A DNA stretch of 64,000 nt from Acidobacteriota bacterium (GTDB taxonomy: Bacteria; Acidobacteriota; Thermoanaerobaculia; Multivoradales; JAGPDF01), in the NCBI GenBank assembly GCA_014584695.1, contig JACTMI010000020.1, forward strand, positions 186,001 through 250,000, read 5' to 3'. Each line of letters opens with the position of its first letter. The stretch's first letter is position 1. Shown piece after piece: positions 1-64,000 of this stretch. The notes beneath the pieces are model-generated. The model was given only the letters and a program-made list of their open reading frames with translations, was not told where the DNA came from and did not search any database. Position numbers and translations under genes: made by a program.

Positions 1-2
1 GG

Positions 3-1526
3 CTCGTGGTGCACTGGGCGCTCGAGGCGCGCGACGGCGCCTCGGCGACGCTGCTCGGCGAAGCGGACGGGGTGACCGACGCGGAGGGGCGAGCCAGCCG
101 TCGGGTCCGCGCCGAGGGCGCCGGCGGCAGCTTCACGCTGCGCGCGACGATCGGCGAGCCAGTGGTGGCCGAGGTCCGATTCGAGGTCGGCGTGCTCGCG
201 GCGACGCTGCCGCCGCCGCCGTTCGGCGTGCCGGCGTCACCCGCTGCGCCGGCAATCGAGCGGCTCTGTCAGTCGCCGGCGGGTGCGGGTAACCCGCTCT
301 GCGTCTACCTGTTTGCTTCCGGGCTGACGGCCGCCGAGCAGTTGCGCGCGGCCGAGGAGCTGTCGGGGCGTGAGGCGACCCTCCTCGGGCGCGCTGCCCG
401 CGCCGGCGCCGACGAGCATCTGCGCGGCGTGCGCGCGCGGATGACGGCGCTGCGCGGCGGGCCGATGACGGCCGCGGCCGGCGACCTCGGCATCTCGCTC
501 GGCGGGCGGGCGCTCTCCTCCGGCCAGATCGCCGCCGCCTGGCAGGAGTCCGAGCGTCGGGCCGGGTTCGCGCGGCGGGTCGCCTGGAGTCTCGACCGCG
601 CCGGTCGCGACGGGGACCCGGGCGAGGAGTCGCTGGAGGCGGGTCTGCCCGCGCTCGCGCCGCCGCGCCCCTGGGGCCTGTTCGCGAGCGGCCGGATCTC
701 TTTCGGCGAGAAGGACCGCACCGGTCGGGAGCCGGGATTCGAGTTCGAGACCTTCGCCTTCACCCTGGGCGCCGATCGCCGCTTCGGCCACCGACTCGTG
801 CTCGGCGCGGCCCTCGGCCTGTTCGAGAGCCGGACCGACCTCGCGGACGATGGCGGCCTCGACGTTTCCGCGCGTGACCTGACGCTCTACGGGCTCTGGC
901 AGCGCGAGAACGGTCTCTACCTCCAGCTCTCGGGGACCTACGGCAGCAACGAGCTCGCCCTCGACCGCCGGGTGGAGCTGCCGCGGCGCGGTGTCGAGCG
1001 GGCGACCGCGACCGCCGACGGCGACCAGACGGCGCTGGGGCTCGAGCTCGGCGCGACGTTCGAGCGCCGCGCCTGGAATCTGAACGGGTTCGGCCGGCTG
1101 TCGTGGGTGGAGGCCGAGCTGGATCGTTTCGCCGAGCGATCGACGGGGGTCGCGGGCGCGCCCCCGCTGGCGGCGCTCGAGGTCGCCGACCAGGGCGTCG
1201 ATTCGCTGCTCGCCGAGGTGGGGCTGGATCTCGCTTACACGCGCCACGTGCGCTGGGGCCTGCTGCGGCCGCTGCTCCGCTTCAGCCTGCTGCACGAGCT
1301 CGCGGACGACGCGCGCGCCATCCGCGCGCGTCTGCTCGTCGATCCCGATCCGACCAACGTCTTCCTGGTGCCCACGGATGCGCCGGACCGCGACTGGGCG
1401 AGCGTCGGCGTGGGGCTGCAGCTCTACACGCTGCGCGGCTCGCTGTTCCTGATCGTCGACCGCGAGGTCGGCCGGCGAGACCTCGAGACCACCCGCGCCA
1501 CGATCGGCCTGCGCCGGGAGCTCTGA
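3..1526 (+). CDS. Autotransporter-type outer membrane barrel protein, 5' end cut by window
   Basis: The reading frame is open to the left edge, so the true start lies outside the window; a GTG at 6 is only the first possible codon. The first 60 or so residues look like a bacterial Ig-like (invasin/Big_1) module (ATLLGEADGVTDAEG, then a short beta-rich stretch). A proline-rich linker and a helical region with two cysteines follow. The last 290 residues alternate hydrophobic and polar residues with many aromatics, starting near PRPWGLFASGRISFGEKD and ending LRREL. This is the pattern of an autotransporter beta-domain (12-strand barrel family). The protein would sit in the outer membrane and expose or secrete its N-terminal part. 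Its stop is 2 bases before the next gene, so the two are probably cotranscribed. The passenger is unseen, so its role is unknown. Confidence 0.7.
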   Translation, partial: LVVHWALEARDGASATLLGEADGVTDAEGRASRRVRAEGAGGSFTLRATIGEPVVAEVRFEVGVLAATLPPPPFGVPASPAAPAIERLCQSPAGAGNPLCVYLFASGLTAAEQLRAAEELSGREATLLGRAARAGADEHLRGVRARMTALRGGPMTAAAGDLGISLGGRALSSGQIAAAWQESERRAGFARRVAWSLDRAGRDGDPGEESLEAGLPALAPPRPWGLFASGRISFGEKDRTGREPGFEFETFAFTLGADRRFGHRLVLGAALGLFESRTDLADDGGLDVSARDLTLYGLWQRENGLYLQLSGTYGSNELALDRRVELPRRGVERATATADGDQTALGLELGATFERRAWNLNGFGRLSWVEAELDRFAERSTGVAGAPPLAALEVADQGVDSLLAEVGLDLAYTRHVRWGLLRPLLRFSLLHELADDARAIRARLLVDPDPTNVFLVPTDAPDRDWASVGVGLQLYTLRGSLFLIVDREVGRRDLETTRATIGLRREL

Positions 1527-1528
1527 CC

Positions 1529-3397
1529 ATGAACCGTCTCCTGCCGTTGTCGCTGCTCGCCGCCGTCGTCTCGGTCGCCCTGCCGCCGCCCGCGGCGATC
1601 GCGGCCAAGCCACCGAAGGTGGAGCCACCCCGCCACGCCGAGGACCTCTTCGTCGTCCACTGCCTGCTGCCGGCGCCGCTGCGGCGGCTCGGGCGCTACG
1701 CGACCATCGAGGGAGCCCGGCGGGTGGTCAAGACGAGCGCCGAAGACTGTCGCGTCCGCGGCGGCGAGTACGGCGCCGACCGCGGTGACGAGCTGTTCGC
1801 GCTGCGCGTCTGGCTCGAAGCGGCGCGCTCCGGCGACCCCGAAGCGCAGAACGCGGTTGGCGAGCTGCTCGAGCGCGGCGCCGGCGGCGAGGCCGACCCC
1901 GCGGGGGCGGCGGCCTGGTATCGGCGCGCGGCCGACCAGGGCTTCGCGCGCGCGCAGATCAACCTCGGCCACCTCTACGAGCGCGGCCACGGGGTCGAGC
2001 GCGATGCGCAGGCGGCCCTCGGTTGGTACCGGCGCGCGGCCGGCTTGAGCGAGCTGCCGGGCGAGGCGGCGGCAGCCGCCGCCCAGCGTCGCGCCGAAAC
2101 GCTGGCGCGCGAGCTCGCCGAAGTCGAGCGCGAGCTGGCCGCGACGCGCGCCGAGCTCGACCGGTTGCGGGCCGAGCGCGAGGCGCGGCCGGAGGCCGAC
2201 GCCGATCCCGGGCGCGAGCAGACCCTCGAAGAGCGGCTCGCGCGCTACGAGCAGCGGCTGGCGCGACTGCGAGAGGTTGGCGAGACCGCGGTTGCGGAGG
2301 CGACCGGGCCGCGGATCGCCTTCCTCCGGCCGGACGTGCTCGCGACGCGCGGCCCGGCGTTGGTGCCGATCGCGCCCGGCGCCGCGGAGCTCGAGCTGGT
2401 CGGACGGGTCGAGGCCCCGGCGGGTTTGGCCTCGCTGGCCATGGGCGAGGAGCCGGTCGCGATCGATGCGCGCGGCTATTTCCGGCTGCGGATCGGCGTC
2501 GCGGAGCCGCGGGAGATCGAGTTCGTCGCCGTCGACCGCGGCGGCGCCCGCGCGACCGCCCAGCTCCTGCTGCGCCCGGCCGGCGCGGCCGCCCCGGCGG
2601 TTCCGGCCGTCGCCGCGCCGGCGCCGAGCGAGCTCGACCGGGTCGGCAAGCGGCGCTACCGGGCGCTGCTCTTCGCCAACCAGAGCTATCGCAACCTGCC
2701 GGCGCTCGCCAGCGCGCGGGCCGACGCGGCGGCGCTCGCCAGCCTGCTCGAGAGCGAGTACGGTTTCACCACCACCCTGGTGGTCGACGCCACGCAGCTC
2801 GACCTGCTGCGCGCCTTCGAGGCGCTGCGCGGGGAGCTCACCGAGGAGCACGACCTGCTGGTCTACTTCGCCGGCCACGGCCGCATCGACGCCGCCAGCG
2901 GGCGCGGTTTCTGGCTGCCCGTCGACGCCGATCCGGAGGACGCCGCCGGCTGGGTGGCCAACGAGCTGGTCGCCGACTTCCTGGATTCCTTTCCGGTGCG
3001 GCGGGCGCTGGTGGTGGCCGACTCCTGCTACGCGGGCACGCTGACCCGGGCCGGCCTCGCCGCCGAGCCCGCGGCGCCGGGTCGGAGTTTCGCCGAACGG
3101 CAGGCGCGCACCGCGCTGACCTCGGGGGGGCTCGCGCCCGTGCTCGACGTCGGCGCCGGCGGGCGCTCCATCTTCGCCCGCGCGCTGCTGACGGTGCTGA
3201 CCCTCAACCGGACCACCGCCGCGGCGAGCCAGCTCTTCCCGGAGATCGCGACCCGCGTCGCCTTCTTCGCTGGCGAGCTCGGCGTCGAACAGAGCCCGGA
3301 GTACGCGCCGATCCAGTTCGCCGGTCACGAAGGGGGCGACTTCGTCTTCCGGCCGCGCGCTCGCGCGGCGCGAGCGACGCCCGCCGGCGGGCGGTGA
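1529..3397 (+). CDS. Secreted Sel1-repeat protein with C-terminal caspase (peptidase C14) domain
   Basis: The product has 622 residues. The start is the ATG that gives a signal peptide at once (MNRLLPLSLLAAVVSVAL, cut near AIAA). Residues 90-175 hold Sel1-type repeats (DPEAQNAVGELLERG, FARAQINLGHLYERG). Residues 184-253 are a charged coiled coil. A beta-rich region follows, and the caspase fold runs from about 372 to 615. The catalytic dyad is visible: His450 in YFAGHG and Cys500 in DSCYAG. Family members cleave after Arg, Lys or Asp depending on subgroup; the specificity here cannot be told. The signal peptide puts it in the periplasm or envelope, which is unusual for a death-type caspase. 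It lies 2 bases after the barrel gene and faces the kinase pair at 3404-5925 tail to tail with a 6-base gap. A peptidase role is likely; the substrate is unknown. Confidence 0.85.
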   Translation: MNRLLPLSLLAAVVSVALPPPAAIAAKPPKVEPPRHAEDLFVVHCLLPAPLRRLGRYATIEGARRVVKTSAEDCRVRGGEYGADRGDELFALRVWLEAARSGDPEAQNAVGELLERGAGGEADPAGAAAWYRRAADQGFARAQINLGHLYERGHGVERDAQAALGWYRRAAGLSELPGEAAAAAAQRRAETLARELAEVERELAATRAELDRLRAEREARPEADADPGREQTLEERLARYEQRLARLREVGETAVAEATGPRIAFLRPDVLATRGPALVPIAPGAAELELVGRVEAPAGLASLAMGEEPVAIDARGYFRLRIGVAEPREIEFVAVDRGGARATAQLLLRPAGAAAPAVPAVAAPAPSELDRVGKRRYRALLFANQSYRNLPALASARADAAALASLLESEYGFTTTLVVDATQLDLLRAFEALRGELTEEHDLLVYFAGHGRIDAASGRGFWLPVDADPEDAAGWVANELVADFLDSFPVRRALVVADSCYAGTLTRAGLAAEPAAPGRSFAERQARTALTSGGLAPVLDVGAGGRSIFARALLTVLTLNRTTAAASQLFPEIATRVAFFAGELGVEQSPEYAPIQFAGHEGGDFVFRPRARAARATPAGGR

Positions 3398-3403
3398 GCC
3401 CAG

Positions 3404-4423
3404 TCAGCTCTCCGGCGCCGACCAGAGCGAGCGCAACTCGGGCGGGAACAGCTCGGGCGACGGCACCAGGGTCGGATCCGCCCGGCGGGCGGCCCGCGCG
3501 TCGGCGCGCGCCGCGTCGAGGGTGCTCGGATCACCGTCGCGGCCGCGCTGGGAGGCCCAGCGCGCCGCCGCCCGCAACAGCAGCGCGGCGGCCCGGGCCC
3601 GCGGCGGGCCGGTGTCGAGCTGGAGCCCCTGGAGCTCGGCGAGCGCCGCGGCGTACTCCCCGGAGAAATAGAGGGGCGCGGCGCGCCGGAGCGCGCGATC
3701 GAGCCCGGGCGCCTCGCCGGCGGCGGTGAGCGCGCCGGCAGCCGCCACCGGCGCTCTTGTCGCCGGCGCGGCCCGCGGCGCGCGGGCCGCCGCCAGGATG
3801 TCGTCGGCGAGGCCGGCGAGGGCGCGTTCCGCTTCGGCCGCCGCCTCCTGGGCCGCGAAGGCCGCGCCGAGATCGCGGTCCCGTTCGGCGACCTCGAGGC
3901 TGGCGCGGGCGGTGCGAGCCCGCGCTAGCCCCTGCCGCAGCCGCTCCGCCGCCTCGCCGCCGGGCGCGAGCGCGGCCGCGAGAGCGGGGTCGGTGCGCAG
4001 GCTCTCGCCGAGCGCCGCCAGCTCCTCGGCGGTCGCGACCGCCGCGCGCGCCCGCTCGAGCTGAGGGTCGACGAGTTGGGTCTCGCAAGCCGCGCGCTCG
4101 CGCGCCAGCTCCGCGGCCTCCGGCAGGCCGGCGATCGCTCCCTGCTCGAGCGAGGCGCGCCACTCCCGCAGGGCACCGAGGCAGTTGCCGAGCCGCTGCT
4201 GCGCGAGCCCGAGGTAGAAATGGGGCAGGTAGCTCGGCGGCCCGGCGCGCTCCCGCGGCGAGTCGCCGAGCGCGCGGCGGAGCAGGCGCGCCGCCGCGGC
4301 CGGGTCGCCCTGCTCGAGCGCGGCGCGCGCCGCCAGATAGCTCTCCGGCGGCGCTTCGGACGCCGTCGCCGGCCCGATCGTGGCCAAGACCGCCAGGGCG
4401 AGCAAGAGCAGCGCCGGCTTCAC
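3404..4423 (-). CDS. Exported TPR-like protein translationally coupled to a Ser/Thr kinase
   Basis: The product has 339 residues. I chose the GTG at 4423 because it overlaps the kinase stop as GTGA and is followed at once by a signal peptide (KPALLLLALAVLATIGPATA, cut before SEAPPE). The mature part is almost all alpha helix rich in Ala, Glu and Arg. It has two TPR-like units, one near residues 25-90 (AARAALEQGDPAAAARLLRRA) and one near 250-285 (APLYFSGEYAAALAELQGL). The last 30 residues (DPTLVPSPELFPPELRSLW) match a tail I know from other tetratricopeptide proteins of similar bacteria. The tight coupling suggests it acts with the extracytoplasmic part of the kinase, perhaps as a sensor or scaffold. 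No catalytic motif is visible. Confidence 0.65.
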   Translation of the reverse strand: MKPALLLLALAVLATIGPATASEAPPESYLAARAALEQGDPAAAARLLRRALGDSPRERAGPPSYLPHFYLGLAQQRLGNCLGALREWRASLEQGAIAGLPEAAELARERAACETQLVDPQLERARAAVATAEELAALGESLRTDPALAAALAPGGEAAERLRQGLARARTARASLEVAERDRDLGAAFAAQEAAAEAERALAGLADDILAAARAPRAAPATRAPVAAAGALTAAGEAPGLDRALRRAAPLYFSGEYAAALAELQGLQLDTGPPRARAAALLLRAAARWASQRGRDGDPSTLDAARADARAARRADPTLVPSPELFPPELRSLWSAPES

Positions 4424-5925
4424 GGCAGCGCCTCGGCGAGGAAGCGCTGAGCACCGTCGTCGAGAAAGATCGCCTCGAGGCGCGCGGGAGCTGCCCCGGC
4501 CTCGATCCGCGCCTCCAGGGTGCGCGCCGCCCCCTGGCTCGGATGGCGCAGCCGGATCTGGTAGGCGCCGGCGGGCAGCTCGAGCCACAGCGGGGTCGAG
4601 CGCTCGACCGGCAGCGGCAGGGGTGCGCCGTCGGCCGCCCGGACCTCGACGACCTCCGCCCAGGGCCGGGCGTCGACCCAGAGGACGCCGGTCGGCGGCG
4701 GCGCGCTCGGCGCGCGCTCCGGCCCCGCCGGCCGGCGAAGCCAGAGCGCGAGCACCACGGCGGCGACGACGACGCAGCCCAGCGCGGCGGCGGCCGCGAC
4801 CACCGGTCGCCGAGCTCGCGCCAGGGCGCCGCCGGCGGGCGCGGGTCGCGCCACCGAAGAGGTGCGCTCGAAGGCACCCGAGCGCGTGGCCACCTCGCCG
4901 CCCACCACCGTCTCGGGCAGCGGCAACTCGTCGGCCGCCGACGCACCGCGCGGGCTTTCGGGCGCGAGCGGCTGGCGCTCCGGGCCCGGAGCCGCGAAGC
5001 CGCGACCGCGCCGGGAGAGCTCGGCGTCGAGCGCCGCGAAGCTCTGCTCCAGGGCGGGCGAGCGCGCCGCGGGAAGCTCGCGCGCCAGCCGTTCGAGCCC
5101 GGCGCGGAAGGCGTCGGCGTCGGGTGGCCGCGCGGCCGGGTCCTTCTCGAGCGCCCCCAGCACCAGGTCGCGCAGTGGCCCGGGAACCCGGCCGGCCGGA
5201 TCGGACTCGGCGAACGGAGTCGGGGCCCGAAAGAGGTGCCCCGAGACCAGGCTCGAGAGATCGGGGCCCTCGATCGGCCGCTGCGCGGTCAGCAGCTCGT
5301 AGAGGAGGATGCCGAAGGAATAGAGGTCGCTGCGCGCGTCGAGGCTGGCCGTGGCGCTGAACTGTTCGGGGGAGGCGTAGTGCACCTTGCCGAGGAAGGT
5401 GCCGGTGGAGGTCAGTCGCGCGGCGCCCTCGAGCTGCTTGGCGATGCCGAGATCGATCAGCTTGACCAGCGGCCGCCCGTCGGCGTCCGCGGTCAGCATG
5501 AGGTTCTCGGGCGAGATGTCGCGGTGGACGTAGTGGCGGCGGTGGAGGTAGGCGAGCGCGATCAGGCCCTGCCGGCCGATCTCGAGCGCGAGCGAGAGCG
5601 GCGGCACGCCGCCGAGCTGGCAGAGCTCGCGCAGGTTGACGCCGCGGATGTGCTCCATGACCATGTAGAAGCGCCCGTCGGCGTCGACGGAGAAGTCGTA
5701 GAGGCGCGCGACGTTCGGATGGTCGAGCTCGGTGGCCGCGCGCGCTTCGCGCACGAAGCGCTCGCGCAGCTCCGCGCTGTCGGCGAGCTCCGGGCGGAGC
5801 ACCTTGACCACCCGGACCGCGCCCAGGAGCCGATGGCGCGCGCGGTAGATCGCGCCCATTCCCCCCTCGTGGAGCTTGTCGAGGATCTCGTAGCGCGGAT
5901 CGAAGCTGGTGGGCGGTTCGCTCAT
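4420..5925 (-). CDS. Transmembrane Hanks-type Ser/Thr protein kinase with extracytoplasmic PEGA-like domain
   Basis: The product has 501 residues. The kinase domain spans about 12-275: Gly-rich loop HEGGMGAIY (19-27), ATP-anchoring Lys41 in VVKVL, catalytic Asp136 in HRDISPEN, and metal-binding Asp158 in DLG (replacing DFG, as is common in bacterial kinases). The activation segment contains GTFLGKVHYASPEQF, so the domain should be active. A low-complexity linker leads to one membrane segment near 372-395 (VVVAAVVLALWLRR). The last 105 residues, outside the inner membrane, resemble a PEGA domain (GVLWVDARPW, LELPAGAYQIRLRHP). The gene overlaps the downstream TPR gene by four bases and is divergent from tlyA across 71 bases. 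A transmembrane kinase next to a secreted caspase suggests an envelope signalling module, but no sequence links them directly. Confidence 0.88.
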   Translation of the reverse strand: MSEPPTSFDPRYEILDKLHEGGMGAIYRARHRLLGAVRVVKVLRPELADSAELRERFVREARAATELDHPNVARLYDFSVDADGRFYMVMEHIRGVNLRELCQLGGVPPLSLALEIGRQGLIALAYLHRRHYVHRDISPENLMLTADADGRPLVKLIDLGIAKQLEGAARLTSTGTFLGKVHYASPEQFSATASLDARSDLYSFGILLYELLTAQRPIEGPDLSSLVSGHLFRAPTPFAESDPAGRVPGPLRDLVLGALEKDPAARPPDADAFRAGLERLARELPAARSPALEQSFAALDAELSRRGRGFAAPGPERQPLAPESPRGASAADELPLPETVVGGEVATRSGAFERTSSVARPAPAGGALARARRPVVAAAAALGCVVVAAVVLALWLRRPAGPERAPSAPPPTGVLWVDARPWAEVVEVRAADGAPLPLPVERSTPLWLELPAGAYQIRLRHPSQGAARTLEARIEAGAAPARLEAIFLDDGAQRFLAEALP

Positions 5926-5984
5926 CGCCGGGATGCGCCGCGCCGGCGCGGCCGTGGAGGACGGCGCTGGATCCTACCCTGTTC

Positions 5985-5990
5985 TAGACT
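5985..5990 (+). promoter_or_regulatory. Possible -10 box of a leaderless tlyA transcript
   Basis: The hexamer TAGACT ends 6 bases before the tlyA ATG at 5997. With normal spacing, transcription would begin at or next to the start codon. No Shine-Dalgarno sequence is visible in the gap, which fits leaderless translation. I see no -35 box, so this is tentative. Confidence 0.3.
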
Positions 5991-5996
5991 GGCCGC

Positions 5997-6746
5997 ATGA
6001 TGGGGGCCGCGCGGGCGAGGCTGGATCAGCTGTTGGTCGAACGAGGGCTGTTCGAGTCGCGGGAGCGGGCGCGCCGGGCGGTGATGGCGGGCGTGGTCGA
6101 GGTCGACGGCCGGCGCCTGGACAAGCCGGGCACGGCGGTCGAGCCGTCGGCCGAGGTGCGGGTCCTGGCGCCTGCGGAGCCCTACGTTTCGCGCGCCGGG
6201 CGCAAGCTCGAAGCGGCCCTCGACCACTTCGGGGTGGATCCCGATGGGCTCGCCTGCCTCGACGTCGGGGCCTCCACCGGGGGGTTCACCGACTGCCTGC
6301 TCACCCGCGGGGCGAGGCGGGTCACCGCGCTCGACGTCGGCTACGGCCTGCTCGACGCGCGGCTCCGAGTCGATCCCCGGGTCGAGGTGCGCGAGCGGGT
6401 CAACGCCCGCCACCTCGCCGCCGACGCCTTCGCCGACCGCTTCGACCTGATCGTCGTCGACGTCTCCTTCATCTCGCTCGCCAAGGTGGTTCCGGCGTTG
6501 GTCCCCCACCTGGCGCCGCGGGGGCGGCTGCTGGTGCTGATCAAGCCCCAGTTCGAGGTCGGCCGCGGGCGCGTCGGCCGCGGCGGCGTCGTCCGCGACC
6601 AAGAGCTGCGCGAGGCGACGGTCGCCGCGCGGGCGGCGGAGCTCGCGGCGCTGGGCCTCGAGCCGCTGGGACGGTTCGATTCACCGGTCCACGGCGCCGA
6701 CGGCAACCGCGAATGCTTCGCGCTCTTCGCCCGGAGCGGCGCGTGA
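5997..6746 (+). CDS. tlyA: TlyA-family rRNA 2'-O-methyltransferase
   Basis: The product has 249 residues, normal for the family. An S4 RNA-binding domain covers about 8-66 (RLDQLLVERGLFESRERAR). The rest is an FtsJ-like methyltransferase: the SAM-binding motif is LDVGASTGGFTDCLL, and the K-D-K-E set is visible as SRAGRKLEAA, VVDVSFISL, LIKPQFEVG and NRECFALF. Characterised TlyA proteins methylate the 2'-OH of cytidines in 16S and/or 23S rRNA; some were named haemolysins because of a secondary phenotype. Two ATG codons lie in tandem at 5997 and 6000 with no clear ribosome binding site. The stop overlaps the NAD kinase start as GTGA, so the genes are coupled. Confidence 0.93.
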   Translation: MMGAARARLDQLLVERGLFESRERARRAVMAGVVEVDGRRLDKPGTAVEPSAEVRVLAPAEPYVSRAGRKLEAALDHFGVDPDGLACLDVGASTGGFTDCLLTRGARRVTALDVGYGLLDARLRVDPRVEVRERVNARHLAADAFADRFDLIVVDVSFISLAKVVPALVPHLAPRGRLLVLIKPQFEVGRGRVGRGGVVRDQELREATVAARAAELAALGLEPLGRFDSPVHGADGNRECFALFARSGA

Positions 6747-7600
6747 GCGAGCGGTTCCCCCGCGTCGGCGTGGTGGCGCGCCACGGCAGCGCTTCGGCAC
6801 GCGCGGTCGCGGCCGAGCTCTCCGAATGGCTCGCCCGCCGCGGCCACCAGCCCCTGCTCGACGCCGAGAGCTTCGCCAGCGCCGAGACCGCCGCCGGGGT
6901 GCTCGAGCCGGGCGGGCCGTGCGATCTGGTGGTGGTCCTGGGCGGCGACGGCACCCTGCTCTCGGTGGCGCGCAACTACGCCGGCGGTCCGCCGCTCCTG
7001 GGGGTGAACCTGGGCCGCCTCGGCTTCCTGACCGAGGTGCCGCGCGACGAGCTCTACCCGGCGCTGCTCGAGATCCTCGCCGGCCGCTACGAGCTCGAGC
7101 CGCGCTCGCTGCTCGAAGTCGAGCTCGCGCGCGGCTCGGGGGAGCGGATGCGCTACCGCGCGCTCAACGACGCGGTGATCGCCAAGAGCGCGCTGTCGCG
7201 GATCATCGATTTGCGGCTCTCGGTCGACGGCCGGCTGGTCTCGCGCTACCGCTCGGACGGGCTGGTGGTGTCCACGCCCACCGGCTCGACCGCCTACAAC
7301 CTCTCGGCGGGGGGGCCGATCCTCCATCCGCTCTTGCCCGTGGCGGTGCTGACGCCGATCTGTCCGCACGCCCTGACCTTGCGGCCGCTGGTGGTGCCGG
7401 ACACCTCGGCGATCGAGATCGGGCTCGAGACGCCGAGCGAACGGGTCTTCCTCACCGTCGACGGCCAGGAGGGGACCGAGCTCGGCTTCGGCGACGTGGT
7501 CGGCGTCACCCGCTCCGCCGAGGAGGTCAGCCTCGTGCGCACCGCCGAGCCGCGGTCGATCTTCGAGGGCCTGCGCAGCAAGCTGCATTGGGGCGAATGA
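6743..7600 (+). CDS. nadK: NAD kinase
   Basis: The product has 285 residues starting at the GTG in the GTGA overlap with tlyA (SERFPRVGVVARHGS). The ATP/NAD kinase hallmark GGDGT is at 67-71 (VVVLGGDGTLLSVARN). Other conserved blocks are NLGRLGFLTEV, RSDGLVVSTPTGSTAYNLSA and VFLTVDGQEG. The enzyme phosphorylates NAD to NADP in the cytoplasm. The tlyA-nadK order is common in bacteria. The stop overlaps the tamB start as ATGA. Confidence 0.95.
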   Translation: MSERFPRVGVVARHGSASARAVAAELSEWLARRGHQPLLDAESFASAETAAGVLEPGGPCDLVVVLGGDGTLLSVARNYAGGPPLLGVNLGRLGFLTEVPRDELYPALLEILAGRYELEPRSLLEVELARGSGERMRYRALNDAVIAKSALSRIIDLRLSVDGRLVSRYRSDGLVVSTPTGSTAYNLSAGGPILHPLLPVAVLTPICPHALTLRPLVVPDTSAIEIGLETPSERVFLTVDGQEGTELGFGDVVGVTRSAEEVSLVRTAEPRSIFEGLRSKLHWGE

Positions 7601-10600
7601 GGGTGGCGACGGGCCGGAAGCGCGGCCGCTTCCGACGCTGGGTCGTCCGGCCGGCGTTCTGGTTCGTCGCGGCTCTGGCGCTGGCGTTCGGTGCCCTCCA
7701 CCTCTTCCTCGGCTCGGATCTGGCGCGCGAGCGCGGACGCGACCTGCTGGCCGCCCGGCTCTCCGAGGCGCTCGCCCGGCCGGTCGCGGTCGGCGGCGTC
7801 GACTTCGAGCTGTTGCCGCTCGGACTCGAGCTCCGCGATCTCGAGATCGCCTCGGACCGTCCCGACGAAGCGCCGTTCGCGCGCGTGCGCCGGCTGCAGA
7901 TCGAGGCCGAGGTCACCGGCTTCCGGCGTGCCGCGGTGCGGCTGCGGTCGGTTCGCATCGAAGGGCTCGACCTGTCGCTGGTCTTCCGCGAGGAGGGGGG
8001 CGACAACATCCCGCGGCCGCCGCGGCGGGAGGGGAGCGGGCGCCAGCTCGACCTGCGCATCGACGCGCTCGCGGTCGCCGATTCGGCGGTGACCGTGGCG
8101 GAGCGGCGGGCCGAGGTCGACGTCGCCGCGCGCGCGGTGGCGGTGCGTCTGCTGGGCCTGGGCGGCACCGATCTCGCCGGCACCGTCGTGGCGCAACAGA
8201 TCGAGCTGGGCTTGCCGAGAGCGCGCCCGCTGCCGCTCGCACTGGCGACACGGGTCGAGCTCTACCGGGACCGGCTCGAGATCGTCTCCGCGCGCGTCGA
8301 CGGGCCGGACCTGCATGCGCGCGTCTCGGGCCCGATCCTGTGGATGCCGGAGACCCGACTCGAGCTCACCGCGCGCATCGACGCCACCGGCGCGGTGGCC
8401 GACCACCTCGGCTACCTGGACGGCGAGGTCGCCGGCGCGGCGCGGATCGACGGCGTCTTCCGCTGGCGGCCGGAGGCCTGGGGGTTTCGCGGCGAGGTCA
8501 CCTCGCCGCGGCTCGACCTGTTCGGGTTTCGTCTCGAGCAGCTGGCGGGCACCGTCGCCGGGGAGGAGCGCTCGATCCGCTTCGACCTCGCCCGCGGGCG
8601 CTTCGAAGGCGGTGAGGTGCACGGCGCTTTCGCCGTCGACCTGGCCGATCGCCGTTACCCCTCCCGGCTCGAGCTCGGCCTGGTCGAGGGCGATCTGGAT
8701 CGCCTGTTGAACCGCTTCGGCGTGCCGGTCGCCGGACTGGGGGGCGAAGTCTCCGGGCCCTTCCGCTACGACTTCGATCTGGTCGCCGCGGCGCGCGGTC
8801 GCGGCGACGGTACCTTCGAGATCCTGCCCGAAGCGGCGTCGAGCCAGCGCGTGCCGGTCGCGGGCACGGTCGACCTGCGCCTGCTGGACGGGCGGATCGA
8901 GCTGCCGGCGATCGATCTGGCGACCTCGGGCCAGCGGATCGCGGCGAGCGGCGGCTACGGGCTCGAGGACGAGCGCGGCCGCTTCCAGTTCGACGTGCGC
9001 AGCGAGGACCTCGGCGAGCTGGTCGCGCTGCTCCCCTTCGCGGAGCCGGGCGCGCTCTGGCAGCCGAGCGCCGGGACCGGGTTGGTCGCCGGGTCCGTCG
9101 AGCTCGCCCCGCGGGCGCGCTTCGAGGTCGAGCTCGAGCTCGCCTGCGCGGCGGTCGAAGCGCCCGGCTTTCGGGCGCGCCGCCTGGTCGGCAGCGTGCG
9201 CGCGAGCGAGGAGGCGGTCGACGCCCTCGACCTGACGCTCGAGACGGCGGGCGGGAGGCTCGGGCTCCAGGGCCGGATCTCCTGGGCCGAGGCGGGGGGC
9301 GAGGCGGACGGCCTCGACCTCGATCTCGACGCTTCGCGCTGGCCACTCGATCAGGCCCGCCCGTGGCTCCCCTTCGAGCTGCCGCTCGATGGGCTCTGGA
9401 GCGGCGACCTGCACCTCGGCGGCTCGCTCGAGCGACTAAGCGGGCGGCTCTCCGGAGTGGTGGCGCCGGCCCTTCTGGGGGAGGTCGAGGTCGACCGCGT
9501 CGCCGTGGACCTAGACTTCGACCCGGAGCGTGTGCGTGTCGACCGCGCGGTGGCCAGCGCGGCGGCCGGGACGGTCGAGGCGGGCGGGACGCTGCTGCTG
9601 GAGAGCGGCGAGCTCGAATTCGCCGCCGCGGCGCCCGGCGTCGAGCTGGGGGCCGCGCCGCTCGCGGGCCTGCTCGCCGAGCGCCTCTCCGGAGCGCTGG
9701 ATCTGACCGCGACGATCCGGGGCACGCTCGACGCTCCCGCGCTGAATCTGCGGGGCGAGCTGCGCGGCCTGGGCGTCGCGGGCCAGCCGGTGGAGCTCGA
9801 GGGGGGCGGCAGGCTGGAGCTCGCGTGGGCCGCGGATCAGCTGGAGCTCGACCTCGACCTGCCGGGACTGCTGCGCCTCCGCGGCGGCGGCGAGCTCGAC
9901 CTCGAGCGGGAGTCCGAGCTCCGATTCGGCCTCGAGAGCGGGAGCGTCGAGCGCCTGGCGGCGGCGGTGGCCGGCGTCGGGGTGGAAGGCCTCTCCGGCG
10001 CACTCGCGGGCGAAGTCGCGGTCCGCGTCGGGCCGGACTCGCCGCTGGCGGCGGAGCTGACCTTTCCCGAGCTCGCCTTCCGCTACCGCGAGCGACAGCT
10101 GCACAGCCTCGAACCGGTCCGGATCGCGCTCGACGCTGATTCGGTCCGCCTGCGATCGGTCTATCTCGGCATGCCGAACAGCGAAGACGAGCTGTTCGTG
10201 GGCGGCGCGGTGCTGCTGTCGCCGGCGCCGCAGCTCGACCTGCGCGTGCAGGCGAGCCTGGACGCCGGCTGGGCGCGCCCCTTTCTCGCCGGCCTCGATC
10301 TCGAAGGTCGGATCGACGCCATCGCGGTGGTGCGAGGCGCTCTCGACCGGCCGGAGATCAACGGCCAGGCCGAGCTCTCGCAAAGCCGCTTGATCCCGCC
10401 CCAGATTCCGCACAGCCTGGAGCGCCTGCGGGCGGTGCTGCTGCTCTATCCGCGCGCGCTGGTGCTCGACTCGCTCGCCGCCGACCTGGCCGGGGGCACG
10501 GTGCGGGCCAAGGGGCGCGTCGAGCTGCCCGAAGGCGGCGAGCCGAGCTACCGCTTCGAAACGACCGTGCGCGGCTCGACGCTGCGCTGGCCGGCGGGTT

Positions 10601-11523
10601 GGCTGCTGCGCAGCGACGCGGACTTGGCTCTCACCTCGACCGCCGACGGCCGGCAGCTGCGCGGCGAAGTCCGGCTCGACCGCGCTCTCTATCTGCAGGA
10701 CGTCGCCTTGTCGCCCGCCCAGCTGCTCCAGCGGGTGCTGACGCGCGGCCGCCTGGACGTGGTGGAGACCGACGATCTGCTGTCGACCACGTACCTCGCG
10801 ATCGGCATCCGCGCTCCGGCGGCGCTCGCCGTCCGCAACAACCTCGCCCGGCTCTCCGGTGGCGGCGACCTGACCGTGCGCGGCTCGCTGGCGCGGCCGG
10901 TGCTCTTCGGCGAAGTCGAGCTCGAGCCGGGGGGCACGGTCGAGTACGGTGGCAACACCTACCGGATCGAGCGCGCGCGCATCGCCTTCGCCAACCCCGC
11001 GCGCATCGAGCCGGTGCTGGACATCGTCGCGCACGCCAAGGTCGAGAACTACGACGTCGCCGTGCGGCTGGGTGGCACGCTGGAGCGTCTGGAGACCTCC
11101 TTCTCCTCCGACCCGCCGCTGCCGGACTTGGACGTCCTGGCGCTGCTGTCGGTGGGCGCGCCGATCGACGCGCCGGCCGGCGGCGGCGCGACGGCGGTCG
11201 GTGGCTCCGCCAGCCAGGCCGCGGAGACGATCCTCTACGGGCAGGCGGCCTCGCTGCTGTCCGAGCGGGTCAACCGGCTCTTCGGGTTCGACAAGCTGCG
11301 CATCGACCCGCTCACCTCGGGCGACTCGATCTCCGCGGCGCGGGTGACCGTCGGCAAGCGGATCTCGCGCCAGGTCTACGTCACGTACTCGGTGGATCCG
11401 ACCTCGACCGCGCAGCAGATCCTGCAGGTCGAATGGCGCCTCACCGACCGGCTGGTGCTGGTCCTGACCCAGAACGGCAACGATTCCTACGCCGTCGACG
11501 CGCGATGGGAGTCCAGGTTCTGA
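7597..11523 (+). CDS. tamB: TamB-family inner-membrane-anchored translocation/lipid-transport protein
   Basis: The product has 1308 residues. The ATG sits in an ATGA overlap with nadK. One N-terminal membrane anchor is visible at about 16-38 (PAFWFVAALALAFGALHLFL). An AsmA-like start follows (LSEALARPVAVGGVDFELLP), then about 900 residues of repetitive beta-strand sequence with few cysteines, as in periplasm-spanning bridge proteins. The C-terminal 300 residues match the TamB/DUF490 domain (GTVEYGGNTYRIERARIAF, DPPLPDLDVLALLSVG). TamB works with the outer membrane protein TamA in barrel assembly and in moving phospholipid between the membranes. The partner overlaps the end of this gene, which supports the call. 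Confidence 0.9.
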   Translation: MRVATGRKRGRFRRWVVRPAFWFVAALALAFGALHLFLGSDLARERGRDLLAARLSEALARPVAVGGVDFELLPLGLELRDLEIASDRPDEAPFARVRRLQIEAEVTGFRRAAVRLRSVRIEGLDLSLVFREEGGDNIPRPPRREGSGRQLDLRIDALAVADSAVTVAERRAEVDVAARAVAVRLLGLGGTDLAGTVVAQQIELGLPRARPLPLALATRVELYRDRLEIVSARVDGPDLHARVSGPILWMPETRLELTARIDATGAVADHLGYLDGEVAGAARIDGVFRWRPEAWGFRGEVTSPRLDLFGFRLEQLAGTVAGEERSIRFDLARGRFEGGEVHGAFAVDLADRRYPSRLELGLVEGDLDRLLNRFGVPVAGLGGEVSGPFRYDFDLVAAARGRGDGTFEILPEAASSQRVPVAGTVDLRLLDGRIELPAIDLATSGQRIAASGGYGLEDERGRFQFDVRSEDLGELVALLPFAEPGALWQPSAGTGLVAGSVELAPRARFEVELELACAAVEAPGFRARRLVGSVRASEEAVDALDLTLETAGGRLGLQGRISWAEAGGEADGLDLDLDASRWPLDQARPWLPFELPLDGLWSGDLHLGGSLERLSGRLSGVVAPALLGEVEVDRVAVDLDFDPERVRVDRAVASAAAGTVEAGGTLLLESGELEFAAAAPGVELGAAPLAGLLAERLSGALDLTATIRGTLDAPALNLRGELRGLGVAGQPVELEGGGRLELAWAADQLELDLDLPGLLRLRGGGELDLERESELRFGLESGSVERLAAAVAGVGVEGLSGALAGEVAVRVGPDSPLAAELTFPELAFRYRERQLHSLEPVRIALDADSVRLRSVYLGMPNSEDELFVGGAVLLSPAPQLDLRVQASLDAGWARPFLAGLDLEGRIDAIAVVRGALDRPEINGQAELSQSRLIPPQIPHSLERLRAVLLLYPRALVLDSLAADLAGGTVRAKGRVELPEGGEPSYRFETTVRGSTLRWPAGWLLRSDADLALTSTADGRQLRGEVRLDRALYLQDVALSPAQLLQRVLTRGRLDVVETDDLLSTTYLAIGIRAPAALAVRNNLARLSGGGDLTVRGSLARPVLFGEVELEPGGTVEYGGNTYRIERARIAFANPARIEPVLDIVAHAKVENYDVAVRLGGTLERLETSFSSDPPLPDLDVLALLSVGAPIDAPAGGGATAVGGSASQAAETILYGQAASLLSERVNRLFGFDKLRIDPLTSGDSISAARVTVGKRISRQVYVTYSVDPTSTAQQILQVEWRLTDRLVLVLTQNGNDSYAVDARWESRF

Positions 11524-14273
11524 TCGGCGCGACGGCCCTGCTCGTGGCCGGTCTGGCCGCTGGCGCCGCGGTCGAGGCGACGCCGCCGCGGCCGGTGGTG
11601 GCGATCGAGGTTCGCGGCGACGCGCCGATCGCCCCTGACGAGCTCGAACAGCTGCTGGCGATCGAGGTCGGCCAGCCGCTCGACGAGGAGCGTGTGCGGC
11701 GGACGCTGCTGCGCATCAGCCGGTCGGGGCGCGCCGCGGAGGCGGCCGTCTACGCGCGCGACGAAGCCGGGGGGCGGGTCGCCGTGGTCGTGCTGTGGGC
11801 CGATCCGCAGGCCGCCGCGGTCGAGCTGGCGGGCGAGCTGCCGCTCGCTCGCGACCAGCTCCTGGCACTGGTGCCCCAGGTCGCGGGCGAGCCCCTGCGC
11901 GAGGACCGCGTGCTGCGCGGGGTCTACCGCCTCGAGGAGGCGTTGCGCGCCGAGGGCTACCTCGACGCGCGGGTCGCCCTGGCCGTGGGCGCCGATGGCG
12001 GCCGGGGCGGCGTCGCCATCGTCTACACCGTGAGCGCGGGCGAGCGCTGGCGGGTGGGCGAGCTCGCGCTCGACGGCCTGGGCGACGCGGTGCCGCGCCA
12101 GGAGGCCATCGCCGCGCTGCGGGCGCAACCGGGCGAGCCGCTGCGGTCGGCTTCGGTGCGGGACGATCCGGAGCGCTTGCAGCGACTCCTCATCCGCCGC
12201 GGCTACCGGCTCGCGCGGGTGGAGGCGGCGACCGAGCAGCGGCATCCGGAGAGCCGCACCGCCGACCTCGCCTACCGGGTGACGCTGGGCCCGGTCGTCG
12301 AGCTCGAGCTGGTCGGCGCGGATCGCAAGCAACTCGAGCGTCGCGATCTGCTCCCGTTCATGGGCGCCGCCGGCTACGACGAGGCCCTGCTGCTCCAGGC
12401 CGTGGCGCAGATCCGCAGCGATTTCCAGAAGCGGGGCCACTATCGCGTCCAGGTGGACAGCGAAGAGCGCCGTGAAGGCGATCGCCTGGTGGTGCGCCTG
12501 GAGGTGATCCCCGGTCCCCGCTTCAGCCTCGAGGAGCTCCGGTTCGCGGGCAACGAGACGGTGCCGGCGGACCAGCTCGGCCGGCGCATGGCGACCGCTC
12601 CCCGGCGCTTGCTCACGCCGGGCAGTGGTCGCCTGGTCGACGAGGTCCTGGCGGCCGACCTGTCGAACCTGCGCTCCTTCTACGCCCTGGAGGGCTACGG
12701 CGAGGCGCGTGTCGGCCCCGCCCGGGTCGAGGAGCAGGGTGACCGACTGAGCCTCACGGTCGAGATCTCCGAGGGACCGCGACGGCGGGTGGGCGAGCTG
12801 CGGCTCGAGGGGGTCGAGCGCCTCGATGCCGAGGCGCTGCGGCGCGACCTGCCGATCGCGCCCGGCCGCCCCTACCACCGCGTCCTGGTCGAGCTGGCGC
12901 TCGACCAGGTGAAGGCGGCCTACGAACGCCAGGGCTTCGGCGCCGCGCTCGCGTCGGCGAACACCGAGTGGAACGCCGACCGCTCGCTCGCCACGGTCAC
13001 GATTCGCGTGCTCGAAGGGCAGCGCACCGAGATCGACGCCGTGCTCCTGCGCGGCCTGCGGCGGACGCGAACCGACGTGGTCCGGCGCTTCGTCGATCTC
13101 GAGCCGGGCGAGCCGCTGTCGACGGTGCGACTGCTGGAGACCCAGCGGCAGCTCTATCGTCTCGGCATCTTCTCGCGCGTCGACGTGCAGGTGCCGCGGG
13201 CGAGCCCGGGCGGCGGCGCGGCGGAGGTCGTGATCCAGCTCGAGGAGGGGCGAACCCGGTCGGTCGCCTACGGCGCCGGCTACGACTCCGAGACCGGCGC
13301 GCGCGGCCTGCTCCGCCTGTCGCAGCAGGACCTGTTCGGGCGCGCGGTCTCGGTCGGCCTCGACGCGATCGCCGGCGAGCGCAATCAGCTCTTCCGGCTC
13401 CTCTACCGCCAGCCCTACCTGTTCACGACGCGGCTCGAGCTGCTCGGCAACCTCTACCGGGAGGTCGAGGACCGCCCGGCGTTCGACGTCCTGCGGCGCG
13501 GCTCGCAAGTCGGGCTGGCGCGCCAGCTGGGGGATCTGCGCCTGGGCGCCACCTTCGACTACCGGATCGTCGAGCTGGAGTCTCTCGATCCCGACGTGGA
13601 CGTGCCGCTCGAAAGCCGCAACGCGCGGGTCGCGAGCCTGACGCCCTCCGTGCTCTACGATCGGCGCGACGATCCGCTCGACCCGCGACGGGGCTGGAGC
13701 GTCTCCGGACAGATCGAGCGCGCGGCGCCGCTGTTCGATGCCGACGCCGAGTTCACGAAGCTGTTCGCGCAGTGGACCGGCTATCTCGACCTGCGCCGCT
13801 TCGGCGTCGTCGCCGCGAGCCTGCGCGGCGGCTCGATCGAGAATCACCGCGCGGCCACCGAGCGCGGCGACCAGGGCATCGACCTGGTGCCGGCGGCCGA
13901 GCGCTTCTACGCCGGCGGCCGCACCAGCCACCGCGCCTACTCGCGCGACGAGCTGGGAATCGCCGGCGAGACGCTGTTCGTGCGCGGGCCGGAAAGGGTG
14001 GTACCGCTCGGCGGCGGCGCCCTGGCGCTCGGCAACTTCGAATACCGGTTCGGTATCGCGGGTCCCGTCGGCGGGTCGCTGTTCGTCGACGTGGGGCAGG
14101 TCTGGCGCTCGACGAGCGAGGTCGACTTGCGGCAGCTGCGCTGGGGCGCCGGCGTCGGCGTGCGGTACCTGTCGCCGATCGGACCGCTGCGGCTCGAGAT
14201 CGGTTGGAAGCTCGACCGCGAGCCCTACGAGGCGCCGAGCGTCTGGTTCATCAGCCTCGGCAACCCGTTCTGA
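11505..14273 (+). CDS. tamA: TamA/BamA-family outer membrane protein (POTRA repeats plus Omp85 barrel)
   Basis: The product has 922 residues. The ATG at 11505 lies inside the last codons of tamB, gives a signal peptide (VLIGATALLVAGLAAGAAV), and overlaps tamB by 19 bases. Residues 30 to about 545 hold at least five POTRA-like units, recognisable by openings such as VVAIEVRGDAPI, VGELALDGLG, FSLEELRFAGNETV, VGELRLEGVERL and IDAVLLRGLRRTRTD. The last 370 residues form the Omp85 barrel (surface antigen D15 type), ending in aromatic GNPF as expected for recognition by the BAM machine. The protein is longer than E. coli TamA (three POTRA units) and has as many or more than BamA. Its link to tamB favours the TamA role, though a BamA-like role is not excluded. 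Confidence 0.9.
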   Translation: MGVQVLIGATALLVAGLAAGAAVEATPPRPVVAIEVRGDAPIAPDELEQLLAIEVGQPLDEERVRRTLLRISRSGRAAEAAVYARDEAGGRVAVVVLWADPQAAAVELAGELPLARDQLLALVPQVAGEPLREDRVLRGVYRLEEALRAEGYLDARVALAVGADGGRGGVAIVYTVSAGERWRVGELALDGLGDAVPRQEAIAALRAQPGEPLRSASVRDDPERLQRLLIRRGYRLARVEAATEQRHPESRTADLAYRVTLGPVVELELVGADRKQLERRDLLPFMGAAGYDEALLLQAVAQIRSDFQKRGHYRVQVDSEERREGDRLVVRLEVIPGPRFSLEELRFAGNETVPADQLGRRMATAPRRLLTPGSGRLVDEVLAADLSNLRSFYALEGYGEARVGPARVEEQGDRLSLTVEISEGPRRRVGELRLEGVERLDAEALRRDLPIAPGRPYHRVLVELALDQVKAAYERQGFGAALASANTEWNADRSLATVTIRVLEGQRTEIDAVLLRGLRRTRTDVVRRFVDLEPGEPLSTVRLLETQRQLYRLGIFSRVDVQVPRASPGGGAAEVVIQLEEGRTRSVAYGAGYDSETGARGLLRLSQQDLFGRAVSVGLDAIAGERNQLFRLLYRQPYLFTTRLELLGNLYREVEDRPAFDVLRRGSQVGLARQLGDLRLGATFDYRIVELESLDPDVDVPLESRNARVASLTPSVLYDRRDDPLDPRRGWSVSGQIERAAPLFDADAEFTKLFAQWTGYLDLRRFGVVAASLRGGSIENHRAATERGDQGIDLVPAAERFYAGGRTSHRAYSRDELGIAGETLFVRGPERVVPLGGGALALGNFEYRFGIAGPVGGSLFVDVGQVWRSTSEVDLRQLRWGAGVGVRYLSPIGPLRLEIGWKLDREPYEAPSVWFISLGNPF

Positions 14274-14372
14274 GGCGGTCCCGCGCGGTGGCGGTTTGAC
14301 CCCTTCCGAGCGCGGCGGATAGACTCCTTGCGGGCCCCGGCGCATGGTTCGCCGCCGCCCCCCGAGCCCGCT

Positions 14373-15602
14373 GTGTCCCCTCACCCCGAGCGTCCCGTTG
14401 CCCCGTTCGCCACCGTCGGCGAAGCTGTGGAGGAGTTCCGCGCCGGCCGATTCGTCGTCCTGGTCGACGACGAGGACCGCGAGAACGAGGGCGACCTCGC
14501 GATCGCCGCCGAGGCGGTCACGCCCGAGGCGGTCAATTTCATGGCCCGTTTCGGGCGCGGCCTGATCTGTCTGGCGCTCACCGAGGAGCGCTGCGAAGAG
14601 CTCGCCCTGCCGCTGATGGTGAGCCACAACACCTCGCCCTTCGGCACCGCCTTCACGGTCTCGATCGAGGCGCGCGGGCGGGTGACGACCGGCATCTCGG
14701 CGGCGGACCGCGCGGCGACGATCCGAACCGCGGTCGATCCGGCGACGCGGCCGGAGGACCTGCTGCGTCCGGGACACGTCTTCCCGCTGCGGGCGCGGCC
14801 GGGCGGGGTGCTCAAGCGCGCGGGCCAGACCGAGGCCTCGGTCGACCTCGCGCGGCTCGCCGGCTTGACGCCGGCGGCGGCGATCTGCGAGATCATGAAA
14901 GACGACGGCACCATGGCCCGGGTGCCCGACCTGGTCGAGTTCGCCTTCCGGCACGGCCTGCGGATCCTCACCGTGGCCGAGCTGATCCGCCATCGGATGG
15001 CGACCGAGCGGCTGGTCGAGCGGCTCGCCTCGCCCCGGTTGCCGACCGCCTGGGGCGAGTTCCGAGTCCACGCCTACCGCGCCGAAGCGACCGGCGAAGA
15101 GCACATGGCGCTGGTGGCGGGCGACGTCTCGGGCGACGAACCGGTCTTGGTGCGCGTCCACAGTCAGTGCCTGACCGGCGACGTCTTCGGCTCGGCCCGG
15201 TGCGACTGCGGGCGGCAGCTCGAGCTGGCGCTCGAACAGATCGCGCACGAGGGGCGGGGCGTGCTGCTCTACCTGCTCCAGGAGGGGCGGGGGATCGGCC
15301 TCGCCAACAAGCTGCGCGCCTACGAGCTGCAGGACCGCGGCCACGACACCGTCGAAGCCAACGAGCGATTGGGCTTCGCCGCCGACGAGCGCGACTACGG
15401 CGTCGGCGCCCAGATCCTGCGCGATCTCGGGCTGCGCCGGCTGCGGCTGATGACCAACAACCCCCGCAAGTACGTGGCGCTCGACGGCTACGGTCTGGAG
15501 ATCGTCGAGCGGGTGCCGCTCGAAGTGCCGCCAACCGAAACCAGCCGCGACTACCTGCGCGCCAAGCGCGACAAGCTGGGCCACCTGCTGACCTTCGTCT
15601 GA
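14373..15602 (+). CDS. ribBA: Bifunctional DHBP synthase / GTP cyclohydrolase II
   Basis: The product has 409 residues from the GTG at 14373; an upstream in-frame TTG at 14328 would add 15 residues without family support. The N-terminal half is 3,4-dihydroxy-2-butanone 4-phosphate synthase ([40 protein letters not shown]). The C-terminal half is GTP cyclohydrolase II, with zinc ligands Cys266, Cys277 and Cys279 ([17 protein letters not shown]) and the catalytic stretch [13 protein letters not shown]. The two halves supply the two precursors of riboflavin. No other riboflavin gene is nearby and I saw no FMN riboswitch in the 99 bases upstream. A TAGACT hexamer at 14320 could be a -10 box. Confidence 0.94.
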
Positions 15603-15617
15603 GGCCGCCGGGCGACC

Positions 15618-16784
15618 GTGCGCCTGCTCTGGGTCGCCACCAAGCCGCCGCATCCGCCCACCGACGGCGGCCGCCGGCTGCTCGCGGAGTCGCTCGCGGC
15701 GCTCGCGGGAGCCGGGGTGAGCATCACTCTCGTCGCGCCGGCGGCCACGGGTGCCGCGGCGTCCCTGAGGGCGGCCTGCGAGCCGCGCCTGGTCGCGACG
15801 CGGGCCGGCGGCCGGGTGGCGAGCGGCCTGCGGGCCCTGGCCGGGCCGGAGCCGTGGGCGCTGGTGCGCCATCGCTGGCCGGCGCTCGCGCGCGAGGTCG
15901 CCGCGCTCTGCCGCGAGCGCGAGTTCGACTGGGTCGTCGCCGAACAGCTCCAGGCCTTCGCCGCGACCGCTCCCGCGCGCGAGCGCGGCGTGCCGGTCCT
16001 GCTGCGCGCCCAGAACGTCGAGAGCGCGCTCTGGCGCGGCGCGGCGGAGCGCGCCGGCGGGCTCGCCCGCCGCGCGCTGGCGCGCGAAGCCCGGCGGCTG
16101 GCCGCGCGCGAGGCTAAGGTCGTCGCCGGGTGTGAGCTCGTGGCGGCGCTCTCGGCCGGCGACGCGGCCGAGCTCGCCCGGCTGGCGGGCGCGGGAAGCC
16201 GCATCGCCGTTCTGCCGGCCCCCTTCCCGGCGGAGCTCCCCGCGGGCGGCGCGACGCTCGCGGGCGCGCCGCCGCTGGTCTTTTTCGGCAGCGCGGGCTG
16301 GCTGCCCAATCGCGATGCCGAGCGCTGGCTGGTCGGCGAGGTCTGGCCGCTGCTGCGGCGCCGCCTGCCGGGCGCGCTCCTCCATCGGTTTGGCGGTGAA
16401 CCCGGGGAGCGCAGCCCGGGGATCGAGGACCATCCCGCTCCGGCCGATTCGAGTGTGGCGTTTTCCGCGGGCGCGATCCTGCTGCTGCCGATCCGGCTGG
16501 CGAGCGGGGTGCGGATCCGGATCCTCGAAGCCTGGGCGCGGGGCATCCCGGTGGTCGCGACCGCCGCGGCCGCTGCTGGCCTCGAGGTCGAGGACGGCCG
16601 CGAGCTGCTGCTGGCCGAGAGCCCGGACGACTTCGCCACCGCGGCCGAGCGGCTCGCGCTCCAGCCCGAGCTCGGAGCCGAGTTGACCCGAGCCGGCCGC
16701 CTGCGGCTGGCAGCCGACCATTCCCCCGCCCGCTTCGCCGCCCGCTTCCTCGAGCTGACGACCCGACCGCCGGAGCCGCGATGA
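15618..16784 (+). CDS. GT4-family (GT-B fold) glycosyltransferase
   Basis: The product has 388 residues from a GTG, 15 bases after ribBA. The N-terminus (MRLLWVATKPPHPPTDGGRR) is the usual acceptor-side Rossmann start of family 4 glycosyltransferases. The donor-binding half shows VFFGSAGWLPN near residue 220, LLPIRLASGVRIRILEAWARG near 290 (the conserved Glu of the nucleotide-sugar site) and GIPVVATAAAAAGLEV. It would add a sugar from a nucleotide donor at the cytoplasmic face. Its stop overlaps the next glycosyltransferase as ATGA, so the two are made together. Substrate cannot be told. Confidence 0.85.
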   Translation: MRLLWVATKPPHPPTDGGRRLLAESLAALAGAGVSITLVAPAATGAAASLRAACEPRLVATRAGGRVASGLRALAGPEPWALVRHRWPALAREVAALCREREFDWVVAEQLQAFAATAPARERGVPVLLRAQNVESALWRGAAERAGGLARRALAREARRLAAREAKVVAGCELVAALSAGDAAELARLAGAGSRIAVLPAPFPAELPAGGATLAGAPPLVFFGSAGWLPNRDAERWLVGEVWPLLRRRLPGALLHRFGGEPGERSPGIEDHPAPADSSVAFSAGAILLLPIRLASGVRIRILEAWARGIPVVATAAAAAGLEVEDGRELLLAESPDDFATAAERLALQPELGAELTRAGRLRLAADHSPARFAARFLELTTRPPEPR

Positions 16785-17965
16785 GGATCCTCCTGGTGAC
16801 GCCGCGGCCGCTCGCGCCGATCCGTCGCGGTCACCAGCTGCGGGCCTGGCAGCTCGCGAGAGGGCTCGCCGCGCTCGGTCACCGTGTGACGGTGCTCGAA
16901 CCGGGCGGAGAGATCCGGGCTCGGCCGGCCGCGGAGCCGGGCGAGGCGGAGGTGTTCGCGCGGATCGCGGTCCCCGTCCGTCCGGTTCTGGCGCCGCTCG
17001 GCGCGGTGAGCGCGTTTCTCCTCGGACTCCCGGCGCAGTCGGGCATCCACCTGTCGAGGGCCCTGGCCGACGCGACGACGAAGCTCGCGCGCGATTCCGA
17101 CCTGGTGGTGCTGCAGCTCGCGCGGCTCGGTGGACTGGCGAGCCGGCTGGAAGGCGTTCCCGTGGTGGCGGACCTCGTGGACAGTCTGGCCCTCAACTTC
17201 GAGCGCCGAGCACGGTTCGAGCGCCCCTGGGCGCGGCTGTTCTTTCGGCTCGAGGCTCGCCGCATGCTGGCCTGGGAGCGCGCGCTGGTGCGCCGGACGC
17301 ACGGCGCCTGGGTGGTCTCCGAGCGCGATCGAGCTTGGCTCGCCGCGCGGCTCGAGCCCACGCTGGCCGCGAAGCTGGCGCGGGTGCCGCTCGCGCTCGA
17401 GGCATCGCCGCCCCCCGCGGCAGCGCCGCGAGCGCGGTCGGCAGCGCGCGCAGTGGTGACGGGCAACCTCGGTTACTTCCCGACGCTGGACGGCCTGCGG
17501 CGGTTCCTCGCGGAATGCTGGCCCGCGGTGCGTGCGCGGCGTCCCGAACTCGATCTCGTGCTGGCGGGCGCTCGACCCCCCCGTCACTTGGTGCGCGCGG
17601 CACGTCGCGCGGGAGCGCGGGTCGTTCCGGAGCCGGCGGATCTGGCGGCGGTCCTCGCGGAGTCCCGCATGGCCCTGGTGCCGCTCGACGCCGGCTCCGG
17701 CGTGCCGATCAAGCTGCTGGAGGCGTGGGCCGCCGGCGTGCCGGTCGTTGCGTCTCCCTGGGCCGCCGCCGGCGCCGAGGCGCGCCCCGGCCTCGATCAC
17801 CTGCCGGCGGAGCGACCCGCCGACTGGCTGGCGGCCATCGAGTCCCTACTCGAGCACCCGGAAGAGGGCGAGCGCCTAGCCCGCGCCGGGCGCGAGCGGC
17901 TGGCCGAACGCTGGAGCCAGGCGCTGATGGAACGCGAGCTGGTGCGGCTCCTGGCGGCCCTCTGA
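16781..17965 (+). CDS. GT4-family (GT-B fold) glycosyltransferase
   Basis: The product has 394 residues. The ATG overlaps the previous stop by four bases. It opens MRILLVTPRPLAPIRRGHQL, a GT-B N-terminal sheet with the acceptor loop. The donor half shows VVTGNLGYFPTLDGLRRFL near 226, ELDLVLAGARPPRHLV, and MALVPLDAGSGVPIKLLEAW near 296 with the conserved Glu, then GVPVVASPWAAAGAEA. It resembles its upstream neighbour in layout, so the pair may be an old duplication or may add successive sugars to one chain. No lipid carrier or export gene is adjacent. Substrate unknown. Confidence 0.85.
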   Translation: MRILLVTPRPLAPIRRGHQLRAWQLARGLAALGHRVTVLEPGGEIRARPAAEPGEAEVFARIAVPVRPVLAPLGAVSAFLLGLPAQSGIHLSRALADATTKLARDSDLVVLQLARLGGLASRLEGVPVVADLVDSLALNFERRARFERPWARLFFRLEARRMLAWERALVRRTHGAWVVSERDRAWLAARLEPTLAAKLARVPLALEASPPPAAAPRARSAARAVVTGNLGYFPTLDGLRRFLAECWPAVRARRPELDLVLAGARPPRHLVRAARRAGARVVPEPADLAAVLAESRMALVPLDAGSGVPIKLLEAWAAGVPVVASPWAAAGAEARPGLDHLPAERPADWLAAIESLLEHPEEGERLARAGRERLAERWSQALMERELVRLLAAL

Positions 17966-18013
17966 TGCCGAGATGGAGCCCTGCACAAGGTTCGCGACCC
18001 GGTCCCGGCTAGG

Positions 18014-19885
18014 ATGAGACCCGAGCACAAGATGCCCCGCATTTCGTTGACCCTCGCCTTGGCCTTCGGGGCCCCTCCTCTGCTCGCGCAGGCGACGACC
18101 GGGACGATTCGTGTTTCGACCGCCGGCAGCGACGCGGGCAACTGTGGTTCCGCGGTCGCTCCTTGCCGCAACCCGCAGCGTGCCGTGACGCTCTCGGCCG
18201 CCGGCGATCAGATCCTGGTCGCGGCCGGCGTCTATACGTTCCAAGCCGGCCTCGATCCCTGTTCCACCTCGGGCATCGGCGCCACGGCCGTCGTGTGCGC
18301 CCTCAACAAGCCGATCGTCCTGCGGGGCGGTTACGACGGCGCGAGCTGGGCGTCGCCGGCCTTCGGTCCGGATGCGACGGTGATCGACGGCCAGGGGAGC
18401 CGCCGGGGCGTCCTCGTCGAAGATACCGCGGGACTGAACCGCGCGGCGGTGACGCTCGAGAACCTGACCGTCGCCAACGGCCGTGGGACGGCCCGCACCG
18501 CGGGTGCCGGCGACGCGCTGATCTTCGGCTTCGGCGGCGGGCTGGACAGCACCTTCGCGGCGACCGTCGTGCGCGACGTCGTCTTCCGCGACAATCTCGC
18601 GCTCGGCACCGCCTCCGGCGGCGCCTACGGTGGCACCGGTAGCGGCGGTGCCGTCTCCCTGCGGGCGGTGCCGGCCGGAAGTCTCCTCGAGCGCGTGGTC
18701 TTTCTGCGCAACGAGGCGCGCGGCGGGGCCGGAGCCCAGCGCGGCGGCTATGCCGTCGGCGGCGCGGTCTTCAGCTATCGGTCGAGCTACACCGGGTCGG
18801 ACTGGACGTTGCTCGACAACCTGGCGCAAGCGGGATCCTCGGCCGGCAGCGGCGTCGCCGGGGGCCAGAAGGCGGATGGCCTGGGAGGCGCCGTGGCCTT
18901 CCAACTGGGCACCCAGGCCACCGTCGAACGACTCGTCGCGCACGGCAACGAAGCGCGCGGCGGCGCGGCGAACGCGACTTCGGGCAGCGCCGGTGGGGCG
19001 TTTGGCGGGGCACTTTTCGCCGAGGGTGCTGGCGGAGCCGATGCCACGGCAGTGACGCTGCGCGACCTTCGGCTCGAGTGGAACGTGGCACGCGGGGCGG
19101 CGGCCGGAAACGGCGGCTACGGCAGCGGCGGAGGGTTTCACACGATCGACGCGGGAGTCGTCCTCGAGCGGGCGCGCGTGGTCGGCAATCAGGCGTTGGG
19201 TGGCAACGGCACCGCGGCGGGCAGTCAGGGTCCGGCGGGGGGAGGGGGGGCGGCCTTCACCCGGACTACCCCGGCGGTGACGGCGCTCGTGCGCGACAGC
19301 CTCTTCGCGGCCAACAGCGTGGTGGCCGGTGCGGTGGGCAGCGTCGTCGGCGGCGGGGGTGGCGGGCTCTGGTTGCAGGGTCTCGGGGCCGTCGTCCGCG
19401 ACTCGACGCTGGTCGACAACTGGCTCGGCCAGAGCTACCTCCAGGGCCACGCGATGGTGCTGCTCGCCTTCGTCTCGGGGGCCGACGTCGAGCTGCAGTA
19501 TTCCGTGGTCAGCGACCATGTCACTCCGGCTGGCCCCCACGCGGTGCACGTCCAGGCGGGCAGCACGATCCACTTCGAGCCGAGCCTGTTCGCGGCCAAC
19601 GGCAGCAATACCAACCAGGGGCAAGCTGGGGCGGGGACCTTCCTCGGCGCGGGCTCGATCCAGACGGCCGGCGCGGTCGGGTACCTCTCTCCCGGGGCGC
19701 CGCAGCACAACTACCGCCTGGCGATCGGCTCTCCGGCGGCCGATCCGGGCAGCGGCAGCTCGGCGGCGCTCGATCTCGACCGCGCGCTGCGGGACGGCAA
19801 TCCCGATTTCGGCGCTCACGAGCTGTCGGCGGGGCGAATCTTCCTGGATGGTTTCGAGAGTGGCGGAACCGAGGCGTGGCAATAG
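18014..19885 (+). CDS. Secreted parallel beta-helix protein with GFESG C-terminal tail
   Basis: The product has 623 residues. An ATG at 18032 (MPRISLTLALAFGAPPLLAQ) gives a cleaner signal peptide and may be the real start; a TAGGAT hexamer at 18010 could then act as -10. The opening (TIRVSTAGSDAGNCGSAVAPC) and VLRGGYDGASW are typical of polymorphic-membrane-protein-like beta helices. The bulk is Gly/Ala-rich repeats with periodic N-A-R-G-G units (FLRNEARGGAG, AHGNEARGGAAN, LEWNVARGAAAG, VVGNQALGGNG), each probably one turn of a right-handed helix. The last residues are IFLDGFESGGTEAWQ, a tail shared with the subtilase at 44079. It is likely exported to the surface; binding target unknown. Confidence 0.75.
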   Translation: MRPEHKMPRISLTLALAFGAPPLLAQATTGTIRVSTAGSDAGNCGSAVAPCRNPQRAVTLSAAGDQILVAAGVYTFQAGLDPCSTSGIGATAVVCALNKPIVLRGGYDGASWASPAFGPDATVIDGQGSRRGVLVEDTAGLNRAAVTLENLTVANGRGTARTAGAGDALIFGFGGGLDSTFAATVVRDVVFRDNLALGTASGGAYGGTGSGGAVSLRAVPAGSLLERVVFLRNEARGGAGAQRGGYAVGGAVFSYRSSYTGSDWTLLDNLAQAGSSAGSGVAGGQKADGLGGAVAFQLGTQATVERLVAHGNEARGGAANATSGSAGGAFGGALFAEGAGGADATAVTLRDLRLEWNVARGAAAGNGGYGSGGGFHTIDAGVVLERARVVGNQALGGNGTAAGSQGPAGGGGAAFTRTTPAVTALVRDSLFAANSVVAGAVGSVVGGGGGGLWLQGLGAVVRDSTLVDNWLGQSYLQGHAMVLLAFVSGADVELQYSVVSDHVTPAGPHAVHVQAGSTIHFEPSLFAANGSNTNQGQAGAGTFLGAGSIQTAGAVGYLSPGAPQHNYRLAIGSPAADPGSGSSAALDLDRALRDGNPDFGAHELSAGRIFLDGFESGGTEAWQ

Positions 19886-19916
19886 GCGGCGCCCCAGGTA
19901 CCCGCTGCGGCCGCGG

Positions 19917-22706
19917 TCAGCGGCGCCGTAGCCGGTCGCGCAGGCGATCGAGCTCGACCAGCCAGCGCGTCGCGGCGGCGAGCCGGCCGTAGAGCGCTGC
20001 CGCGTGCGCGTGCCCGGCGCGCGCGCGAGCGGATGCGCCCGCGGGATCCGCGAGCGCCGCGGCGAGCGCGGAGGCCGCCGCGTCGACCTCGGCTTCGATC
20101 CAGGTCGAAGTGCCCGGCGCCGGCCCGTGGGACCGGCCGAGCCGAACTTCGCGCGTGGTGACGGGGAAGCCGGTCGACTCGTCGAGCAGGTCGGCCAGGG
20201 CTCCGTGCACCGGCCCGACCACCACGGACCCGGCGGCCATCGCCGCGAGCGGCTCGAGCGAGAGCTCGCCGGTGCGGCGCAACGAGAGGGTGACCGCGCC
20301 CCGGGGAGCGCCGTCCGGCCGCGGACCGAGCTGGATCTCGACTGGCAGGTCGGATGCCGCCGACCGGAGGGCGTCGAGCCGTTCGGCGGCCGCGGTGGCT
20401 GGATTCGAAGGGTCGCCGAGGCCCACGACGCGGAGCTCGAGACGCCAATCGAGCCCCGGAAAGAGCTCACGCAGGCGCCGGGCGGCGGTGAGGACGGACC
20501 AGGGATCGTCGCGCTCGAGCGGATCGTCGGCATGAAAGAGGGCGTCGATTCGCCCCGGCTCCGGCGGCGGCTCGGGCACTGTCGTCTCGGGTTCCCAGCA
20601 GGGTGGAACCAGCCGCACGGGCACCGGCGCGCCGGGAGCGATGGCGTCGAAAGCGAAGCGGGACGGTACCCAGATCTCGTCCCACTGCACGAGCCGCCGG
20701 CGACTCGACTCCGGCAGGTCACCGAGCTCACTGTCGAGGTAGCCGATCCGGAAGCCGCCCTGCGTGGCCGCGGCCGGCAGCCAGCCGAAGCGCCAAGGAG
20801 CGAGACCCAACCGCAGGTGGGTGAAGAGGATCGGCCAAGGGTTGCCCTCCGGCGGGGCGAACAGTCCGTCGACGGCGTTGCCCAGCAGGTCCGTGTCGAT
20901 GTCGAGCAGCGCGGCCGGAATTCCGGCCTCCGCGAGCGCCACGAGCGCGCCACGGACGATCGGCTCACCCTCGGGCTCGCTGCGCAGGGCCGCGAGGATC
21001 TGGACCCCGAGCGTTGGGGGAGGGGGTGCCGGGGCCTTTCGACGGTCGATCGGATGCGGGTCGGCGGCGCTCTCTCGCCGGGATTCGACCTCCCAGGGTC
21101 CCACCGGCCGTACCGTCAGCGCCGCGACTTCGGAGGGGAGCGCCGCGGCGAGCTCGCGGGCCAACTCGGCGGCGAGCGAGAGGCGCTCAGCGCCGGGTCC
21201 AGCGAGCCAGGCCGCGAGCGCGTCCGCGTCGGCGCCGAGCGGATCCGGGAAGGCGCGCTGAAGCGGTCGCTCCCGTTCCCACAGCAGCATCGCGAGCCGC
21301 CGCAGCCAGGGACGCTCGCGCTCGGTGGCCGGAAAGGGCTCGAGCAGCCAGCCGGCCCAGGAGCCCGGCGCGGCGAGCTCGATCGTCTCGAGCGGCGCGG
21401 AGCCCTCCTCTCGGGTCAGGCGCAAGAAGGGCCGCAGCGGCTCCTGCTGATAGGGCACGCGGGCGGCCGGCTCGGGCTCACCCTCGAGCAGCGGCGCCAG
21501 GGTCTCGGGTGGCAGACCGGTCTGGTGGGCGCCCTCGGTCGTCAGCCAGGCGACGAAGTCGGGCAGGTCGTCGTGCGCCACGTCGCGGAACCGCCCGCTG
21601 ATCGCTGGATCGCTCTCCCAGACGGTGAGGGCAGCGCGAGTCAGCACGCCGAGCGGAAAGGCCAGGGGCTCGGCGAGCCAGGCGACGAAGCCGTCGGGGC
21701 GTTCGCGGTCGAACGGATCGTCGAAGCGGCGCCCCGCGGGATCGAGGCGCAACAGCGCGCGCCGCAGCAACTTGGGAATGGGCCAGGCGCCGGGGTGAAA
21801 CGTGCCGAAGCCATAGGGCAGGCCGCGGAAGCGGTCGTGGCCCGCGCTGACGACCGCCTCCCGGTAGCTCGCGAGCAGCTCGGCGAGCTCCGGGAGTCGC
21901 TCGAGCGACAGGCGGTCCTGGTGGCGCGAGAGCCGAGAGGAGTCCTCGAGGTCGACGCCGCTCCAGTGCACGAATCCGAGCGGCTCGTCGTCGACCAGCA
22001 GGCCGTTCTGTCCTCGCGTCAAGCTTCGGTGCGCGAGGTTCCAGTAGGCGAGATTGAGACGTGGCGAACGCAGGATCTCGACCCGGTCGAGGAACGCCGG
22101 GGCGAGGTCCATCCAGGCTTGGTCGACGAACAGGCCGTGGTGTGGATCGACCAGACAGAAGCGGTGCAGGCGCTCCTGCCACCACTCGAGGAAGCCCGCG
22201 GTCGAAGCGTCGAGACGCAGCGCCAGGAAGCCCAGGTTGTAGACGCCCATCATCCGGATCTGTCGTTCCGAAGGACGGTGCTCGTTGTCGATCGGCTTCG
22301 TCAGGTGCGGCGTGAGCGCCGCCTGGCTCCGCTCGAGCGCCCGCTCGACTTCGACCAGCCGGTCGGTGACCAAAATGTCGGGGTCGAAGTAGATCGCGCG
22401 ATCGTGGCCGACCCGGTCCCGCAGATGGGCGAAGAGCCAGGGCTTGATCGCGGTCGACAGCTCGAGCTGGTCGTAGCGGAAGGCGAAGCTCGGAAACGCC
22501 GGGATGCCGAGCTCCTCGGCCGCCACGACGCGCATCGGCAGGCGGCCGTAGTCGACGCGTGGGTCCCGCCGATCGGCCAGGCCGAGCCAGACTTCGGCGC
22601 CGGGGTGATGGCGGCGGTAGGACTCCGCGAGCACGGTCGCGAGCGCCAGGTAGTTGTTCGAGGCGATCGTGCACGCGACCGGAGGCCGTGCCGCGGGAGA
22701 AGTCAC
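19917..22706 (-). CDS. Two-domain glycosyltransferase (GT-A-like N-terminus, GT-B-like C-terminus)
   Basis: The product has 929 residues starting at a GTG that overlaps the upstream small gene as GTGA. Residues 8-290 form a GT-A-type domain (VACTIASNNYLALATVLAES) with a DxD metal site at 108-110 in YFDPDILV, resembling GT8-like transferases that read a neighbour residue list. Residues 300-540 are helical with repeated WL/FVAWL segments. From about 555 a GT-B-like half starts (LGVQILAALRSEPEGEPIVR) and carries RIGYLDSELGDLP, DEIWVPSRFAFDAI and LEPLAAMAAGSVVVGP. Large fused transferases of this sort occur in O-antigen and exopolysaccharide loci. It is the last gene of a minus-strand set beginning at 25439. 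Substrates are unknown. Confidence 0.75.
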   Translation of the reverse strand: MTSPAARPPVACTIASNNYLALATVLAESYRRHHPGAEVWLGLADRRDPRVDYGRLPMRVVAAEELGIPAFPSFAFRYDQLELSTAIKPWLFAHLRDRVGHDRAIYFDPDILVTDRLVEVERALERSQAALTPHLTKPIDNEHRPSERQIRMMGVYNLGFLALRLDASTAGFLEWWQERLHRFCLVDPHHGLFVDQAWMDLAPAFLDRVEILRSPRLNLAYWNLAHRSLTRGQNGLLVDDEPLGFVHWSGVDLEDSSRLSRHQDRLSLERLPELAELLASYREAVVSAGHDRFRGLPYGFGTFHPGAWPIPKLLRRALLRLDPAGRRFDDPFDRERPDGFVAWLAEPLAFPLGVLTRAALTVWESDPAISGRFRDVAHDDLPDFVAWLTTEGAHQTGLPPETLAPLLEGEPEPAARVPYQQEPLRPFLRLTREEGSAPLETIELAAPGSWAGWLLEPFPATERERPWLRRLAMLLWERERPLQRAFPDPLGADADALAAWLAGPGAERLSLAAELARELAAALPSEVAALTVRPVGPWEVESRRESAADPHPIDRRKAPAPPPPTLGVQILAALRSEPEGEPIVRGALVALAEAGIPAALLDIDTDLLGNAVDGLFAPPEGNPWPILFTHLRLGLAPWRFGWLPAAATQGGFRIGYLDSELGDLPESSRRRLVQWDEIWVPSRFAFDAIAPGAPVPVRLVPPCWEPETTVPEPPPEPGRIDALFHADDPLERDDPWSVLTAARRLRELFPGLDWRLELRVVGLGDPSNPATAAAERLDALRSAASDLPVEIQLGPRPDGAPRGAVTLSLRRTGELSLEPLAAMAAGSVVVGPVHGALADLLDESTGFPVTTREVRLGRSHGPAPGTSTWIEAEVDAAASALAAALADPAGASARARAGHAHAAALYGRLAAATRWLVELDRLRDRLRRR

Positions 22707-23047
22707 GTGGCGTCCGCGCTCGAGGACTCGAGGGCCGCGAGTCTCGCCTCGACCGTGGCCAGTCGGCTTTCGAGGCGGTCGGAGCGCGCGGCCTCGGCTT
22801 CGATCTCGTCGAGCAACGCTTCGACCACCTTCGCCTGGCGGTCGAAGGCCGAGGCCACGAACCAGTGCACCAGGCTCTTGACCAGCACGCCCTTGCCGCC
22901 CAGAGGCTGGGCGCGAAACCGGCGCTGCAGCTCGCGAGCGCGGCCCGCAGCGGCCGGCGGCGGCGGCGCGAGCTCCGGAGCCCGCCCGAGCTCGCGTTCG
23001 ATCGCCACCACTACTTGATCGACGGTCAGCGGCTTGCGTTCGGGCAC
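22703..23047 (-). CDS. Small conserved helical protein between glycosyltransferases
   Basis: The product has 114 residues. I do not recognise a named family. A Pro/Ala linker (APPPPAAAGRARELQ) leads to a hydrophobic helix (LVKSLVHWFVASAFDRQAK) and then a long coiled coil with heptad-like spacing (LESRLATVEARLAALES). Segments of this kind are also seen as C-terminal tails of sugar transferases and methyltransferases; compare RREVDRALLEILSLEL-type sequence at the end of the 36499 gene. It may be a detached tail that tethers or oligomerises its neighbours. The stop overlaps the next gene as GTGA and it follows the 23076 gene by 28 bases, so all three are probably one transcript. Confidence 0.6.
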   Translation of the reverse strand: MPERKPLTVDQVVVAIERELGRAPELAPPPPAAAGRARELQRRFRAQPLGGKGVLVKSLVHWFVASAFDRQAKVVEALLDEIEAEAARSDRLESRLATVEARLAALESSSADAT

Positions 23048-23075
23048 GGCGTTTCTCCTCCGCCTCAGCTGTTGG

Positions 23076-25439
23076 TCAGTCGAGAGCCAGCGCTCGCCGG
23101 TAGAGGGCGGCGAATCCCTTGGCCATGTCGCGGTGCGTGAAGCGCTCGAGCAGCCGCTTTCGGCCGGCTCGACCCATCTCCCGACGCGACCTGCGGTCGG
23201 AAGCGAGCTCGACGATCGCCTCCGCCAGCGCCATGGCGTCTCCGGGCGGCACCAAAAGGCCGGTCTCGCCGGCGGCGATGATGTCGCGAGGGCCGCCGGA
23301 GTCGCAACCGATGACGGGCTTGGCGAGATCCATCGCCTCGAGGAAGATCAAGCCGAAGGACTCGTAGTGCGAAGGCGCGACGAAGAGGTCGCAGGAGGCG
23401 TAGTCCCGCGCCAGCTCGGCGTCGCTGACGTGGCCGCGGAACTCGACCCGGCCGGCGAGCTCCGGGTGGCGGCGCCGGAACCAGGTCGGGTAGTCACAGC
23501 GCTCGCGCGCGAAGAAGCCGTCGTGGCGGCTGTTGTCGGCACCGGTCACGACGAAGCGCAGCCCCGGCACCTCGGCCGCCGCCCTCGGGATGGCGTCGAA
23601 CAGCTCGAGAATCCCCTTGCGTCCCTCCAGCCGGCCGACGAACAGCGCGGTGATCCCGTCACCGTCCCGACTCTCCGGCAGGCCCGCGACTTCCGCCTCC
23701 GGCCGGGGAGCGAGCCCGTAGGAGACGCGGCCGTGCAGGCGGGCCGCCAGGTCGATGCCGTAAACGTCGGCGAGCGAGCGCTCGGTCGCCTCCGAATTGG
23801 ACACCAGCAGCGTCGCGCGGCGCAGCAGGTCACCCTCGAGGTCGCCCAGGAGGCGGGTCTCGGCGGTCTCGGCGCCGTGCACGGCGGCGATCTGGCGCAT
23901 CGCCGTGACCGGCCGGACGGCGACCGGCAGCTCACCGGCGACGGCGGTGACGTAACCATCGAGGTTCCAAAGCGGCGTGTCGACCAACTGAACGGCGTGG
24001 TTGCGGATCAGCGAGCGCACGGCGGCGAAGGCCTCGTGGCTATGGTCCATCCAGGCCGCCAGGTCCGGATAGCCGGCCTCGGCGAAGGCGCGGTAGCGGC
24101 GCAGCGCGACCGGTCCGACCTCGTGGATCCAGGCGCCATCCTGCTCGTAGACGCGATGGCCAGTGCCCGCGGTGACGACGTGGACCTCGTGGCCGAGCTC
24201 GGCCAGACCGAGGGCGAGCGTCGCGGTGCTCCGCGCGACGCCGTGGGTGGCGCGCGGCGGGTAGTCGACCGAGAGCATCGCGAGTCGCAACGGCTCTTCG
24301 CGCAGGGGCAGTCCCCTCCTCTCGCAGGAGAGTACCGCGGGCGCCACGGCTGGCGCCCGCCGCCAGACGTCGCGCGGAAACGGGCGGAACCCGCCGCCGA
24401 GCTCCGGAATGCGGCCCGGAATCCGCCGCTCGCCGAACAGCCCTTGAATCAAGCCGTGGCGTCGGGCTCGGCGCAACATCCGCCGCGCCTTGGTGCGCAG
24501 TTCCCGTGGCAGCTCACCCCGCCGGGCGAGATCTTCGACCTGGGCGCGCAGCTGGCGCGAGTGGCGTAGCGCCGCCCGCAAGCTGCGCCGCCAGCCGACG
24601 GCGCCGGGGCCGTTCTTGAGCGTGAAGTAGATCTGCGAGCGCGACCACGAGTACCAGTTGAGGTCGTAGCGGTGGCGTCCGCGGTTGCCGGTGGTGGCGC
24701 CCAGGTGGTAGACGACGGCTTCGTCCAGCTGGCGCAACCCGAAGCCCGCGAGGCCCAGCCGAACGCCGATGTCGCCGTCGTCGTAGAGGTACTCGAAGCG
24801 CTCGTCGAAGCCGCCGATCGCCAGCAGCGCGGCCCTGCGGTAGCTCATGTTGGTGCCGTGGAAGCGGGGAAACCAGAACCGCGGCGGTGTCTGGGAGGGG
24901 GGCAACTCCCGGGTACCCCACCGCACGTCGTCCTGCTCGGCCAGCACCGAGAAGACGCCGCGCAAGAACTGGATCCGGTCCTCGCCCGGCCGCACTAGGT
25001 AGGTCCGCCCGCCGGCGCCCGAGATCGAGTCGTCGAGGTAGGCCACCGCCAGCTGCTCGAGCCAGGTGGTGGCCGGCACCGAGTCGTCGTCGATGAACGC
25101 CACGATCTCCCCGTCCGCGTGTGCCAGCCCCAGGTTGCGCGACACCGAAAGATTGAACTCCGGGCACGAAACCACCTTCACCCGATCCGGAAACTCCTCC
25201 GCCAACATCTCGAGCGTCCCATCCCGCGACGGCCCGACGACGGCGACGACCTCGAACCGCGGATGTGTCTGACGGTTGAGCGCGTGGAGGAGCGTGCGAA
25301 GCTCGAGCCGGCGGGAGTCGGTGTTGATGACGACGGAGATGGTCGGAGCGGTTGGCGGATCGAGGCCTCGATCCGCGGAGGGCTCCTGCGCACCCCCTGT
25401 TCCCGTGTCGACGCCGGCGGGAGGAGGGAGGGTCGTCAT
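23076..25439 (-). CDS. Bifunctional GT2-GT4 glycosyltransferase
   Basis: The product has 787 residues. I took the ATG at 25439 (MTTLPPPAGVD); an extension upstream would be unlike the family. Residues 30-290 are a GT2 domain: ISVVINTDSRRLELRTLLHA, VAFIDDDSVPATTWLE with the DDD metal site, FHGTNMSYRRAALLAIGGFD and YLYDDGDIGVRLGLAGF. A basic helical linker follows. Residues 390-787 are GT4: LAMLSVDYPPRATHGVARST, ALFVGRLEGRKGILELFDAI, and APSHYESFGLIFLEAMDLAK with the E-x7-E signature. One chain would carry out two transfer steps. It is the first gene of the minus-strand trio. Its 5' side lies at the edge of the lower-GC segment. Confidence 0.88.
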   Translation of the reverse strand: MTTLPPPAGVDTGTGGAQEPSADRGLDPPTAPTISVVINTDSRRLELRTLLHALNRQTHPRFEVVAVVGPSRDGTLEMLAEEFPDRVKVVSCPEFNLSVSRNLGLAHADGEIVAFIDDDSVPATTWLEQLAVAYLDDSISGAGGRTYLVRPGEDRIQFLRGVFSVLAEQDDVRWGTRELPPSQTPPRFWFPRFHGTNMSYRRAALLAIGGFDERFEYLYDDGDIGVRLGLAGFGLRQLDEAVVYHLGATTGNRGRHRYDLNWYSWSRSQIYFTLKNGPGAVGWRRSLRAALRHSRQLRAQVEDLARRGELPRELRTKARRMLRRARRHGLIQGLFGERRIPGRIPELGGGFRPFPRDVWRRAPAVAPAVLSCERRGLPLREEPLRLAMLSVDYPPRATHGVARSTATLALGLAELGHEVHVVTAGTGHRVYEQDGAWIHEVGPVALRRYRAFAEAGYPDLAAWMDHSHEAFAAVRSLIRNHAVQLVDTPLWNLDGYVTAVAGELPVAVRPVTAMRQIAAVHGAETAETRLLGDLEGDLLRRATLLVSNSEATERSLADVYGIDLAARLHGRVSYGLAPRPEAEVAGLPESRDGDGITALFVGRLEGRKGILELFDAIPRAAAEVPGLRFVVTGADNSRHDGFFARERCDYPTWFRRRHPELAGRVEFRGHVSDAELARDYASCDLFVAPSHYESFGLIFLEAMDLAKPVIGCDSGGPRDIIAAGETGLLVPPGDAMALAEAIVELASDRRSRREMGRAGRKRLLERFTHRDMAKGFAALYRRALALD

Positions 25440-25576
25440 TTCATCTCGACAGCATGCCTTCAGGGCAAGACTCGAAGCGCTCGTGAGTAGGACGCGTCTG
25501 TGGCTGCGGGCCCGAAGGAGCGGTCCAGGATACGAGGCGCTCCGCCCCAATTCGGGCGAGCTGCGTCCAGACGAAC

Positions 25577-25606
25577 GCGAGGGCCTCGTTACTCCGAGGC
25601 CCTCGC
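25577..25606 (-). terminator. Hairpin terminator downstream of the 25677 gene
   Basis: A perfect 12-base inverted repeat, GCGAGGGCCTCG and CGAGGCCCTCGC, is separated by a 6-base loop. It lies 70 bases past the stop of the minus-strand gene at 25677 and before the start of the next minus-strand gene. Neither side has a clean T run, so it may work in a Rho-assisted or attenuating way rather than as a classical intrinsic terminator. Confidence 0.55.
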
Positions 25607-25676
25607 ACTCTTGAGAATCGATGGGACGAGGTCGGTCGCCGTTCGAGAGCGTGCCGAAGCCGTTCGCCCGGTCTCG

Positions 25677-26330
25677 TCAGAAGTTGCAGCTGGCGAACTG
25701 GCAGGTGCGCGTCGAGATGAAGTCGTCGAGGTCGAGGAAGCTACCATTCGACGCGACGCCGCCCGTGGAACCGAGGCCGCCTCCGAGGCGGATGTAATCG
25801 ATGTCGAAGTCGTTCGTATTCAGGTTCTCTGCCTTCTTCCGGAAATTGCCGTTCCGGTAGAGCCGAATGGTCGCGGTCGTGCCTTTGTGCCATTCCACAG
25901 TGAACTGATCGCCACCGTCACGCAGCGCCTCAGCGATGCGGGGGTAGAAGCCGCCGCCTGCAGCAGCAGAGCGCGCAGGAAGAATGTGGAAAGCCCAAAG
26001 TGTGGCCTGGCCATTCGGTCGGCGGTACAGGTTCAGGCGGAAGACGTTCGCCCCGCTGGTCTCCTCGAAGGCACGGAAGATCTGCAAAGTCGCCTCGGGC
26101 GCCATCACCATGCCATCGGCACGGATTCTGAACGTCGCATGATACTCGGCCTCGTTGGCGGGCGAGTTATCCTGAACGTAGGCGTTGGTGACGGTGCCGT
26201 CGAAATTGACCCGCATGCCGAAGTTGCCCTGCAGGGCAGCGGCAGCGGTCACGGTAATGCTCACGGCGGCGCTCACCGGCGCGGCAGCAAGCAGCAAGAC
26301 TACGAGAACAGCCAACCCTTTGAGCTTCAT
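25677..26330 (-). CDS. Small secreted protein of unknown function
   Basis: The product has 217 residues. The ATG at 26330 follows a strong Shine-Dalgarno sequence (GGGAGG, 9 bases upstream) and opens a signal peptide (MKLKGLAVLVVLLLAAAPVSA). The mature part looks all beta: alternating patterns such as FGMRVNFDGTVTNAYVQD, ATLQIFRAFEETSGANVFRL and TATIRLYRNGNFRKKAE, with a C-terminal Cys pair (TCQFASC). The shape suggests a jelly-roll or lectin-like sandwich, but I do not recognise a family. It stands alone, with a hairpin after it and the sulfatase-like pair divergent from it. Its codon use is less GC-biased than that of the genes to its left. Confidence 0.7.
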   Translation of the reverse strand: MKLKGLAVLVVLLLAAAPVSAAVSITVTAAAALQGNFGMRVNFDGTVTNAYVQDNSPANEAEYHATFRIRADGMVMAPEATLQIFRAFEETSGANVFRLNLYRRPNGQATLWAFHILPARSAAAGGGFYPRIAEALRDGGDQFTVEWHKGTTATIRLYRNGNFRKKAENLNTNDFDIDYIRLGGGLGSTGGVASNGSFLDLDDFISTRTCQFASCNF

Positions 26331-26495
26331 GCGAGATCCTCCCTTTGATACTGCAGAGTCGCAGACCGATAGAATGTTCCCATGCGGCCTATTTACGCCT
26401 TTCTTGCTCCTTCTAGGGCAGCATGCAGCTTTTCGGGCGGGGTGGCGCGACGCGGCGAAAGGCCGAGGAGGAGGGCGACAGGGCCAGGCAGAGGG

Positions 26496-27878
26496 ATGAG
26501 CGAACGACCGCGGGCTCTGCTGACGTGGCTGCTGATCGCCCTCGTCGCCGCGTCCTGCGAGCGCCAGGGTGCCGAAGATCGGCCTCAGCCGAACGTCTAT
26601 CTTCTCGTCGTCGACGCGCTTCGAGCCGACCATGTGAGCGCTCATGGCTACCGCCGCGACACCACACCTTGCCTCGATCGGCTGGCGGCCGAGGGAGTGC
26701 TGTTCGAGCGGGCTCGGAGTGCGTCGAACTACACTCGGAGCTCCGTTCCCTCGCTGTTCACAGGTTTCCAGCCCTCAGTTCACGGCGTTGTCGAGCCATC
26801 CGATCGACTTCACGACGGTTTCGAGACCCTAGCCGAGTACTTCTCGGCCGCCGGATATGCTACGGCAGCATGGGCTCCGAATCCCTCGTTGGAACGACGC
26901 CTGAACTTCGGCCAGGGATTCGAGCACTACGACGACCAGGTTCTTGATCCGGAGGCAGAGGAGGAATGGCTCCAGTTTGAGACTGTCCGGAGAATCAACA
27001 GCCGCGCGCTACGGTTCGCGGAGGAAGCGAATCGACGCCCACTGTTCCTTTACCTGCATTACCGCGACGTACATGGGCCCTACCTCCCTCCCCCCGAGTA
27101 CCGCAACCTGTTCTGGAACGAACGGGAGATAGGCCAGGTGGAAATGCGCGCGCTGACTCCGGCGGAGCTCGAAGTTATGCCGACCTACCTCCGTCTCGAG
27201 TCCGGCCCGCAAGTCCGGGAGTACTACGTCTCGCAGTACGACGCGGAGATTCGCTACACCGACGACGAGATCTGTGGTCTTCTCTCTGAACTCGAGCGGC
27301 GCGGCCTGCTTCAGAACTCCCTCATCGTTGTAACGTCTGACCATGGCGAGGCGTTTCTGGAGCACGGCAGGTGGAACCACGGCAATGAGCTGTTCGAGGA
27401 GGAGATTCGCGTACCGCTGGTACTCGCCGGATCTGTCCTGGGGGCGCGCGCTGGCGTCAGGCTGGCGACGCCCGCTCAAGGTGTGGACGTCATGCCGACG
27501 ATACTCGAACTGGCTGGCTTGAGAGTTCGTAGACAGTTGCAGGGGATCAGCCTTGTGCCGCTGCTCGAAGGTGGCACTCTCCCTGCTCGAACGGTCTTTG
27601 CGGAGGGCAAGAAGTCGATACGACTGGCTGCCATTTACGGAGAGTACAAGCTGCTCCGGAATGCCAGGACGGGAGCCTGGGCACTGTACGACCTTGCAGC
27701 GGACCCAGGAGAAATCGAGGACCTGTTCGAGGAATCTCACCCTCGGGCGCGGTATCTTGGGGGCGAGCTGGGGCGCTATCGTCGCCAGGCCGCAGAACTT
27801 GCCCGGAGCTTTCCGGTACGAAAGATCCCGTCCACTCCCAAGCTCGAGCAGGATCTGAAGGCACTGGGCTACCTGTGA
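26496..27878 (+). CDS. Sulfatase-superfamily lipoprotein A (Thr in the nucleophile position)
   Basis: The product has 460 residues from the ATG at 26496, which has GAGGG just upstream. The N-terminus is a likely lipoprotein signal (ALLTWLLIALVAASC). The alkaline phosphatase/sulfatase fold follows: metal-site VVDALRADHVS, nucleophile region YTRSSVPSLFTGFQPSVHGV with Thr80, LYLHYRDVHGPY, and metal-site VTSDHGEAFLEHG. The formylglycine motif C/S-x-P-x-R of true sulfatases is missing; Thr80 lines up with the Thr nucleophile of phosphodiesterase-type relatives. The chain ends DLKALGYL. The stop overlaps the next gene as GTGA. It is probably an envelope phosphodiesterase or phospho-group transferase; sulfatase activity is less likely. 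Confidence 0.82.
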   Translation: MSERPRALLTWLLIALVAASCERQGAEDRPQPNVYLLVVDALRADHVSAHGYRRDTTPCLDRLAAEGVLFERARSASNYTRSSVPSLFTGFQPSVHGVVEPSDRLHDGFETLAEYFSAAGYATAAWAPNPSLERRLNFGQGFEHYDDQVLDPEAEEEWLQFETVRRINSRALRFAEEANRRPLFLYLHYRDVHGPYLPPPEYRNLFWNEREIGQVEMRALTPAELEVMPTYLRLESGPQVREYYVSQYDAEIRYTDDEICGLLSELERRGLLQNSLIVVTSDHGEAFLEHGRWNHGNELFEEEIRVPLVLAGSVLGARAGVRLATPAQGVDVMPTILELAGLRVRRQLQGISLVPLLEGGTLPARTVFAEGKKSIRLAAIYGEYKLLRNARTGAWALYDLAADPGEIEDLFEESHPRARYLGGELGRYRRQAAELARSFPVRKIPSTPKLEQDLKALGYL

Positions 27879-29386
27879 AGAGACAGGAACGGAGCGCACC
27901 TCCAGGCCGACAGCACCTGGGACGCATCCCGAAGGAGGTCGAGGTCGCCGGGCCAAGCGATCGGCGATGCCGTTGGAGACATAGAAGCGCCACCGATCGG
28001 TCGGCGCTGGTGGTCTTCCTGGTGGCAGCTGCCCTGTCGACCATGACGTGCTTGCGGCCAAGCCCTTTGAGGCCGGACATCGTGTGGATTGTCGTTGACA
28101 CCCTGCGAGCGGACCATCTGGAATGGTATGGCTACCACCGAAGCACGTCACCGTCCCTCGCCGGGATGATTTCCGATGGGGCACTGTTCGAGCGGGCCTT
28201 CTCCCCGCAGCCCGAGACCACTCCGGCGATCGCCTCGATGTTCACGGGTCTCTACCCACCGAAGCATGGTGTGACCGCGTTATACCTGAAGCTCCACGAG
28301 GACAACATAACCCTGGCTGAGCGATTGGCGACGGTTGGCTACGAGACAGCGGCGTTCGTCTCGAGCTTCGTGATGATCCGCGATTTCTGCGGCCTCGACC
28401 AGGGATTCTCGATCTACGACGACTTCGTCCAGGAACGTGAGGCATTCAGGGATAACTTCGAGAGACGCGCTGAGGGCACGATCGACCTGGCGACGAAATG
28501 GGTTGAAGGCCGCGACGGCGCCAAGCCCATGTTCCTCTTCGTCCACTTGATCGACCCGCACGGCCCCTACACTCCACCAGGAGACTGGGCGGCACGCTTC
28601 CATTCCGATGAGACGCTTCCGGTTCGAGGAACGATTCCCGCCTATCAGAGGATTCCGGGCGAGACGAATCTAAACCGGTACCGCGACCTTTACGACGGCG
28701 AGGTTGCCTACGCAATGCATGAAGTCGGGCGCTTGCTGGAGCAGCTGAGGGCGCGGCGGCTGCTCGACGCGGCCATGGTCGTGATCACTTCCGACCACGG
28801 CGAGAGCCTCGGCGAGAGGGGCCTCTACTTCCGTCACGGCGACGATGTCTTTCAAGAGAACGTCCATGTCCCATTGCTCGTGAAGCTCCCATCTCGGCTC
28901 GGAGCGCGTCGCGGGATCCTTCACTCAAGTCCGGTCAGTCACGTCGACCTGTTGCCGACTGTGCTTGACCTGCTGCAGCTCGATGTCGGAGAACAGCTCG
29001 ATGGGCAAAGCCTGCTCCCGTCCTTGCTCGGCCGAGGGCACGATCGAGGTCCGGTGTCGATGTGGGCGCGTCCACGAGGCGAAGTCAGCTTTGCCGAGGC
29101 CACCGGGAACGCGAAGCTGATGCTTCGTACTTACGCCTCCGGGCAGCGCCAGTTCGCCAGGTACGAGCTCGAGGGCGACGCCGCGGAGGCCGAACCGCTG
29201 GCACTCTCGACCGAAGAGGCAGCGCGTCTGGCCCAACGGCTGGATGCGTGGCTGGCGAACGAGCCGAGATTTCGGGTCGAGGGGAACATCCTTCACGAAT
29301 CTAAACGACAGGAATTCGTACGAGGCCGTCTTCGCCAGCAGGAGGACGAAGACCTCGATCGGTTGCGCAGTCTTGGCTACTTGTGA
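27875..29386 (+). CDS. Sulfatase-superfamily lipoprotein B (Thr in the nucleophile position)
   Basis: The product has 503 residues from the GTG in the GTGA overlap. About 43 charged residues precede a hydrophobic stretch with a possible lipobox (ALVVFLVAAALSTMTC), so it is a membrane-anchored or lipidated envelope protein. Fold landmarks are IVVDTLRADHLEWYGY, ETTPAIASMFTGLYPPKHGV with Thr115 as the predicted nucleophile, FVHLIDPHGPYTPP, and ITSDHGESLGERG. The C/S-x-P-x-R motif is absent. The chain ends LDRLRSLGYL, like its three neighbours. It must be cotranscribed with protein A. Function is inferred only from fold and context. Confidence 0.82.
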   Translation: MKRQERSAPPGRQHLGRIPKEVEVAGPSDRRCRWRHRSATDRSALVVFLVAAALSTMTCLRPSPLRPDIVWIVVDTLRADHLEWYGYHRSTSPSLAGMISDGALFERAFSPQPETTPAIASMFTGLYPPKHGVTALYLKLHEDNITLAERLATVGYETAAFVSSFVMIRDFCGLDQGFSIYDDFVQEREAFRDNFERRAEGTIDLATKWVEGRDGAKPMFLFVHLIDPHGPYTPPGDWAARFHSDETLPVRGTIPAYQRIPGETNLNRYRDLYDGEVAYAMHEVGRLLEQLRARRLLDAAMVVITSDHGESLGERGLYFRHGDDVFQENVHVPLLVKLPSRLGARRGILHSSPVSHVDLLPTVLDLLQLDVGEQLDGQSLLPSLLGRGHDRGPVSMWARPRGEVSFAEATGNAKLMLRTYASGQRQFARYELEGDAAEAEPLALSTEEAARLAQRLDAWLANEPRFRVEGNILHESKRQEFVRGRLRQQEDEDLDRLRSLGYL

Positions 29387-29497
29387 GCGGCACGGCTGCG
29401 TCCACGTGGGGTCGCGTCGTCCGAAGTGCACCATGGTGCGGTGGCGGCGACAGACGCTGCGTTGGGGCAAGGCCGGGCCGGCTCCGCTTGACCAAAC

Positions 29498-29514
29498 GCC
29501 CGGGGTGCCCGGGC
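29498..29514 (-). terminator. Hairpin between the convergent sulfatase-like genes B and C
   Basis: The stem GCCCGGG / CCCGGGC has a 3-base loop and starts 5 bases past the stop of gene C. Read on the minus strand it is followed by GTTTGGTC, a weak T-rich tail. A second perfect palindrome, GCACCATGGTGC, lies at 29428-29439. Together they probably end transcripts from both sides. Confidence 0.42.
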
Positions 29515-29518
29515 CAGG

Positions 29519-30916
29519 CTATCGGAGATAGCCGAGGGCTCGGAGCCGAGCGAGATCCTCCGGGGACAGAGCAACGCCGGTGTTCGTGTCGATTCCGGCC
29601 TCGATCTGCTCCAAGCGGGCGAGGTCGACCTCGGCGAGCCTGCGAGAACGGGCGACCATTCTGTGCTTTAGCGGCGAGTTCTCCTCCCAGAGATTGACGA
29701 TCTCCCTGGGGTCATCCGCCAGGTTAAAGAATAGTTTCTCGTCCGGGAAGACCTTCACGGTCCCTGCGCGGAGCACCGAATACATGTGAACGTCACGGCG
29801 ACCGGTAACTCCACTTTCTAGCGAGGGCTCGAGATTTTGTCCCTGTGCCAGCGGAAGCGGCGGCAGGCCCAAGAGTGAAAGCAGTGTTGGAGCGACGTCA
29901 ACCATGGCTGCGAGCCCACGAACCCGGACGCTTCTGCCCCCGAGGCCCGGGACGCGCATCATCCATGGAACGCGCGCCAGCTCCTCGAAGCCCCCTTGAT
30001 CGTGAAGCACGCGGCCGTGCTCCCCGAATTCTTCTCCGTGGTCCGAGAGCACGACGAGGAGAGTGCGCTCCAGGAGTCCCAGGCGTGCTAGTTCATCAGC
30101 GAGATGACCGATCTGCTGATCGACGTAGAACACGCACCCGTCGTAGAGATCGGAAGCGAGTGCGACGTGCTCCGCCGCTGTGAGCTCGGTTACACGGACC
30201 CCGCGGCGATCCGCCGTCGCGTTGAGTTCTCTCAGAAGCTTGGTGCCGCACAGTCCGCTGTCGCAGCCGTCGTAGTCCTTCGGGCGCTCCTCGACGAACG
30301 TCCACTCGGACTCGCCAGGGCAGTCGTAGGGCAGACTCTCACCCAGCCCCGTAGAGTGCACATCGTAGGTGTGAAGGAAGAGAAAGAAGCGCTGCCTCGC
30401 GTGGTCCCTAATCCACTCGATGGCGCGGGGGAGAGTATCGCGTAGGCGGTGGCCGCGGTCATCATAGGAATCGAAGCCTCTTCCGAAGCCATATCTCGGA
30501 TTCATCCAACCAGGGTCGACGAAGGCGGCGGTCGAAAAGCCAGATCCAGCGAGTACTTCCGGCAGCGTCATGATCTGCGGCGACAGCGACCGATCGCGAT
30601 GCGGTTCGACGCCGTGCGCAGCCGGGTGGTGAGAGGTGAAGAGCGACATATGGGAGGGCAAGGTTCCGCCACCGCTGTAGTAGAAATCCTCGAACACGAC
30701 TCCGTCCCGGGCGATGGCCTCGAGAGTCGGTGTCGTCTGCCGGTGATAGCCGTAGAGCGATGTTCGGTCTGCGCGAAGCGTGTCGATGGAAATCAGAACG
30801 AGATTCCAGCCCGGGCCAACGGAGCGCGCGAAGGAATCGGACGTCTGGCGTCCGACGAGAAACCACGACACGAGAAGCGCCGTTACTGAAGCGACGAGGA
30901 GGCGTAGTGGCTTCAT
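29519..30916 (-). CDS. Sulfatase-superfamily membrane protein C (Thr in the nucleophile position)
   Basis: The product has 465 residues from the ATG at 30916 (MKPLRLLVASVTALLVSWFL); a start at 30940 would add 8 residues before the hydrophobic segment. That segment is a signal anchor. Fold landmarks are LISIDTLRADRTSLYGY, GTLPSHMSLFTSHHPAAHGV with Thr85 as the predicted nucleophile, FLFLHTYDVHSTG, and VLSDHGEEFGEHG. No C/S-x-P-x-R is present. Four cysteines near 200-225 (YDCPG, DGCDSGLCG) could make disulfides in the periplasm. The chain ends LARLRALGYLR. It is the last gene of a minus-strand series that may begin at 41533. It lies 47 bases after gene D. Confidence 0.83.
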   Translation of the reverse strand: MKPLRLLVASVTALLVSWFLVGRQTSDSFARSVGPGWNLVLISIDTLRADRTSLYGYHRQTTPTLEAIARDGVVFEDFYYSGGGTLPSHMSLFTSHHPAAHGVEPHRDRSLSPQIMTLPEVLAGSGFSTAAFVDPGWMNPRYGFGRGFDSYDDRGHRLRDTLPRAIEWIRDHARQRFFLFLHTYDVHSTGLGESLPYDCPGESEWTFVEERPKDYDGCDSGLCGTKLLRELNATADRRGVRVTELTAAEHVALASDLYDGCVFYVDQQIGHLADELARLGLLERTLLVVLSDHGEEFGEHGRVLHDQGGFEELARVPWMMRVPGLGGRSVRVRGLAAMVDVAPTLLSLLGLPPLPLAQGQNLEPSLESGVTGRRDVHMYSVLRAGTVKVFPDEKLFFNLADDPREIVNLWEENSPLKHRMVARSRRLAEVDLARLEQIEAGIDTNTGVALSPEDLARLRALGYLR

Positions 30917-30963
30917 GGCATCCCGACTACTCGTGCGCACTTCCCGTCGTCATCGGGTCATCG

Positions 30964-33363
30964 TCAAAGGTATCCGAGCGCCCGGAGAGACTCGATCTGG
31001 TCGTCGAGAAGCTCGATCCGGCTGGACCGATCCTCGCTTACCGCGAGCCTGCGCTCGAACCTCTCGAGCGAGGCGCGGCAGACTCTCGCGCCCTGAGAAT
31101 CCGCCTCGAGAACCACCTCTTCCGAGTGGTCCTGCAACGTGCGAAAGAAGTGCCAGCGTGTGGCCTCTGGGGTCTCCTTGCTCTTGACGAAAGGCTGAAT
31201 GTGAACGCAGCGCACTCCTTCGAGTAGCAGGCTACGATGCAGCCGTGACTGCTCCTCCGGACCCTCGCGGTGAGTGACGACCTCCGCGAGCTTGGCTGTT
31301 CGAAGGGGTCGCTCACTTCGCAGGTCTGGCAAGAATGAAAGGCCGTCCTTGAAGTCTCCAGCGGCAGATTCCAGACCTAGGTACTCGATGAGCGTGGGCG
31401 CTACGTCGGTCAGCGAGACGGCGCGTTCGACCGTACGCCCGCGCCAGCGCCCGTGCGGGAACTTGATGATCAGCGGCACGCGAGTCACTTCGGCGAAGAG
31501 GTTACGGCCGTGACCGTATCCGCCGTGCTCGCCAAACTCCTCGCCATGGTCGGAAAGAAGGAGAATCATGGCCTCATCGTAGAGGCCCAGGTGCCGCAGC
31601 AGATCAAGGAACTGACCGAAGGCGCGATCAGCAAAAGTAACCTCGGACTGGTAGAGGTGTTTTGCGAAGTCGAGCTCTCGAGGCGTGATGCCGGCGCGCA
31701 GATCTACCAGGGTCTTGATATAGAGGGGAGCGGCGACTCGTGGCTCGGGCTGCACCCTTCCGAAGCGCTCGAAGTCTTCTCGTCGCGGTGCGTATGGAGC
31801 ATGCGGTTCGACCGTGTGCAAGTAGCCGAAGATCGGCCGGGCGCCAGTCCAGGAGCCAATGGCCCAGTGCCTGAACAACGTGAGGAGATCCGAGGTCCTG
31901 AGTTCTGGGCCGTTGATCTGCTCGCTCACGAAGAACTCGCCGAAGCCGCGATCGATGCCGTAGGTAGGACCTGCAATCCAGCTCTGGCTGATGGCAACAG
32001 TGTCGTAGCCAGCTGATCGGAAGGTCTCCGCCACCGTGCGAGGACCGGCCGCAGGGAGCTCCTGATCGAGCTTCCAGACGCCGTGGTTGGAGGGATGGGT
32101 GCCCGTCATCATGGAGATGACTGACGGGAGCGTCCAGGAGCTTGGTGCCCATGCATTGCCGAAGATCACCGAGTCGGCGGCGAACCGGCGAATCGAGGGA
32201 GTAGTCGCGAGACCGCGAAAGGTACCGAGAATGGCATCGGCGCGCAGTGTGTCGACGAGATACACGAAGACATGAGCCGGTTGGGATCGATTCCGGTCGG
32301 CAAGAGGTGCTGTGCGAATTCTCCCGAGAGCGGGTGCAGTGAGATCGAAGCCGCAGCCCGAGCCCGTCGCTAGCCCCACATCGACTCGCAGCTCCGCGGG
32401 ATTCGGACTGTCGTTGGCAGCGTCGAAGATAAGTCGACTCTGATCCAGCCTAGCCCTGACGGTCTGCGCGTGGCGCGCCGTTCCCACAACGCTACTGGTG
32501 GCCTTGCAGCTCCCACCTCCACCTGCTACCAACAACTCGACTTCGTTGCGCGAGTGTGGCGGAAGGGGTACTCCGATCTCCCGCACGGCGTTGTTGGCGG
32601 CCCGCGGTGAAGCACCAGGCTCGTCGAGATCCTCGCCGTGCAACGAGGCGAGGGTGGCAAGAGGGGCGCCGGCGGACGTGGGAAGAATCGCCACGGCCGA
32701 GCATATGGCGCGACGCTGTCGCGCGGGTCGGCTTCTTCCCGTGTTTGACTCGAGGCTGCCCGATGTCTGGAATGCCAGCGTCGCCGCGATCAACGAGCCG
32801 GCGAGGTGATGATCGCTGACCTGGAAGCGGAGGTCATTCCAACCAGCTCCGACTTCACGCTGCAGAAGTGGACCATCATTGATTCGCAATGTCGCGCCAA
32901 TGATCGACGCCCCCGATTCCTGCGGTAAGGGTCTGCAGCGAAGATAAAGCTCATGATTGGGAAGCGAGGGTGCAGCGTAGTAGAGAACCGACTCGTCGCC
33001 CAGAGCCGTGGTGACAAACCGATCGATGCCCGCAGCGGTCGGGTCCTCTTCAGTGCGTGACCAGCCGGCGCCAGTGAGAACACTGGCGACTCGTCGATCG
33101 AAACTACTCCACGGCAGCGAAGGGTTCGGGCGGACGGGAGAATACTCGCTGAGTGAGGGGGATGCGAGCGGGATGCTAGAGACAGCTTCGCGGCAACCGA
33201 GTAGCACAACCGCACTCATCAGCACGAGGTGGAGTGAAAGCGCGGCCCCGAACCCGGGCTTTCTGGCGCTTCGCCTCGGTGACGGCGACGCCCACCGCGC
33301 CCTCGCCGAGACGTTGCACTCTGGCTCTCGCAGGTTCTGGGACTCGACTTGAAGCTCAGGCAT
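30964..33363 (-). CDS. Sulfatase-superfamily lipoprotein D with large extra N-terminal domain
   Basis: The product has 799 residues from the ATG at 33363, which follows GAGAGCGG; in-frame starts further up lack a ribosome site. After about 40 residues there is a lipobox-like stretch (LHLVLMSAVVLLGC). Residues 60-370 are an extra beta-rich region not found in A-C; it holds FVTTALGDESVLYYAAPSLP and LVAGGGGSCKATSS and may bind a glycan. The catalytic fold starts near 375 (FVYLVDTLRADAILG), with WTLPSVISMMTGTHPSNHGV giving Thr411 as the predicted nucleophile, and LLSDHGEEFGEHGGYGHG. No formylglycine motif is present. The chain ends ESLRALGYL. Function is inferred as for A-C. Confidence 0.82.
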   Translation of the reverse strand: MPELQVESQNLREPECNVSARARWASPSPRRSARKPGFGAALSLHLVLMSAVVLLGCREAVSSIPLASPSLSEYSPVRPNPSLPWSSFDRRVASVLTGAGWSRTEEDPTAAGIDRFVTTALGDESVLYYAAPSLPNHELYLRCRPLPQESGASIIGATLRINDGPLLQREVGAGWNDLRFQVSDHHLAGSLIAATLAFQTSGSLESNTGRSRPARQRRAICSAVAILPTSAGAPLATLASLHGEDLDEPGASPRAANNAVREIGVPLPPHSRNEVELLVAGGGGSCKATSSVVGTARHAQTVRARLDQSRLIFDAANDSPNPAELRVDVGLATGSGCGFDLTAPALGRIRTAPLADRNRSQPAHVFVYLVDTLRADAILGTFRGLATTPSIRRFAADSVIFGNAWAPSSWTLPSVISMMTGTHPSNHGVWKLDQELPAAGPRTVAETFRSAGYDTVAISQSWIAGPTYGIDRGFGEFFVSEQINGPELRTSDLLTLFRHWAIGSWTGARPIFGYLHTVEPHAPYAPRREDFERFGRVQPEPRVAAPLYIKTLVDLRAGITPRELDFAKHLYQSEVTFADRAFGQFLDLLRHLGLYDEAMILLLSDHGEEFGEHGGYGHGRNLFAEVTRVPLIIKFPHGRWRGRTVERAVSLTDVAPTLIEYLGLESAAGDFKDGLSFLPDLRSERPLRTAKLAEVVTHREGPEEQSRLHRSLLLEGVRCVHIQPFVKSKETPEATRWHFFRTLQDHSEEVVLEADSQGARVCRASLERFERRLAVSEDRSSRIELLDDQIESLRALGYL

Positions 33364-33492
33364 CCGCTCTCTACTCATACTTGTTATTCGCGAGACATGC
33401 TGGCCCGGCGCATCGGAAGCCAGGCGGCCCCCTGCAATCAGACGTGCCAGGATACCGCGAACGCCACAACGGGCAACCGTCGCATCCAAGAA

Positions 33493-34989
33493 TCAGCAGC
33501 GCCGAATCAGCGTCAGCCGCCAGCCGTTCTCCTTCGGTGGACTCTGCCAGACGGCCTCCGCCGTAGAGGAGGCGGTCGGCGATACGTCGTCCAGGTGCCG
33601 AGCCCAAAGCTCGAGTCGGCAAGGAGCGAGTGGTTGAGGCTGTGAACGCGAACTCCGAAGCAGCTTGTGCGCCGCGGCTTGGACCAAGAAGTACTCGGTC
33701 GCATCCAATTGGCCCGACCTGCCGAACCTCAGCTCGGGATGGATCCAGGTCAGTGGCTCCCCGCGGCGCGCAAGGTCCAGCAAGACGGCTTCTGTGGAGT
33801 GCAGAATCGGGGGGCGCCGCAACTCATTGAGTGTTCCGAGGAGTGGACCGAGCGCCGCGACGGCTGCCAGCACCGTTGCGGCGAGGCGCCAGTGCTTGGA
33901 GCCGAGCAATCGAGGAAGTTCGAAAATCGCCCAGGCGGCTAGCCAGCAGAGGCCGGGATAGGCGGCAAGCGCGTACCAGGGGAGCTTCGATACGGGGACA
34001 GAGATGGCTGCGACCCAGGCTACTGAGATCAACCAGAGCGAAAGCCGAAGGCGATAGCAGGATCGGGCCCGCAGTGCGGGCACGAATAGAGCCAGAGACG
34101 CCGCCAGTAAGAGCAGTCCGGCGAGTCCGAAGTCGGCGGAGATCGTCTCGATGTAGAAGGTGGGTCCCTGGAGGTGCGCTGCGTTCAACCCCTCCGTTAA
34201 ACGTCGAAGGACGCCCCGGCCGACCACTCTCGCCCAGACGTTCGGAATGCCAGCGAGGTGTAGAGAACAGATCCAGGCGAAGTACGAGATCCATGGTGTT
34301 ACGAGGATCAGGGTCGCGCCGAAGGCGAGCCGCGGGCGATGGGGAGAGGCTCGGCGAGATCGATGGCGCCCGAGTATCAACAGCGCGGGCACGGCAACGA
34401 ACAAGAAGGCCGGTCCGACGGCGCCTTTGGCCCAGGGGCTTGCTGCCGCTGCGATTAGCGCGAAGGAAAGCGAGGGCACGCGGCCATCCTTCAGCCAGCT
34501 TTGAGTCGTCAGCATTGCGCTGAGAAGGAGGAACAGGAGCAGAGAGTCCCCAGTGCCACTTGCGAGGCCATGGCGACCATGGACGCCAAGTGCGACCGGT
34601 AGGGAGGCCAGCAGAAGACTGCTGGCGCCACCAGCCAGTGGCCCCCATTGGATCCGTGCGAAGCGAAAGACGAGCAAGAGCGAGCCAATTCCAAAAAGCG
34701 CGGCAGGGAGACGTGCAACGGAAGTGGATGGGCCAAGCAATTGCATCGACAACATCTGGAGCCAGAAGAGGAGTGGAGGCTTCTGAATGTACGGCTCCCC
34801 ATTGACGATCAATGGGTACACACGCCCTGCAGCAGAGGATTCCAGCGCGACTCCGGCGTAGAAAGCTTCATCGCCCTCAAGGCTCCCTCGTGTCATGGCG
34901 GCGGCCACGAGTGCCACCGACCCGGCGAGAAGAGCGAGTCCCACGCTCGCATGGGGCGCGAGATTGCGGACTCTCGAAAGCCGCGACAT
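33493..34989 (-). CDS. ArnT/GT39-type integral membrane glycosyltransferase
   Basis: The product has 498 residues from the ATG at 34989. About ten hydrophobic segments run through the first 400 residues. The first periplasmic loop has GDEAFYAGVALE, carrying the acidic pair of lipid-linked-sugar transferases, and then QKPPLLFWLQMLS, the K-P-P-L motif of ArnT-like enzymes. Family members move a sugar from an undecaprenyl- or dolichyl-phosphate carrier to lipid A, protein or another glycan on the outer face of the inner membrane. The C-terminal 90 residues are soluble and end with tryptophan-rich sequence. It lies 7 bases after a second GT39-like gene and 129 bases before sulfatase-like D. Confidence 0.84.
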   Translation of the reverse strand: MSRLSRVRNLAPHASVGLALLAGSVALVAAAMTRGSLEGDEAFYAGVALESSAAGRVYPLIVNGEPYIQKPPLLFWLQMLSMQLLGPSTSVARLPAALFGIGSLLLVFRFARIQWGPLAGGASSLLLASLPVALGVHGRHGLASGTGDSLLLFLLLSAMLTTQSWLKDGRVPSLSFALIAAAASPWAKGAVGPAFLFVAVPALLILGRHRSRRASPHRPRLAFGATLILVTPWISYFAWICSLHLAGIPNVWARVVGRGVLRRLTEGLNAAHLQGPTFYIETISADFGLAGLLLLAASLALFVPALRARSCYRLRLSLWLISVAWVAAISVPVSKLPWYALAAYPGLCWLAAWAIFELPRLLGSKHWRLAATVLAAVAALGPLLGTLNELRRPPILHSTEAVLLDLARRGEPLTWIHPELRFGRSGQLDATEYFLVQAAAHKLLRSSRSQPQPLAPCRLELWARHLDDVSPTASSTAEAVWQSPPKENGWRLTLIRRC

Positions 34990-34996
34990 GAGCAGA

Positions 34997-36484
34997 TCAG
35001 CCCCGCCGGGAATGCTCTGCAAGAGTTGCCTGCCGCTCTGTCGCCTCTCGCGGGAGTGCGAAGAAGCGACGGTGGGTGGTCGCGATGCTGAGAATCACCG
35101 TCACTGGAACCCAGTCGAACACCGTGGCGAAGCGGAGGTTGTCCGCCAGCGCCTCAGCGTGGAGCAGCACAGTTCCGGCATACCCGGCGAGTAACCAGCC
35201 CGTGAGGGAAGGACAGGCAAGATCGGGATCGCCTCGGCGGTGCAGAAGCCACAAGACCGTCGCCAGCAGCAATAGGGCCAAGATCCCGGGCCGAACCCAG
35301 GTGGTGTAGAAATGAATTGCAAGCTGGAGCACAGCGATGACCTTCGGGTCCGCTCGGACATTGCTCGGGGTGAGGAAGCGGCTCGCAACCCTCCTCGAGT
35401 GGACCAGGCGGTCCTCCGGCTCGAGCAGGTGCGATAGCCACATCACGGCGTCGCCTTCTCCGCGCGCCGGCCAAGCGCCGAGAAAGGTCGCGGCGGTGCG
35501 AATCTGAGCACGCCGGAGTCGACCTGCCTGCTCTCCTCGGGCGCGAGCCAGAGCATCACTGGCTCTGCGCTCGCCTTCGGCGGAACCGAGAGCTACCAGC
35601 TCCCAAAAAACGACGTGCGCCGGATCGCGTGCGAACCGCTCGGGATGTGAGACGGCTCCCGGCAGGAGACCTGCGGGGTCGATCAGCCCCGCCTCGATCG
35701 CGTAGATCAGACGCATCTTCGCTGGCGAGGCGAAGACCGTGGCGGAATCGAGGTATCGAAGGTTGCGGAGAATCCATGGGGTCAGCAACGCTGCCAGGCC
35801 TACTACGAAGAGCATCGCTGCTGTCAACCACCTGAGCGACGAGGCTGAGCTTCGGAGGCGCCGTAGAAGAGCTGTGAGCACAGCGAGAAGCACCGAGGCG
35901 AGGAGAACGAGGCCATTGAGCCTGGTCAGGATGACGCCCCCGGCCAACAATCCGACGAGAAGGCCCATAGCCGCCGAGTCTGGAGAGTGAAGCCAGCGCG
36001 AGGCGATCCACACGACGATGAGGAGGCCCATGAGTGCGAACGTCTCGCTCATGATGGCGTGCTCGTTCGTCAGGTAGAGCGGATTGAGACCGACGAAAAG
36101 ACCGAGCACCGCAGCAGCGAGGGTGGAGCGGGTTAGGCCCATGGCGAAGATGTAGGCCACTGCAGTGGAGATCAGGCCGAGAACTGCCTGGGCGACCAGC
36201 AGTGCGGTCGCGCCGCCGCCGCCGACCAGCTTGGTAGTACAGAGGAATGCAGGGTAGCCGGGCAGGCGAAGCACGCCGAGTTGCGGCTCAGCGAACGAGG
36301 CGGAGCGCAGCATCCAGTCGGCGATCCGCAGGTACGACCGGGAGTCGAGCGTCCAGAGTTCCGGGAGGGAGACAAGCAGGCCGAGCCGCACGGCAAGAGA
36401 CAAGCCGAGCACGGCAGCCAGAACTCCCCAGGGCGAACGTACCCTCGATCGCTCTCGGTTGTGGCCTGTTTGGGCAGAGAGCAC
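34997..36484 (-). CDS. GT39-like integral membrane glycosyltransferase
   Basis: The product has 495 residues from a GTG. It is strongly hydrophobic, with about ten predicted membrane segments. The first loop contains ELWTLDSRSYLRIADWML and then LRLPGYPAFLCTTKL, the R-x-PGYP-type motif that marks PMT-like (GT39) proteins. NPLYLTNEHAIMSETFALM is another family block. About 90 soluble residues lie between later segments (SHPERFARDPAHVVFWELVA). It should use a polyprenyl-phosphate sugar donor on the periplasmic side. Genes on both sides are 7 and 14 bases away, so it is in one transcript with them. Acceptor unknown. Confidence 0.82.
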   Translation of the reverse strand: MLSAQTGHNRERSRVRSPWGVLAAVLGLSLAVRLGLLVSLPELWTLDSRSYLRIADWMLRSASFAEPQLGVLRLPGYPAFLCTTKLVGGGGATALLVAQAVLGLISTAVAYIFAMGLTRSTLAAAVLGLFVGLNPLYLTNEHAIMSETFALMGLLIVVWIASRWLHSPDSAAMGLLVGLLAGGVILTRLNGLVLLASVLLAVLTALLRRLRSSASSLRWLTAAMLFVVGLAALLTPWILRNLRYLDSATVFASPAKMRLIYAIEAGLIDPAGLLPGAVSHPERFARDPAHVVFWELVALGSAEGERRASDALARARGEQAGRLRRAQIRTAATFLGAWPARGEGDAVMWLSHLLEPEDRLVHSRRVASRFLTPSNVRADPKVIAVLQLAIHFYTTWVRPGILALLLLATVLWLLHRRGDPDLACPSLTGWLLAGYAGTVLLHAEALADNLRFATVFDWVPVTVILSIATTHRRFFALPREATERQATLAEHSRRG

Positions 36485-36498
36485 GGCGAGCTGGGCGA

Positions 36499-38061
36499 CT
36501 AGTGAGATGCCTCGTGCCCCTGGGAGCCCTGTCGTGTCGACTCGTCAGTAGGAGCAAGTGGTCTGCTCTCGAGGGATGCAGTACGGCTTTTCCAATCGCG
36601 CCAGCGAACTGACTGGCGCAGCGCGCCCTGCGCGATGAGCCTTGCGTGAAGGGCTTCGCTCCTTGAGACGGCTGCATCGGCCCGACTAGAGGAGAGTTCA
36701 AGCGACAGGATCTCGAGCAAGGCGCGGTCGACCTCGCGCTGGTGCTGCCAGATTGGGCTCAGGAGCCGCAGCATCGCGCGGCGCCAACGGCTTTCTTGCC
36801 GAATCAGGCGCGCGGGTCCTTGCTCCACGCCTATCGCGAGCCGCTCGAGCTTGGTGCGGATTCCTTCTTCGAGGCAACGAGGACTTCGCGCAAGGGTAGC
36901 GGAAGTCGACTCTGACGGCTCTAGATTAGGCTGGAGAGTTAGCCCGCGCGCCATCCTGATTGCTGCGAGCCGCGCTGCAACCTGATGAGAACGAGCCTCC
37001 GGAGTGTGGCCTTCGAGAATGGCTGCCCGAGCACGTCGACCGAGGGCTGCAGCGACGTCGGCATGGCTGAGGACGTGGCGAAGCGCCGAAGCGGCTGCAG
37101 CAACGTCGGGCTCGGCCCAGGTGCCCCCATAGGGCCCGGCGCCTTGCTGTATGGCCACACGCGTCCAGGGAACCAGCAGCGCGGTCTGATCGTCCATGAA
37201 GTCGAGATTGCCGGAGTAGCCGGTCGCGACCACTGGCTTGCCCGCGAGCATCGCCTCGGCGAGCATCAAGCCGAAGCCTTCAGCACGGTGCAACGAAAGG
37301 TAGACATCGCAAGCCGAGATGAGTCCGGCTTGTTGTCCCCTTGTCAGGTACCCGTCGAGCAGAGTGATGTCGGACCTGCCCTCGACCGCAGCGGCAAGGC
37401 GAGAGCCCAGTTCGGGATGCCGCTCGCCGTTGACGCTCTTGATCAGGAGCCTCGCTGGCCCTGGTTCGGGAAAGGCGGAGCGAAAGGCGGCAATTGCCCC
37501 CAGTGGGTTCTTCCGGTCGAACACGCTGTCGTAGTCGAATGCGACGAGGATGCGGGGCGAGGGGGGGAGCGACCAGGACGCAGGTAGCGGCTCCGGAACC
37601 GGTGGGTCGACTGCCGGCGGCATGGCGAGGACGGGGCGGTCGGGGACTTTGCGAGCGATGGCCGCGGCGGAGTGGCGACTGTTGGCCCAGATCTCGTCGA
37701 CCAGCGCGGCGCTCGCGGCCATCTCATCGGGGAACTCCTCGACCTCCCAGGCCCAGTAGCCGATCGAGTACCGGCCTTCGCGAATGTCGGGATGCTCGGA
37801 GAAGAGCCTTGGCGTCTCGTCTGCATTGACGAAGAGCAGGTTGAGGTCGTAGAGAAGGAATGGCGAGTCCTCGTGGTCGAGCGCGTGGGCTTGGCGGCTA
37901 AGCGTGCGCATGAAAGTGCGGCGGGCATAGGGGATTCCAGCCGCATCCAGGCTCGCAGCCAAGGTGCGCGCGTGCTCGCCGACACCACTCTCGGCGCGGA
38001 AGTAACCGACCAAGTTTGCTCCGTCGAGGTCGGGCCGGAGTACGAAGAGGGAGCTGTTCAC
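36499..38061 (-). CDS. GT4-family glycosyltransferase with coiled-coil C-terminal tail
   Basis: The product has 520 residues from a GTG. The N-terminal half shows NLVGYFRAESGVGEHARTLA, a known opening for rhamnosyl/mannosyl-type GT4 enzymes, then YWAWEVEEFPDEMA. The donor half carries ILVAFDYDSVFDRKNPLGA, LLDGYLTRGQQAGLISACDV and HRAEGFGLMLAEAMLAGKPV, with the E-x7-E pair. After about 390 the chain becomes a basic helical tail with coiled-coil spacing (EVDRALLEILSLELSSSRAD). This tail recalls the stand-alone 114-residue protein at 22703. Base composition begins to rise again toward its 5' end. Confidence 0.85.
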   Translation of the reverse strand: MNSSLFVLRPDLDGANLVGYFRAESGVGEHARTLAASLDAAGIPYARRTFMRTLSRQAHALDHEDSPFLLYDLNLLFVNADETPRLFSEHPDIREGRYSIGYWAWEVEEFPDEMAASAALVDEIWANSRHSAAAIARKVPDRPVLAMPPAVDPPVPEPLPASWSLPPSPRILVAFDYDSVFDRKNPLGAIAAFRSAFPEPGPARLLIKSVNGERHPELGSRLAAAVEGRSDITLLDGYLTRGQQAGLISACDVYLSLHRAEGFGLMLAEAMLAGKPVVATGYSGNLDFMDDQTALLVPWTRVAIQQGAGPYGGTWAEPDVAAAASALRHVLSHADVAAALGRRARAAILEGHTPEARSHQVAARLAAIRMARGLTLQPNLEPSESTSATLARSPRCLEEGIRTKLERLAIGVEQGPARLIRQESRWRRAMLRLLSPIWQHQREVDRALLEILSLELSSSRADAAVSRSEALHARLIAQGALRQSVRWRDWKSRTASLESRPLAPTDESTRQGSQGHEASH

Positions 38062-38093
38062 GCCGTGGCTACCATCCTACGCTAACGTGGCGA

Positions 38094-39422
38094 CTAGCTC
38101 TCCGTGCCGGGTGATGCCTGAGCATAGATCTCGAGGTGGGCAGCTGTTGCCGTCTTGGGAAGCGAGATCCGAGCCGCACCAGTTGGCGCATCGACCGCTC
38201 CCGAGAGAACCTGCTCAAGGCTCCAGTCGAGCAGATTGGTTGCGATTCGCGCCGCCCCCGCCACCCTCTCCCCCAGCGCCCCCATCCCGCTCGTCAGCAC
38301 CGGGACGCCGGCGGCCAGGCAGGCGTCGAGGGCGAGGCAGTGGGTTTCGGGGAAGCGGGACGGCAGGACCGCCAGGTCGACGCTGTGCTCGACCAGGCGG
38401 CGGGGGAGGGTGGGCGCGCGATAGTAGCCGTGGACTCGGAGGCCGGCGCGGCGGGCGTCGAGCAGCAGGCCGGGGTCGCCGCCGCCGAGGACTGAGAAAC
38501 GGACATTCGGGCTCCGGGCCGCCGCCGAGCGTGCGGCGGCGATGAAATCGGGCAGCCCTTTGCGCACCGAGGCTTGGCCGACGAAAGCGACGTGGCGCGG
38601 GGGGCTGGCGACCGTGCGCGGGTGGCAGGGCAGGAAAGTGAGCGCCGGCGGCAGGATCTCCTCGCGCGCGGGCCGAGCCTCGGGGAAGAGCTCGGCGTGG
38701 CGGCGGCGCGCGAAGTCCGACGGGTGGATGAGCGCGCGGCATGCCGACAGCAGCTCGGCGGCGGCACGGCGGCGCGGTGCCTGCGGCGGCGGCGCGACCG
38801 CACCGGCGGCGGTTCGGCAGGCGTGGCAGCGCGCCTCGTCCCGGCTGCCGCCGCAGTCTCGCGCGTGCGGTGCCTCGAGCAGGTCGACGCGCGTGCAGAA
38901 GAGCGCGAAGTCGTGGGTCGACAGCACCATCGGCGCGCAGCGGGCGAGCGCGGTCAGGCGTTCGAGGTCGAGCCCGCTCGCCTGTTCGAGATGCCAGAGC
39001 GGCGGCCGGCCGAGCCGGTGCGCGAGCGCGGCGAGGATGGCCGCCAGGGCCTCGGCGCGGTCGGCGTCCGTCACCAGCCGCTCGCCCGCGGCGGGAGCGC
39101 GCAGCGGCGCCGCGCCTGGCGAGTCGACGCGCAGCCACCAGCGCCCGTCGCGCAGCTCGGCCAGCGCCGTGGCGACTTCGCCTCGGGCGGCGGCGAGGCG
39201 CGCGGCCAGGGCCTGTTGGACGCCGCCGCGCCGGGCCTCGAGCGGCGCCGGCAGGACGTTGAGGACGACCGCGGCCGCCGCCCGGTCCAGGACCTCCTCC
39301 ACCCCCCGCAGCCGGTGGCGCGCCAACTCGCGGGCCTCCTCTCGCCGCTCGTGCCAGCGCTCGATCAGACCGCGCGCCCCTTCGGCGCGGGCGACGGCGA
39401 GCGCGACGCCGAGGCGGCTCAT
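38094..39422 (-). CDS. GT4-family glycosyltransferase with cysteine cluster
   Basis: The product has 442 residues. The ATG at 39422 overlaps the upstream stop as ATGA. The first 110 residues are an Arg/Ala-rich helical region of unclear role. The GT-B part shows LWHLEQASGLDLERLTALAR, then VLSTHDFALFCTRVDLLEA with four cysteines spaced C-x13-C-x8-C-x2-C. That arrangement is seen in a subgroup of GT4 enzymes and may hold a metal. The donor half has HVAFVGQASVRKGLPDFIA, FSVLGGGDPGLLLDA and LPSRFPETHCLALDACLAAG. In the last motif the usual second Glu of E-x7-E is replaced by Asp. It is coupled to the bifunctional transferase upstream. Confidence 0.82.
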   Translation of the reverse strand: MSRLGVALAVARAEGARGLIERWHERREEARELARHRLRGVEEVLDRAAAAVVLNVLPAPLEARRGGVQQALAARLAAARGEVATALAELRDGRWWLRVDSPGAAPLRAPAAGERLVTDADRAEALAAILAALAHRLGRPPLWHLEQASGLDLERLTALARCAPMVLSTHDFALFCTRVDLLEAPHARDCGGSRDEARCHACRTAAGAVAPPPQAPRRRAAAELLSACRALIHPSDFARRRHAELFPEARPAREEILPPALTFLPCHPRTVASPPRHVAFVGQASVRKGLPDFIAAARSAAARSPNVRFSVLGGGDPGLLLDARRAGLRVHGYYRAPTLPRRLVEHSVDLAVLPSRFPETHCLALDACLAAGVPVLTSGMGALGERVAGAARIATNLLDWSLEQVLSGAVDAPTGAARISLPKTATAAHLEIYAQASPGTES

Positions 39423-41533
39423 CGACCCTCCCCGCCGCCGAGCACCTGGCGGTAGATGGCGTCGACCACCTCGACCTGGTCCTCGAAAGACGGCGGCGGC
39501 GCGATCGAGCGGCGCCAGGCGGTGAGAACCTCGGGCTGGGTGGCGATCTCGCGCAGCTGGCGGGCGAACGCCGGAACGTCCTCGGGATCGAACCGCCCGC
39601 CGCCGCCCGCGGCGAGCCGCTCGACGAGAGCGCCGCGGCCGGCGGCCAGCACCGGCGTCCCGGCCGCCAGTGCCTCGACGACGGCGAAGCCGTAGGACTC
39701 GAGGCCGAGCGAGGGCGCCACCAGCAGATCCAGGGCGCCGAGGAGCCGTTCGCGCTCCTCCTCGCCGAAGGGCGGGTGGAAGGTCACCTCCAGCCCGCGC
39801 GACAGGGCCTCGATCTCCTGGCTGTAGGCCGGATCGCCGCCGCCGCTGCCGCCCCAGACGTCGAGATGGATGGCGGTCGTGGCGGGCAGGTCGCGCAGCG
39901 CCGCGAGCAGCACGTGCAGCCCCTTGTGCGGCAGCAGCGAGCCGACGAATCCGAGGCGGAGCGCCGCGCCCGCGGCCGGCTCGGAGCGCGGCGCCCGCTC
40001 GCCCGGAGCCGCGACGCCGTAGTCCAGGACGTGAACGGGCACGGCCGGATCGAGGATGCCGGCGGCGGCCAGGTCGTCGACCACCGCGCGGGAGCCGGCG
40101 ATGTAGGCGGCGGCGCCCGCGAGCGCGCGCCGGGCGAGGCGGCGGCGGAGGCGGTAGAGCGCGGCGCTCCAGAGCCGGCCCGGAATCAGGCGGGTCATCG
40201 GCAGGCAACGGGCGCAGCGCCCCGGCCGCGGCCCGGGACAGAGCTGCCGGCCGGCGTCGAGCCGGTTGGCGCGGGCGCAGAGGAACCACCAATCCTGGAG
40301 CTGGACGACGCGCGGCAGGTGCCGCGCGCGCGCCGCCTCGGGCAGGTCGAGCGCGAAGCCGGCGAGATGATGGAAGTGGACCAGCTGCGCCCCGCTCTCG
40401 TCGAGCAAGCGGCCGAGCTCGCGCCGGAAGCGGCGCTCGCGCAGGGCGTTGCGCGACAGCGGGTCGCGCTGGCGGAAGTCGTTGGCGAGCAGGCGGACGC
40501 GGACGCCGTGGTCCTCGTGCTCGAGCGCCGCGGCCAGCGGCCGCCGCTCTCCGGGGTAACGGGCGAGCACGGCGACCTCGTGCCGCTCGGCCTGGAGCCG
40601 CGCCAGGCGCGCGGCGTACCACTCGGTGCCGGCCTGGCTCCAGGGCGGCCAGCCGTGGACGACGTGGACGATGCGCAGCGGCCGCGCGGCGGCCGGCGCC
40701 GGGCGGCTCGGCCGCAGCTCGCGCAGGATCGCCTCGCGCACCGGTCGCAGCGGATCGGCGGCCAGGAAGGTCGAGAGCTGGCGGCGCCAACCGCGGTGAC
40801 GGCGCTCGAGCCGCCGCTGGGCCCGTCGCTCGCGTCGCCGCTTTTCGGCGCCGAAGCTCGCGCCGCCCCGGTGGAAGACGAAGGTCGCGTCGTCGATCAG
40901 GTGCCGGAAGCCGAGCGCCGCGGCGCGCAGGCACCAGTCGACCTCCTCGCCGTAGCCGAGCTCGAAGGCCTCGACGTCGAGCCCGCCGGCGGCCTCGAGC
41001 GCTTCGCGCCGGACCAGCATGCAGAAGCCCACCCCCGTCGGCACCTCGGGGTAACTCCGGGCGGAGACCCGCTCGACCAGCGCGTCGAAGGCCTCGAGGT
41101 CGAGCCCCGAGGGCAACGTGTTCTCCTCGAGCCAGCGCGGCACGGAGGCGATCGTGCCGTGGTTGGTGAGGGGGGTCACCGAGGCGACGCGCGGGCGCGA
41201 CGCCGCGGCGGCGCGCAGCCGGCCGAGCCACCCCGCCGGCACCTCGACGTCGCTGTTGAGCCAGACCAGATCGCCGCCGGCGCTCTCCCGCTCCGCCCGG
41301 CGCAGCGCGGCGGCGAACCCGGCGCGCTCGGGGAGACGGACGACCCGCGCCTCGGGGAAGCGGCCCGGAACCCCCCGCGCCAGGCTCTCGACCTCCTCGG
41401 GCTGCGGCCCGTCGAGCGCCAGGACCAGGCGGCAGAGCGCTCCCGGCGGGCGCTCCAGGCTGAGCAGCAGCCGCGCCAGCTCCGCGGCGGCCCCGTGAAC
41501 GGGCACCAGGAGATCGACCGGGAGGACGCTCAT
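39419..41533 (-). CDS. Bifunctional GT2-GT4 glycosyltransferase
   Basis: The product has 704 residues. Residues 1-240 are GT2: VDLLVPVHGAAAELARLLLS, DLVWLNSDVEVPAGWL with the D-x-D-like site, PTGVGFCMLVRREALEAAGG and YGEEVDWCLRAAALGF. A basic segment (EKRRRERRAQRRLERRHRGW) links to GT4 from about 285: RIVHVVHGWPPWSQAGTEWY, a cysteine cluster C-x12-C-x7-C-x2-C after QLQDWWFLC, LRLGFVGSLLPHKGLHVLLA, and APSLGLESYGFAVVEALAAG. It shares domain order with the 23076 protein but the cysteine cluster with the 38094 protein. It is the first gene of the minus-strand series and is divergent from groES. Confidence 0.88.
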   Translation of the reverse strand: MSVLPVDLLVPVHGAAAELARLLLSLERPPGALCRLVLALDGPQPEEVESLARGVPGRFPEARVVRLPERAGFAAALRRAERESAGGDLVWLNSDVEVPAGWLGRLRAAAASRPRVASVTPLTNHGTIASVPRWLEENTLPSGLDLEAFDALVERVSARSYPEVPTGVGFCMLVRREALEAAGGLDVEAFELGYGEEVDWCLRAAALGFRHLIDDATFVFHRGGASFGAEKRRRERRAQRRLERRHRGWRRQLSTFLAADPLRPVREAILRELRPSRPAPAAARPLRIVHVVHGWPPWSQAGTEWYAARLARLQAERHEVAVLARYPGERRPLAAALEHEDHGVRVRLLANDFRQRDPLSRNALRERRFRRELGRLLDESGAQLVHFHHLAGFALDLPEAARARHLPRVVQLQDWWFLCARANRLDAGRQLCPGPRPGRCARCLPMTRLIPGRLWSAALYRLRRRLARRALAGAAAYIAGSRAVVDDLAAAGILDPAVPVHVLDYGVAAPGERAPRSEPAAGAALRLGFVGSLLPHKGLHVLLAALRDLPATTAIHLDVWGGSGGGDPAYSQEIEALSRGLEVTFHPPFGEEERERLLGALDLLVAPSLGLESYGFAVVEALAAGTPVLAAGRGALVERLAAGGGGRFDPEDVPAFARQLREIATQPEVLTAWRRSIAPPPSFEDQVEVVDAIYRQVLGGGEGR

Positions 41534-41691
41534 CCCGGGGATGCGGGGCCAGAACCGAGTCGCGGGTGCCTCACCGCGCTGGATTGTATGGCCGCCGAGG
41601 CGGGCTCGGTTCGGGCCCGAGACGCGCCGTCGGGGGCCCCCGTAGGAATTTTTTTTTAGCGTTGGACACTAAGAAACGGTACCCGAGGGGG

Positions 41692-41720
41692 TTGACAGCC
41701 CCGAAATCGGTGCCTAAAGT
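41692..41720 (+). promoter_or_regulatory. Sigma70-type promoter of groES-groEL
   Basis: A perfect -35 box TTGACA (41692-41697) is followed by a 17-base spacer and a -10 box TAAAGT (41715-41720). The predicted start of transcription falls inside the CIRCE operator just downstream. A run of nine T residues at about 41648-41656 lies further up and stands out in this GC-rich DNA. Confidence 0.75.
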
Positions 41721-41721
41721 A

Positions 41722-41748
41722 TTAGCAGTCACCGGCGGTGAGTGCTAA
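41722..41748 (+). promoter_or_regulatory. CIRCE operator (HrcA binding site)
   Basis: TTAGCAGTC, nine spacer bases, then GAGTGCTAA. The consensus is TTAGCACTC-N9-GAGTGCTAA, so only one base in the left arm differs. It begins 1 base after the -10 box, where a bound HrcA repressor would block transcription until heat or misfolded protein draws GroEL away. No hrcA gene is in the window. Confidence 0.9.
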
Positions 41749-41816
41749 TTCCGTCGCCGGGAAGTCCGGACCAACCCCTATCCGAGTCGCTGCCAAGACT
41801 CCAAGGAGGACGCAAC

Positions 41817-42107
41817 GTGAACATCCGTCCGCTGCACGACCGCGTGGTGGTCAAGCGCATCGAGACCCAGGAGCAGATCCGGGGCGGCATCATCATCCCC
41901 GACACCGCCAAGGAAAAGCCGCAGGAGGCCGAGGTGGTCGCGGTCGGCCCGGGCAAGGTCAACGACGAGGGCAAGCGCTCGCCGATGGACGTCAAGGCCG
42001 GCGATCGCATCCTGATCGGCAAGTACTCCGGCTCCGAGATCAAGCTCGAGGACCAGGAGTACGTGATCGTGCGCGAGGACGAGATCCTCGCCGTGATCGA
42101 GAAGTGA
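41817..42107 (+). CDS. groES: Co-chaperonin GroES
   Basis: The product has 96 residues. The start is the GTG at 41817, because a perfect AAGGAGG lies 7 bases upstream and the protein then begins [15 protein letters not shown], as in all family members. The mobile loop appears as [20 protein letters not shown] and the core ends [11 protein letters not shown]...[16 protein letters not shown]. Seven subunits cap the GroEL ring and close the folding chamber. The gene is under the promoter and CIRCE site immediately upstream and is followed after 77 bases by groEL. Confidence 0.97.
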
Positions 42108-42121
42108 GCCGCGAGCCCTAG

Positions 42122-43825
<1,704 letters not shown>

Positions 43826-43867
43826 GACACAGCGAGGGCGCCGACCGGCGCCGCGCGTTTCGATACC

Positions 43868-43905
43868 GGGCCGGTGGGGCAACCCGCCGGCCCGTTCTTC
43901 GTTCG
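43868..43905 (+). terminator. Terminator after groEL
   Basis: The stem GGGCCGGTGGG pairs with CCCGCCGGCCC (one T-G wobble) around a GCAA tetraloop. It is followed by GTTCTTCGTTCG, a T-rich tail for this genome. It lies 43 bases past the groEL stop and is the best intrinsic terminator in the window. Confidence 0.75.
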
Positions 43906-44078
43906 CACCGGCAAGGACGGCTCCGGCTCCGATAGTCTCGCGGCCGGAATGGACCTCTTTGCCGAGCTCGAGGAGCTCGACGCGTGAGCGCCGCCGCGGC
44001 GCTCGGAGGGGTCCATTGCGGGTTACACCCTCCTGAAGTAGCCTCCGAAGGTTGGATCACCCGACCCAGGAGGCCCCG

Positions 44079-47000
44079 ATGTCCCCGTGCACACTCGCTC
44101 GCCCTCGCGGGCCGAGAGCGGCCGCTCTCGCCATGGCATTCGCCGCTTGCGCCGCCGGCTTCGCCGCCGAGCCCTCCCGTCGCTCGATCGAGCCCGCCGC
44201 GCCCACCCCGGAAGCGGTGGCCGTCGCGGCCGGCAACCCGCAACTGCTGGTCCTGGCGGCGGGGGTCTTCGACCCGGTCGCGGAGCGGCTCGATGGCGCG
44301 GCGGTGGGCCTGGCCGGCGCGACGCGCGGGCGCTACGGCGTCGTCCAGCTCCATGCCGATGCCGCGGCGGAAGCGCCCTCCTGGCAGGCCCTGGGCGCCG
44401 AGGTCGTCGGCTACCTGCCGCACCACGCCTTCCAGGTGCGCTGGGAGCCGGGGGCGCGGGCGCGGCTGGCGGCGCACCCCTCGGTGCGGTGGGTGTCCGA
44501 CTACGAGCCGGTGTGGAAGGTCTCGCCGGCTCTCCACCCTGGCCGGACGCTGGCGCCCGACCAGCGGGTCAACGTCGTCGGCTTCCGGGGGGCGCGGCTG
44601 GAGGAGGTCGAGAGCCGCCTGCTCGCCGAGCAGCCGGCGGTCCGGCTGGCGTCGCGGGTCGAGACCTCACCGCAGCCGCAGGTCCGCTTCCGCGTCCCGC
44701 CGGCGGAGCTCGAGGAGTTCGTCCGCCGCGCGGCGGAGCTCGAAGAGGTGGCCTGGATCGAGCCCTGGTCCCTGCCCGAGCTCGACAACCACAACTCGGT
44801 CTCGCCGATCCAGAACAACAGCACCACCGGCACGCCGATCTGGGATCAGGACCTGATCGGCACCGGCCAGATCGTCGCCGTCTCCGACTCCGGCCTCGAC
44901 CGCAACCAGTGCTGGTTCACCCAGTACAACGACGGCGTGTCGACCAACAACGAGATCACCGACGCCGAGTTCCCGATCCCGCCGGCTCAGGGGACGACCT
45001 ACCCGGCGCGCAAGGTCTTCGCCTACTGGGTGGCGCCCGGGGCGACGGCGTACGACAACAACCAGGTCTGCACCACCAGCGCGACCTCCTTCCACGGCAC
45101 CCACACCACCGGCACCGTGCTCGGCGATCGGGGCATCGTGGCGACGCCGACCGATCCGGCCTTCCTCGCGACCGACCGCGACGGCATGGCGCCCAACGCC
45201 CAGGTGCTGTTCCAGGACATCGGCAACGACGTCACCGGCTGCCTGTCGGGCACCGCCGGGGACCTCGGGCTGCTCTTCAAGCAGGCCCACGCCGGCGGCG
45301 CCCGGCTCCATTCGAACAGCTGGGGGGCGGCGGTCGGCGGCGCCTACACGTCGAGCTCCCAGGAGACCGACGCGGCGGCCTGGAGCCTCGAGGACATGCT
45401 GATCTTCTACTCGGCCGGCAACAGCGGCTCCGGCGCCAACACGATCGGCGCTCCGGCGACGGCGAAGAACGTCGTCACGGTGGGCGCGCTCGGCAACGGC
45501 AACTCGACCACGGTGGCGAGCTTCTCGAGCCGCGGCCCGACCGACGACGGGCGCTTGAAGCCCGACATCATGGCGCCGGGTTCCTCGATCATCTCGGCCG
45601 CCGGCGATATCGACAACACCACCCCGGGCTGCCCGGCCAACGGCCGGACCCTCTCCGGCACGTCGATGTCCTGTCCCACCGTCGCGGGCGGCACGGCGCT
45701 GCTGCGCCAGTACTTCACCGACGGCTTCTACCCGAGCGGCGCCCGCACCGCCGCCGACGCCCGTTCGCCGTCGGCGGCGCTGATGAAGGCCGTGCTGCTC
45801 AACGGCACGCGCGAGCTGACCACGATGCCGAACAACAACAACGGCTGGGGCCGGATCTGGCTCGAGAACAACCTCTACTTCTCGAACGTCGCCGGCGACC
45901 GGCGGCTGCGCGCCTGGACCCGCGCGCACCAGGTCGGTATCACCACCGGCGGCCTCGACACCTACACCTTCGTCGCCCCCGCCGGCGCCGAGCTGCGCGT
46001 GACGCTCGCCTGGCAGGACCCGTATCCGAGCCTCGCCGCCGGCATCCAGCTGGTCAACAACCTCGACCTCGAAGTCGAGGGCCCGGGGCCGACCCTCTGG
46101 CGCGGCAACGTCTTCTCGGGCGGCCAGTCGACCACCGGCGGCAGCGCCGATCTGCTGAACAACGTCGAGCAGGTGCGGCTGAACACGCCGGTCGCCGGCA
46201 CCTACACGGTGCGGGTCATGGGGACCGCCGTGCCCGGCAACGGCGACGCCTACACCGCGCGCCAGGGCTACGCCGTCGCCGCCTCGTTCGGCTCGTGCGC
46301 GAGCGCGGTCGCCGCGGCGCCGAACAACGTCGTCGCCACCGACCTCGGCGCCGGCGGCATCCAGGTGACCTTCGACGCGGTCGCCGGCGCGACCGTCTAC
46401 CACGTCTACCGCGCGGCGGGGAACTGCTCGGCGGGGGCGCAGACTTTCGACCTCGTCGGCACGACCGCCGCCACCAGCTTCACCGACACCCGCGCGCAGG
46501 GCGGTTTCACCTACGCCTACAAGGTGCGGGCCGCCGACGGCTGCAGCGAGGGCCCGCTCTCGGCCTGCGCGACCGCGAGCGCGACCGGCGGCTGCGACCT
46601 GGTGCCGGACTTCGACGCCGCGAGCGTCGCCGCGGTCGACCTGGGCGCGACGCCGGCCTGCGACATCGAGCTCTCCTGGAGCGCCGGCTCGTCCAACTGT
46701 CCGCTGGCGGGCGGGGTGACCTACAACGTCTACCGCTCGACCGCTTACGGCTTCGTGCCCGGCGCCGGCAACCTGCTGGCCTCCGGGATCGCCGGCACGA
46801 GCTACGTCGACGCGGCGGTCGACTCGCTGACCACCTACTTCTACGTCGTGCGCGCCCAGGACAGCTCGACGCCGCCCAACGAAGCGCCGAACAGCCGGCG
46901 GGTCAAGGCGACGCCGACCGGCGGCGACGTCACCATCGGAACCTTCTTCGACGGCGCCGACGGCGCGTCGTTCCTGGCGCTCGAGGAGCCCTGGCAGATG

Positions 47001-47546
47001 ACCGCGACGCAGGCGTCGCAGGGGACGCTCAGCTACCACAACGCCGAGGACGGCGCGAACTACCTCTCCGACACCTGCGCCGCGATCACCACCCCCGATC
47101 TCGCGCTGGTCGGCGGCGGCACGCCGGTCCTCTCTTACGCGGCACGATGGAATCTCGAAGCCGATTGGGACGGCGTCGTGGTCGAGATCTCGACCAATGG
47201 CGGCGCGAGCTGGGCCGACCTGCCGCCGGCCGGCGGCTACCCCGGCAACTTCAGCCAGACCGGCAACCCGCCGATCAACGCCTGCGGCTACCCGGCGAGC
47301 CAGGGCGCCTACAACGGCAGCTCGGGCGGCGTCTTCCAGACCAAGACCTCGAGCCTCGCGGCCTTCGCCGGCCAGACGGTGCGGATCCGCTGGCGCTTCT
47401 CCTCCGACCCGGGGGCCGAGGAGCCGGGCTTCTTCCTCGACGCGGTCTCGGTGACCAACGCCACCGCCCCCTACCCCTGCTTCGGCATCTTCCTCGACGG
47501 CTTCGAGTCGGGGACCACACTGGAGTGGTCGGTCACCGTCAATTGA
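44079..47546 (+). CDS. Secreted S8-family subtilisin-like serine protease with GFESG C-terminal tail
   Basis: The product has 1155 residues. AGGAGG lies just before the ATG at 44079. A signal peptide covers about 1-36 (AALAMAFAACAAGFAA). A propeptide-like region reaches residue 250. The catalytic triad is intact: Asp270 in VAVSDSGLD, His339 in FHGTHTTG and Ser529 in SGTSMSCPTVAGG, with the oxyanion Asn in LHSNSWG. Beyond 620 come beta-rich modules: a pre-peptidase-like domain, then fibronectin-type-III-like units (VQVTFDAVAGATVYHVYRA, IELSWSAGSSNC) and a jelly-roll-like segment with paired cysteines. The chain ends CFGIFLDGFESGTTLEWSVTVN, a tail shared with the beta-helix protein at 18014. 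It probably acts at the surface or outside the cell. Confidence 0.9.
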   Translation: MSPCTLARPRGPRAAALAMAFAACAAGFAAEPSRRSIEPAAPTPEAVAVAAGNPQLLVLAAGVFDPVAERLDGAAVGLAGATRGRYGVVQLHADAAAEAPSWQALGAEVVGYLPHHAFQVRWEPGARARLAAHPSVRWVSDYEPVWKVSPALHPGRTLAPDQRVNVVGFRGARLEEVESRLLAEQPAVRLASRVETSPQPQVRFRVPPAELEEFVRRAAELEEVAWIEPWSLPELDNHNSVSPIQNNSTTGTPIWDQDLIGTGQIVAVSDSGLDRNQCWFTQYNDGVSTNNEITDAEFPIPPAQGTTYPARKVFAYWVAPGATAYDNNQVCTTSATSFHGTHTTGTVLGDRGIVATPTDPAFLATDRDGMAPNAQVLFQDIGNDVTGCLSGTAGDLGLLFKQAHAGGARLHSNSWGAAVGGAYTSSSQETDAAAWSLEDMLIFYSAGNSGSGANTIGAPATAKNVVTVGALGNGNSTTVASFSSRGPTDDGRLKPDIMAPGSSIISAAGDIDNTTPGCPANGRTLSGTSMSCPTVAGGTALLRQYFTDGFYPSGARTAADARSPSAALMKAVLLNGTRELTTMPNNNNGWGRIWLENNLYFSNVAGDRRLRAWTRAHQVGITTGGLDTYTFVAPAGAELRVTLAWQDPYPSLAAGIQLVNNLDLEVEGPGPTLWRGNVFSGGQSTTGGSADLLNNVEQVRLNTPVAGTYTVRVMGTAVPGNGDAYTARQGYAVAASFGSCASAVAAAPNNVVATDLGAGGIQVTFDAVAGATVYHVYRAAGNCSAGAQTFDLVGTTAATSFTDTRAQGGFTYAYKVRAADGCSEGPLSACATASATGGCDLVPDFDAASVAAVDLGATPACDIELSWSAGSSNCPLAGGVTYNVYRSTAYGFVPGAGNLLASGIAGTSYVDAAVDSLTTYFYVVRAQDSSTPPNEAPNSRRVKATPTGGDVTIGTFFDGADGASFLALEEPWQMTATQASQGTLSYHNAEDGANYLSDTCAAITTPDLALVGGGTPVLSYAARWNLEADWDGVVVEISTNGGASWADLPPAGGYPGNFSQTGNPPINACGYPASQGAYNGSSGGVFQTKTSSLAAFAGQTVRIRWRFSSDPGAEEPGFFLDAVSVTNATAPYPCFGIFLDGFESGTTLEWSVTVN

Positions 47547-47595
47547 GGCTCTCGGGCTGAGCCGGCGCCGAGCCGCGGCGCCGCGCCTCCACCCC

Positions 47596-47628
47596 CTCCG
47601 GCGCGAGCGGAACCCCCTCGCGCCGGAG
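47596..47628. terminator. Perfect hairpin between convergent genes
   Basis: CTCCGGCGCGAG and CTCGCGCCGGAG form a perfect 12-base stem with a 9-base loop, midway between the stops of the subtilase (47546, plus) and the cytochrome (47667, minus). There is no T run, so it may be a bidirectional, factor-assisted terminator. Confidence 0.45.
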
Positions 47629-47666
47629 CCGGGCGCCCGCTCGAGGACGGCGAGGGGAGCCCGCCG

Positions 47667-48575
47667 TCACTCGAGCGAGACGAGGTACTCCGCGATCGCG
47701 GCGAGCTCCTCCGCGGGCAGCTGGGCGAGCTCGCTCTGGATCTTCCCCATGCCGCCGCTCGACAGCTTGTCGTAGCCGAGCGTCTCGCCGTATTGGAGAG
47801 CGAGGGCGAGGTCGGCCGCGTCGGCGTAGCGGCCGCGCGCGACCAGGCCGCGCAGGCTCGGCACCCGCCCCTCCTCGGACGGATGCGGCGCGCCGGCGAG
47901 CGCGCGCTGCTCGTCGCGGACCATCAGGCGGTCGCGCGGCGTGTGGCACTCGCCGCAGTGCCCGGGGGCGGCGACCAGGTAGGCGCCGCGGTTCCAGGCT
48001 TCGCTCCGCGCCGGATCCGGCACGATCGCCGCCGGCTCGCCGGCGAAACGCTTCCACAGCCCGACCCCGCGCCGGGCGATCGGTTCGAGCGGCACTTCGG
48101 CGGCCCGAGCCGGCGCGCGCACCGCGGGCAGTTGCCGGAGGTAGCCCCAGAGGTCGCGCAGGTCGGAAAGCGACATCGCGGCGTAGGCGGGGTAGGGGAA
48201 GGCCGGGAAGAAGTGCCGGCCGTCGGGCGAGACGCCGCGCACCATGGCGCTCAGGAAGTCCAGCTCGCTCCAGGCCCCGAGCCCGGTCTCCGGATCGGCG
48301 GTCAGGTTGCCCGGGTAGAAGGTCCCGACCGGCGTCGGCAGCGGCGTGCCGCCGAGCGGCAGCGACCGGTCGGCGCCGGCGACCTGCTCCGGCGGCTGAT
48401 GGCAGGCGTAGCAGGCGCCGATGCGGTAGATCGCCGCGCCGTTGGCGAGGTCGGCCGAGTGCTCCGGCAGCGCCGCGCGCTCGATCGGCCGGGGCCGCGT
48501 CAGGGCGACGAAGGCGGCGGCGCCCACCAGCGCCGCGAGCGCGAGACCCGCGGTGCCCCTGCGCAGGATCCTCAT
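47667..48575 (-). CDS. Membrane-anchored dihaem cytochrome c
   Basis: The product has 302 residues. GAGAGG lies upstream of the ATG. An N-terminal membrane anchor is seen (GLALAALVGAAAFVALT). Two haem-binding sites are present: CYACH near residue 55 and CGECH near 207. Between them, YPGNLTADPETGLGAWSELD and FFPAFPYPAYAAMSLSDL match the cytochrome subunits of membrane alcohol/aldehyde/gluconate dehydrogenases, which pass electrons to the respiratory chain. No dehydrogenase subunit is adjacent. Compared with three-haem members of that family, the third haem domain is missing. It lies 28 bases after the cytochrome c' gene. Confidence 0.85.
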   Translation of the reverse strand: MRILRRGTAGLALAALVGAAAFVALTRPRPIERAALPEHSADLANGAAIYRIGACYACHQPPEQVAGADRSLPLGGTPLPTPVGTFYPGNLTADPETGLGAWSELDFLSAMVRGVSPDGRHFFPAFPYPAYAAMSLSDLRDLWGYLRQLPAVRAPARAAEVPLEPIARRGVGLWKRFAGEPAAIVPDPARSEAWNRGAYLVAAPGHCGECHTPRDRLMVRDEQRALAGAPHPSEEGRVPSLRGLVARGRYADAADLALALQYGETLGYDKLSSGGMGKIQSELAQLPAEELAAIAEYLVSLE

Positions 48576-48603
48576 GCGCCTCTCACGGGCCCCTCAAACC
48601 CGG

Positions 48604-49065
48604 TCACTCCTTGGGGCGGCGGTAGGGCTCGTGGCAGGCCTTGCAGGCGTTGCCCAGCTTGCCGAGCGCCGGCATGAAAGCGGCCTCCTCCGCGACCTGC
48701 GCGAGCTCGCCCGCGGCGGCGTGCGCCGCTTGCAGCTTGGCGTCGAAGTCGGCCCGGTTCGACCAGATCTCGGCCTTGGCCCAGCTCTCCGCCGCGCCCC
48801 GGTCGCTGCCCGCGGGGAAGAGGTCCTTGGCGCGGTCGAGGTTGGCGGCGATCGCGCCGCCCTGGCTCGCGACCACGGTGGCGTCGAACGGCGCCTGCTT
48901 GCGGGCGATGGCCGACAGCGTCTTCATCGCCTCGCCGACGCCCTCCATCTCCATCTGCCGCGCGGCGATCGGATCGCTCTCGGCGGCGCCGGCCAGAGGC
49001 GACAGGGCGAGCAGGGTCACCGGCAGGATGGCGAGCAACGAAGTACGGCGAGTTCTCCAGATCAT
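48604..49065 (-). CDS. Cytochrome c' family protein
   Basis: The product has 153 residues. AGGAGA precedes the ATG. A signal peptide is present (SLLAILPVTLLALSPLAGA). The mature part is a four-helix bundle: IAARQMEMEGVGEAMKTLSA, then helices with AAESWAKAEIWSNRADFDAK, and the haem site CKACH near the C-terminus, the standard position for cytochrome c'. Characterised members bind NO or CO in the periplasm and may protect against nitrosative stress or carry electrons. It is probably in one transcript with the dihaem cytochrome 28 bases downstream. Confidence 0.88.
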   Translation of the reverse strand: MIWRTRRTSLLAILPVTLLALSPLAGAAESDPIAARQMEMEGVGEAMKTLSAIARKQAPFDATVVASQGGAIAANLDRAKDLFPAGSDRGAAESWAKAEIWSNRADFDAKLQAAHAAAGELAQVAEEAAFMPALGKLGNACKACHEPYRRPKE

Positions 49066-49119
49066 CGGGCATCTCCTGGGTCGGTCGTGGACGATCTGAA
49101 GATTCTAGGCGAAGCGCCC

Positions 49120-51540
49120 TCAGCCGTCCCCGGCCGCGGCCGGCTCGGCGGCGTGCGCGCTCTTGGCGAGCGCCGCGAGGCGCGCCTCGACGCGGGCGTT
49201 GAAGCTCCCCTCCGGGAAGCGCCCCTCGGCGTCGCGCTCGCCGGGCGGCGTACCGGTCAACGCCTCGATCGCGTCGTCGACGCTCTCGACCGCCCAGACG
49301 CGGAACTGGCCGCGCGCCACGGCGGCGACCACTTCCGGCCGCAGCATCAGGTGCTGGACGTTCGACCGCGGCAGGATCACCCCCTGCTCGCCGGTGAGGC
49401 CGCGCTCGAGGCAGACGTCGAAGAAGCCCTCGATCTTCTGGTTGACGCCGCCGACCGCCTGCACCTGCCCGTGCTGGTTGACCGAGCCGGTGACCGCGAG
49501 CGACTGCGCGAGCGGCACGCCGGCCAGCGCCGAGAGCAGCGCGCAGAGCTCGCCGAGCGAGGCGCTGTCGCCCTCGACCGGACCGTAGGACTGCTCGAAC
49601 ACCAGGCTGGCGGAGAGCGAGAGCGGTCCGTCGGGCAGGTAGCGCCCACCCAGGAAGCCGCCCAGGATCAGCACCCCCTTCGAGTGGATCGGGCCGCCCA
49701 GCTCGACCTCGCGCTCGATGTCGACCACTTCCCCCTTGCCGGCGCGGACCCGCGCCGTGATGCGCGCCGGGTGGCCGAAGGCCACCTCGCCGTGGGCGAG
49801 CACCATCAGCCCGTTGACCTGGCCGACCGCGGCGCCGGCGGTGTCCAGCAGCACGATGCCGCGGCGCACCGACTCGAGCAGCCGCTTGCGGACGCGGCCG
49901 GCGCGGCGGCGCTGGGCGGCGATGGCGCTCTCGACGTCGTCCCGGGTGACCACGTCGCGGCGCGCGCGCTCGGCGACGAAGTCCGACTCGACCAGCAGGT
50001 CGACGATCGGCCGCATGTGGATCGACAGCTTCTCGCCGTCGTCGGCCAGCCGCGCCGCCTGCTCGACGACGTAGGCCACCGCCGCGCGATCGAGCGGCCG
50101 CAGACCCTTGTCGCGCGCGACCTGCCCGATCAGCCGCCCGTAGAGGGCCTCCGTGTCCGGCTCGCGCGGCGTCGCGTCGTCGAAGTCGGCGATCACCTTG
50201 AACAGCTCGAGAAAGTCGGAGTCGAGCTCGGCGAGCAGGTGGTAGATCAGCCGGTCGCCGATCAGCACCACCTTGAGGCCTTGGATTCCGATCGGCTCGG
50301 GCTCGAGCGTGACCGTCTCGGTCAGGCCGAGCTGCTGGCCGAGCGACTCGAGGCGGATCTCGCCCCGGCGCAGCGTCCGCTTGAGCGACTCCCAGGCCCA
50401 CGGCGCCTGCAGCACCCGCTGCGCGTCGAGCACCAGGTAGCCGCCCGCGGCGCGGTGGAGGGCGCCCGGTCGGATGAGCGTGAAATCGGTCGACAGCGCG
50501 CCGAGCTCGACCACCTGCTCGATGCGGCCGATCAGGGCGGCATGGGTCGGGCGGTCCTCGAACACGACCGGCGCGCCGCTGCTCGAGCCGTGGTCGACCA
50601 CCGTGTTGACCTGGTAGCGGCGGAACGGACTGTCCACCGGCCCGTGACGCAGCGCCCGCCGAACCGCCGCCTCGAGCCCCTCCTCGCGGGAGGAGAGGAA
50701 CTCGCCGGCCCGCTCGACCACGTCGGCCTCGACCTGGGCCAGGAACTCGACCACCCGCGGCAGATCGCGATAGCGCTCGCGCAGCGCGCCGAGCAGACGG
50801 CTCGCGACGCCGGCCGCCGTGTCGTGGTCGAGCTGGGCGAGCGCCTCGCGCTGCTCCTTCTCCCACTCGTGGAGACGGGCGAAGAAAGCCGCGAGGTCGT
50901 CGTGGGTGGCGCGCATCGCGACGTCGATCGCCGCGCGCTCCCCCTCCGGCAGCTCCTGCACCTTCTGCGGCTCCAGCGTCGAACCGTCGCGGGTGGGCGC
51001 GAACACGACCCCGGTGTCGGTGCGCAGCACCTTCACCTCGCGGCCGCGCGCCCGCTCCTGGACCTCCGCGAAAGCGGTCTCGCGCCGCTCGGCCAGGAGC
51101 CGTGCGGCCTCCTGCTTCCGGGTGCGGTAGTCGTCGCTCTCGAAGGCGGCCGGCAACCCGAACCGGAGCTCCGCCACGGTGAGCGCCAGGTCGCTCGCCA
51201 GCCGGGCGCCGCGCCCCGCCGGCAACTGGAGCGCGCGCGGGCGCCGCGGGTCGTCGAAGTTGTGGACGTAGCACCAGTCGGAGGGGCGCGGCCGGGTCGC
51301 CGCCGCGCGCGCCAGGAAGCGGCGCAGCAACGTCTCCTTGCCGGTCCCCGGCGGCCCGGCGGCGTAGAGGTTGTAGCCATGGGCGTGCATCGCGAGGCCG
51401 AACTCGAGGGCCTCGATGGCGCGATCCTGGCCGAGGTACTCGTCGAGCTCTGCCGCCTCGGCGCTGGTCGGGTAGGGGAGGCTCTCCGGCGCGCAGACTC
51501 GCCGCAAGGCCTCGGGCGGAAGCTGCTGGAGCGGGCACAT
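49120..51540 (-). CDS. ATP-binding Lon-family protease (LonB/LonC-like type)
   Basis: The product has 806 residues. There is no Lon N-terminal substrate domain. Instead a AAA-type P-loop lies early (AAGPPGTGKETLL, Lys68), followed by a long coiled-coil insertion around 180-290 and a lid domain. The C-terminal 200 residues are the Lon proteolytic domain. Its Ser-Lys dyad is Ser659 in EGDSASLGEL and Lys702 in GGVNQKIEGFF, exactly 43 residues apart, as in E. coli Lon. This matches the Lon-related proteins of the E. coli YcbZ sort. It should be cytoplasmic; substrates are unknown. It is divergent from the DUF3011 gene across 181 bases. Confidence 0.92.
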   Translation of the reverse strand: MCPLQQLPPEALRRVCAPESLPYPTSAEAAELDEYLGQDRAIEALEFGLAMHAHGYNLYAAGPPGTGKETLLRRFLARAAATRPRPSDWCYVHNFDDPRRPRALQLPAGRGARLASDLALTVAELRFGLPAAFESDDYRTRKQEAARLLAERRETAFAEVQERARGREVKVLRTDTGVVFAPTRDGSTLEPQKVQELPEGERAAIDVAMRATHDDLAAFFARLHEWEKEQREALAQLDHDTAAGVASRLLGALRERYRDLPRVVEFLAQVEADVVERAGEFLSSREEGLEAAVRRALRHGPVDSPFRRYQVNTVVDHGSSSGAPVVFEDRPTHAALIGRIEQVVELGALSTDFTLIRPGALHRAAGGYLVLDAQRVLQAPWAWESLKRTLRRGEIRLESLGQQLGLTETVTLEPEPIGIQGLKVVLIGDRLIYHLLAELDSDFLELFKVIADFDDATPREPDTEALYGRLIGQVARDKGLRPLDRAAVAYVVEQAARLADDGEKLSIHMRPIVDLLVESDFVAERARRDVVTRDDVESAIAAQRRRAGRVRKRLLESVRRGIVLLDTAGAAVGQVNGLMVLAHGEVAFGHPARITARVRAGKGEVVDIEREVELGGPIHSKGVLILGGFLGGRYLPDGPLSLSASLVFEQSYGPVEGDSASLGELCALLSALAGVPLAQSLAVTGSVNQHGQVQAVGGVNQKIEGFFDVCLERGLTGEQGVILPRSNVQHLMLRPEVVAAVARGQFRVWAVESVDDAIEALTGTPPGERDAEGRFPEGSFNARVEARLAALAKSAHAAEPAAAGDG

Positions 51541-51721
51541 CGCGCCCCGAGCGTATCGCCACCCCGCCGCGCCCGACCCACCCCGCGGTGTGAGGCGCGA
51601 GGCGGAGGGGAGATCCAGGGGAGGCCTGGCCCGGAACCTGCACTCGGGAGCGCCGTCGTGAAGTCACGAACGAAGTTCCGGCGCCGGCTCACTTAGGATC
51701 GGCACGACCCCGGAGGTGACC

Positions 51722-52219
51722 GTGAGAGCTCGAAACTCGATGGCGCTCGCTCTGCTGACGTTGACCTTCGCCGCCGTGGCGCCGGCCGCCGCCGACGCCC
51801 GGGACGCCTGCCGCCGGGCGGCGCGCGCGCTGGTCGATCAGAACACCCGCTTCGACGACGCTCGCGGCGCGCGCGGGCAGGGCGGCACGCTCTACTGGCG
51901 CGCCGACGACGGCACGCAGGGGATCTGCCGGGTCGACCGGCGCGACCGCGTCTTCGAGGTCAAGGTCGAGCGCTGGGGGCGCGGCGACGACGGCATCGGC
52001 GTCTGGCCCGGCTCGGGCGTCGGCGAATCGTCGCGCTACCTGCGCTGCGAATCGGAGCGGGGCCGCCGCAAGGAGTGCTCCATCCCCGACCGTGCCGCGG
52101 TCACGCTGGTCGACCGCCTGAGCGACTCCCCGTGCGTCCAGGGGCGCAGCTGGGGCGTGCGCCGCGACCGCATCTGGGTCGACAACGGCTGCCGGGCGGT
52201 CTTCGAAGTCCGCTGGTAG
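51722..52219 (+). CDS. Secreted DUF3011-family protein
   Basis: The product has 165 residues. I chose the GTG at 51722 because CGGAGG lies 5 bases upstream; a GTG at 51716 would overlap that site. A signal peptide covers about the first 25 residues (MALALLTLTFAAVAPAAA). The C-terminal 60 residues match DUF3011: RYLRCESERGRRKECSIP, VTLVDRLSDSPCVQGRSWG and RIWVDNGCRAVFEVRW, with conserved cysteines that probably form disulfides. This family is compact and exported; its function is unknown, and lectin-like binding has been suggested from similar folds. A TAGGAT hexamer at 51694 could be its -10 box. Confidence 0.82.
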   Translation: MRARNSMALALLTLTFAAVAPAAADARDACRRAARALVDQNTRFDDARGARGQGGTLYWRADDGTQGICRVDRRDRVFEVKVERWGRGDDGIGVWPGSGVGESSRYLRCESERGRRKECSIPDRAAVTLVDRLSDSPCVQGRSWGVRRDRIWVDNGCRAVFEVRW

Positions 52220-52302
52220 GCGGCGCCGCCGCGGTTAGGCAATTCTTAGGATTTTCCAAGCGTCCATTTAGCAACCGGCGGCGCATCTCGCCCGCGATGC
52301 TT

Positions 52303-52317
52303 CCGTACGTCGTACGG
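52303..52317 (+). promoter_or_regulatory. Small hairpin overlapping the ribosome binding region of the 52329 gene
   Basis: CCGTAC-GTC-GTACGG is a perfect 6-base inverted repeat whose right arm runs into the GGAGGGA ribosome binding site. It could mask the site or be a regulator binding site. The short length leaves room for chance. Confidence 0.3.
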
Positions 52318-52328
52318 AGGGATCGACA

Positions 52329-53510
52329 ATGCGGCCCGAGAGCGACCACCCGAGAGCTTCGCCGAACCGGACGGTGACCGTCGCGACCCGGCGCGCCGCC
52401 CCGCGCAGGGCGCCGCTCGCGCTCGCCGCGGCGGTCGCGCTCGCGGCGGCGCTCGCGGGCCCGGGCGGGGCGCAAATCGGTCGCGGCGCGCCGGCGACGC
52501 TCGCCGAGACCGGCCTCTACGCCGATGCCGCGGCGGGGACGCTCGCCGCGGGGGTGCTGCCGTTCACGCCGCAGTACCCGCTCTGGACCGACGGCGCCGC
52601 GAAGCGTCGCTGGATCCGGCTGCCGGAAGGCGGCGAGATCGACGCCGCCGACCCGGATGCCTGGGTCTTTCCGGTCGGCACGCAGCTCTGGAAGGAGTTC
52701 TCCTTCGGCGGCCGCCGGGTCGAGACCCGCTATATGGCGCTCGGCCCGACCGGCTGGACGTTCGCGACCTACGCCTGGAGCGCAGACGAGAGCGCGGCCG
52801 CGCTGGTGCCCGAACGGGGGGCGCGCGCCGCCTACGAGCTCGCGCCCGGGGTGTTTCACGACCTGCCCGGGCGCTGGGACTGCCTCTCCTGTCACGACGG
52901 CAACCGGACGCCGGTGCTCGGCTTCGCGGCGCTCCAGCTGTCGCCCGACCGCGATCCGCTGGCGCCGCACGCCGAGCCGCCGGAGCCGGGCGCGGTCGAT
53001 CTCGCCCGGCTGGTCGAGCTCGGCCGGATCCGCAACTTGCAGGAGCGGTGGATCTCGAGCGCGCCCCGCATCGCGGCGGCGAGCCCGCTCGAGCGCGCCG
53101 CGCTCGGCTACCTGCACGGCAACTGCTCCGGCTGCCACAACTCGCGCGGGCCGCTGGCGTCGCTCGGCCTGTCGTTCGAAGTGCGGTTGACGCCGGCGCA
53201 CGGGCCAACCGCCGAAACGCTGGCGACCGCGTATGCGCGCTCCGCCACTTATCGGCCGCCCGGCGGCGTGACCCTGGCGCGGATCGCCCCGGGCGACCCG
53301 GACGCGAGCCTGCTGGTGCGCCGCATGGCGTCGCGGCAGCCGTTGCTCCAGATGCCGCCGCTCGGCACCCAGCGCGTCGACGAGCAGGCCCTCGCTCTCG
53401 TCACGGAGTGGATCCGCCAGGCGCACGAGGCTCCGGCGGAGCCACCCCAGCCGCTTCGCAGCACCCGTCTCACCGCAACCGACACGCTCGACAACAGGAG
53501 CTCGAAATGA
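52329..53510 (+). CDS. HNE_0200-family dihaem cytochrome-like protein
   Basis: The product has 393 residues. GGAGGGA precedes the ATG. A signal peptide lies after a 28-residue basic lead (LALAAAVALAAALAGPGGA). The family opening is clear (LAETGLYADAAAGTLAAGVL, FTPQYPLWTDGAAKRRWIRL). Two c-type haem motifs are present, CLSCH near residue 190 and CSGCH near 264. It matches the family I know as conserved hypothetical HNE_0200 (TIGR03806). The role is unknown; electron transfer in the periplasm is likely. The stop overlaps the next cytochrome start as ATGA, so the two are coupled. Confidence 0.8.
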   Translation: MRPESDHPRASPNRTVTVATRRAAPRRAPLALAAAVALAAALAGPGGAQIGRGAPATLAETGLYADAAAGTLAAGVLPFTPQYPLWTDGAAKRRWIRLPEGGEIDAADPDAWVFPVGTQLWKEFSFGGRRVETRYMALGPTGWTFATYAWSADESAAALVPERGARAAYELAPGVFHDLPGRWDCLSCHDGNRTPVLGFAALQLSPDRDPLAPHAEPPEPGAVDLARLVELGRIRNLQERWISSAPRIAAASPLERAALGYLHGNCSGCHNSRGPLASLGLSFEVRLTPAHGPTAETLATAYARSATYRPPGGVTLARIAPGDPDASLLVRRMASRQPLLQMPPLGTQRVDEQALALVTEWIRQAHEAPAEPPQPLRSTRLTATDTLDNRSSK

Positions 53511-54069
53511 AATCCATCATCCGCATCGCCTTCGCGGTCGCCCTGCTCGGCGCCGCCTCGACCGTCTTCGCCGCCGAAACCCCCGACCCGGCCGCCGCCG
53601 AGCGGATCGAGCGCGGCCGCTACCTGGTCACGCTCGGCGGCTGCCACGACTGCCACACGCCTTGGAAGCTCGGCGCCCGCGGCCCGGAGCCGGATCTCGA
53701 GCGAGCGCTCTCGGGGCACCCCGAGCAGCTGGTCATGCCGCCGGCGCCGACGCTGCCAGAGGGTCCCTGGATCTCCACCGTCGGCGCGACCATGACCGCC
53801 TGGTCCGGGCCCTGGGGAGTCAGCTTCACCGCCAACCTGACTCCCGACGCCGAGACCGGCCTGGGCCGCTGGACCGAGGGTGACTTCGTGGCCACCCTTC
53901 GCTCCGGCCGCCACCAGGGGCGGGGGCGCGAGCTGCTGCCGCCGATGCCTTGGTTCAATTACGCCCAGGCGACCGACGCCGACCTGGCGCGATCTTCGCG
54001 TACCTCCAGAGCCTGCCGCCGATCCGCAACCGGGTCCCCGAGCCGGTGCCGCCGGTCGCCGCGCACTGA
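53507..54069 (+). pseudogene. Cytochrome c with a single-base frameshift near its 3' end
   Basis: The ATG overlaps the previous stop as ATGA. A signal peptide (IIRIAFAVALLGAASTVFA) leads to one haem site, CHDCH, in GRYLVTLGGCHDCHTPWKLG. Family sequence continues through NLTPDAETGLGRWTEGDF and PPMPWFNYAQATDADL. At about 53987 the frame breaks. Read one base earlier, the sequence goes on as AIFAYLQSLPPIRNRVPEPV and stops at 54067-54069, exactly as in intact relatives. One base is therefore missing. In the unshifted frame there is no stop until 57922, which falsely fuses this gene to the peptidase. Either a recent mutation or a sequencing error explains it. Repaired, the protein would have 187 residues. 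Confidence 0.8.
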
Positions 54070-54167
54070 CGGCCCCGGCGGCCGCCGGAGTGCGCTCGGT
54101 CACGGGCGTGGCCCGCGGATCGGGGTATTCTCGTTGTCGTCATCAACGTCGAAAGGCGTGACCCGCT

Positions 54168-54192
54168 CCGGGGCCGGCCCGTCCGGCCCCGG
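54168..54192 (+). other. Strong GC hairpin in the 220-base gap before the peptidase gene
   Basis: CCGGGGCCGG and CCGGCCCCGG form a perfect 10-base stem with the loop CCCGT. No T run follows. It may end the cytochrome transcript or shape the leader of the peptidase mRNA. The rest of the gap (54070-54289) shows nothing else I can support. Confidence 0.4.
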
Positions 54193-54289
54193 TCCGTGGC
54201 CCAGGCTCGCCGTGGCTGCCGGGTCCGCTCGGCGCCGGGAGCCGGGGCCTCCGCGCCGGGCCAGGGACGACACGACCGAGGAGCCGACC

Positions 54290-57200
54290 ATGCACCGATC
54301 CGCTCGCCGCCGCACCGGCAGGTCCGACCTGCCGATCTTCCTCTTCGTCGCTCTGCTCTCGAGCGCTCTGCTCGGACCCGTGCCGGCGATGGCGCAAGGC
54401 GGCTCCTCCGCGGCGCTGGCGCGGGCCTGGGTCGAGGCGAACCGGGAGAGCCTCGGCCTGGTCGAAGGCGACCTGGCCGACTTCGTGGTCTCCGCCGAGT
54501 CGAGGAGCGCCGCGAGCGGTGTCGCGCACGTCTACTTCCAGCAGCGGCACCAGGGAATCGAGGTCGACGCGGCGATGCTCGGCGTCCACCTCGATGGTGA
54601 CGGCCGGGTGGTGCATCACACCAGTCGTTTCGTCGCCGGCTTGACGGGGCGGATCGACACCACCGTCCCCGTGCTCACGGCGATCGCGGCCGCCGAGAGC
54701 GCCGCCGGCCACCTCGGGCTGGCGCTCGCCGAGGCCCTCGCCGTGGTCGAGGAGATCGGCGGTCCGGCGCGCAAGGTCCTGCTGTCGTCCGGCGGCATCT
54801 CCCAGCGCCCGATCGCGGTGCACCTGGTCTTCTCGCCGGTCGAATCGGGAGCCGTCCCGCTCGCCTGGCAGGTCGAGATCGAGACGCTCGATTCCCGCCA
54901 CTACTGGGTCGTCCAGGTCGATGCCCGGTCGGGCGCGATCCTCGCGGTCGCCGACCGCGTGGTCCACGACCGGTTCGACGCGCCGGAGGGGGGCCGACGG
55001 GCACCGCAGGGCCGGGCGGCGGCGCCGGGGCGCCACGCCGGAGCCGCGCGGCGGATGCCGGGCACGCTGCCGGCGAGCGGAGCCGGGCTGGCGGCCGCGC
55101 CGGCGGCGGTGGTGCCCAGCGGGCCGGCGAGCTCACGCTACGAGGTCTTCGCCATCCCCAGCGAGTACCCGAACGACGGCCCCCGCGAGATCGTCGAGGA
55201 CCCGTTCGATCCCGCGGCGTCGCCGTTCGGCTGGCACGACACCAATGGCGCCCCGGGCCCCGAGTTCACCCTCACGCGGGGCAACAACGTCCACGCCTAC
55301 GCCGACCGCGACAACGACGGCGCGCCCGATGCAGGCAGCCAGCCGGATGGCGGCCCCAGCCTGGATTTCACCGGCGCCCTGGTGCCGCTCGACTTCACCC
55401 AGCAGCCCGACCAGTCGATCCACGCCGCGGTGGTCAACCTCTTCTATTGGAACAACGTCCTCCACGACGTGCTCTACCGCTACGGCTTCGACGAGCTGGC
55501 CGGGAACTTCCAGCTCAACAACTACGGCAACGGCGGCGTCGGCGCCGACGCGGTCAACGCCGAGGCGCAGGATGCCGCCGACAACGGCACGCGCAACAAC
55601 GCCAACTTCCTCACCCTGGTCGACGGCAATCCCGGCCGGATGCAGATGTACCTCTGGAACGAGCCGAATCCGGAGCGGGACGGCGATCTGTCGAGCATGA
55701 TCATCGCCCACGAGTACGGGCACGGCCTCAGCCACCGCCTCACCGGCGGGCCCGGCAACGTCGGCTGCCTGGGCAACGCGGAGCAGATGGGCGAGGGCTG
55801 GAGCGACTTCCTCGGCCTGGTCCTGACCGTCCAGGCGGGCGACACGCCGCTGACCTGGCGCGGCGTCGGCACCTGGGCCTTGGGCCAGGACCCGGACACC
55901 GGCGCCGGCATCCGGCCGGCCGTCTACACCGCGGACTTTGCGGTCAACGACTACACCTACGCCGATCTGCCGCTGCTCGTCGGCGCGCACGACGTCGGCT
56001 TCCTCTGGGCGACGATGCTCTGGGACCTCCATTGGCTCCTGGTCGAAGCGCACGGCTTCAACCCCGACATCTCCGCGCCGTGGAACACCGGTGGCAACAA
56101 CCTCGCGCTGCAGCTGGTGGTCGACGGCCTGAAGCTGCAGCCCTGCGGCCCCGGCTTCGTCGACGGCCGCAACGCGATCCTCCAGGCCGACATCGACCTG
56201 ACCGGCGGCGCCAACCAGTGTCGGATCTGGGAGGCCTTCGCCCGCCGCGGCCTCGGCTTCAGCGCCAGCCAGGGCAGCCCGAACAGCACCCTCGACGGCA
56301 CGCCGGCGTTCGACGACTCACCGAACTGTCGCTTCGTCGACGTCGTCGCTCCGGCGTACGGCCAGGCGGTCTGCGCCGGCGAGGACGCCGCCTTCGATCT
56401 GGCGATCGGTACTTCCTTCACCGCCGGGCCGCCGGTGACGCTGTCGTCGGCCGGGCCGCCGGCCGGCACGACGGTCGTCTTCGCGCCGAATCCGGTGGTG
56501 GCGCTGCCCGGCACCGCGACGATGATGGTGGGCGACACCGCCGCCGCGACGCCGGGCGCTTACGCCCTCACCGTGACCGGCACGGACGGCGTCGCCACCG
56601 AGAGCGACATCGCCTACCTCGAGATCCAGGCCGCGGCGCCCGCGGCGCCGGCGCTCCTCGCGCCGGCCGACGGCTCGATCGACGTGCCGCGCGCGCCGAC
56701 TCTCTCCTGGAGCGCCGCCGGGGTCGGCAGCGTCGTGGTCGAGGTCGACGACGATCCCGCCTTCGGCAGCATCGACCGCAGCGCGACGGTGTCGCCGCCC
56801 TTCACCAGCTGGGTGGTCGATCCGCCGCTGGCGCCGGAGACCTTCTACTACTGGCGCGCGCGCGCGGTGAACGCGTGCGGCGAGGGCGAGTCCTCCGCGG
56901 CCGCGCGCTTTCTCACCGAAGTCGCCCTCTGCTCGGCGCCGGGACTCGCGATTCCGGACAACAACCCGGCCGGAGCCTCCGACGCGCTCGTGGTCGCGCT
57001 GCTCGGCTCGATCGCCGACCTCGATGTCGCGGTGCGCGCGAGCCACGAAGCACCGCGCCAGCTGATCCTGCGCTTGCGCCACGTCGAAACCGGCACCGAG
57101 GTCGAGCTGATGAACCGCCCCGGCGATCCGGGGCCCTCGGGCGGCTCGTGCTTCATCGATGACGTGGACGTGCTGTTCGACGACGAGGGGCCGGCCGACG

Positions 57201-57922
57201 TCGAAATCTCGTGCGACTCGACGCCGCCGTCGGTCGACGGGACGCTGCGGCCTGACCAGGCGCTGGCGGCGTTCGACGGCGAAGCGCTCGCCGGGACCTG
57301 GACGCTCACCGTCATCGACACCGCGGCCGGTGACACCGGGACGCTGGTCGAGTGGTGCCTCCTGCCGCGCGGCGCCGGAGCCGGCGGGGCCGACGTCGTG
57401 GCGACCAAGGAGGTCGCGGGCATCTTCACCCCGGGCAGCGGCGTCCGCTACACGGTGACCCTGTTCAACCAGGGGAGCGTCGAGCAGTTCGACAACCCGG
57501 GTGACGAGCTCGTCGACGTCGTGCCGGCCGGCCTCGAGCTGTTCGACGCCACCGCGACGTCGGGGGTGGTGACGCTCGATCCGATCTCCGGCACGGTGCG
57601 GTGGAACGGCGCCATTCCGGCCGGCGGCAGCGTCGTGGTCACCTTCGACGCCTGGATCGACGACGGCTTGGCTCCGGGCTCGGTGGTCTCGAACCAGGGG
57701 GTCCTGGGGTTCGACGCCAACGGCAACGGCACCAACGAGAGCTCCGGGGTGACCGACGATCCGGCGCTGCCCGACCCGGACGATCCGACCGACTTCATCG
57801 TCGCGCCGCCGATCCTGATCCAGGAGATCCCCGCGCTCTCGCCGGCGGGCCTGGCGCTGCTCACTCTCGCCCTGGGCGGCATCGGCGCGCTGGCGCTCCG
57901 CCGCCGCCGCGGGGAGGGGTAG
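54290..57922 (+). CDS. Secreted fungalysin-type (M36) metallopeptidase with P domain and IPTL-type sorting signal
   Basis: The product has 1210 residues from the ATG at 54290, with GAGGAG 7 bases upstream. A signal peptide is at about 16-36. Residues 45-225 are an FTP/PepSY-like propeptide (AHVYFQQRHQGIEVDAAMLG). The peptidase domain has the zinc site HEYGH (His474, Glu475, His478) and a third ligand Glu502 in GEGWSDF. Later modules are an Ig-like unit (675-770), a fibronectin-like unit, a proprotein-convertase P domain (AGTWTLTVIDTAAGDTGTL) and a DUF11-like domain (VVATKEVAGIFTPGSGVRYT). The C-terminus starts IPALSPAGLALLTLALGG and ends in Arg-rich sequence: the motif, membrane helix and basic tail of IPTL-CTERM proteins, which are usually cut and sorted by an exosortase. 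Confidence 0.9.
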   Translation: MHRSARRRTGRSDLPIFLFVALLSSALLGPVPAMAQGGSSAALARAWVEANRESLGLVEGDLADFVVSAESRSAASGVAHVYFQQRHQGIEVDAAMLGVHLDGDGRVVHHTSRFVAGLTGRIDTTVPVLTAIAAAESAAGHLGLALAEALAVVEEIGGPARKVLLSSGGISQRPIAVHLVFSPVESGAVPLAWQVEIETLDSRHYWVVQVDARSGAILAVADRVVHDRFDAPEGGRRAPQGRAAAPGRHAGAARRMPGTLPASGAGLAAAPAAVVPSGPASSRYEVFAIPSEYPNDGPREIVEDPFDPAASPFGWHDTNGAPGPEFTLTRGNNVHAYADRDNDGAPDAGSQPDGGPSLDFTGALVPLDFTQQPDQSIHAAVVNLFYWNNVLHDVLYRYGFDELAGNFQLNNYGNGGVGADAVNAEAQDAADNGTRNNANFLTLVDGNPGRMQMYLWNEPNPERDGDLSSMIIAHEYGHGLSHRLTGGPGNVGCLGNAEQMGEGWSDFLGLVLTVQAGDTPLTWRGVGTWALGQDPDTGAGIRPAVYTADFAVNDYTYADLPLLVGAHDVGFLWATMLWDLHWLLVEAHGFNPDISAPWNTGGNNLALQLVVDGLKLQPCGPGFVDGRNAILQADIDLTGGANQCRIWEAFARRGLGFSASQGSPNSTLDGTPAFDDSPNCRFVDVVAPAYGQAVCAGEDAAFDLAIGTSFTAGPPVTLSSAGPPAGTTVVFAPNPVVALPGTATMMVGDTAAATPGAYALTVTGTDGVATESDIAYLEIQAAAPAAPALLAPADGSIDVPRAPTLSWSAAGVGSVVVEVDDDPAFGSIDRSATVSPPFTSWVVDPPLAPETFYYWRARAVNACGEGESSAAARFLTEVALCSAPGLAIPDNNPAGASDALVVALLGSIADLDVAVRASHEAPRQLILRLRHVETGTEVELMNRPGDPGPSGGSCFIDDVDVLFDDEGPADVEISCDSTPPSVDGTLRPDQALAAFDGEALAGTWTLTVIDTAAGDTGTLVEWCLLPRGAGAGGADVVATKEVAGIFTPGSGVRYTVTLFNQGSVEQFDNPGDELVDVVPAGLELFDATATSGVVTLDPISGTVRWNGAIPAGGSVVVTFDAWIDDGLAPGSVVSNQGVLGFDANGNGTNESSGVTDDPALPDPDDPTDFIVAPPILIQEIPALSPAGLALLTLALGGIGALALRRRRGEG

Positions 57923-57972
57923 AGCCACCGATTCACTCCGGTGATCGAGGGGAGGGCGCGTGCCCTCCCCTC
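57908..57972 (+). repeat. Dispersed hairpin repeat, copy 1
   Basis: Two hairpins lie side by side. The first is CACCG / CGGTG around ATTCACTC. The second is a perfect 11-base stem GAGGGGAGGGC / GCCCTCCCCTC with loop GCGT (57947-57972). The same order, in reverse orientation, is found in the two copies at 59916 and 59998. The copy covers the last codons and stop of the peptidase gene. Confidence 0.7.
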
Positions 57973-57991
57973 CTCCCTCCTCCCGCGGCGG

Positions 57992-57997
57992 TAGAAT
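57992..57997 (+). promoter_or_regulatory. Possible -10 box of a leaderless transcript for the 58006 gene
   Basis: TAGAAT ends 8 bases before the GTG start at 58006. Transcription would begin about 2 bases before the start codon. No ribosome binding site is visible in between, and no -35 box is clear. Confidence 0.35.
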
Positions 57998-58005
57998 TCG
58001 CCGCC

Positions 58006-58500
58006 GTGAGCCTTACAGCCGTCGTGGGAGAGCTGGCCGAGTTCCTCGAGTCGGGGGTCTCGGTGCTGGTCGGTACCCGCGACGCGGCGCTCCTGCCCGC
58101 GGCGACGCGCGGCATGGGGTTGCGCGTCGAGCCGGGGGGCGGCGAGGTCACCGTCTTCCTGCCCGCGGCGACCTCGACCACCGCGCTCGAGCACCTCGCC
58201 GACAACGGCCGCATCGCGCTCACGGTGTCGCGGCCCGGCGACCACCGCTCGGTCCAGATCAAGGGGCGGGTGGTGGAGATCCGTCCGGGGGACGCGGCGG
58301 ATCGCGAACGGATCGAGCGCTACCGCGGCCAGCTCGCCGCCAGCTGGGCGGCCATCGGCATTCCGCCCCACGGCACCCGGCGGTTGGTCCACTGGCCCTG
58401 CCACGCGGTCCGCTTCCGGCTCGAGTCGAGCTTCGCGCAGACGCCGGGCCCGGGGGCGGGGCTGGCGCTCGGCGCGGCGGCGGCCGGAGGCGGCGCGTGA
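58006..58500 (+). CDS. Pyridoxamine 5'-phosphate oxidase-like (PNPOx-fold) protein
   Basis: The product has 164 residues from a GTG. It is a small split beta-barrel of the FMN-binding type: VGELAEFLESGVSVLVGTRD, the strand GGEVTVFLPAATSTTALEHL, and IALTVSRPGDHRSVQIKGRV, where the S-x-Q-I-K-G stretch is a usual flavin-contact region. A general redox or haem/flavin-handling role is likely; the true pyridoxine pathway signature is not evident. Cys127 or so (HWPCHAVRF) is the only cysteine. The stop overlaps the next gene as GTGA, and that gene also begins with a PNPOx-like domain, so the two may form a heterodimer. Confidence 0.75.
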   Translation: MSLTAVVGELAEFLESGVSVLVGTRDAALLPAATRGMGLRVEPGGGEVTVFLPAATSTTALEHLADNGRIALTVSRPGDHRSVQIKGRVVEIRPGDAADRERIERYRGQLAASWAAIGIPPHGTRRLVHWPCHAVRFRLESSFAQTPGPGAGLALGAAAAGGGA

Positions 58501-59894
58501 GCGTCCGGCTCGAGGAGCTGGGGGCCTGCTTCCAGGGGCTCTTTCCGGCCCTGATGGCCACCTGCTCGGCCGACGGCGAGCCGAACGTGACCTATCTCTC
58601 GCAGGTCCAGTATCTCGACCCCGGCCGCGTCGCGCTCTCTTGTCAATTCTTCAACAAGACCAAGCGCAACGTCGCCGAGAACCCCTACGCCGCGATCGAG
58701 CTCTACGACCCGCGCACCTTCGAGGCCTACCGGCTGCGGCTCCGCTTCGACCACGCCGAGACCGAGGGGCCGCTGTTCGACGCCATGGCGACCCGCATCC
58801 AGGTGATCGCCACCCACACCGGCATGGCCGGCATCTTCCGGCTGCTCTCCGCCGACGTCTACGAGGTGCTGGCGGCCGAACGGGTCGAAGGCTTCCTGCT
58901 GCCGCCCGAGGAGGCGCCGGCGCCGCCCTGCGCGGCGCCGGTCGACGGGCCGCTCACCGAGCTGCGCGGCCTGTCGGTGATCTCCGACCGGATCGCGCGC
59001 GCCGAGGACCTCGACTCGCTGCTCGCCGGCACCCTGGCCGCTCTCGACGAGCTGTTCGGCTTCGCCCACTCGATGGTCCTGGTGCCGGAGGACGGTGGCA
59101 CCCGCCTGGTCGCGATCGCCAGCCACGGCTACGGCGACGCCGGCATCGGCGCCGAGATCGCGCTCGGCGACGGCGTCATCGGCGCCGCCGCGGAGCGCCG
59201 CCGGATGATCCGCATCGCGGGGGTCGGCGCGGAGCTGCGCTACAGCCGGGCGATCCGCGGCCGCGTCGAAGCGGTGGGCGAGCGCGCGCGCCTGGCGCCC
59301 GAGGTGCCGCTGCCCGGCCTCGCCGACGCCCAGCTCCAGCTCGCCCTGCCCCTGGTGGCCGGCCACGAGCTGATCGGCGTGCTGGCGGTCGAGAGCCGCG
59401 ACCCGCTGGCGTTCGACGAGTGGGACGAGGCCTTCCTGCAGATCGTCGGCAGTCAGATCGCGCTCGGCATCGACCGGGTCTCCGAGCGGAGCCAGGAGGA
59501 GGAGGAGGGCGGCCCGGTCCGTCGGCGGGCCGCCGAGGTCGCGCCGCCGCCGACCTGTCCGCCCGGCCGTTGCGAGCTCGTCTATTACCGCAACGACGAC
59601 GTCGTCTTCGCCGACGGCGAGTACCTGGTGCGCAACGTGCCGGCCAGGATCCTCTGGAAGCTCTTGCGCCAGCGGCGCGAGGAGGGGCGCACCGAGTTCA
59701 CCAACCGGGAGCTGCGCCTCGACCCCGCGCTCGGACTGCCCGGTTACAAGGACAACCTCGAGAGCCGGCTGATCCTGCTGCGCAAGCGGCTCGAATCGAA
59801 GTGCCCGTCGATCCGGATGGTGCCGGTGCGCCGCGGCCGCTTCGCGCTCGACGTCACCTGCGCGCTCGAGCTGGTCGAGAGAGACTCGGGCTGA
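58497..59894 (+). CDS. PNPOx-GAF protein with winged-helix-like C-terminus
   Basis: The product has 465 residues from the GTG in the GTGA overlap. Residues 1-140 are PNPOx-like (PALMATCSADGEPNVTYLSQ, VALSCQFFNKTKRNVAENPY). Residues 165-330 are a GAF domain (LDSLLAGTLAALDELFGFAH, VLVPEDGGTRLVAIASHGYG, PLVAGHELIGVLAVESRDPL), a fold that binds small ligands, haem or flavin. After an acidic linker, two cysteines (PTCPPGRC) lead to about 100 residues with helix-turn-helix-like pattern: VRNVPARILWKLLRQRREEG, FTNRELRLDPALGLPGYKDN, ESRLILLRKRLESKCPSIRM. This looks like an OmpR-type winged helix with a final hairpin. It could be a one-component redox-sensing transcription regulator acting with its small partner. 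Confidence 0.72.
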   Translation: MSVRLEELGACFQGLFPALMATCSADGEPNVTYLSQVQYLDPGRVALSCQFFNKTKRNVAENPYAAIELYDPRTFEAYRLRLRFDHAETEGPLFDAMATRIQVIATHTGMAGIFRLLSADVYEVLAAERVEGFLLPPEEAPAPPCAAPVDGPLTELRGLSVISDRIARAEDLDSLLAGTLAALDELFGFAHSMVLVPEDGGTRLVAIASHGYGDAGIGAEIALGDGVIGAAAERRRMIRIAGVGAELRYSRAIRGRVEAVGERARLAPEVPLPGLADAQLQLALPLVAGHELIGVLAVESRDPLAFDEWDEAFLQIVGSQIALGIDRVSERSQEEEEGGPVRRRAAEVAPPPTCPPGRCELVYYRNDDVVFADGEYLVRNVPARILWKLLRQRREEGRTEFTNRELRLDPALGLPGYKDNLESRLILLRKRLESKCPSIRMVPVRRGRFALDVTCALELVERDSG

Positions 59895-59915
59895 ACGGGA
59901 GTTGTTCGATGGGCA

Positions 59916-59980
59916 GGGCACGCGCCCTCCCCTCGGCCAGCGGAATGAATCCGCTGGCCTCACCCCTCCGCGGTCGCGAG
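59916..59980 (-). repeat. Dispersed hairpin repeat, copy 2
   Basis: This 65-base unit is identical, by my reading, to copy 3, which starts 82 bases further on. It contains the perfect 10-base stem GGCCAGCGGA / TCCGCTGGCC with a 5-base loop, next to an AGGGC / GCCCT arm pair. In reverse orientation it lines up with copy 1. Confidence 0.8.
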
Positions 59981-59997
59981 GGCTCCTTCACAGGGGA

Positions 59998-60062
59998 GGG
60001 CACGCGCCCTCCCCTCGGCCAGCGGAATGAATCCGCTGGCCTCACCCCTCCGCGGTCGCGAG
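59998..60062 (-). repeat. Dispersed hairpin repeat, copy 3
   Basis: Identical to copy 2 over 65 bases. Together with the bases just before it, it also forms the stem AGGGGAGGGC / GCCCTCCCCT with loop ACGC. The stretch from 59895 to 60089 consists almost wholly of copies 2 and 3 and lies between convergent genes, so it may also end transcription. Confidence 0.8.
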
Positions 60063-60089
60063 CCTTTCGGCTCGCTCCGGGACCGGGGC

Positions 60090-62165
60090 TCAGGATCTCT
60101 CGGCGGTGAGCTCTTCGAGGGGCACGGGGTGGCCCCAGAAGTAGCCCTGGCCGTAGTCGACGCCCAGATCGCGCACGAGGTCGGCGACCTCCTTCGTCTC
60201 GACCGCCTCGGCGATCACCTCGCGTCCGAGGGCGTGACAGACGTCGGTCATCGCGCGCACGATCGCGGCCTCGGCGCCGTGCGCGGAGAGTCCCTGGAGG
60301 AACGAGCCATCGATCTTGACCAGGTCGAAGGGCAGCGCCCGCAGGTGCTCGAACGACGCGAAACCGGTGCCGAAGTCGTCGAGCGCGAAGCGGGCGCCGA
60401 CCTCCTTCAAGCTCTCGATCCAGCCGCGGGCCGCCGCGAGATCGGCGACCGAGGCCGACTCGGTGATCTCGAAGGTGAGCCGCGCCCCCGCGTCGGGCAT
60501 CCGCTCGAGGCGCTCGCGGATCGAGGCCAGGAGCTCCGACCGCAGCAGCGTGTGAGCGGAGAGATTGACCAGGAGGCGAAGCCGCGGCCGGCGCGCCAGC
60601 TCGGCGAGCGCGCGGTCGATGACCCAGGAGTCGATCCTGGGCGCCAGCCCGAAGCGCTCCGCGGCGGGCAGAAAGCTGGCCGGACCGATCAGCCGCTCCT
60701 GCGCGTCCAGCATGCGGACGAGCACCTCGTGGCGATCGGGCGGGCCGCCCGCGAGCGGCACCACCGGGTGGTAGTGGAGAACCAAGCGGTCGCGCGCCAG
60801 AGCGTCGCGCACCTGCGCGGCCCACCGGGCTTGCTCGGACTCGTGGTGAATCCTGACCCGAACGCGGTCGCCGGAGAGCTCGAGCCCGGAGCCCGATTCC
60901 CTGGCGGCGTCGAGCGCCGCGTCGGCGAGGGCTTGGATCTCGTGCGCGGCGGTCTTGCCGTCGATCCAGGCCAGGCCGCCGCTGACGCCGAGGGTGTGGA
61001 CGACGCCGCCGTCCGAGGTCTCGATCGCCTCGATCGCCGCCCTTACCTGCTCGGCGCGAGCCGTGGCGGCGGCCAGGTCGTGGGCCTCGAGCAGGACGGC
61101 GAACTCGTCGCCGCCGGTGCGCCCGACCGCGCGGTGGGAGGCGGACAGCTCGTGCAGCACCCCCGCCACCCGCCGCAGGAGCTCGTCGCCGGCGGCGGCG
61201 CCGAGCAGGTCGTTGAAGGCGCCGAAGTGATCGAGGTCGAGCGCGAGCAGCGCGCAAGGACGGCCGGCGGCGGCTTCGGCGACGGCCTGCTCGAGCTGCG
61301 CCAGGAAGCCGCGCCGGTTCGGCAGCTCGGTCAGCGGATCGACCGTCTCGAGATAGCGAATCCGCTCTTCTTGACGACGCCGCTCGGTGAGATCGTCGAT
61401 GACCGCCACGATGTGTTGCGATCTGCCTTCGCCCTCCCCCTCGTCCACCGGCGTGTAGGAGACTTCGGAGAGGAAGATCCGTCCGTCCTTGCGCCGGTTG
61501 TAGACCTGACCGTGCCAGGTCTCCCCGCGTCGGAGGTGCTCCCAGATCGTGCGATAGAAAGCCTCGGGGTGGATCCCGGACCGCAGCGCCCTCGCGTCCG
61601 TGCCGATCGCTTCGTCCGCCTGGAATCCCGTGGTGTCGACGAAGGCCGGATTCACCCACTCGATGACGCCGTCGGAGTCGGCGATCACGATCGCGCTCGG
61701 CACCGCGGCGAGCGCGGCGGAGTGGATCCGGAGCTGGGCGAGCGCGACCTCGGCGCGCCGCTTGTGCTGCCGCGTCTCGAGGGCCGCCTCGACGGCCGAC
61801 GGCAGGCGGGTCAGGCGCTCCTTGAGCAGGTAGTCGGTCGCCCCGAGCCGCAGGCAGCCGACCGCCGTCTCCTCGCCGATCGAGCCGGTGACCACCAGGA
61901 AGGGGAGGTCGGGTGACCACGCCCGGGTGATCGCCAGGGCCTCGAGCGCGTCGAAACCCTGCATGTTGTAGTCCGAGAGGATCGCGTCGGGGGTGAACGT
62001 CCGCAGCGCGTCGCGCAGACCCTCGGCCGAAGCCTCCACCCGCCAAGCGAACCGGTCGGGCGGCCTGAACTCGCGGCGCATCAGCTCCACGTCCTCCGGG
62101 CGATCCTCGAGCACCAGCAGGCGAACCGGACGTCCAGATACCGTCGTCGTCATGGCGGCTGTCAC
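60090..62165 (-). CDS. REC-PAS-GGDEF-EAL cyclic-di-GMP regulator
   Basis: The product has 691 residues from a GTG that overlaps the upstream stop as GTGA (an ATG at 62153 is the alternative). Residues 14-130 are a receiver with phospho-acceptor Asp65 (AILSDYNMQG) and Lys115. A PAS domain follows to about 265 (SAALAAVPSAIVIADSDGVI, ending with a PAC-type VIDDLTERRRQEER). The GGDEF motif is intact at 351-355 (RTGGDEFAVLL). The EAL motif reads EVL at 480-482 (HEVLVRML), while the downstream LDDFGTGFASFEHL, DLVKIDGSF and EAVET blocks are kept. It may make or break c-di-GMP; both sites look usable. It is the output of the kinase-regulator pair upstream. Confidence 0.9.
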   Translation of the reverse strand: MTAAMTTTVSGRPVRLLVLEDRPEDVELMRREFRPPDRFAWRVEASAEGLRDALRTFTPDAILSDYNMQGFDALEALAITRAWSPDLPFLVVTGSIGEETAVGCLRLGATDYLLKERLTRLPSAVEAALETRQHKRRAEVALAQLRIHSAALAAVPSAIVIADSDGVIEWVNPAFVDTTGFQADEAIGTDARALRSGIHPEAFYRTIWEHLRRGETWHGQVYNRRKDGRIFLSEVSYTPVDEGEGEGRSQHIVAVIDDLTERRRQEERIRYLETVDPLTELPNRRGFLAQLEQAVAEAAAGRPCALLALDLDHFGAFNDLLGAAAGDELLRRVAGVLHELSASHRAVGRTGGDEFAVLLEAHDLAAATARAEQVRAAIEAIETSDGGVVHTLGVSGGLAWIDGKTAAHEIQALADAALDAARESGSGLELSGDRVRVRIHHESEQARWAAQVRDALARDRLVLHYHPVVPLAGGPPDRHEVLVRMLDAQERLIGPASFLPAAERFGLAPRIDSWVIDRALAELARRPRLRLLVNLSAHTLLRSELLASIRERLERMPDAGARLTFEITESASVADLAAARGWIESLKEVGARFALDDFGTGFASFEHLRALPFDLVKIDGSFLQGLSAHGAEAAIVRAMTDVCHALGREVIAEAVETKEVADLVRDLGVDYGQGYFWGHPVPLEELTAERS

Positions 62166-62599
62166 CTCGACTGCTGATTGAGCATCAGCCAGTAGAAACC
62201 GAGCTGGCTGATCGCGCCCATGAAGTCCTCGAACTCGACCGGCTTGACCACGTAGCTGTTGGCGCCCAGCCGGTAGCTCTCGCGGATGTCCGGATCCTCG
62301 CGCGAGGAGCTCACCACGACCACCGGCAGGCTGGCGAGCTCGGCGTCGGCGCGAATCCGCGCCAGGACCTCGAGGCCGCTGACCTTGGGCAGCTTGAGAT
62401 CGAGGAAGACCACCCTGGGTGTCACCGGGCGCTCGCCATCGGCGGCGCCGCCGAACAGCAGCTCCAGGGCGCGCGCACCGTCCTCGGCGACCTGGATCCG
62501 GTTGGCGACGTGGTTGCGGCGCAGCGTCCGCAGGATGAGCTCGAGGTCCTCCGGATTGTCCTCGACCAGGAGGATGTCGACCGATTCACGCTCCGTCAT
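62162..62599 (-). CDS. Single-domain response regulator (Rcp1-like)
   Basis: The product has 145 residues. The ATG overlaps the kinase stop as ATGA, and its own stop overlaps the next gene as GTGA. It is one receiver domain: acidic pocket VEDNPEDLEL (Glu13, Asp14), phospho-acceptor Asp67 in VVFLDLKLPK, and Lys119 in YVVKPVEF. The long beta4-alpha4 region and the C-terminal FYWLMLNQQS helix are typical of regulators paired with phytochrome-like or PAS-type histidine kinases. With no output domain, it probably relays phosphate or inhibits its kinase. Confidence 0.92.
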   Translation of the reverse strand: MTERESVDILLVEDNPEDLELILRTLRRNHVANRIQVAEDGARALELLFGGAADGERPVTPRVVFLDLKLPKVSGLEVLARIRADAELASLPVVVVSSSREDPDIRESYRLGANSYVVKPVEFEDFMGAISQLGFYWLMLNQQSR

Positions 62600-64000
62600 G
62601 GGCCCTCCCCGGCGGCCGGTAAGGTGAAGGTGAAGGTCGCGCCCTTCCCCGGCGCGCCGCTGGCGCCGACGGTACCACCGTGGCGCTCGACGATCCGACG
62701 TACCAGCGCCAGGCCGACGCCGGTGCCGGGAAACTCCGTCGCCGCGTGGAGGCGCTGGAAGACGCCGAACAGCTTGTCGACGTAGCGCGGGTCGAAGCCC
62801 ACGCCGTCGTCGCTGACCGCGAGCTCGACGAACTGATCGCGCCGCTCGCCGCGGACCGCGATGCGGGCGCGCGGTCGGTTGGACGTGAACTTGATCGCGT
62901 TGTCGAGCAGGTTCTGCCACACCTGGCGCAGCAATCCGGGGTCGCCCTCCACCGCTGGCAGCGGACCCACGTCGAGCTCGAGCGATGCCCGCCGCTGCGC
63001 CGGCAGCAGCTCGGCGAGAACCGACTCGACGAGCGCGCCGCTCTCCACCCGGGCGCGGCGCAGCTCCTGCCGACCGGCGCGCGAGAAGGCGAGCAGATCG
63101 TCGATCAGCTGGCCCATCCGCCGCGTGTTGGCGCGCACGACGCCGAGCAGTCGCAGGCCCTCCTCGTCGATCCCCCGCGCGTGCTCCTCCTCCAGCAGGC
63201 GCGAGAAGCCGTCGATCGCCCGCAGCGGCGCCCGCAGGTCGTGCGACACCGAGTGCGAGAAGCTCTCGAGCTCGCGGTTGGCCGCTTCGAGCTCGGCGGT
63301 GCGCTCGCGCACGCGCTCTTCGAGCGCGCTGGCCAGCGAGCGCAGCTCCTCCTCCGCGCGCCGGCGGCGGTCGATGTCGACGTGGGTGCCGAGCATCCGC
63401 AGTGGCCGGCCCGCCGCGTCCCATTCCACCGCGGCACCGGTCGACAGGATCCACTTCCAGCCGCCGGTGGCCGTGCGCTGGCGACACTCCACCCAGTAGC
63501 GGGTTCGGCGCCCTTCGAGGTAGTCGCTGTAGGCCGCTTCGACCCCGGGACGGTCCTCGGGGTGCAGCCGGTCGAGGAACTTCTGGTTCGTCTCCGTGAA
63601 GCCCCCCGGATCGTAGCCGAGCATCCGCGCGTAGCCCGCGTCGACCACCGCCTCGCCACTCGGCACGTCGAGATCCCAGAGCCCTTGCGACGCCGCGGCG
63701 AGCGCCAGCCGGAGCCGCTCCTCGCTGAGCACGAGCTGAGCCAAGTGTCGCCGCCGGCGCGTCCGTGCCGCCGCGGTGACCAAGCCGACCGCCAGGGTGG
63801 CGAGCCCGAGCCCGGCGAGCGCCGTGCGCCAGCTGTTCGCCCGCCAGGCCGCGTAGGCTTCGGGGTAGTCGACCTTGACCACCAGTCCCCAGTCGGCCCC
63901 TTGGAGCCGCTTCGTCGCGGCCAGGACGCGCTGGCCGCGATAGTCGCGTAGCTCGCCGTACGACAGCGGTGCCTCGAGCGCGCGGCGTGCCGCGAGTCGC
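62596..64000 (-). CDS. Membrane sensor histidine kinase (PAS, HisKA, HATPase), 5' end cut by window
   Basis: The frame is open through the right edge, so the start lies outside. Reading from the edge, ELRDYRGQRVLAATKRLQGA and WGLVVKVDYPEAYAAWRAN match the end of a periplasmic Cache-type sensor. One membrane segment follows (LAGLGLATLAVGLVTAAA), then a PAS domain (ASQGLWDLDVPSGEAVV to HVDIDRRRRAEEE) and a coiled coil. The phospho-acceptor His is in FSHSVSHDLRAPLRAIDGFS. The ATPase has N-box NLLDNAIKF, G1 DDGVGFDP and G2 GTGVGLALVRRI. It heads the three-gene signalling unit with the two genes downstream. The signal sensed is unknown. Confidence 0.9.
   Translation of the reverse strand, partial: RLAARRALEAPLSYGELRDYRGQRVLAATKRLQGADWGLVVKVDYPEAYAAWRANSWRTALAGLGLATLAVGLVTAAARTRRRRHLAQLVLSEERLRLALAAASQGLWDLDVPSGEAVVDAGYARMLGYDPGGFTETNQKFLDRLHPEDRPGVEAAYSDYLEGRRTRYWVECRQRTATGGWKWILSTGAAVEWDAAGRPLRMLGTHVDIDRRRRAEEELRSLASALEERVRERTAELEAANRELESFSHSVSHDLRAPLRAIDGFSRLLEEEHARGIDEEGLRLLGVVRANTRRMGQLIDDLLAFSRAGRQELRRARVESGALVESVLAELLPAQRRASLELDVGPLPAVEGDPGLLRQVWQNLLDNAIKFTSNRPRARIAVRGERRDQFVELAVSDDGVGFDPRYVDKLFGVFQRLHAATEFPGTGVGLALVRRIVERHGGTVGASGAPGKGATFTFTLPAAGEGP

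Follow-up and report, generated by a model that had tools for sequence, protein, structure and literature searches.

Sulfatase-like proteins with threonine at the nucleophile position and a conserved LxxLGY tail in an Acidobacteriota genome

Gene content and neighbourhood of the locus

Within the window, the whole 64,000-nucleotide stretch of DNA analysed here, four open reading frames encoding sulfatase-like proteins (S1 to S4) were found at the coordinates given in the initial annotation, next to three glycosyltransferase genes (Table 1). All four proteins match the Pfam family PF00884, with E-values from 1.6e-47 to 8e-32. PF01663 also scores above its gathering score in each of them, but more weakly (162.7, 154.7, 138 and 111.2 bits for PF00884 against 53.7, 41.3, 44.6 and 34.8 bits for PF01663), and is not the best family for any of the four.

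Table 1. Genes, nucleophile-position codons and C-terminal motifs of the locus (positions in the window)
Feature	Coordinates	Strand	Remarks
S1, exported Thr-type sulfatase-like protein	26496..27878	+	460 aa; lipobox-like LVAASC; Thr80
S1 nucleophile-position codon, Thr80	26733..26735	+	
S1 C-terminal motif LKALGYL	27855..27875	+	last 7 residues
S2, Thr-type sulfatase-like protein	27875..29386	+	503 aa; GTG start; Thr115
S2 nucleophile-position codon, Thr115	28217..28219	+	
S2 C-terminal motif LRSLGYL	29363..29383	+	
S3, Thr-type sulfatase-like protein	29519..30940	-	473 aa; N-terminal hydrophobic segment; Thr93 (Thr85 from Met9)
S3 C-terminal motif LRALGYL	29525..29545	-	followed by one residue (Arg)
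S3 nucleophile-position Thr codon	30662..30664	-	
S4, Thr-type sulfatase-like protein	30964..33489	-	ORF of 841 aa; extra N-terminal region; lipobox-like VLLGC
S4 C-terminal motif LRALGYL	30967..30987	-	
S4 nucleophile-position Thr codon	32131..32133	-	residue 453 of the ORF; Thr411 from the ATG at 33363
GT-C membrane glycosyltransferase (PF13231, PMT_2)	33493..35022	-	just upstream of S4, same strand
GT-C membrane glycosyltransferase (PF02366, PMT)	34997..36484	-	
GT4-type glycosyltransferase	36499..38061	-	last gene of the low-GC3 block

S1 and S2 share 4 bases at their junction, and this pair converges on the minus-strand genes, which are closely packed in the order GT4, two GT-C genes, S4 and S3. 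The GT4 gene is separated from the first GT-C gene by 14 bases, the two GT-C genes overlap, and 23 bases lie between the S4 reading frame and S3. The true start of S4 is probably at 33363 or 33219, which leaves a gap to the GT-C gene of at most 129 bases, or of 270 or so if the later start is used. At the N-terminus, S1, S2 and S4 each carry one short hydrophobic or lipobox-like segment, while in the AlphaFold2 model of S3 one helix precedes the catalytic domain. A crude scan found such lipobox-like or hydrophobic segments in 107 of 150 Thr-type relatives. The additional N-terminal region of S4 had no homologs in the loci examined and was modelled with low confidence.

The genes from 25.7 to 38.1 kb have a GC3 of 0.69–0.77, against 0.87–0.96 outside, and this block was probably acquired together. 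A search of 58 other genomes gave a single, weak relative of the PF02366 gene, at 27% identity. A homolog of the PMT_2 gene is present as a single copy in two congeners, and in both genomes Thr-type genes are found a few kilobases away from it. Such placement in two of two congeners is unlikely to arise by chance, since 5 kb on each side would cover at most about 3–4% of each genome (calculated from the 11 and 14 Thr-type matches of the two congener genomes). This recurring linkage favours a surface-glycan role for the locus. In addition, similar arrays in two relatives from another family of the order adjoin GT4–GT2 fusion proteins. Across about 95 loci with crude gene calls, no dominant partner family was found among the immediate neighbours; GT2 proteins occurred near 6 of 91 loci in one batch and were absent from the leading families in the other. 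With no general partner across these loci, the link to glycans appears to be local rather than family-wide.

Active-site signature, family and genomic context

The initial annotation had described threonine at the nucleophile position of all four proteins, and both this observation and its residue numbering hold. The Thr residues open the 11-residue blocks TRSSVPSLFTG, TTPAIASMFTG, TLPSHMSLFTS and TLPSVISMMTG (S1 to S4), each followed by P-x-x-HGV, and the metal-site motifs D-[AT]-L-R-A-D and SDHGE are intact, as had been noted. The C/S-x-P-x-R motif is absent from the first 200 residues of S1 to S3 and from the nucleophile block of S4. PROSITE pattern PS00523, which describes this block, fails in all four proteins; the second signature, PS00149, fails as well, and no G-K follows the G-[YF]-x-T stretch. 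As coded, however, both patterns are strict and also miss all six non-Thr relatives, so that the weight rests on the aligned residue. The full T-x-P-x-H block is found among the four in S3 only, and D/E-x-H together with the His after SDHGE are candidate ligands of the second metal site (Asp, His, His).

With a 35-member profile, 156 distinct relatives were gathered in the loci examined. Thr occupies the same column in 150 of them, which argues against a chance occurrence in S1 to S4. Furthermore, the Lys that follows SDHG in formylglycine sulfatases is replaced by His in 154 of the 156 relatives, and the Asp-His of SDHG is kept in 153. A search for S3 relatives covered 40 genomes: that of the window itself, those of three congeners, and further ones from the same family and order. 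Every one of them encodes relatives with an E-value of 1e-20 or lower, between 1 and 26 per genome with a median of 11; genomes of this group hold on the order of ten Thr-type genes each. Named relatives belong to Acidobacteriota, Myxococcota, Planctomycetota, Elusimicrobiota, Omnitrophota, Krumholzibacteriota, Hydrogenedentota and Patescibacteria-type genomes, in a sample of loci biased toward SDHGE[ES][FL] members by the narrower alignment used as query.

The family tree proposed in the initial annotation was built by maximum likelihood, and in it the four proteins fall apart instead of grouping together. S3 forms a pair (support 99) with a protein found in a different family of the order, and S2 one (support 93) with a myxococcal protein; for the separation of Thr and Cys types into two clean clades, many forks (57 of 153 inner branches) are left open. 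Recent tandem duplication is ruled out by the identities of 31–37% to S1 and by the scattered positions in the tree. A conserved four-gene unit within the genus was likewise rejected, as three congeners have no close S3 ortholog; the nearest relative of S3 is 45% identical and comes from another family of the order. The suggestion that the four paralogs form one dedicated set is doubtful, given their different sub-branches.

The same signature extends to the rest of the genome. The assembly (4.35 Mb, 97.8% complete) contains 15 PF00884 matches, and C/S-x-P-x-R is found in none of them. Fourteen have Thr: 12 are of the type seen in the window (S1 to S4 included), one carries a TIRAIEATTSG block and one is NPP-type. 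The remaining match has Ser in an SDYAQTSILAS block. Searches for the formylglycine maturases FGE (PF03781) and anSME (TIGR03942) gave no match at E 0.001 in this 97.8% complete genome. Altogether, the prevalence of Thr, the missing C/S-x-P-x-R and the lack of a detected maturase present S1 to S4 as one piece of a genome-wide pattern.

In general form, the central claim of the initial annotation is already known: a 2016 survey found Thr in 30 of 59 PF00884 seed proteins and concluded that the PF00884 profile has introduced false annotations and that the sulfatase label is unjustified (PMC5066984). S1 to S4 are therefore new members of a recognized kind. For the genomes concerned the label matters, as annotating Thr-type genes as sulfatases would lead one to expect that sulfated glycans are used, although none need be present. 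The Thr-type can be told apart directly by its sequence: Thr at the nucleophile position, His in place of Lys after SDHG, and an LxxLGY end.

The LxxLGY tail

None of the 35 aligned members deviates from L-x-x-L-G-Y, which equals the catalytic residues in conservation. Because the sequences in this alignment had been trimmed at the motif when they were gathered, a fairer measure is its presence in 125 of 146 complete Thr-type proteins, at most three residues from the C-terminus in 98 of them. Among open reading frames from the same loci, 132 of 205 family members end with LxxLGY as against 2 of 3023 others, and both exceptions read as other proteins of the alkaline phosphatase superfamily. The motif also occurs in 11 of 30 PF01663 loci, five times at the very end and six times with about 200–235 residues after it; none of the canonical NPPs among these 30 loci carries it. 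In longer proteins from the window's own genome, LxxLGY is followed by a linker and by apparent TPR-like repeats, as read by eye.

In the AlphaFold2 models of S3 and S4, LxxLGY forms a short helix (mean pLDDT of the block 90 and 83), preceded by a poorly predicted linker (64 and 60). In most rows of the structure comparison this helix lies beyond the region that matches solved sulfatases. It is an extra element beyond the common sulfatase fold and probably docks either on the catalytic domain or on a partner protein; of these, docking in cis is simpler, and docking on TPR partners more novel. A literature search, with most subscription journals outside its reach, returned no paper describing an LGYL tail or acidobacterial TPR proteins with a sulfatase domain, and the tail of the Thr-type proteins is so far apparently undescribed. 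More tentatively, and with the odds against it, LxxLGY[LVI] could be a portable C-terminal element of exported alkaline-phosphatase-superfamily enzymes, common to Thr-type PF00884 proteins and part of PF01663. It would then sit either at the extreme C-terminus or directly ahead of a fused repeat domain, and its short helix would dock on the enzyme itself or on a TPR protein. Should this be true, LxxLGY would be the mark of a widespread and so far undescribed enzyme-plus-TPR system found in Acidobacteriota, Myxococcota and Planctomycetota. The conserved tail in any case offers a concrete, testable way into a large, functionally uncharacterized family.

Predicted function and comparison with known systems

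Threonine is the nucleophile in NPP, EptA/MCR and LtaS. S1 to S4 are best explained, with a probability of roughly 60%, as exported (lipoprotein-like or membrane-anchored) members of a large Thr-nucleophile branch of the alkaline phosphatase superfamily, with an S1-sulfatase-like fold and phosphodiester chemistry likely directed at head groups of surface glycans or lipids. Judged from the observations above and this background, phosphodiester chemistry is the best-supported reading, and from the alignments we infer that the Thr is held on the metal. In the proposed mechanism, the Thr hydroxyl would attack a phosphodiester (a phosphomonoester being less likely), a phospho-Thr intermediate would form on a divalent metal, and either water or the hydroxyl of an acceptor would then receive the phospho group, as in EptA/MCR. 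The linkage to GT-C and GT4 genes makes head groups (phosphoethanolamine, phosphoglycerol or similar ones) of a glycan or lipid at the cell surface the most likely targets. The initial annotation had proposed a phosphodiesterase or transferase acting on such molecules; the Thr column, the EptA-aligned His and the GT-C linkage agree with this proposal, whereas fold and sequence lie nearer to SulfAtlas S1 sulfatases and phosphonate monoester hydrolases.

The structure prediction suggested in the initial annotation was carried out for S3 and S4, and both models gave the SulfAtlas S1-sulfatase fold, while S1 and S2 were assigned by sequence only. For S3 (pLDDT 87.8), the best VIA matches were 6hr5 (Z 39.1, rmsd 2.1, 330 residues aligned) and SpAS2, 4upl (Z 38.6, rmsd 3.9, 381 aligned), with Z-scores of 33–39 over about 330–380 residues against S1 sulfatases and phosphonate monoester hydrolases (PMH). 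The catalytic domain of S4 gave matches of the same kind, with 6hr5 at Z 38.5 (rmsd 2.7, 355 aligned). In the alignment, the Thr column falls on the Ser/Cys nucleophile block of the solved sulfatases. When the family profile was compared with EptA, Thr fell on the GTATAVS block, followed by matches to YDNTLVYVD and SDHGESLGENGIYLHG, and the His after SDHGE aligned with the LHG motif of EptA; the register at the Thr is weakly supported, as this block scores 8.3 bits.

An action on sulfate esters with an unmodified Thr nucleophile, or the transfer of sulfate groups, is highly improbable. Although the closest solved relatives by both sequence and fold are S1 sulfatases, S1 to S4 lack the Cys/Ser, the Arg of CxPxR, the G-K motif and the Lys that follows SDHG, no maturase was found in the genome, and formation of formylglycine from Thr has never been shown (PMC5066984). 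The missing formylglycine hallmarks, the absence of detectable FGE or anSME, the Thr column and the EptA-like His together make "sulfatase" a poor label, as the initial annotation had anticipated. Loss of catalysis with retention of the fold, as in pseudoenzymes or metal-binding sensors of the YejM/PbgA type, is suggested by the match of the S4 catalytic domain to YejM/PbgA (Z 34–35); it is nevertheless most improbable, because the nucleophile, metal motifs and active-site histidines are nearly invariant in the 156 relatives, which is not expected of dead enzymes.

A more serious alternative, still considered unlikely, is a plain periplasmic or outer-surface phosphodiesterase or phosphatase that scavenges phosphate or degrades phosphorylated polymers and takes no part in building or decorating a surface glycan. 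Such a role would fit the lack of a multi-helix membrane domain, a fold nearest to hydrolases (including phosphonate monoester hydrolases/phosphodiesterases) and the lineage-wide expansion into many divergent copies, but it leaves aside the same-strand packing with two GT-C genes and the repeated PMT_2 linkage in the congeners.

Among known systems, the NPP family (PF01663) shares the Thr nucleophile with all four proteins and T-x-P-x-H with S3, but PF00884 outscores PF01663 by far, and the canonical NPPs seen carry no LxxLGY. EptA/MCR resemble the Thr-type in the Thr nucleophile column and in the aligned YDxxxxYVD and SDHGE...HG blocks; in contrast, S1 to S4 have no multi-helix membrane domain and possess an extra C-terminal subdomain. 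The NCBIfam phosphoethanolamine-transferase models remain far below cut-off in the four proteins (NF028537 at most 49 bits, against 500). With the S1 formylglycine sulfatases (SulfAtlas S1, PF00884; choline sulfatase, the S1_25 module 6hr5), the whole catalytic fold is shared, C-terminal subdomain included, as are the D-x-x-R, SDHG and HG motifs and the PF00884 match. S1 to S4 differ from them in having Thr for Cys/Ser and His for Lys after SDHG, in lacking the CxPxR Arg and the G-K motif, in the additional LxxLGY C-terminus, and in a genome in which no maturase was found. PMH and phosphodiesterases (S1_0), together with SpAS1/SpAS2, match at Z 33–39 in fold and at E 1e-63 to 1e-54 with the family profile, and PMH represents a phosphoester-active branch of the same fold; it uses formylglycine, however, which the Thr-type cannot do by any known route. 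In both sequence and fold, NPP and EptA are more distant from S1 to S4 than S1 sulfatases and phosphonate monoester hydrolases are.

The low-GC3 block and its surroundings

Between 25677 and 38061, GC3 is 0.69–0.77, compared with 0.87–0.96 in the genes on either side, and this block was probably acquired jointly, as one unit. Additional glycosyltransferase genes lie on both of its flanks, with a groES-like gene beyond them. Within the ORF at 25677–26645, for which Pfam and NCBIfam returned zero matches, positions 25677–26348 encode an apparently secreted protein beginning MKLKGLAVLVVLLLAAAPVSA. Elsewhere, at 6087–6176, ARAGORN called a tRNA to which it could assign no type and whose anticodon (tgga) is four bases long, a call that is likely spurious.

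Coordinates of features in the window
Feature	Position	Detail
Flanking glycosyltransferases	23076-25550 and 38094-41533	GT2/GT4 fusion; GT4; GT2/GT4 fusion
groES-like gene	~41814-42107	
LxxLGY[LVI] C-terminus, S1	27855-27875	
LxxLGY[LVI] C-terminus, S2	29363-29383	
LxxLGY[LVI] C-terminus, S3	29525-29545	
LxxLGY[LVI] C-terminus, S4	30967-30987	
S4 N-terminal region	32290-33363	~300 residues or more

Terminal regions of the Thr-type proteins

The N-terminal region of S4, the last of the four adjacent Thr-type genes (S1–S4), had no homologs among the loci compared, and AF2 modeled it with low confidence, predicting some strands. At the opposite end, the C-terminal LxxLGY[LVI] is invariant in Thr-type PF00884 proteins and almost never present in other ORFs at the same loci. 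The canonical NPPs seen lack it, and part of the PF01663 proteins carry it as well.
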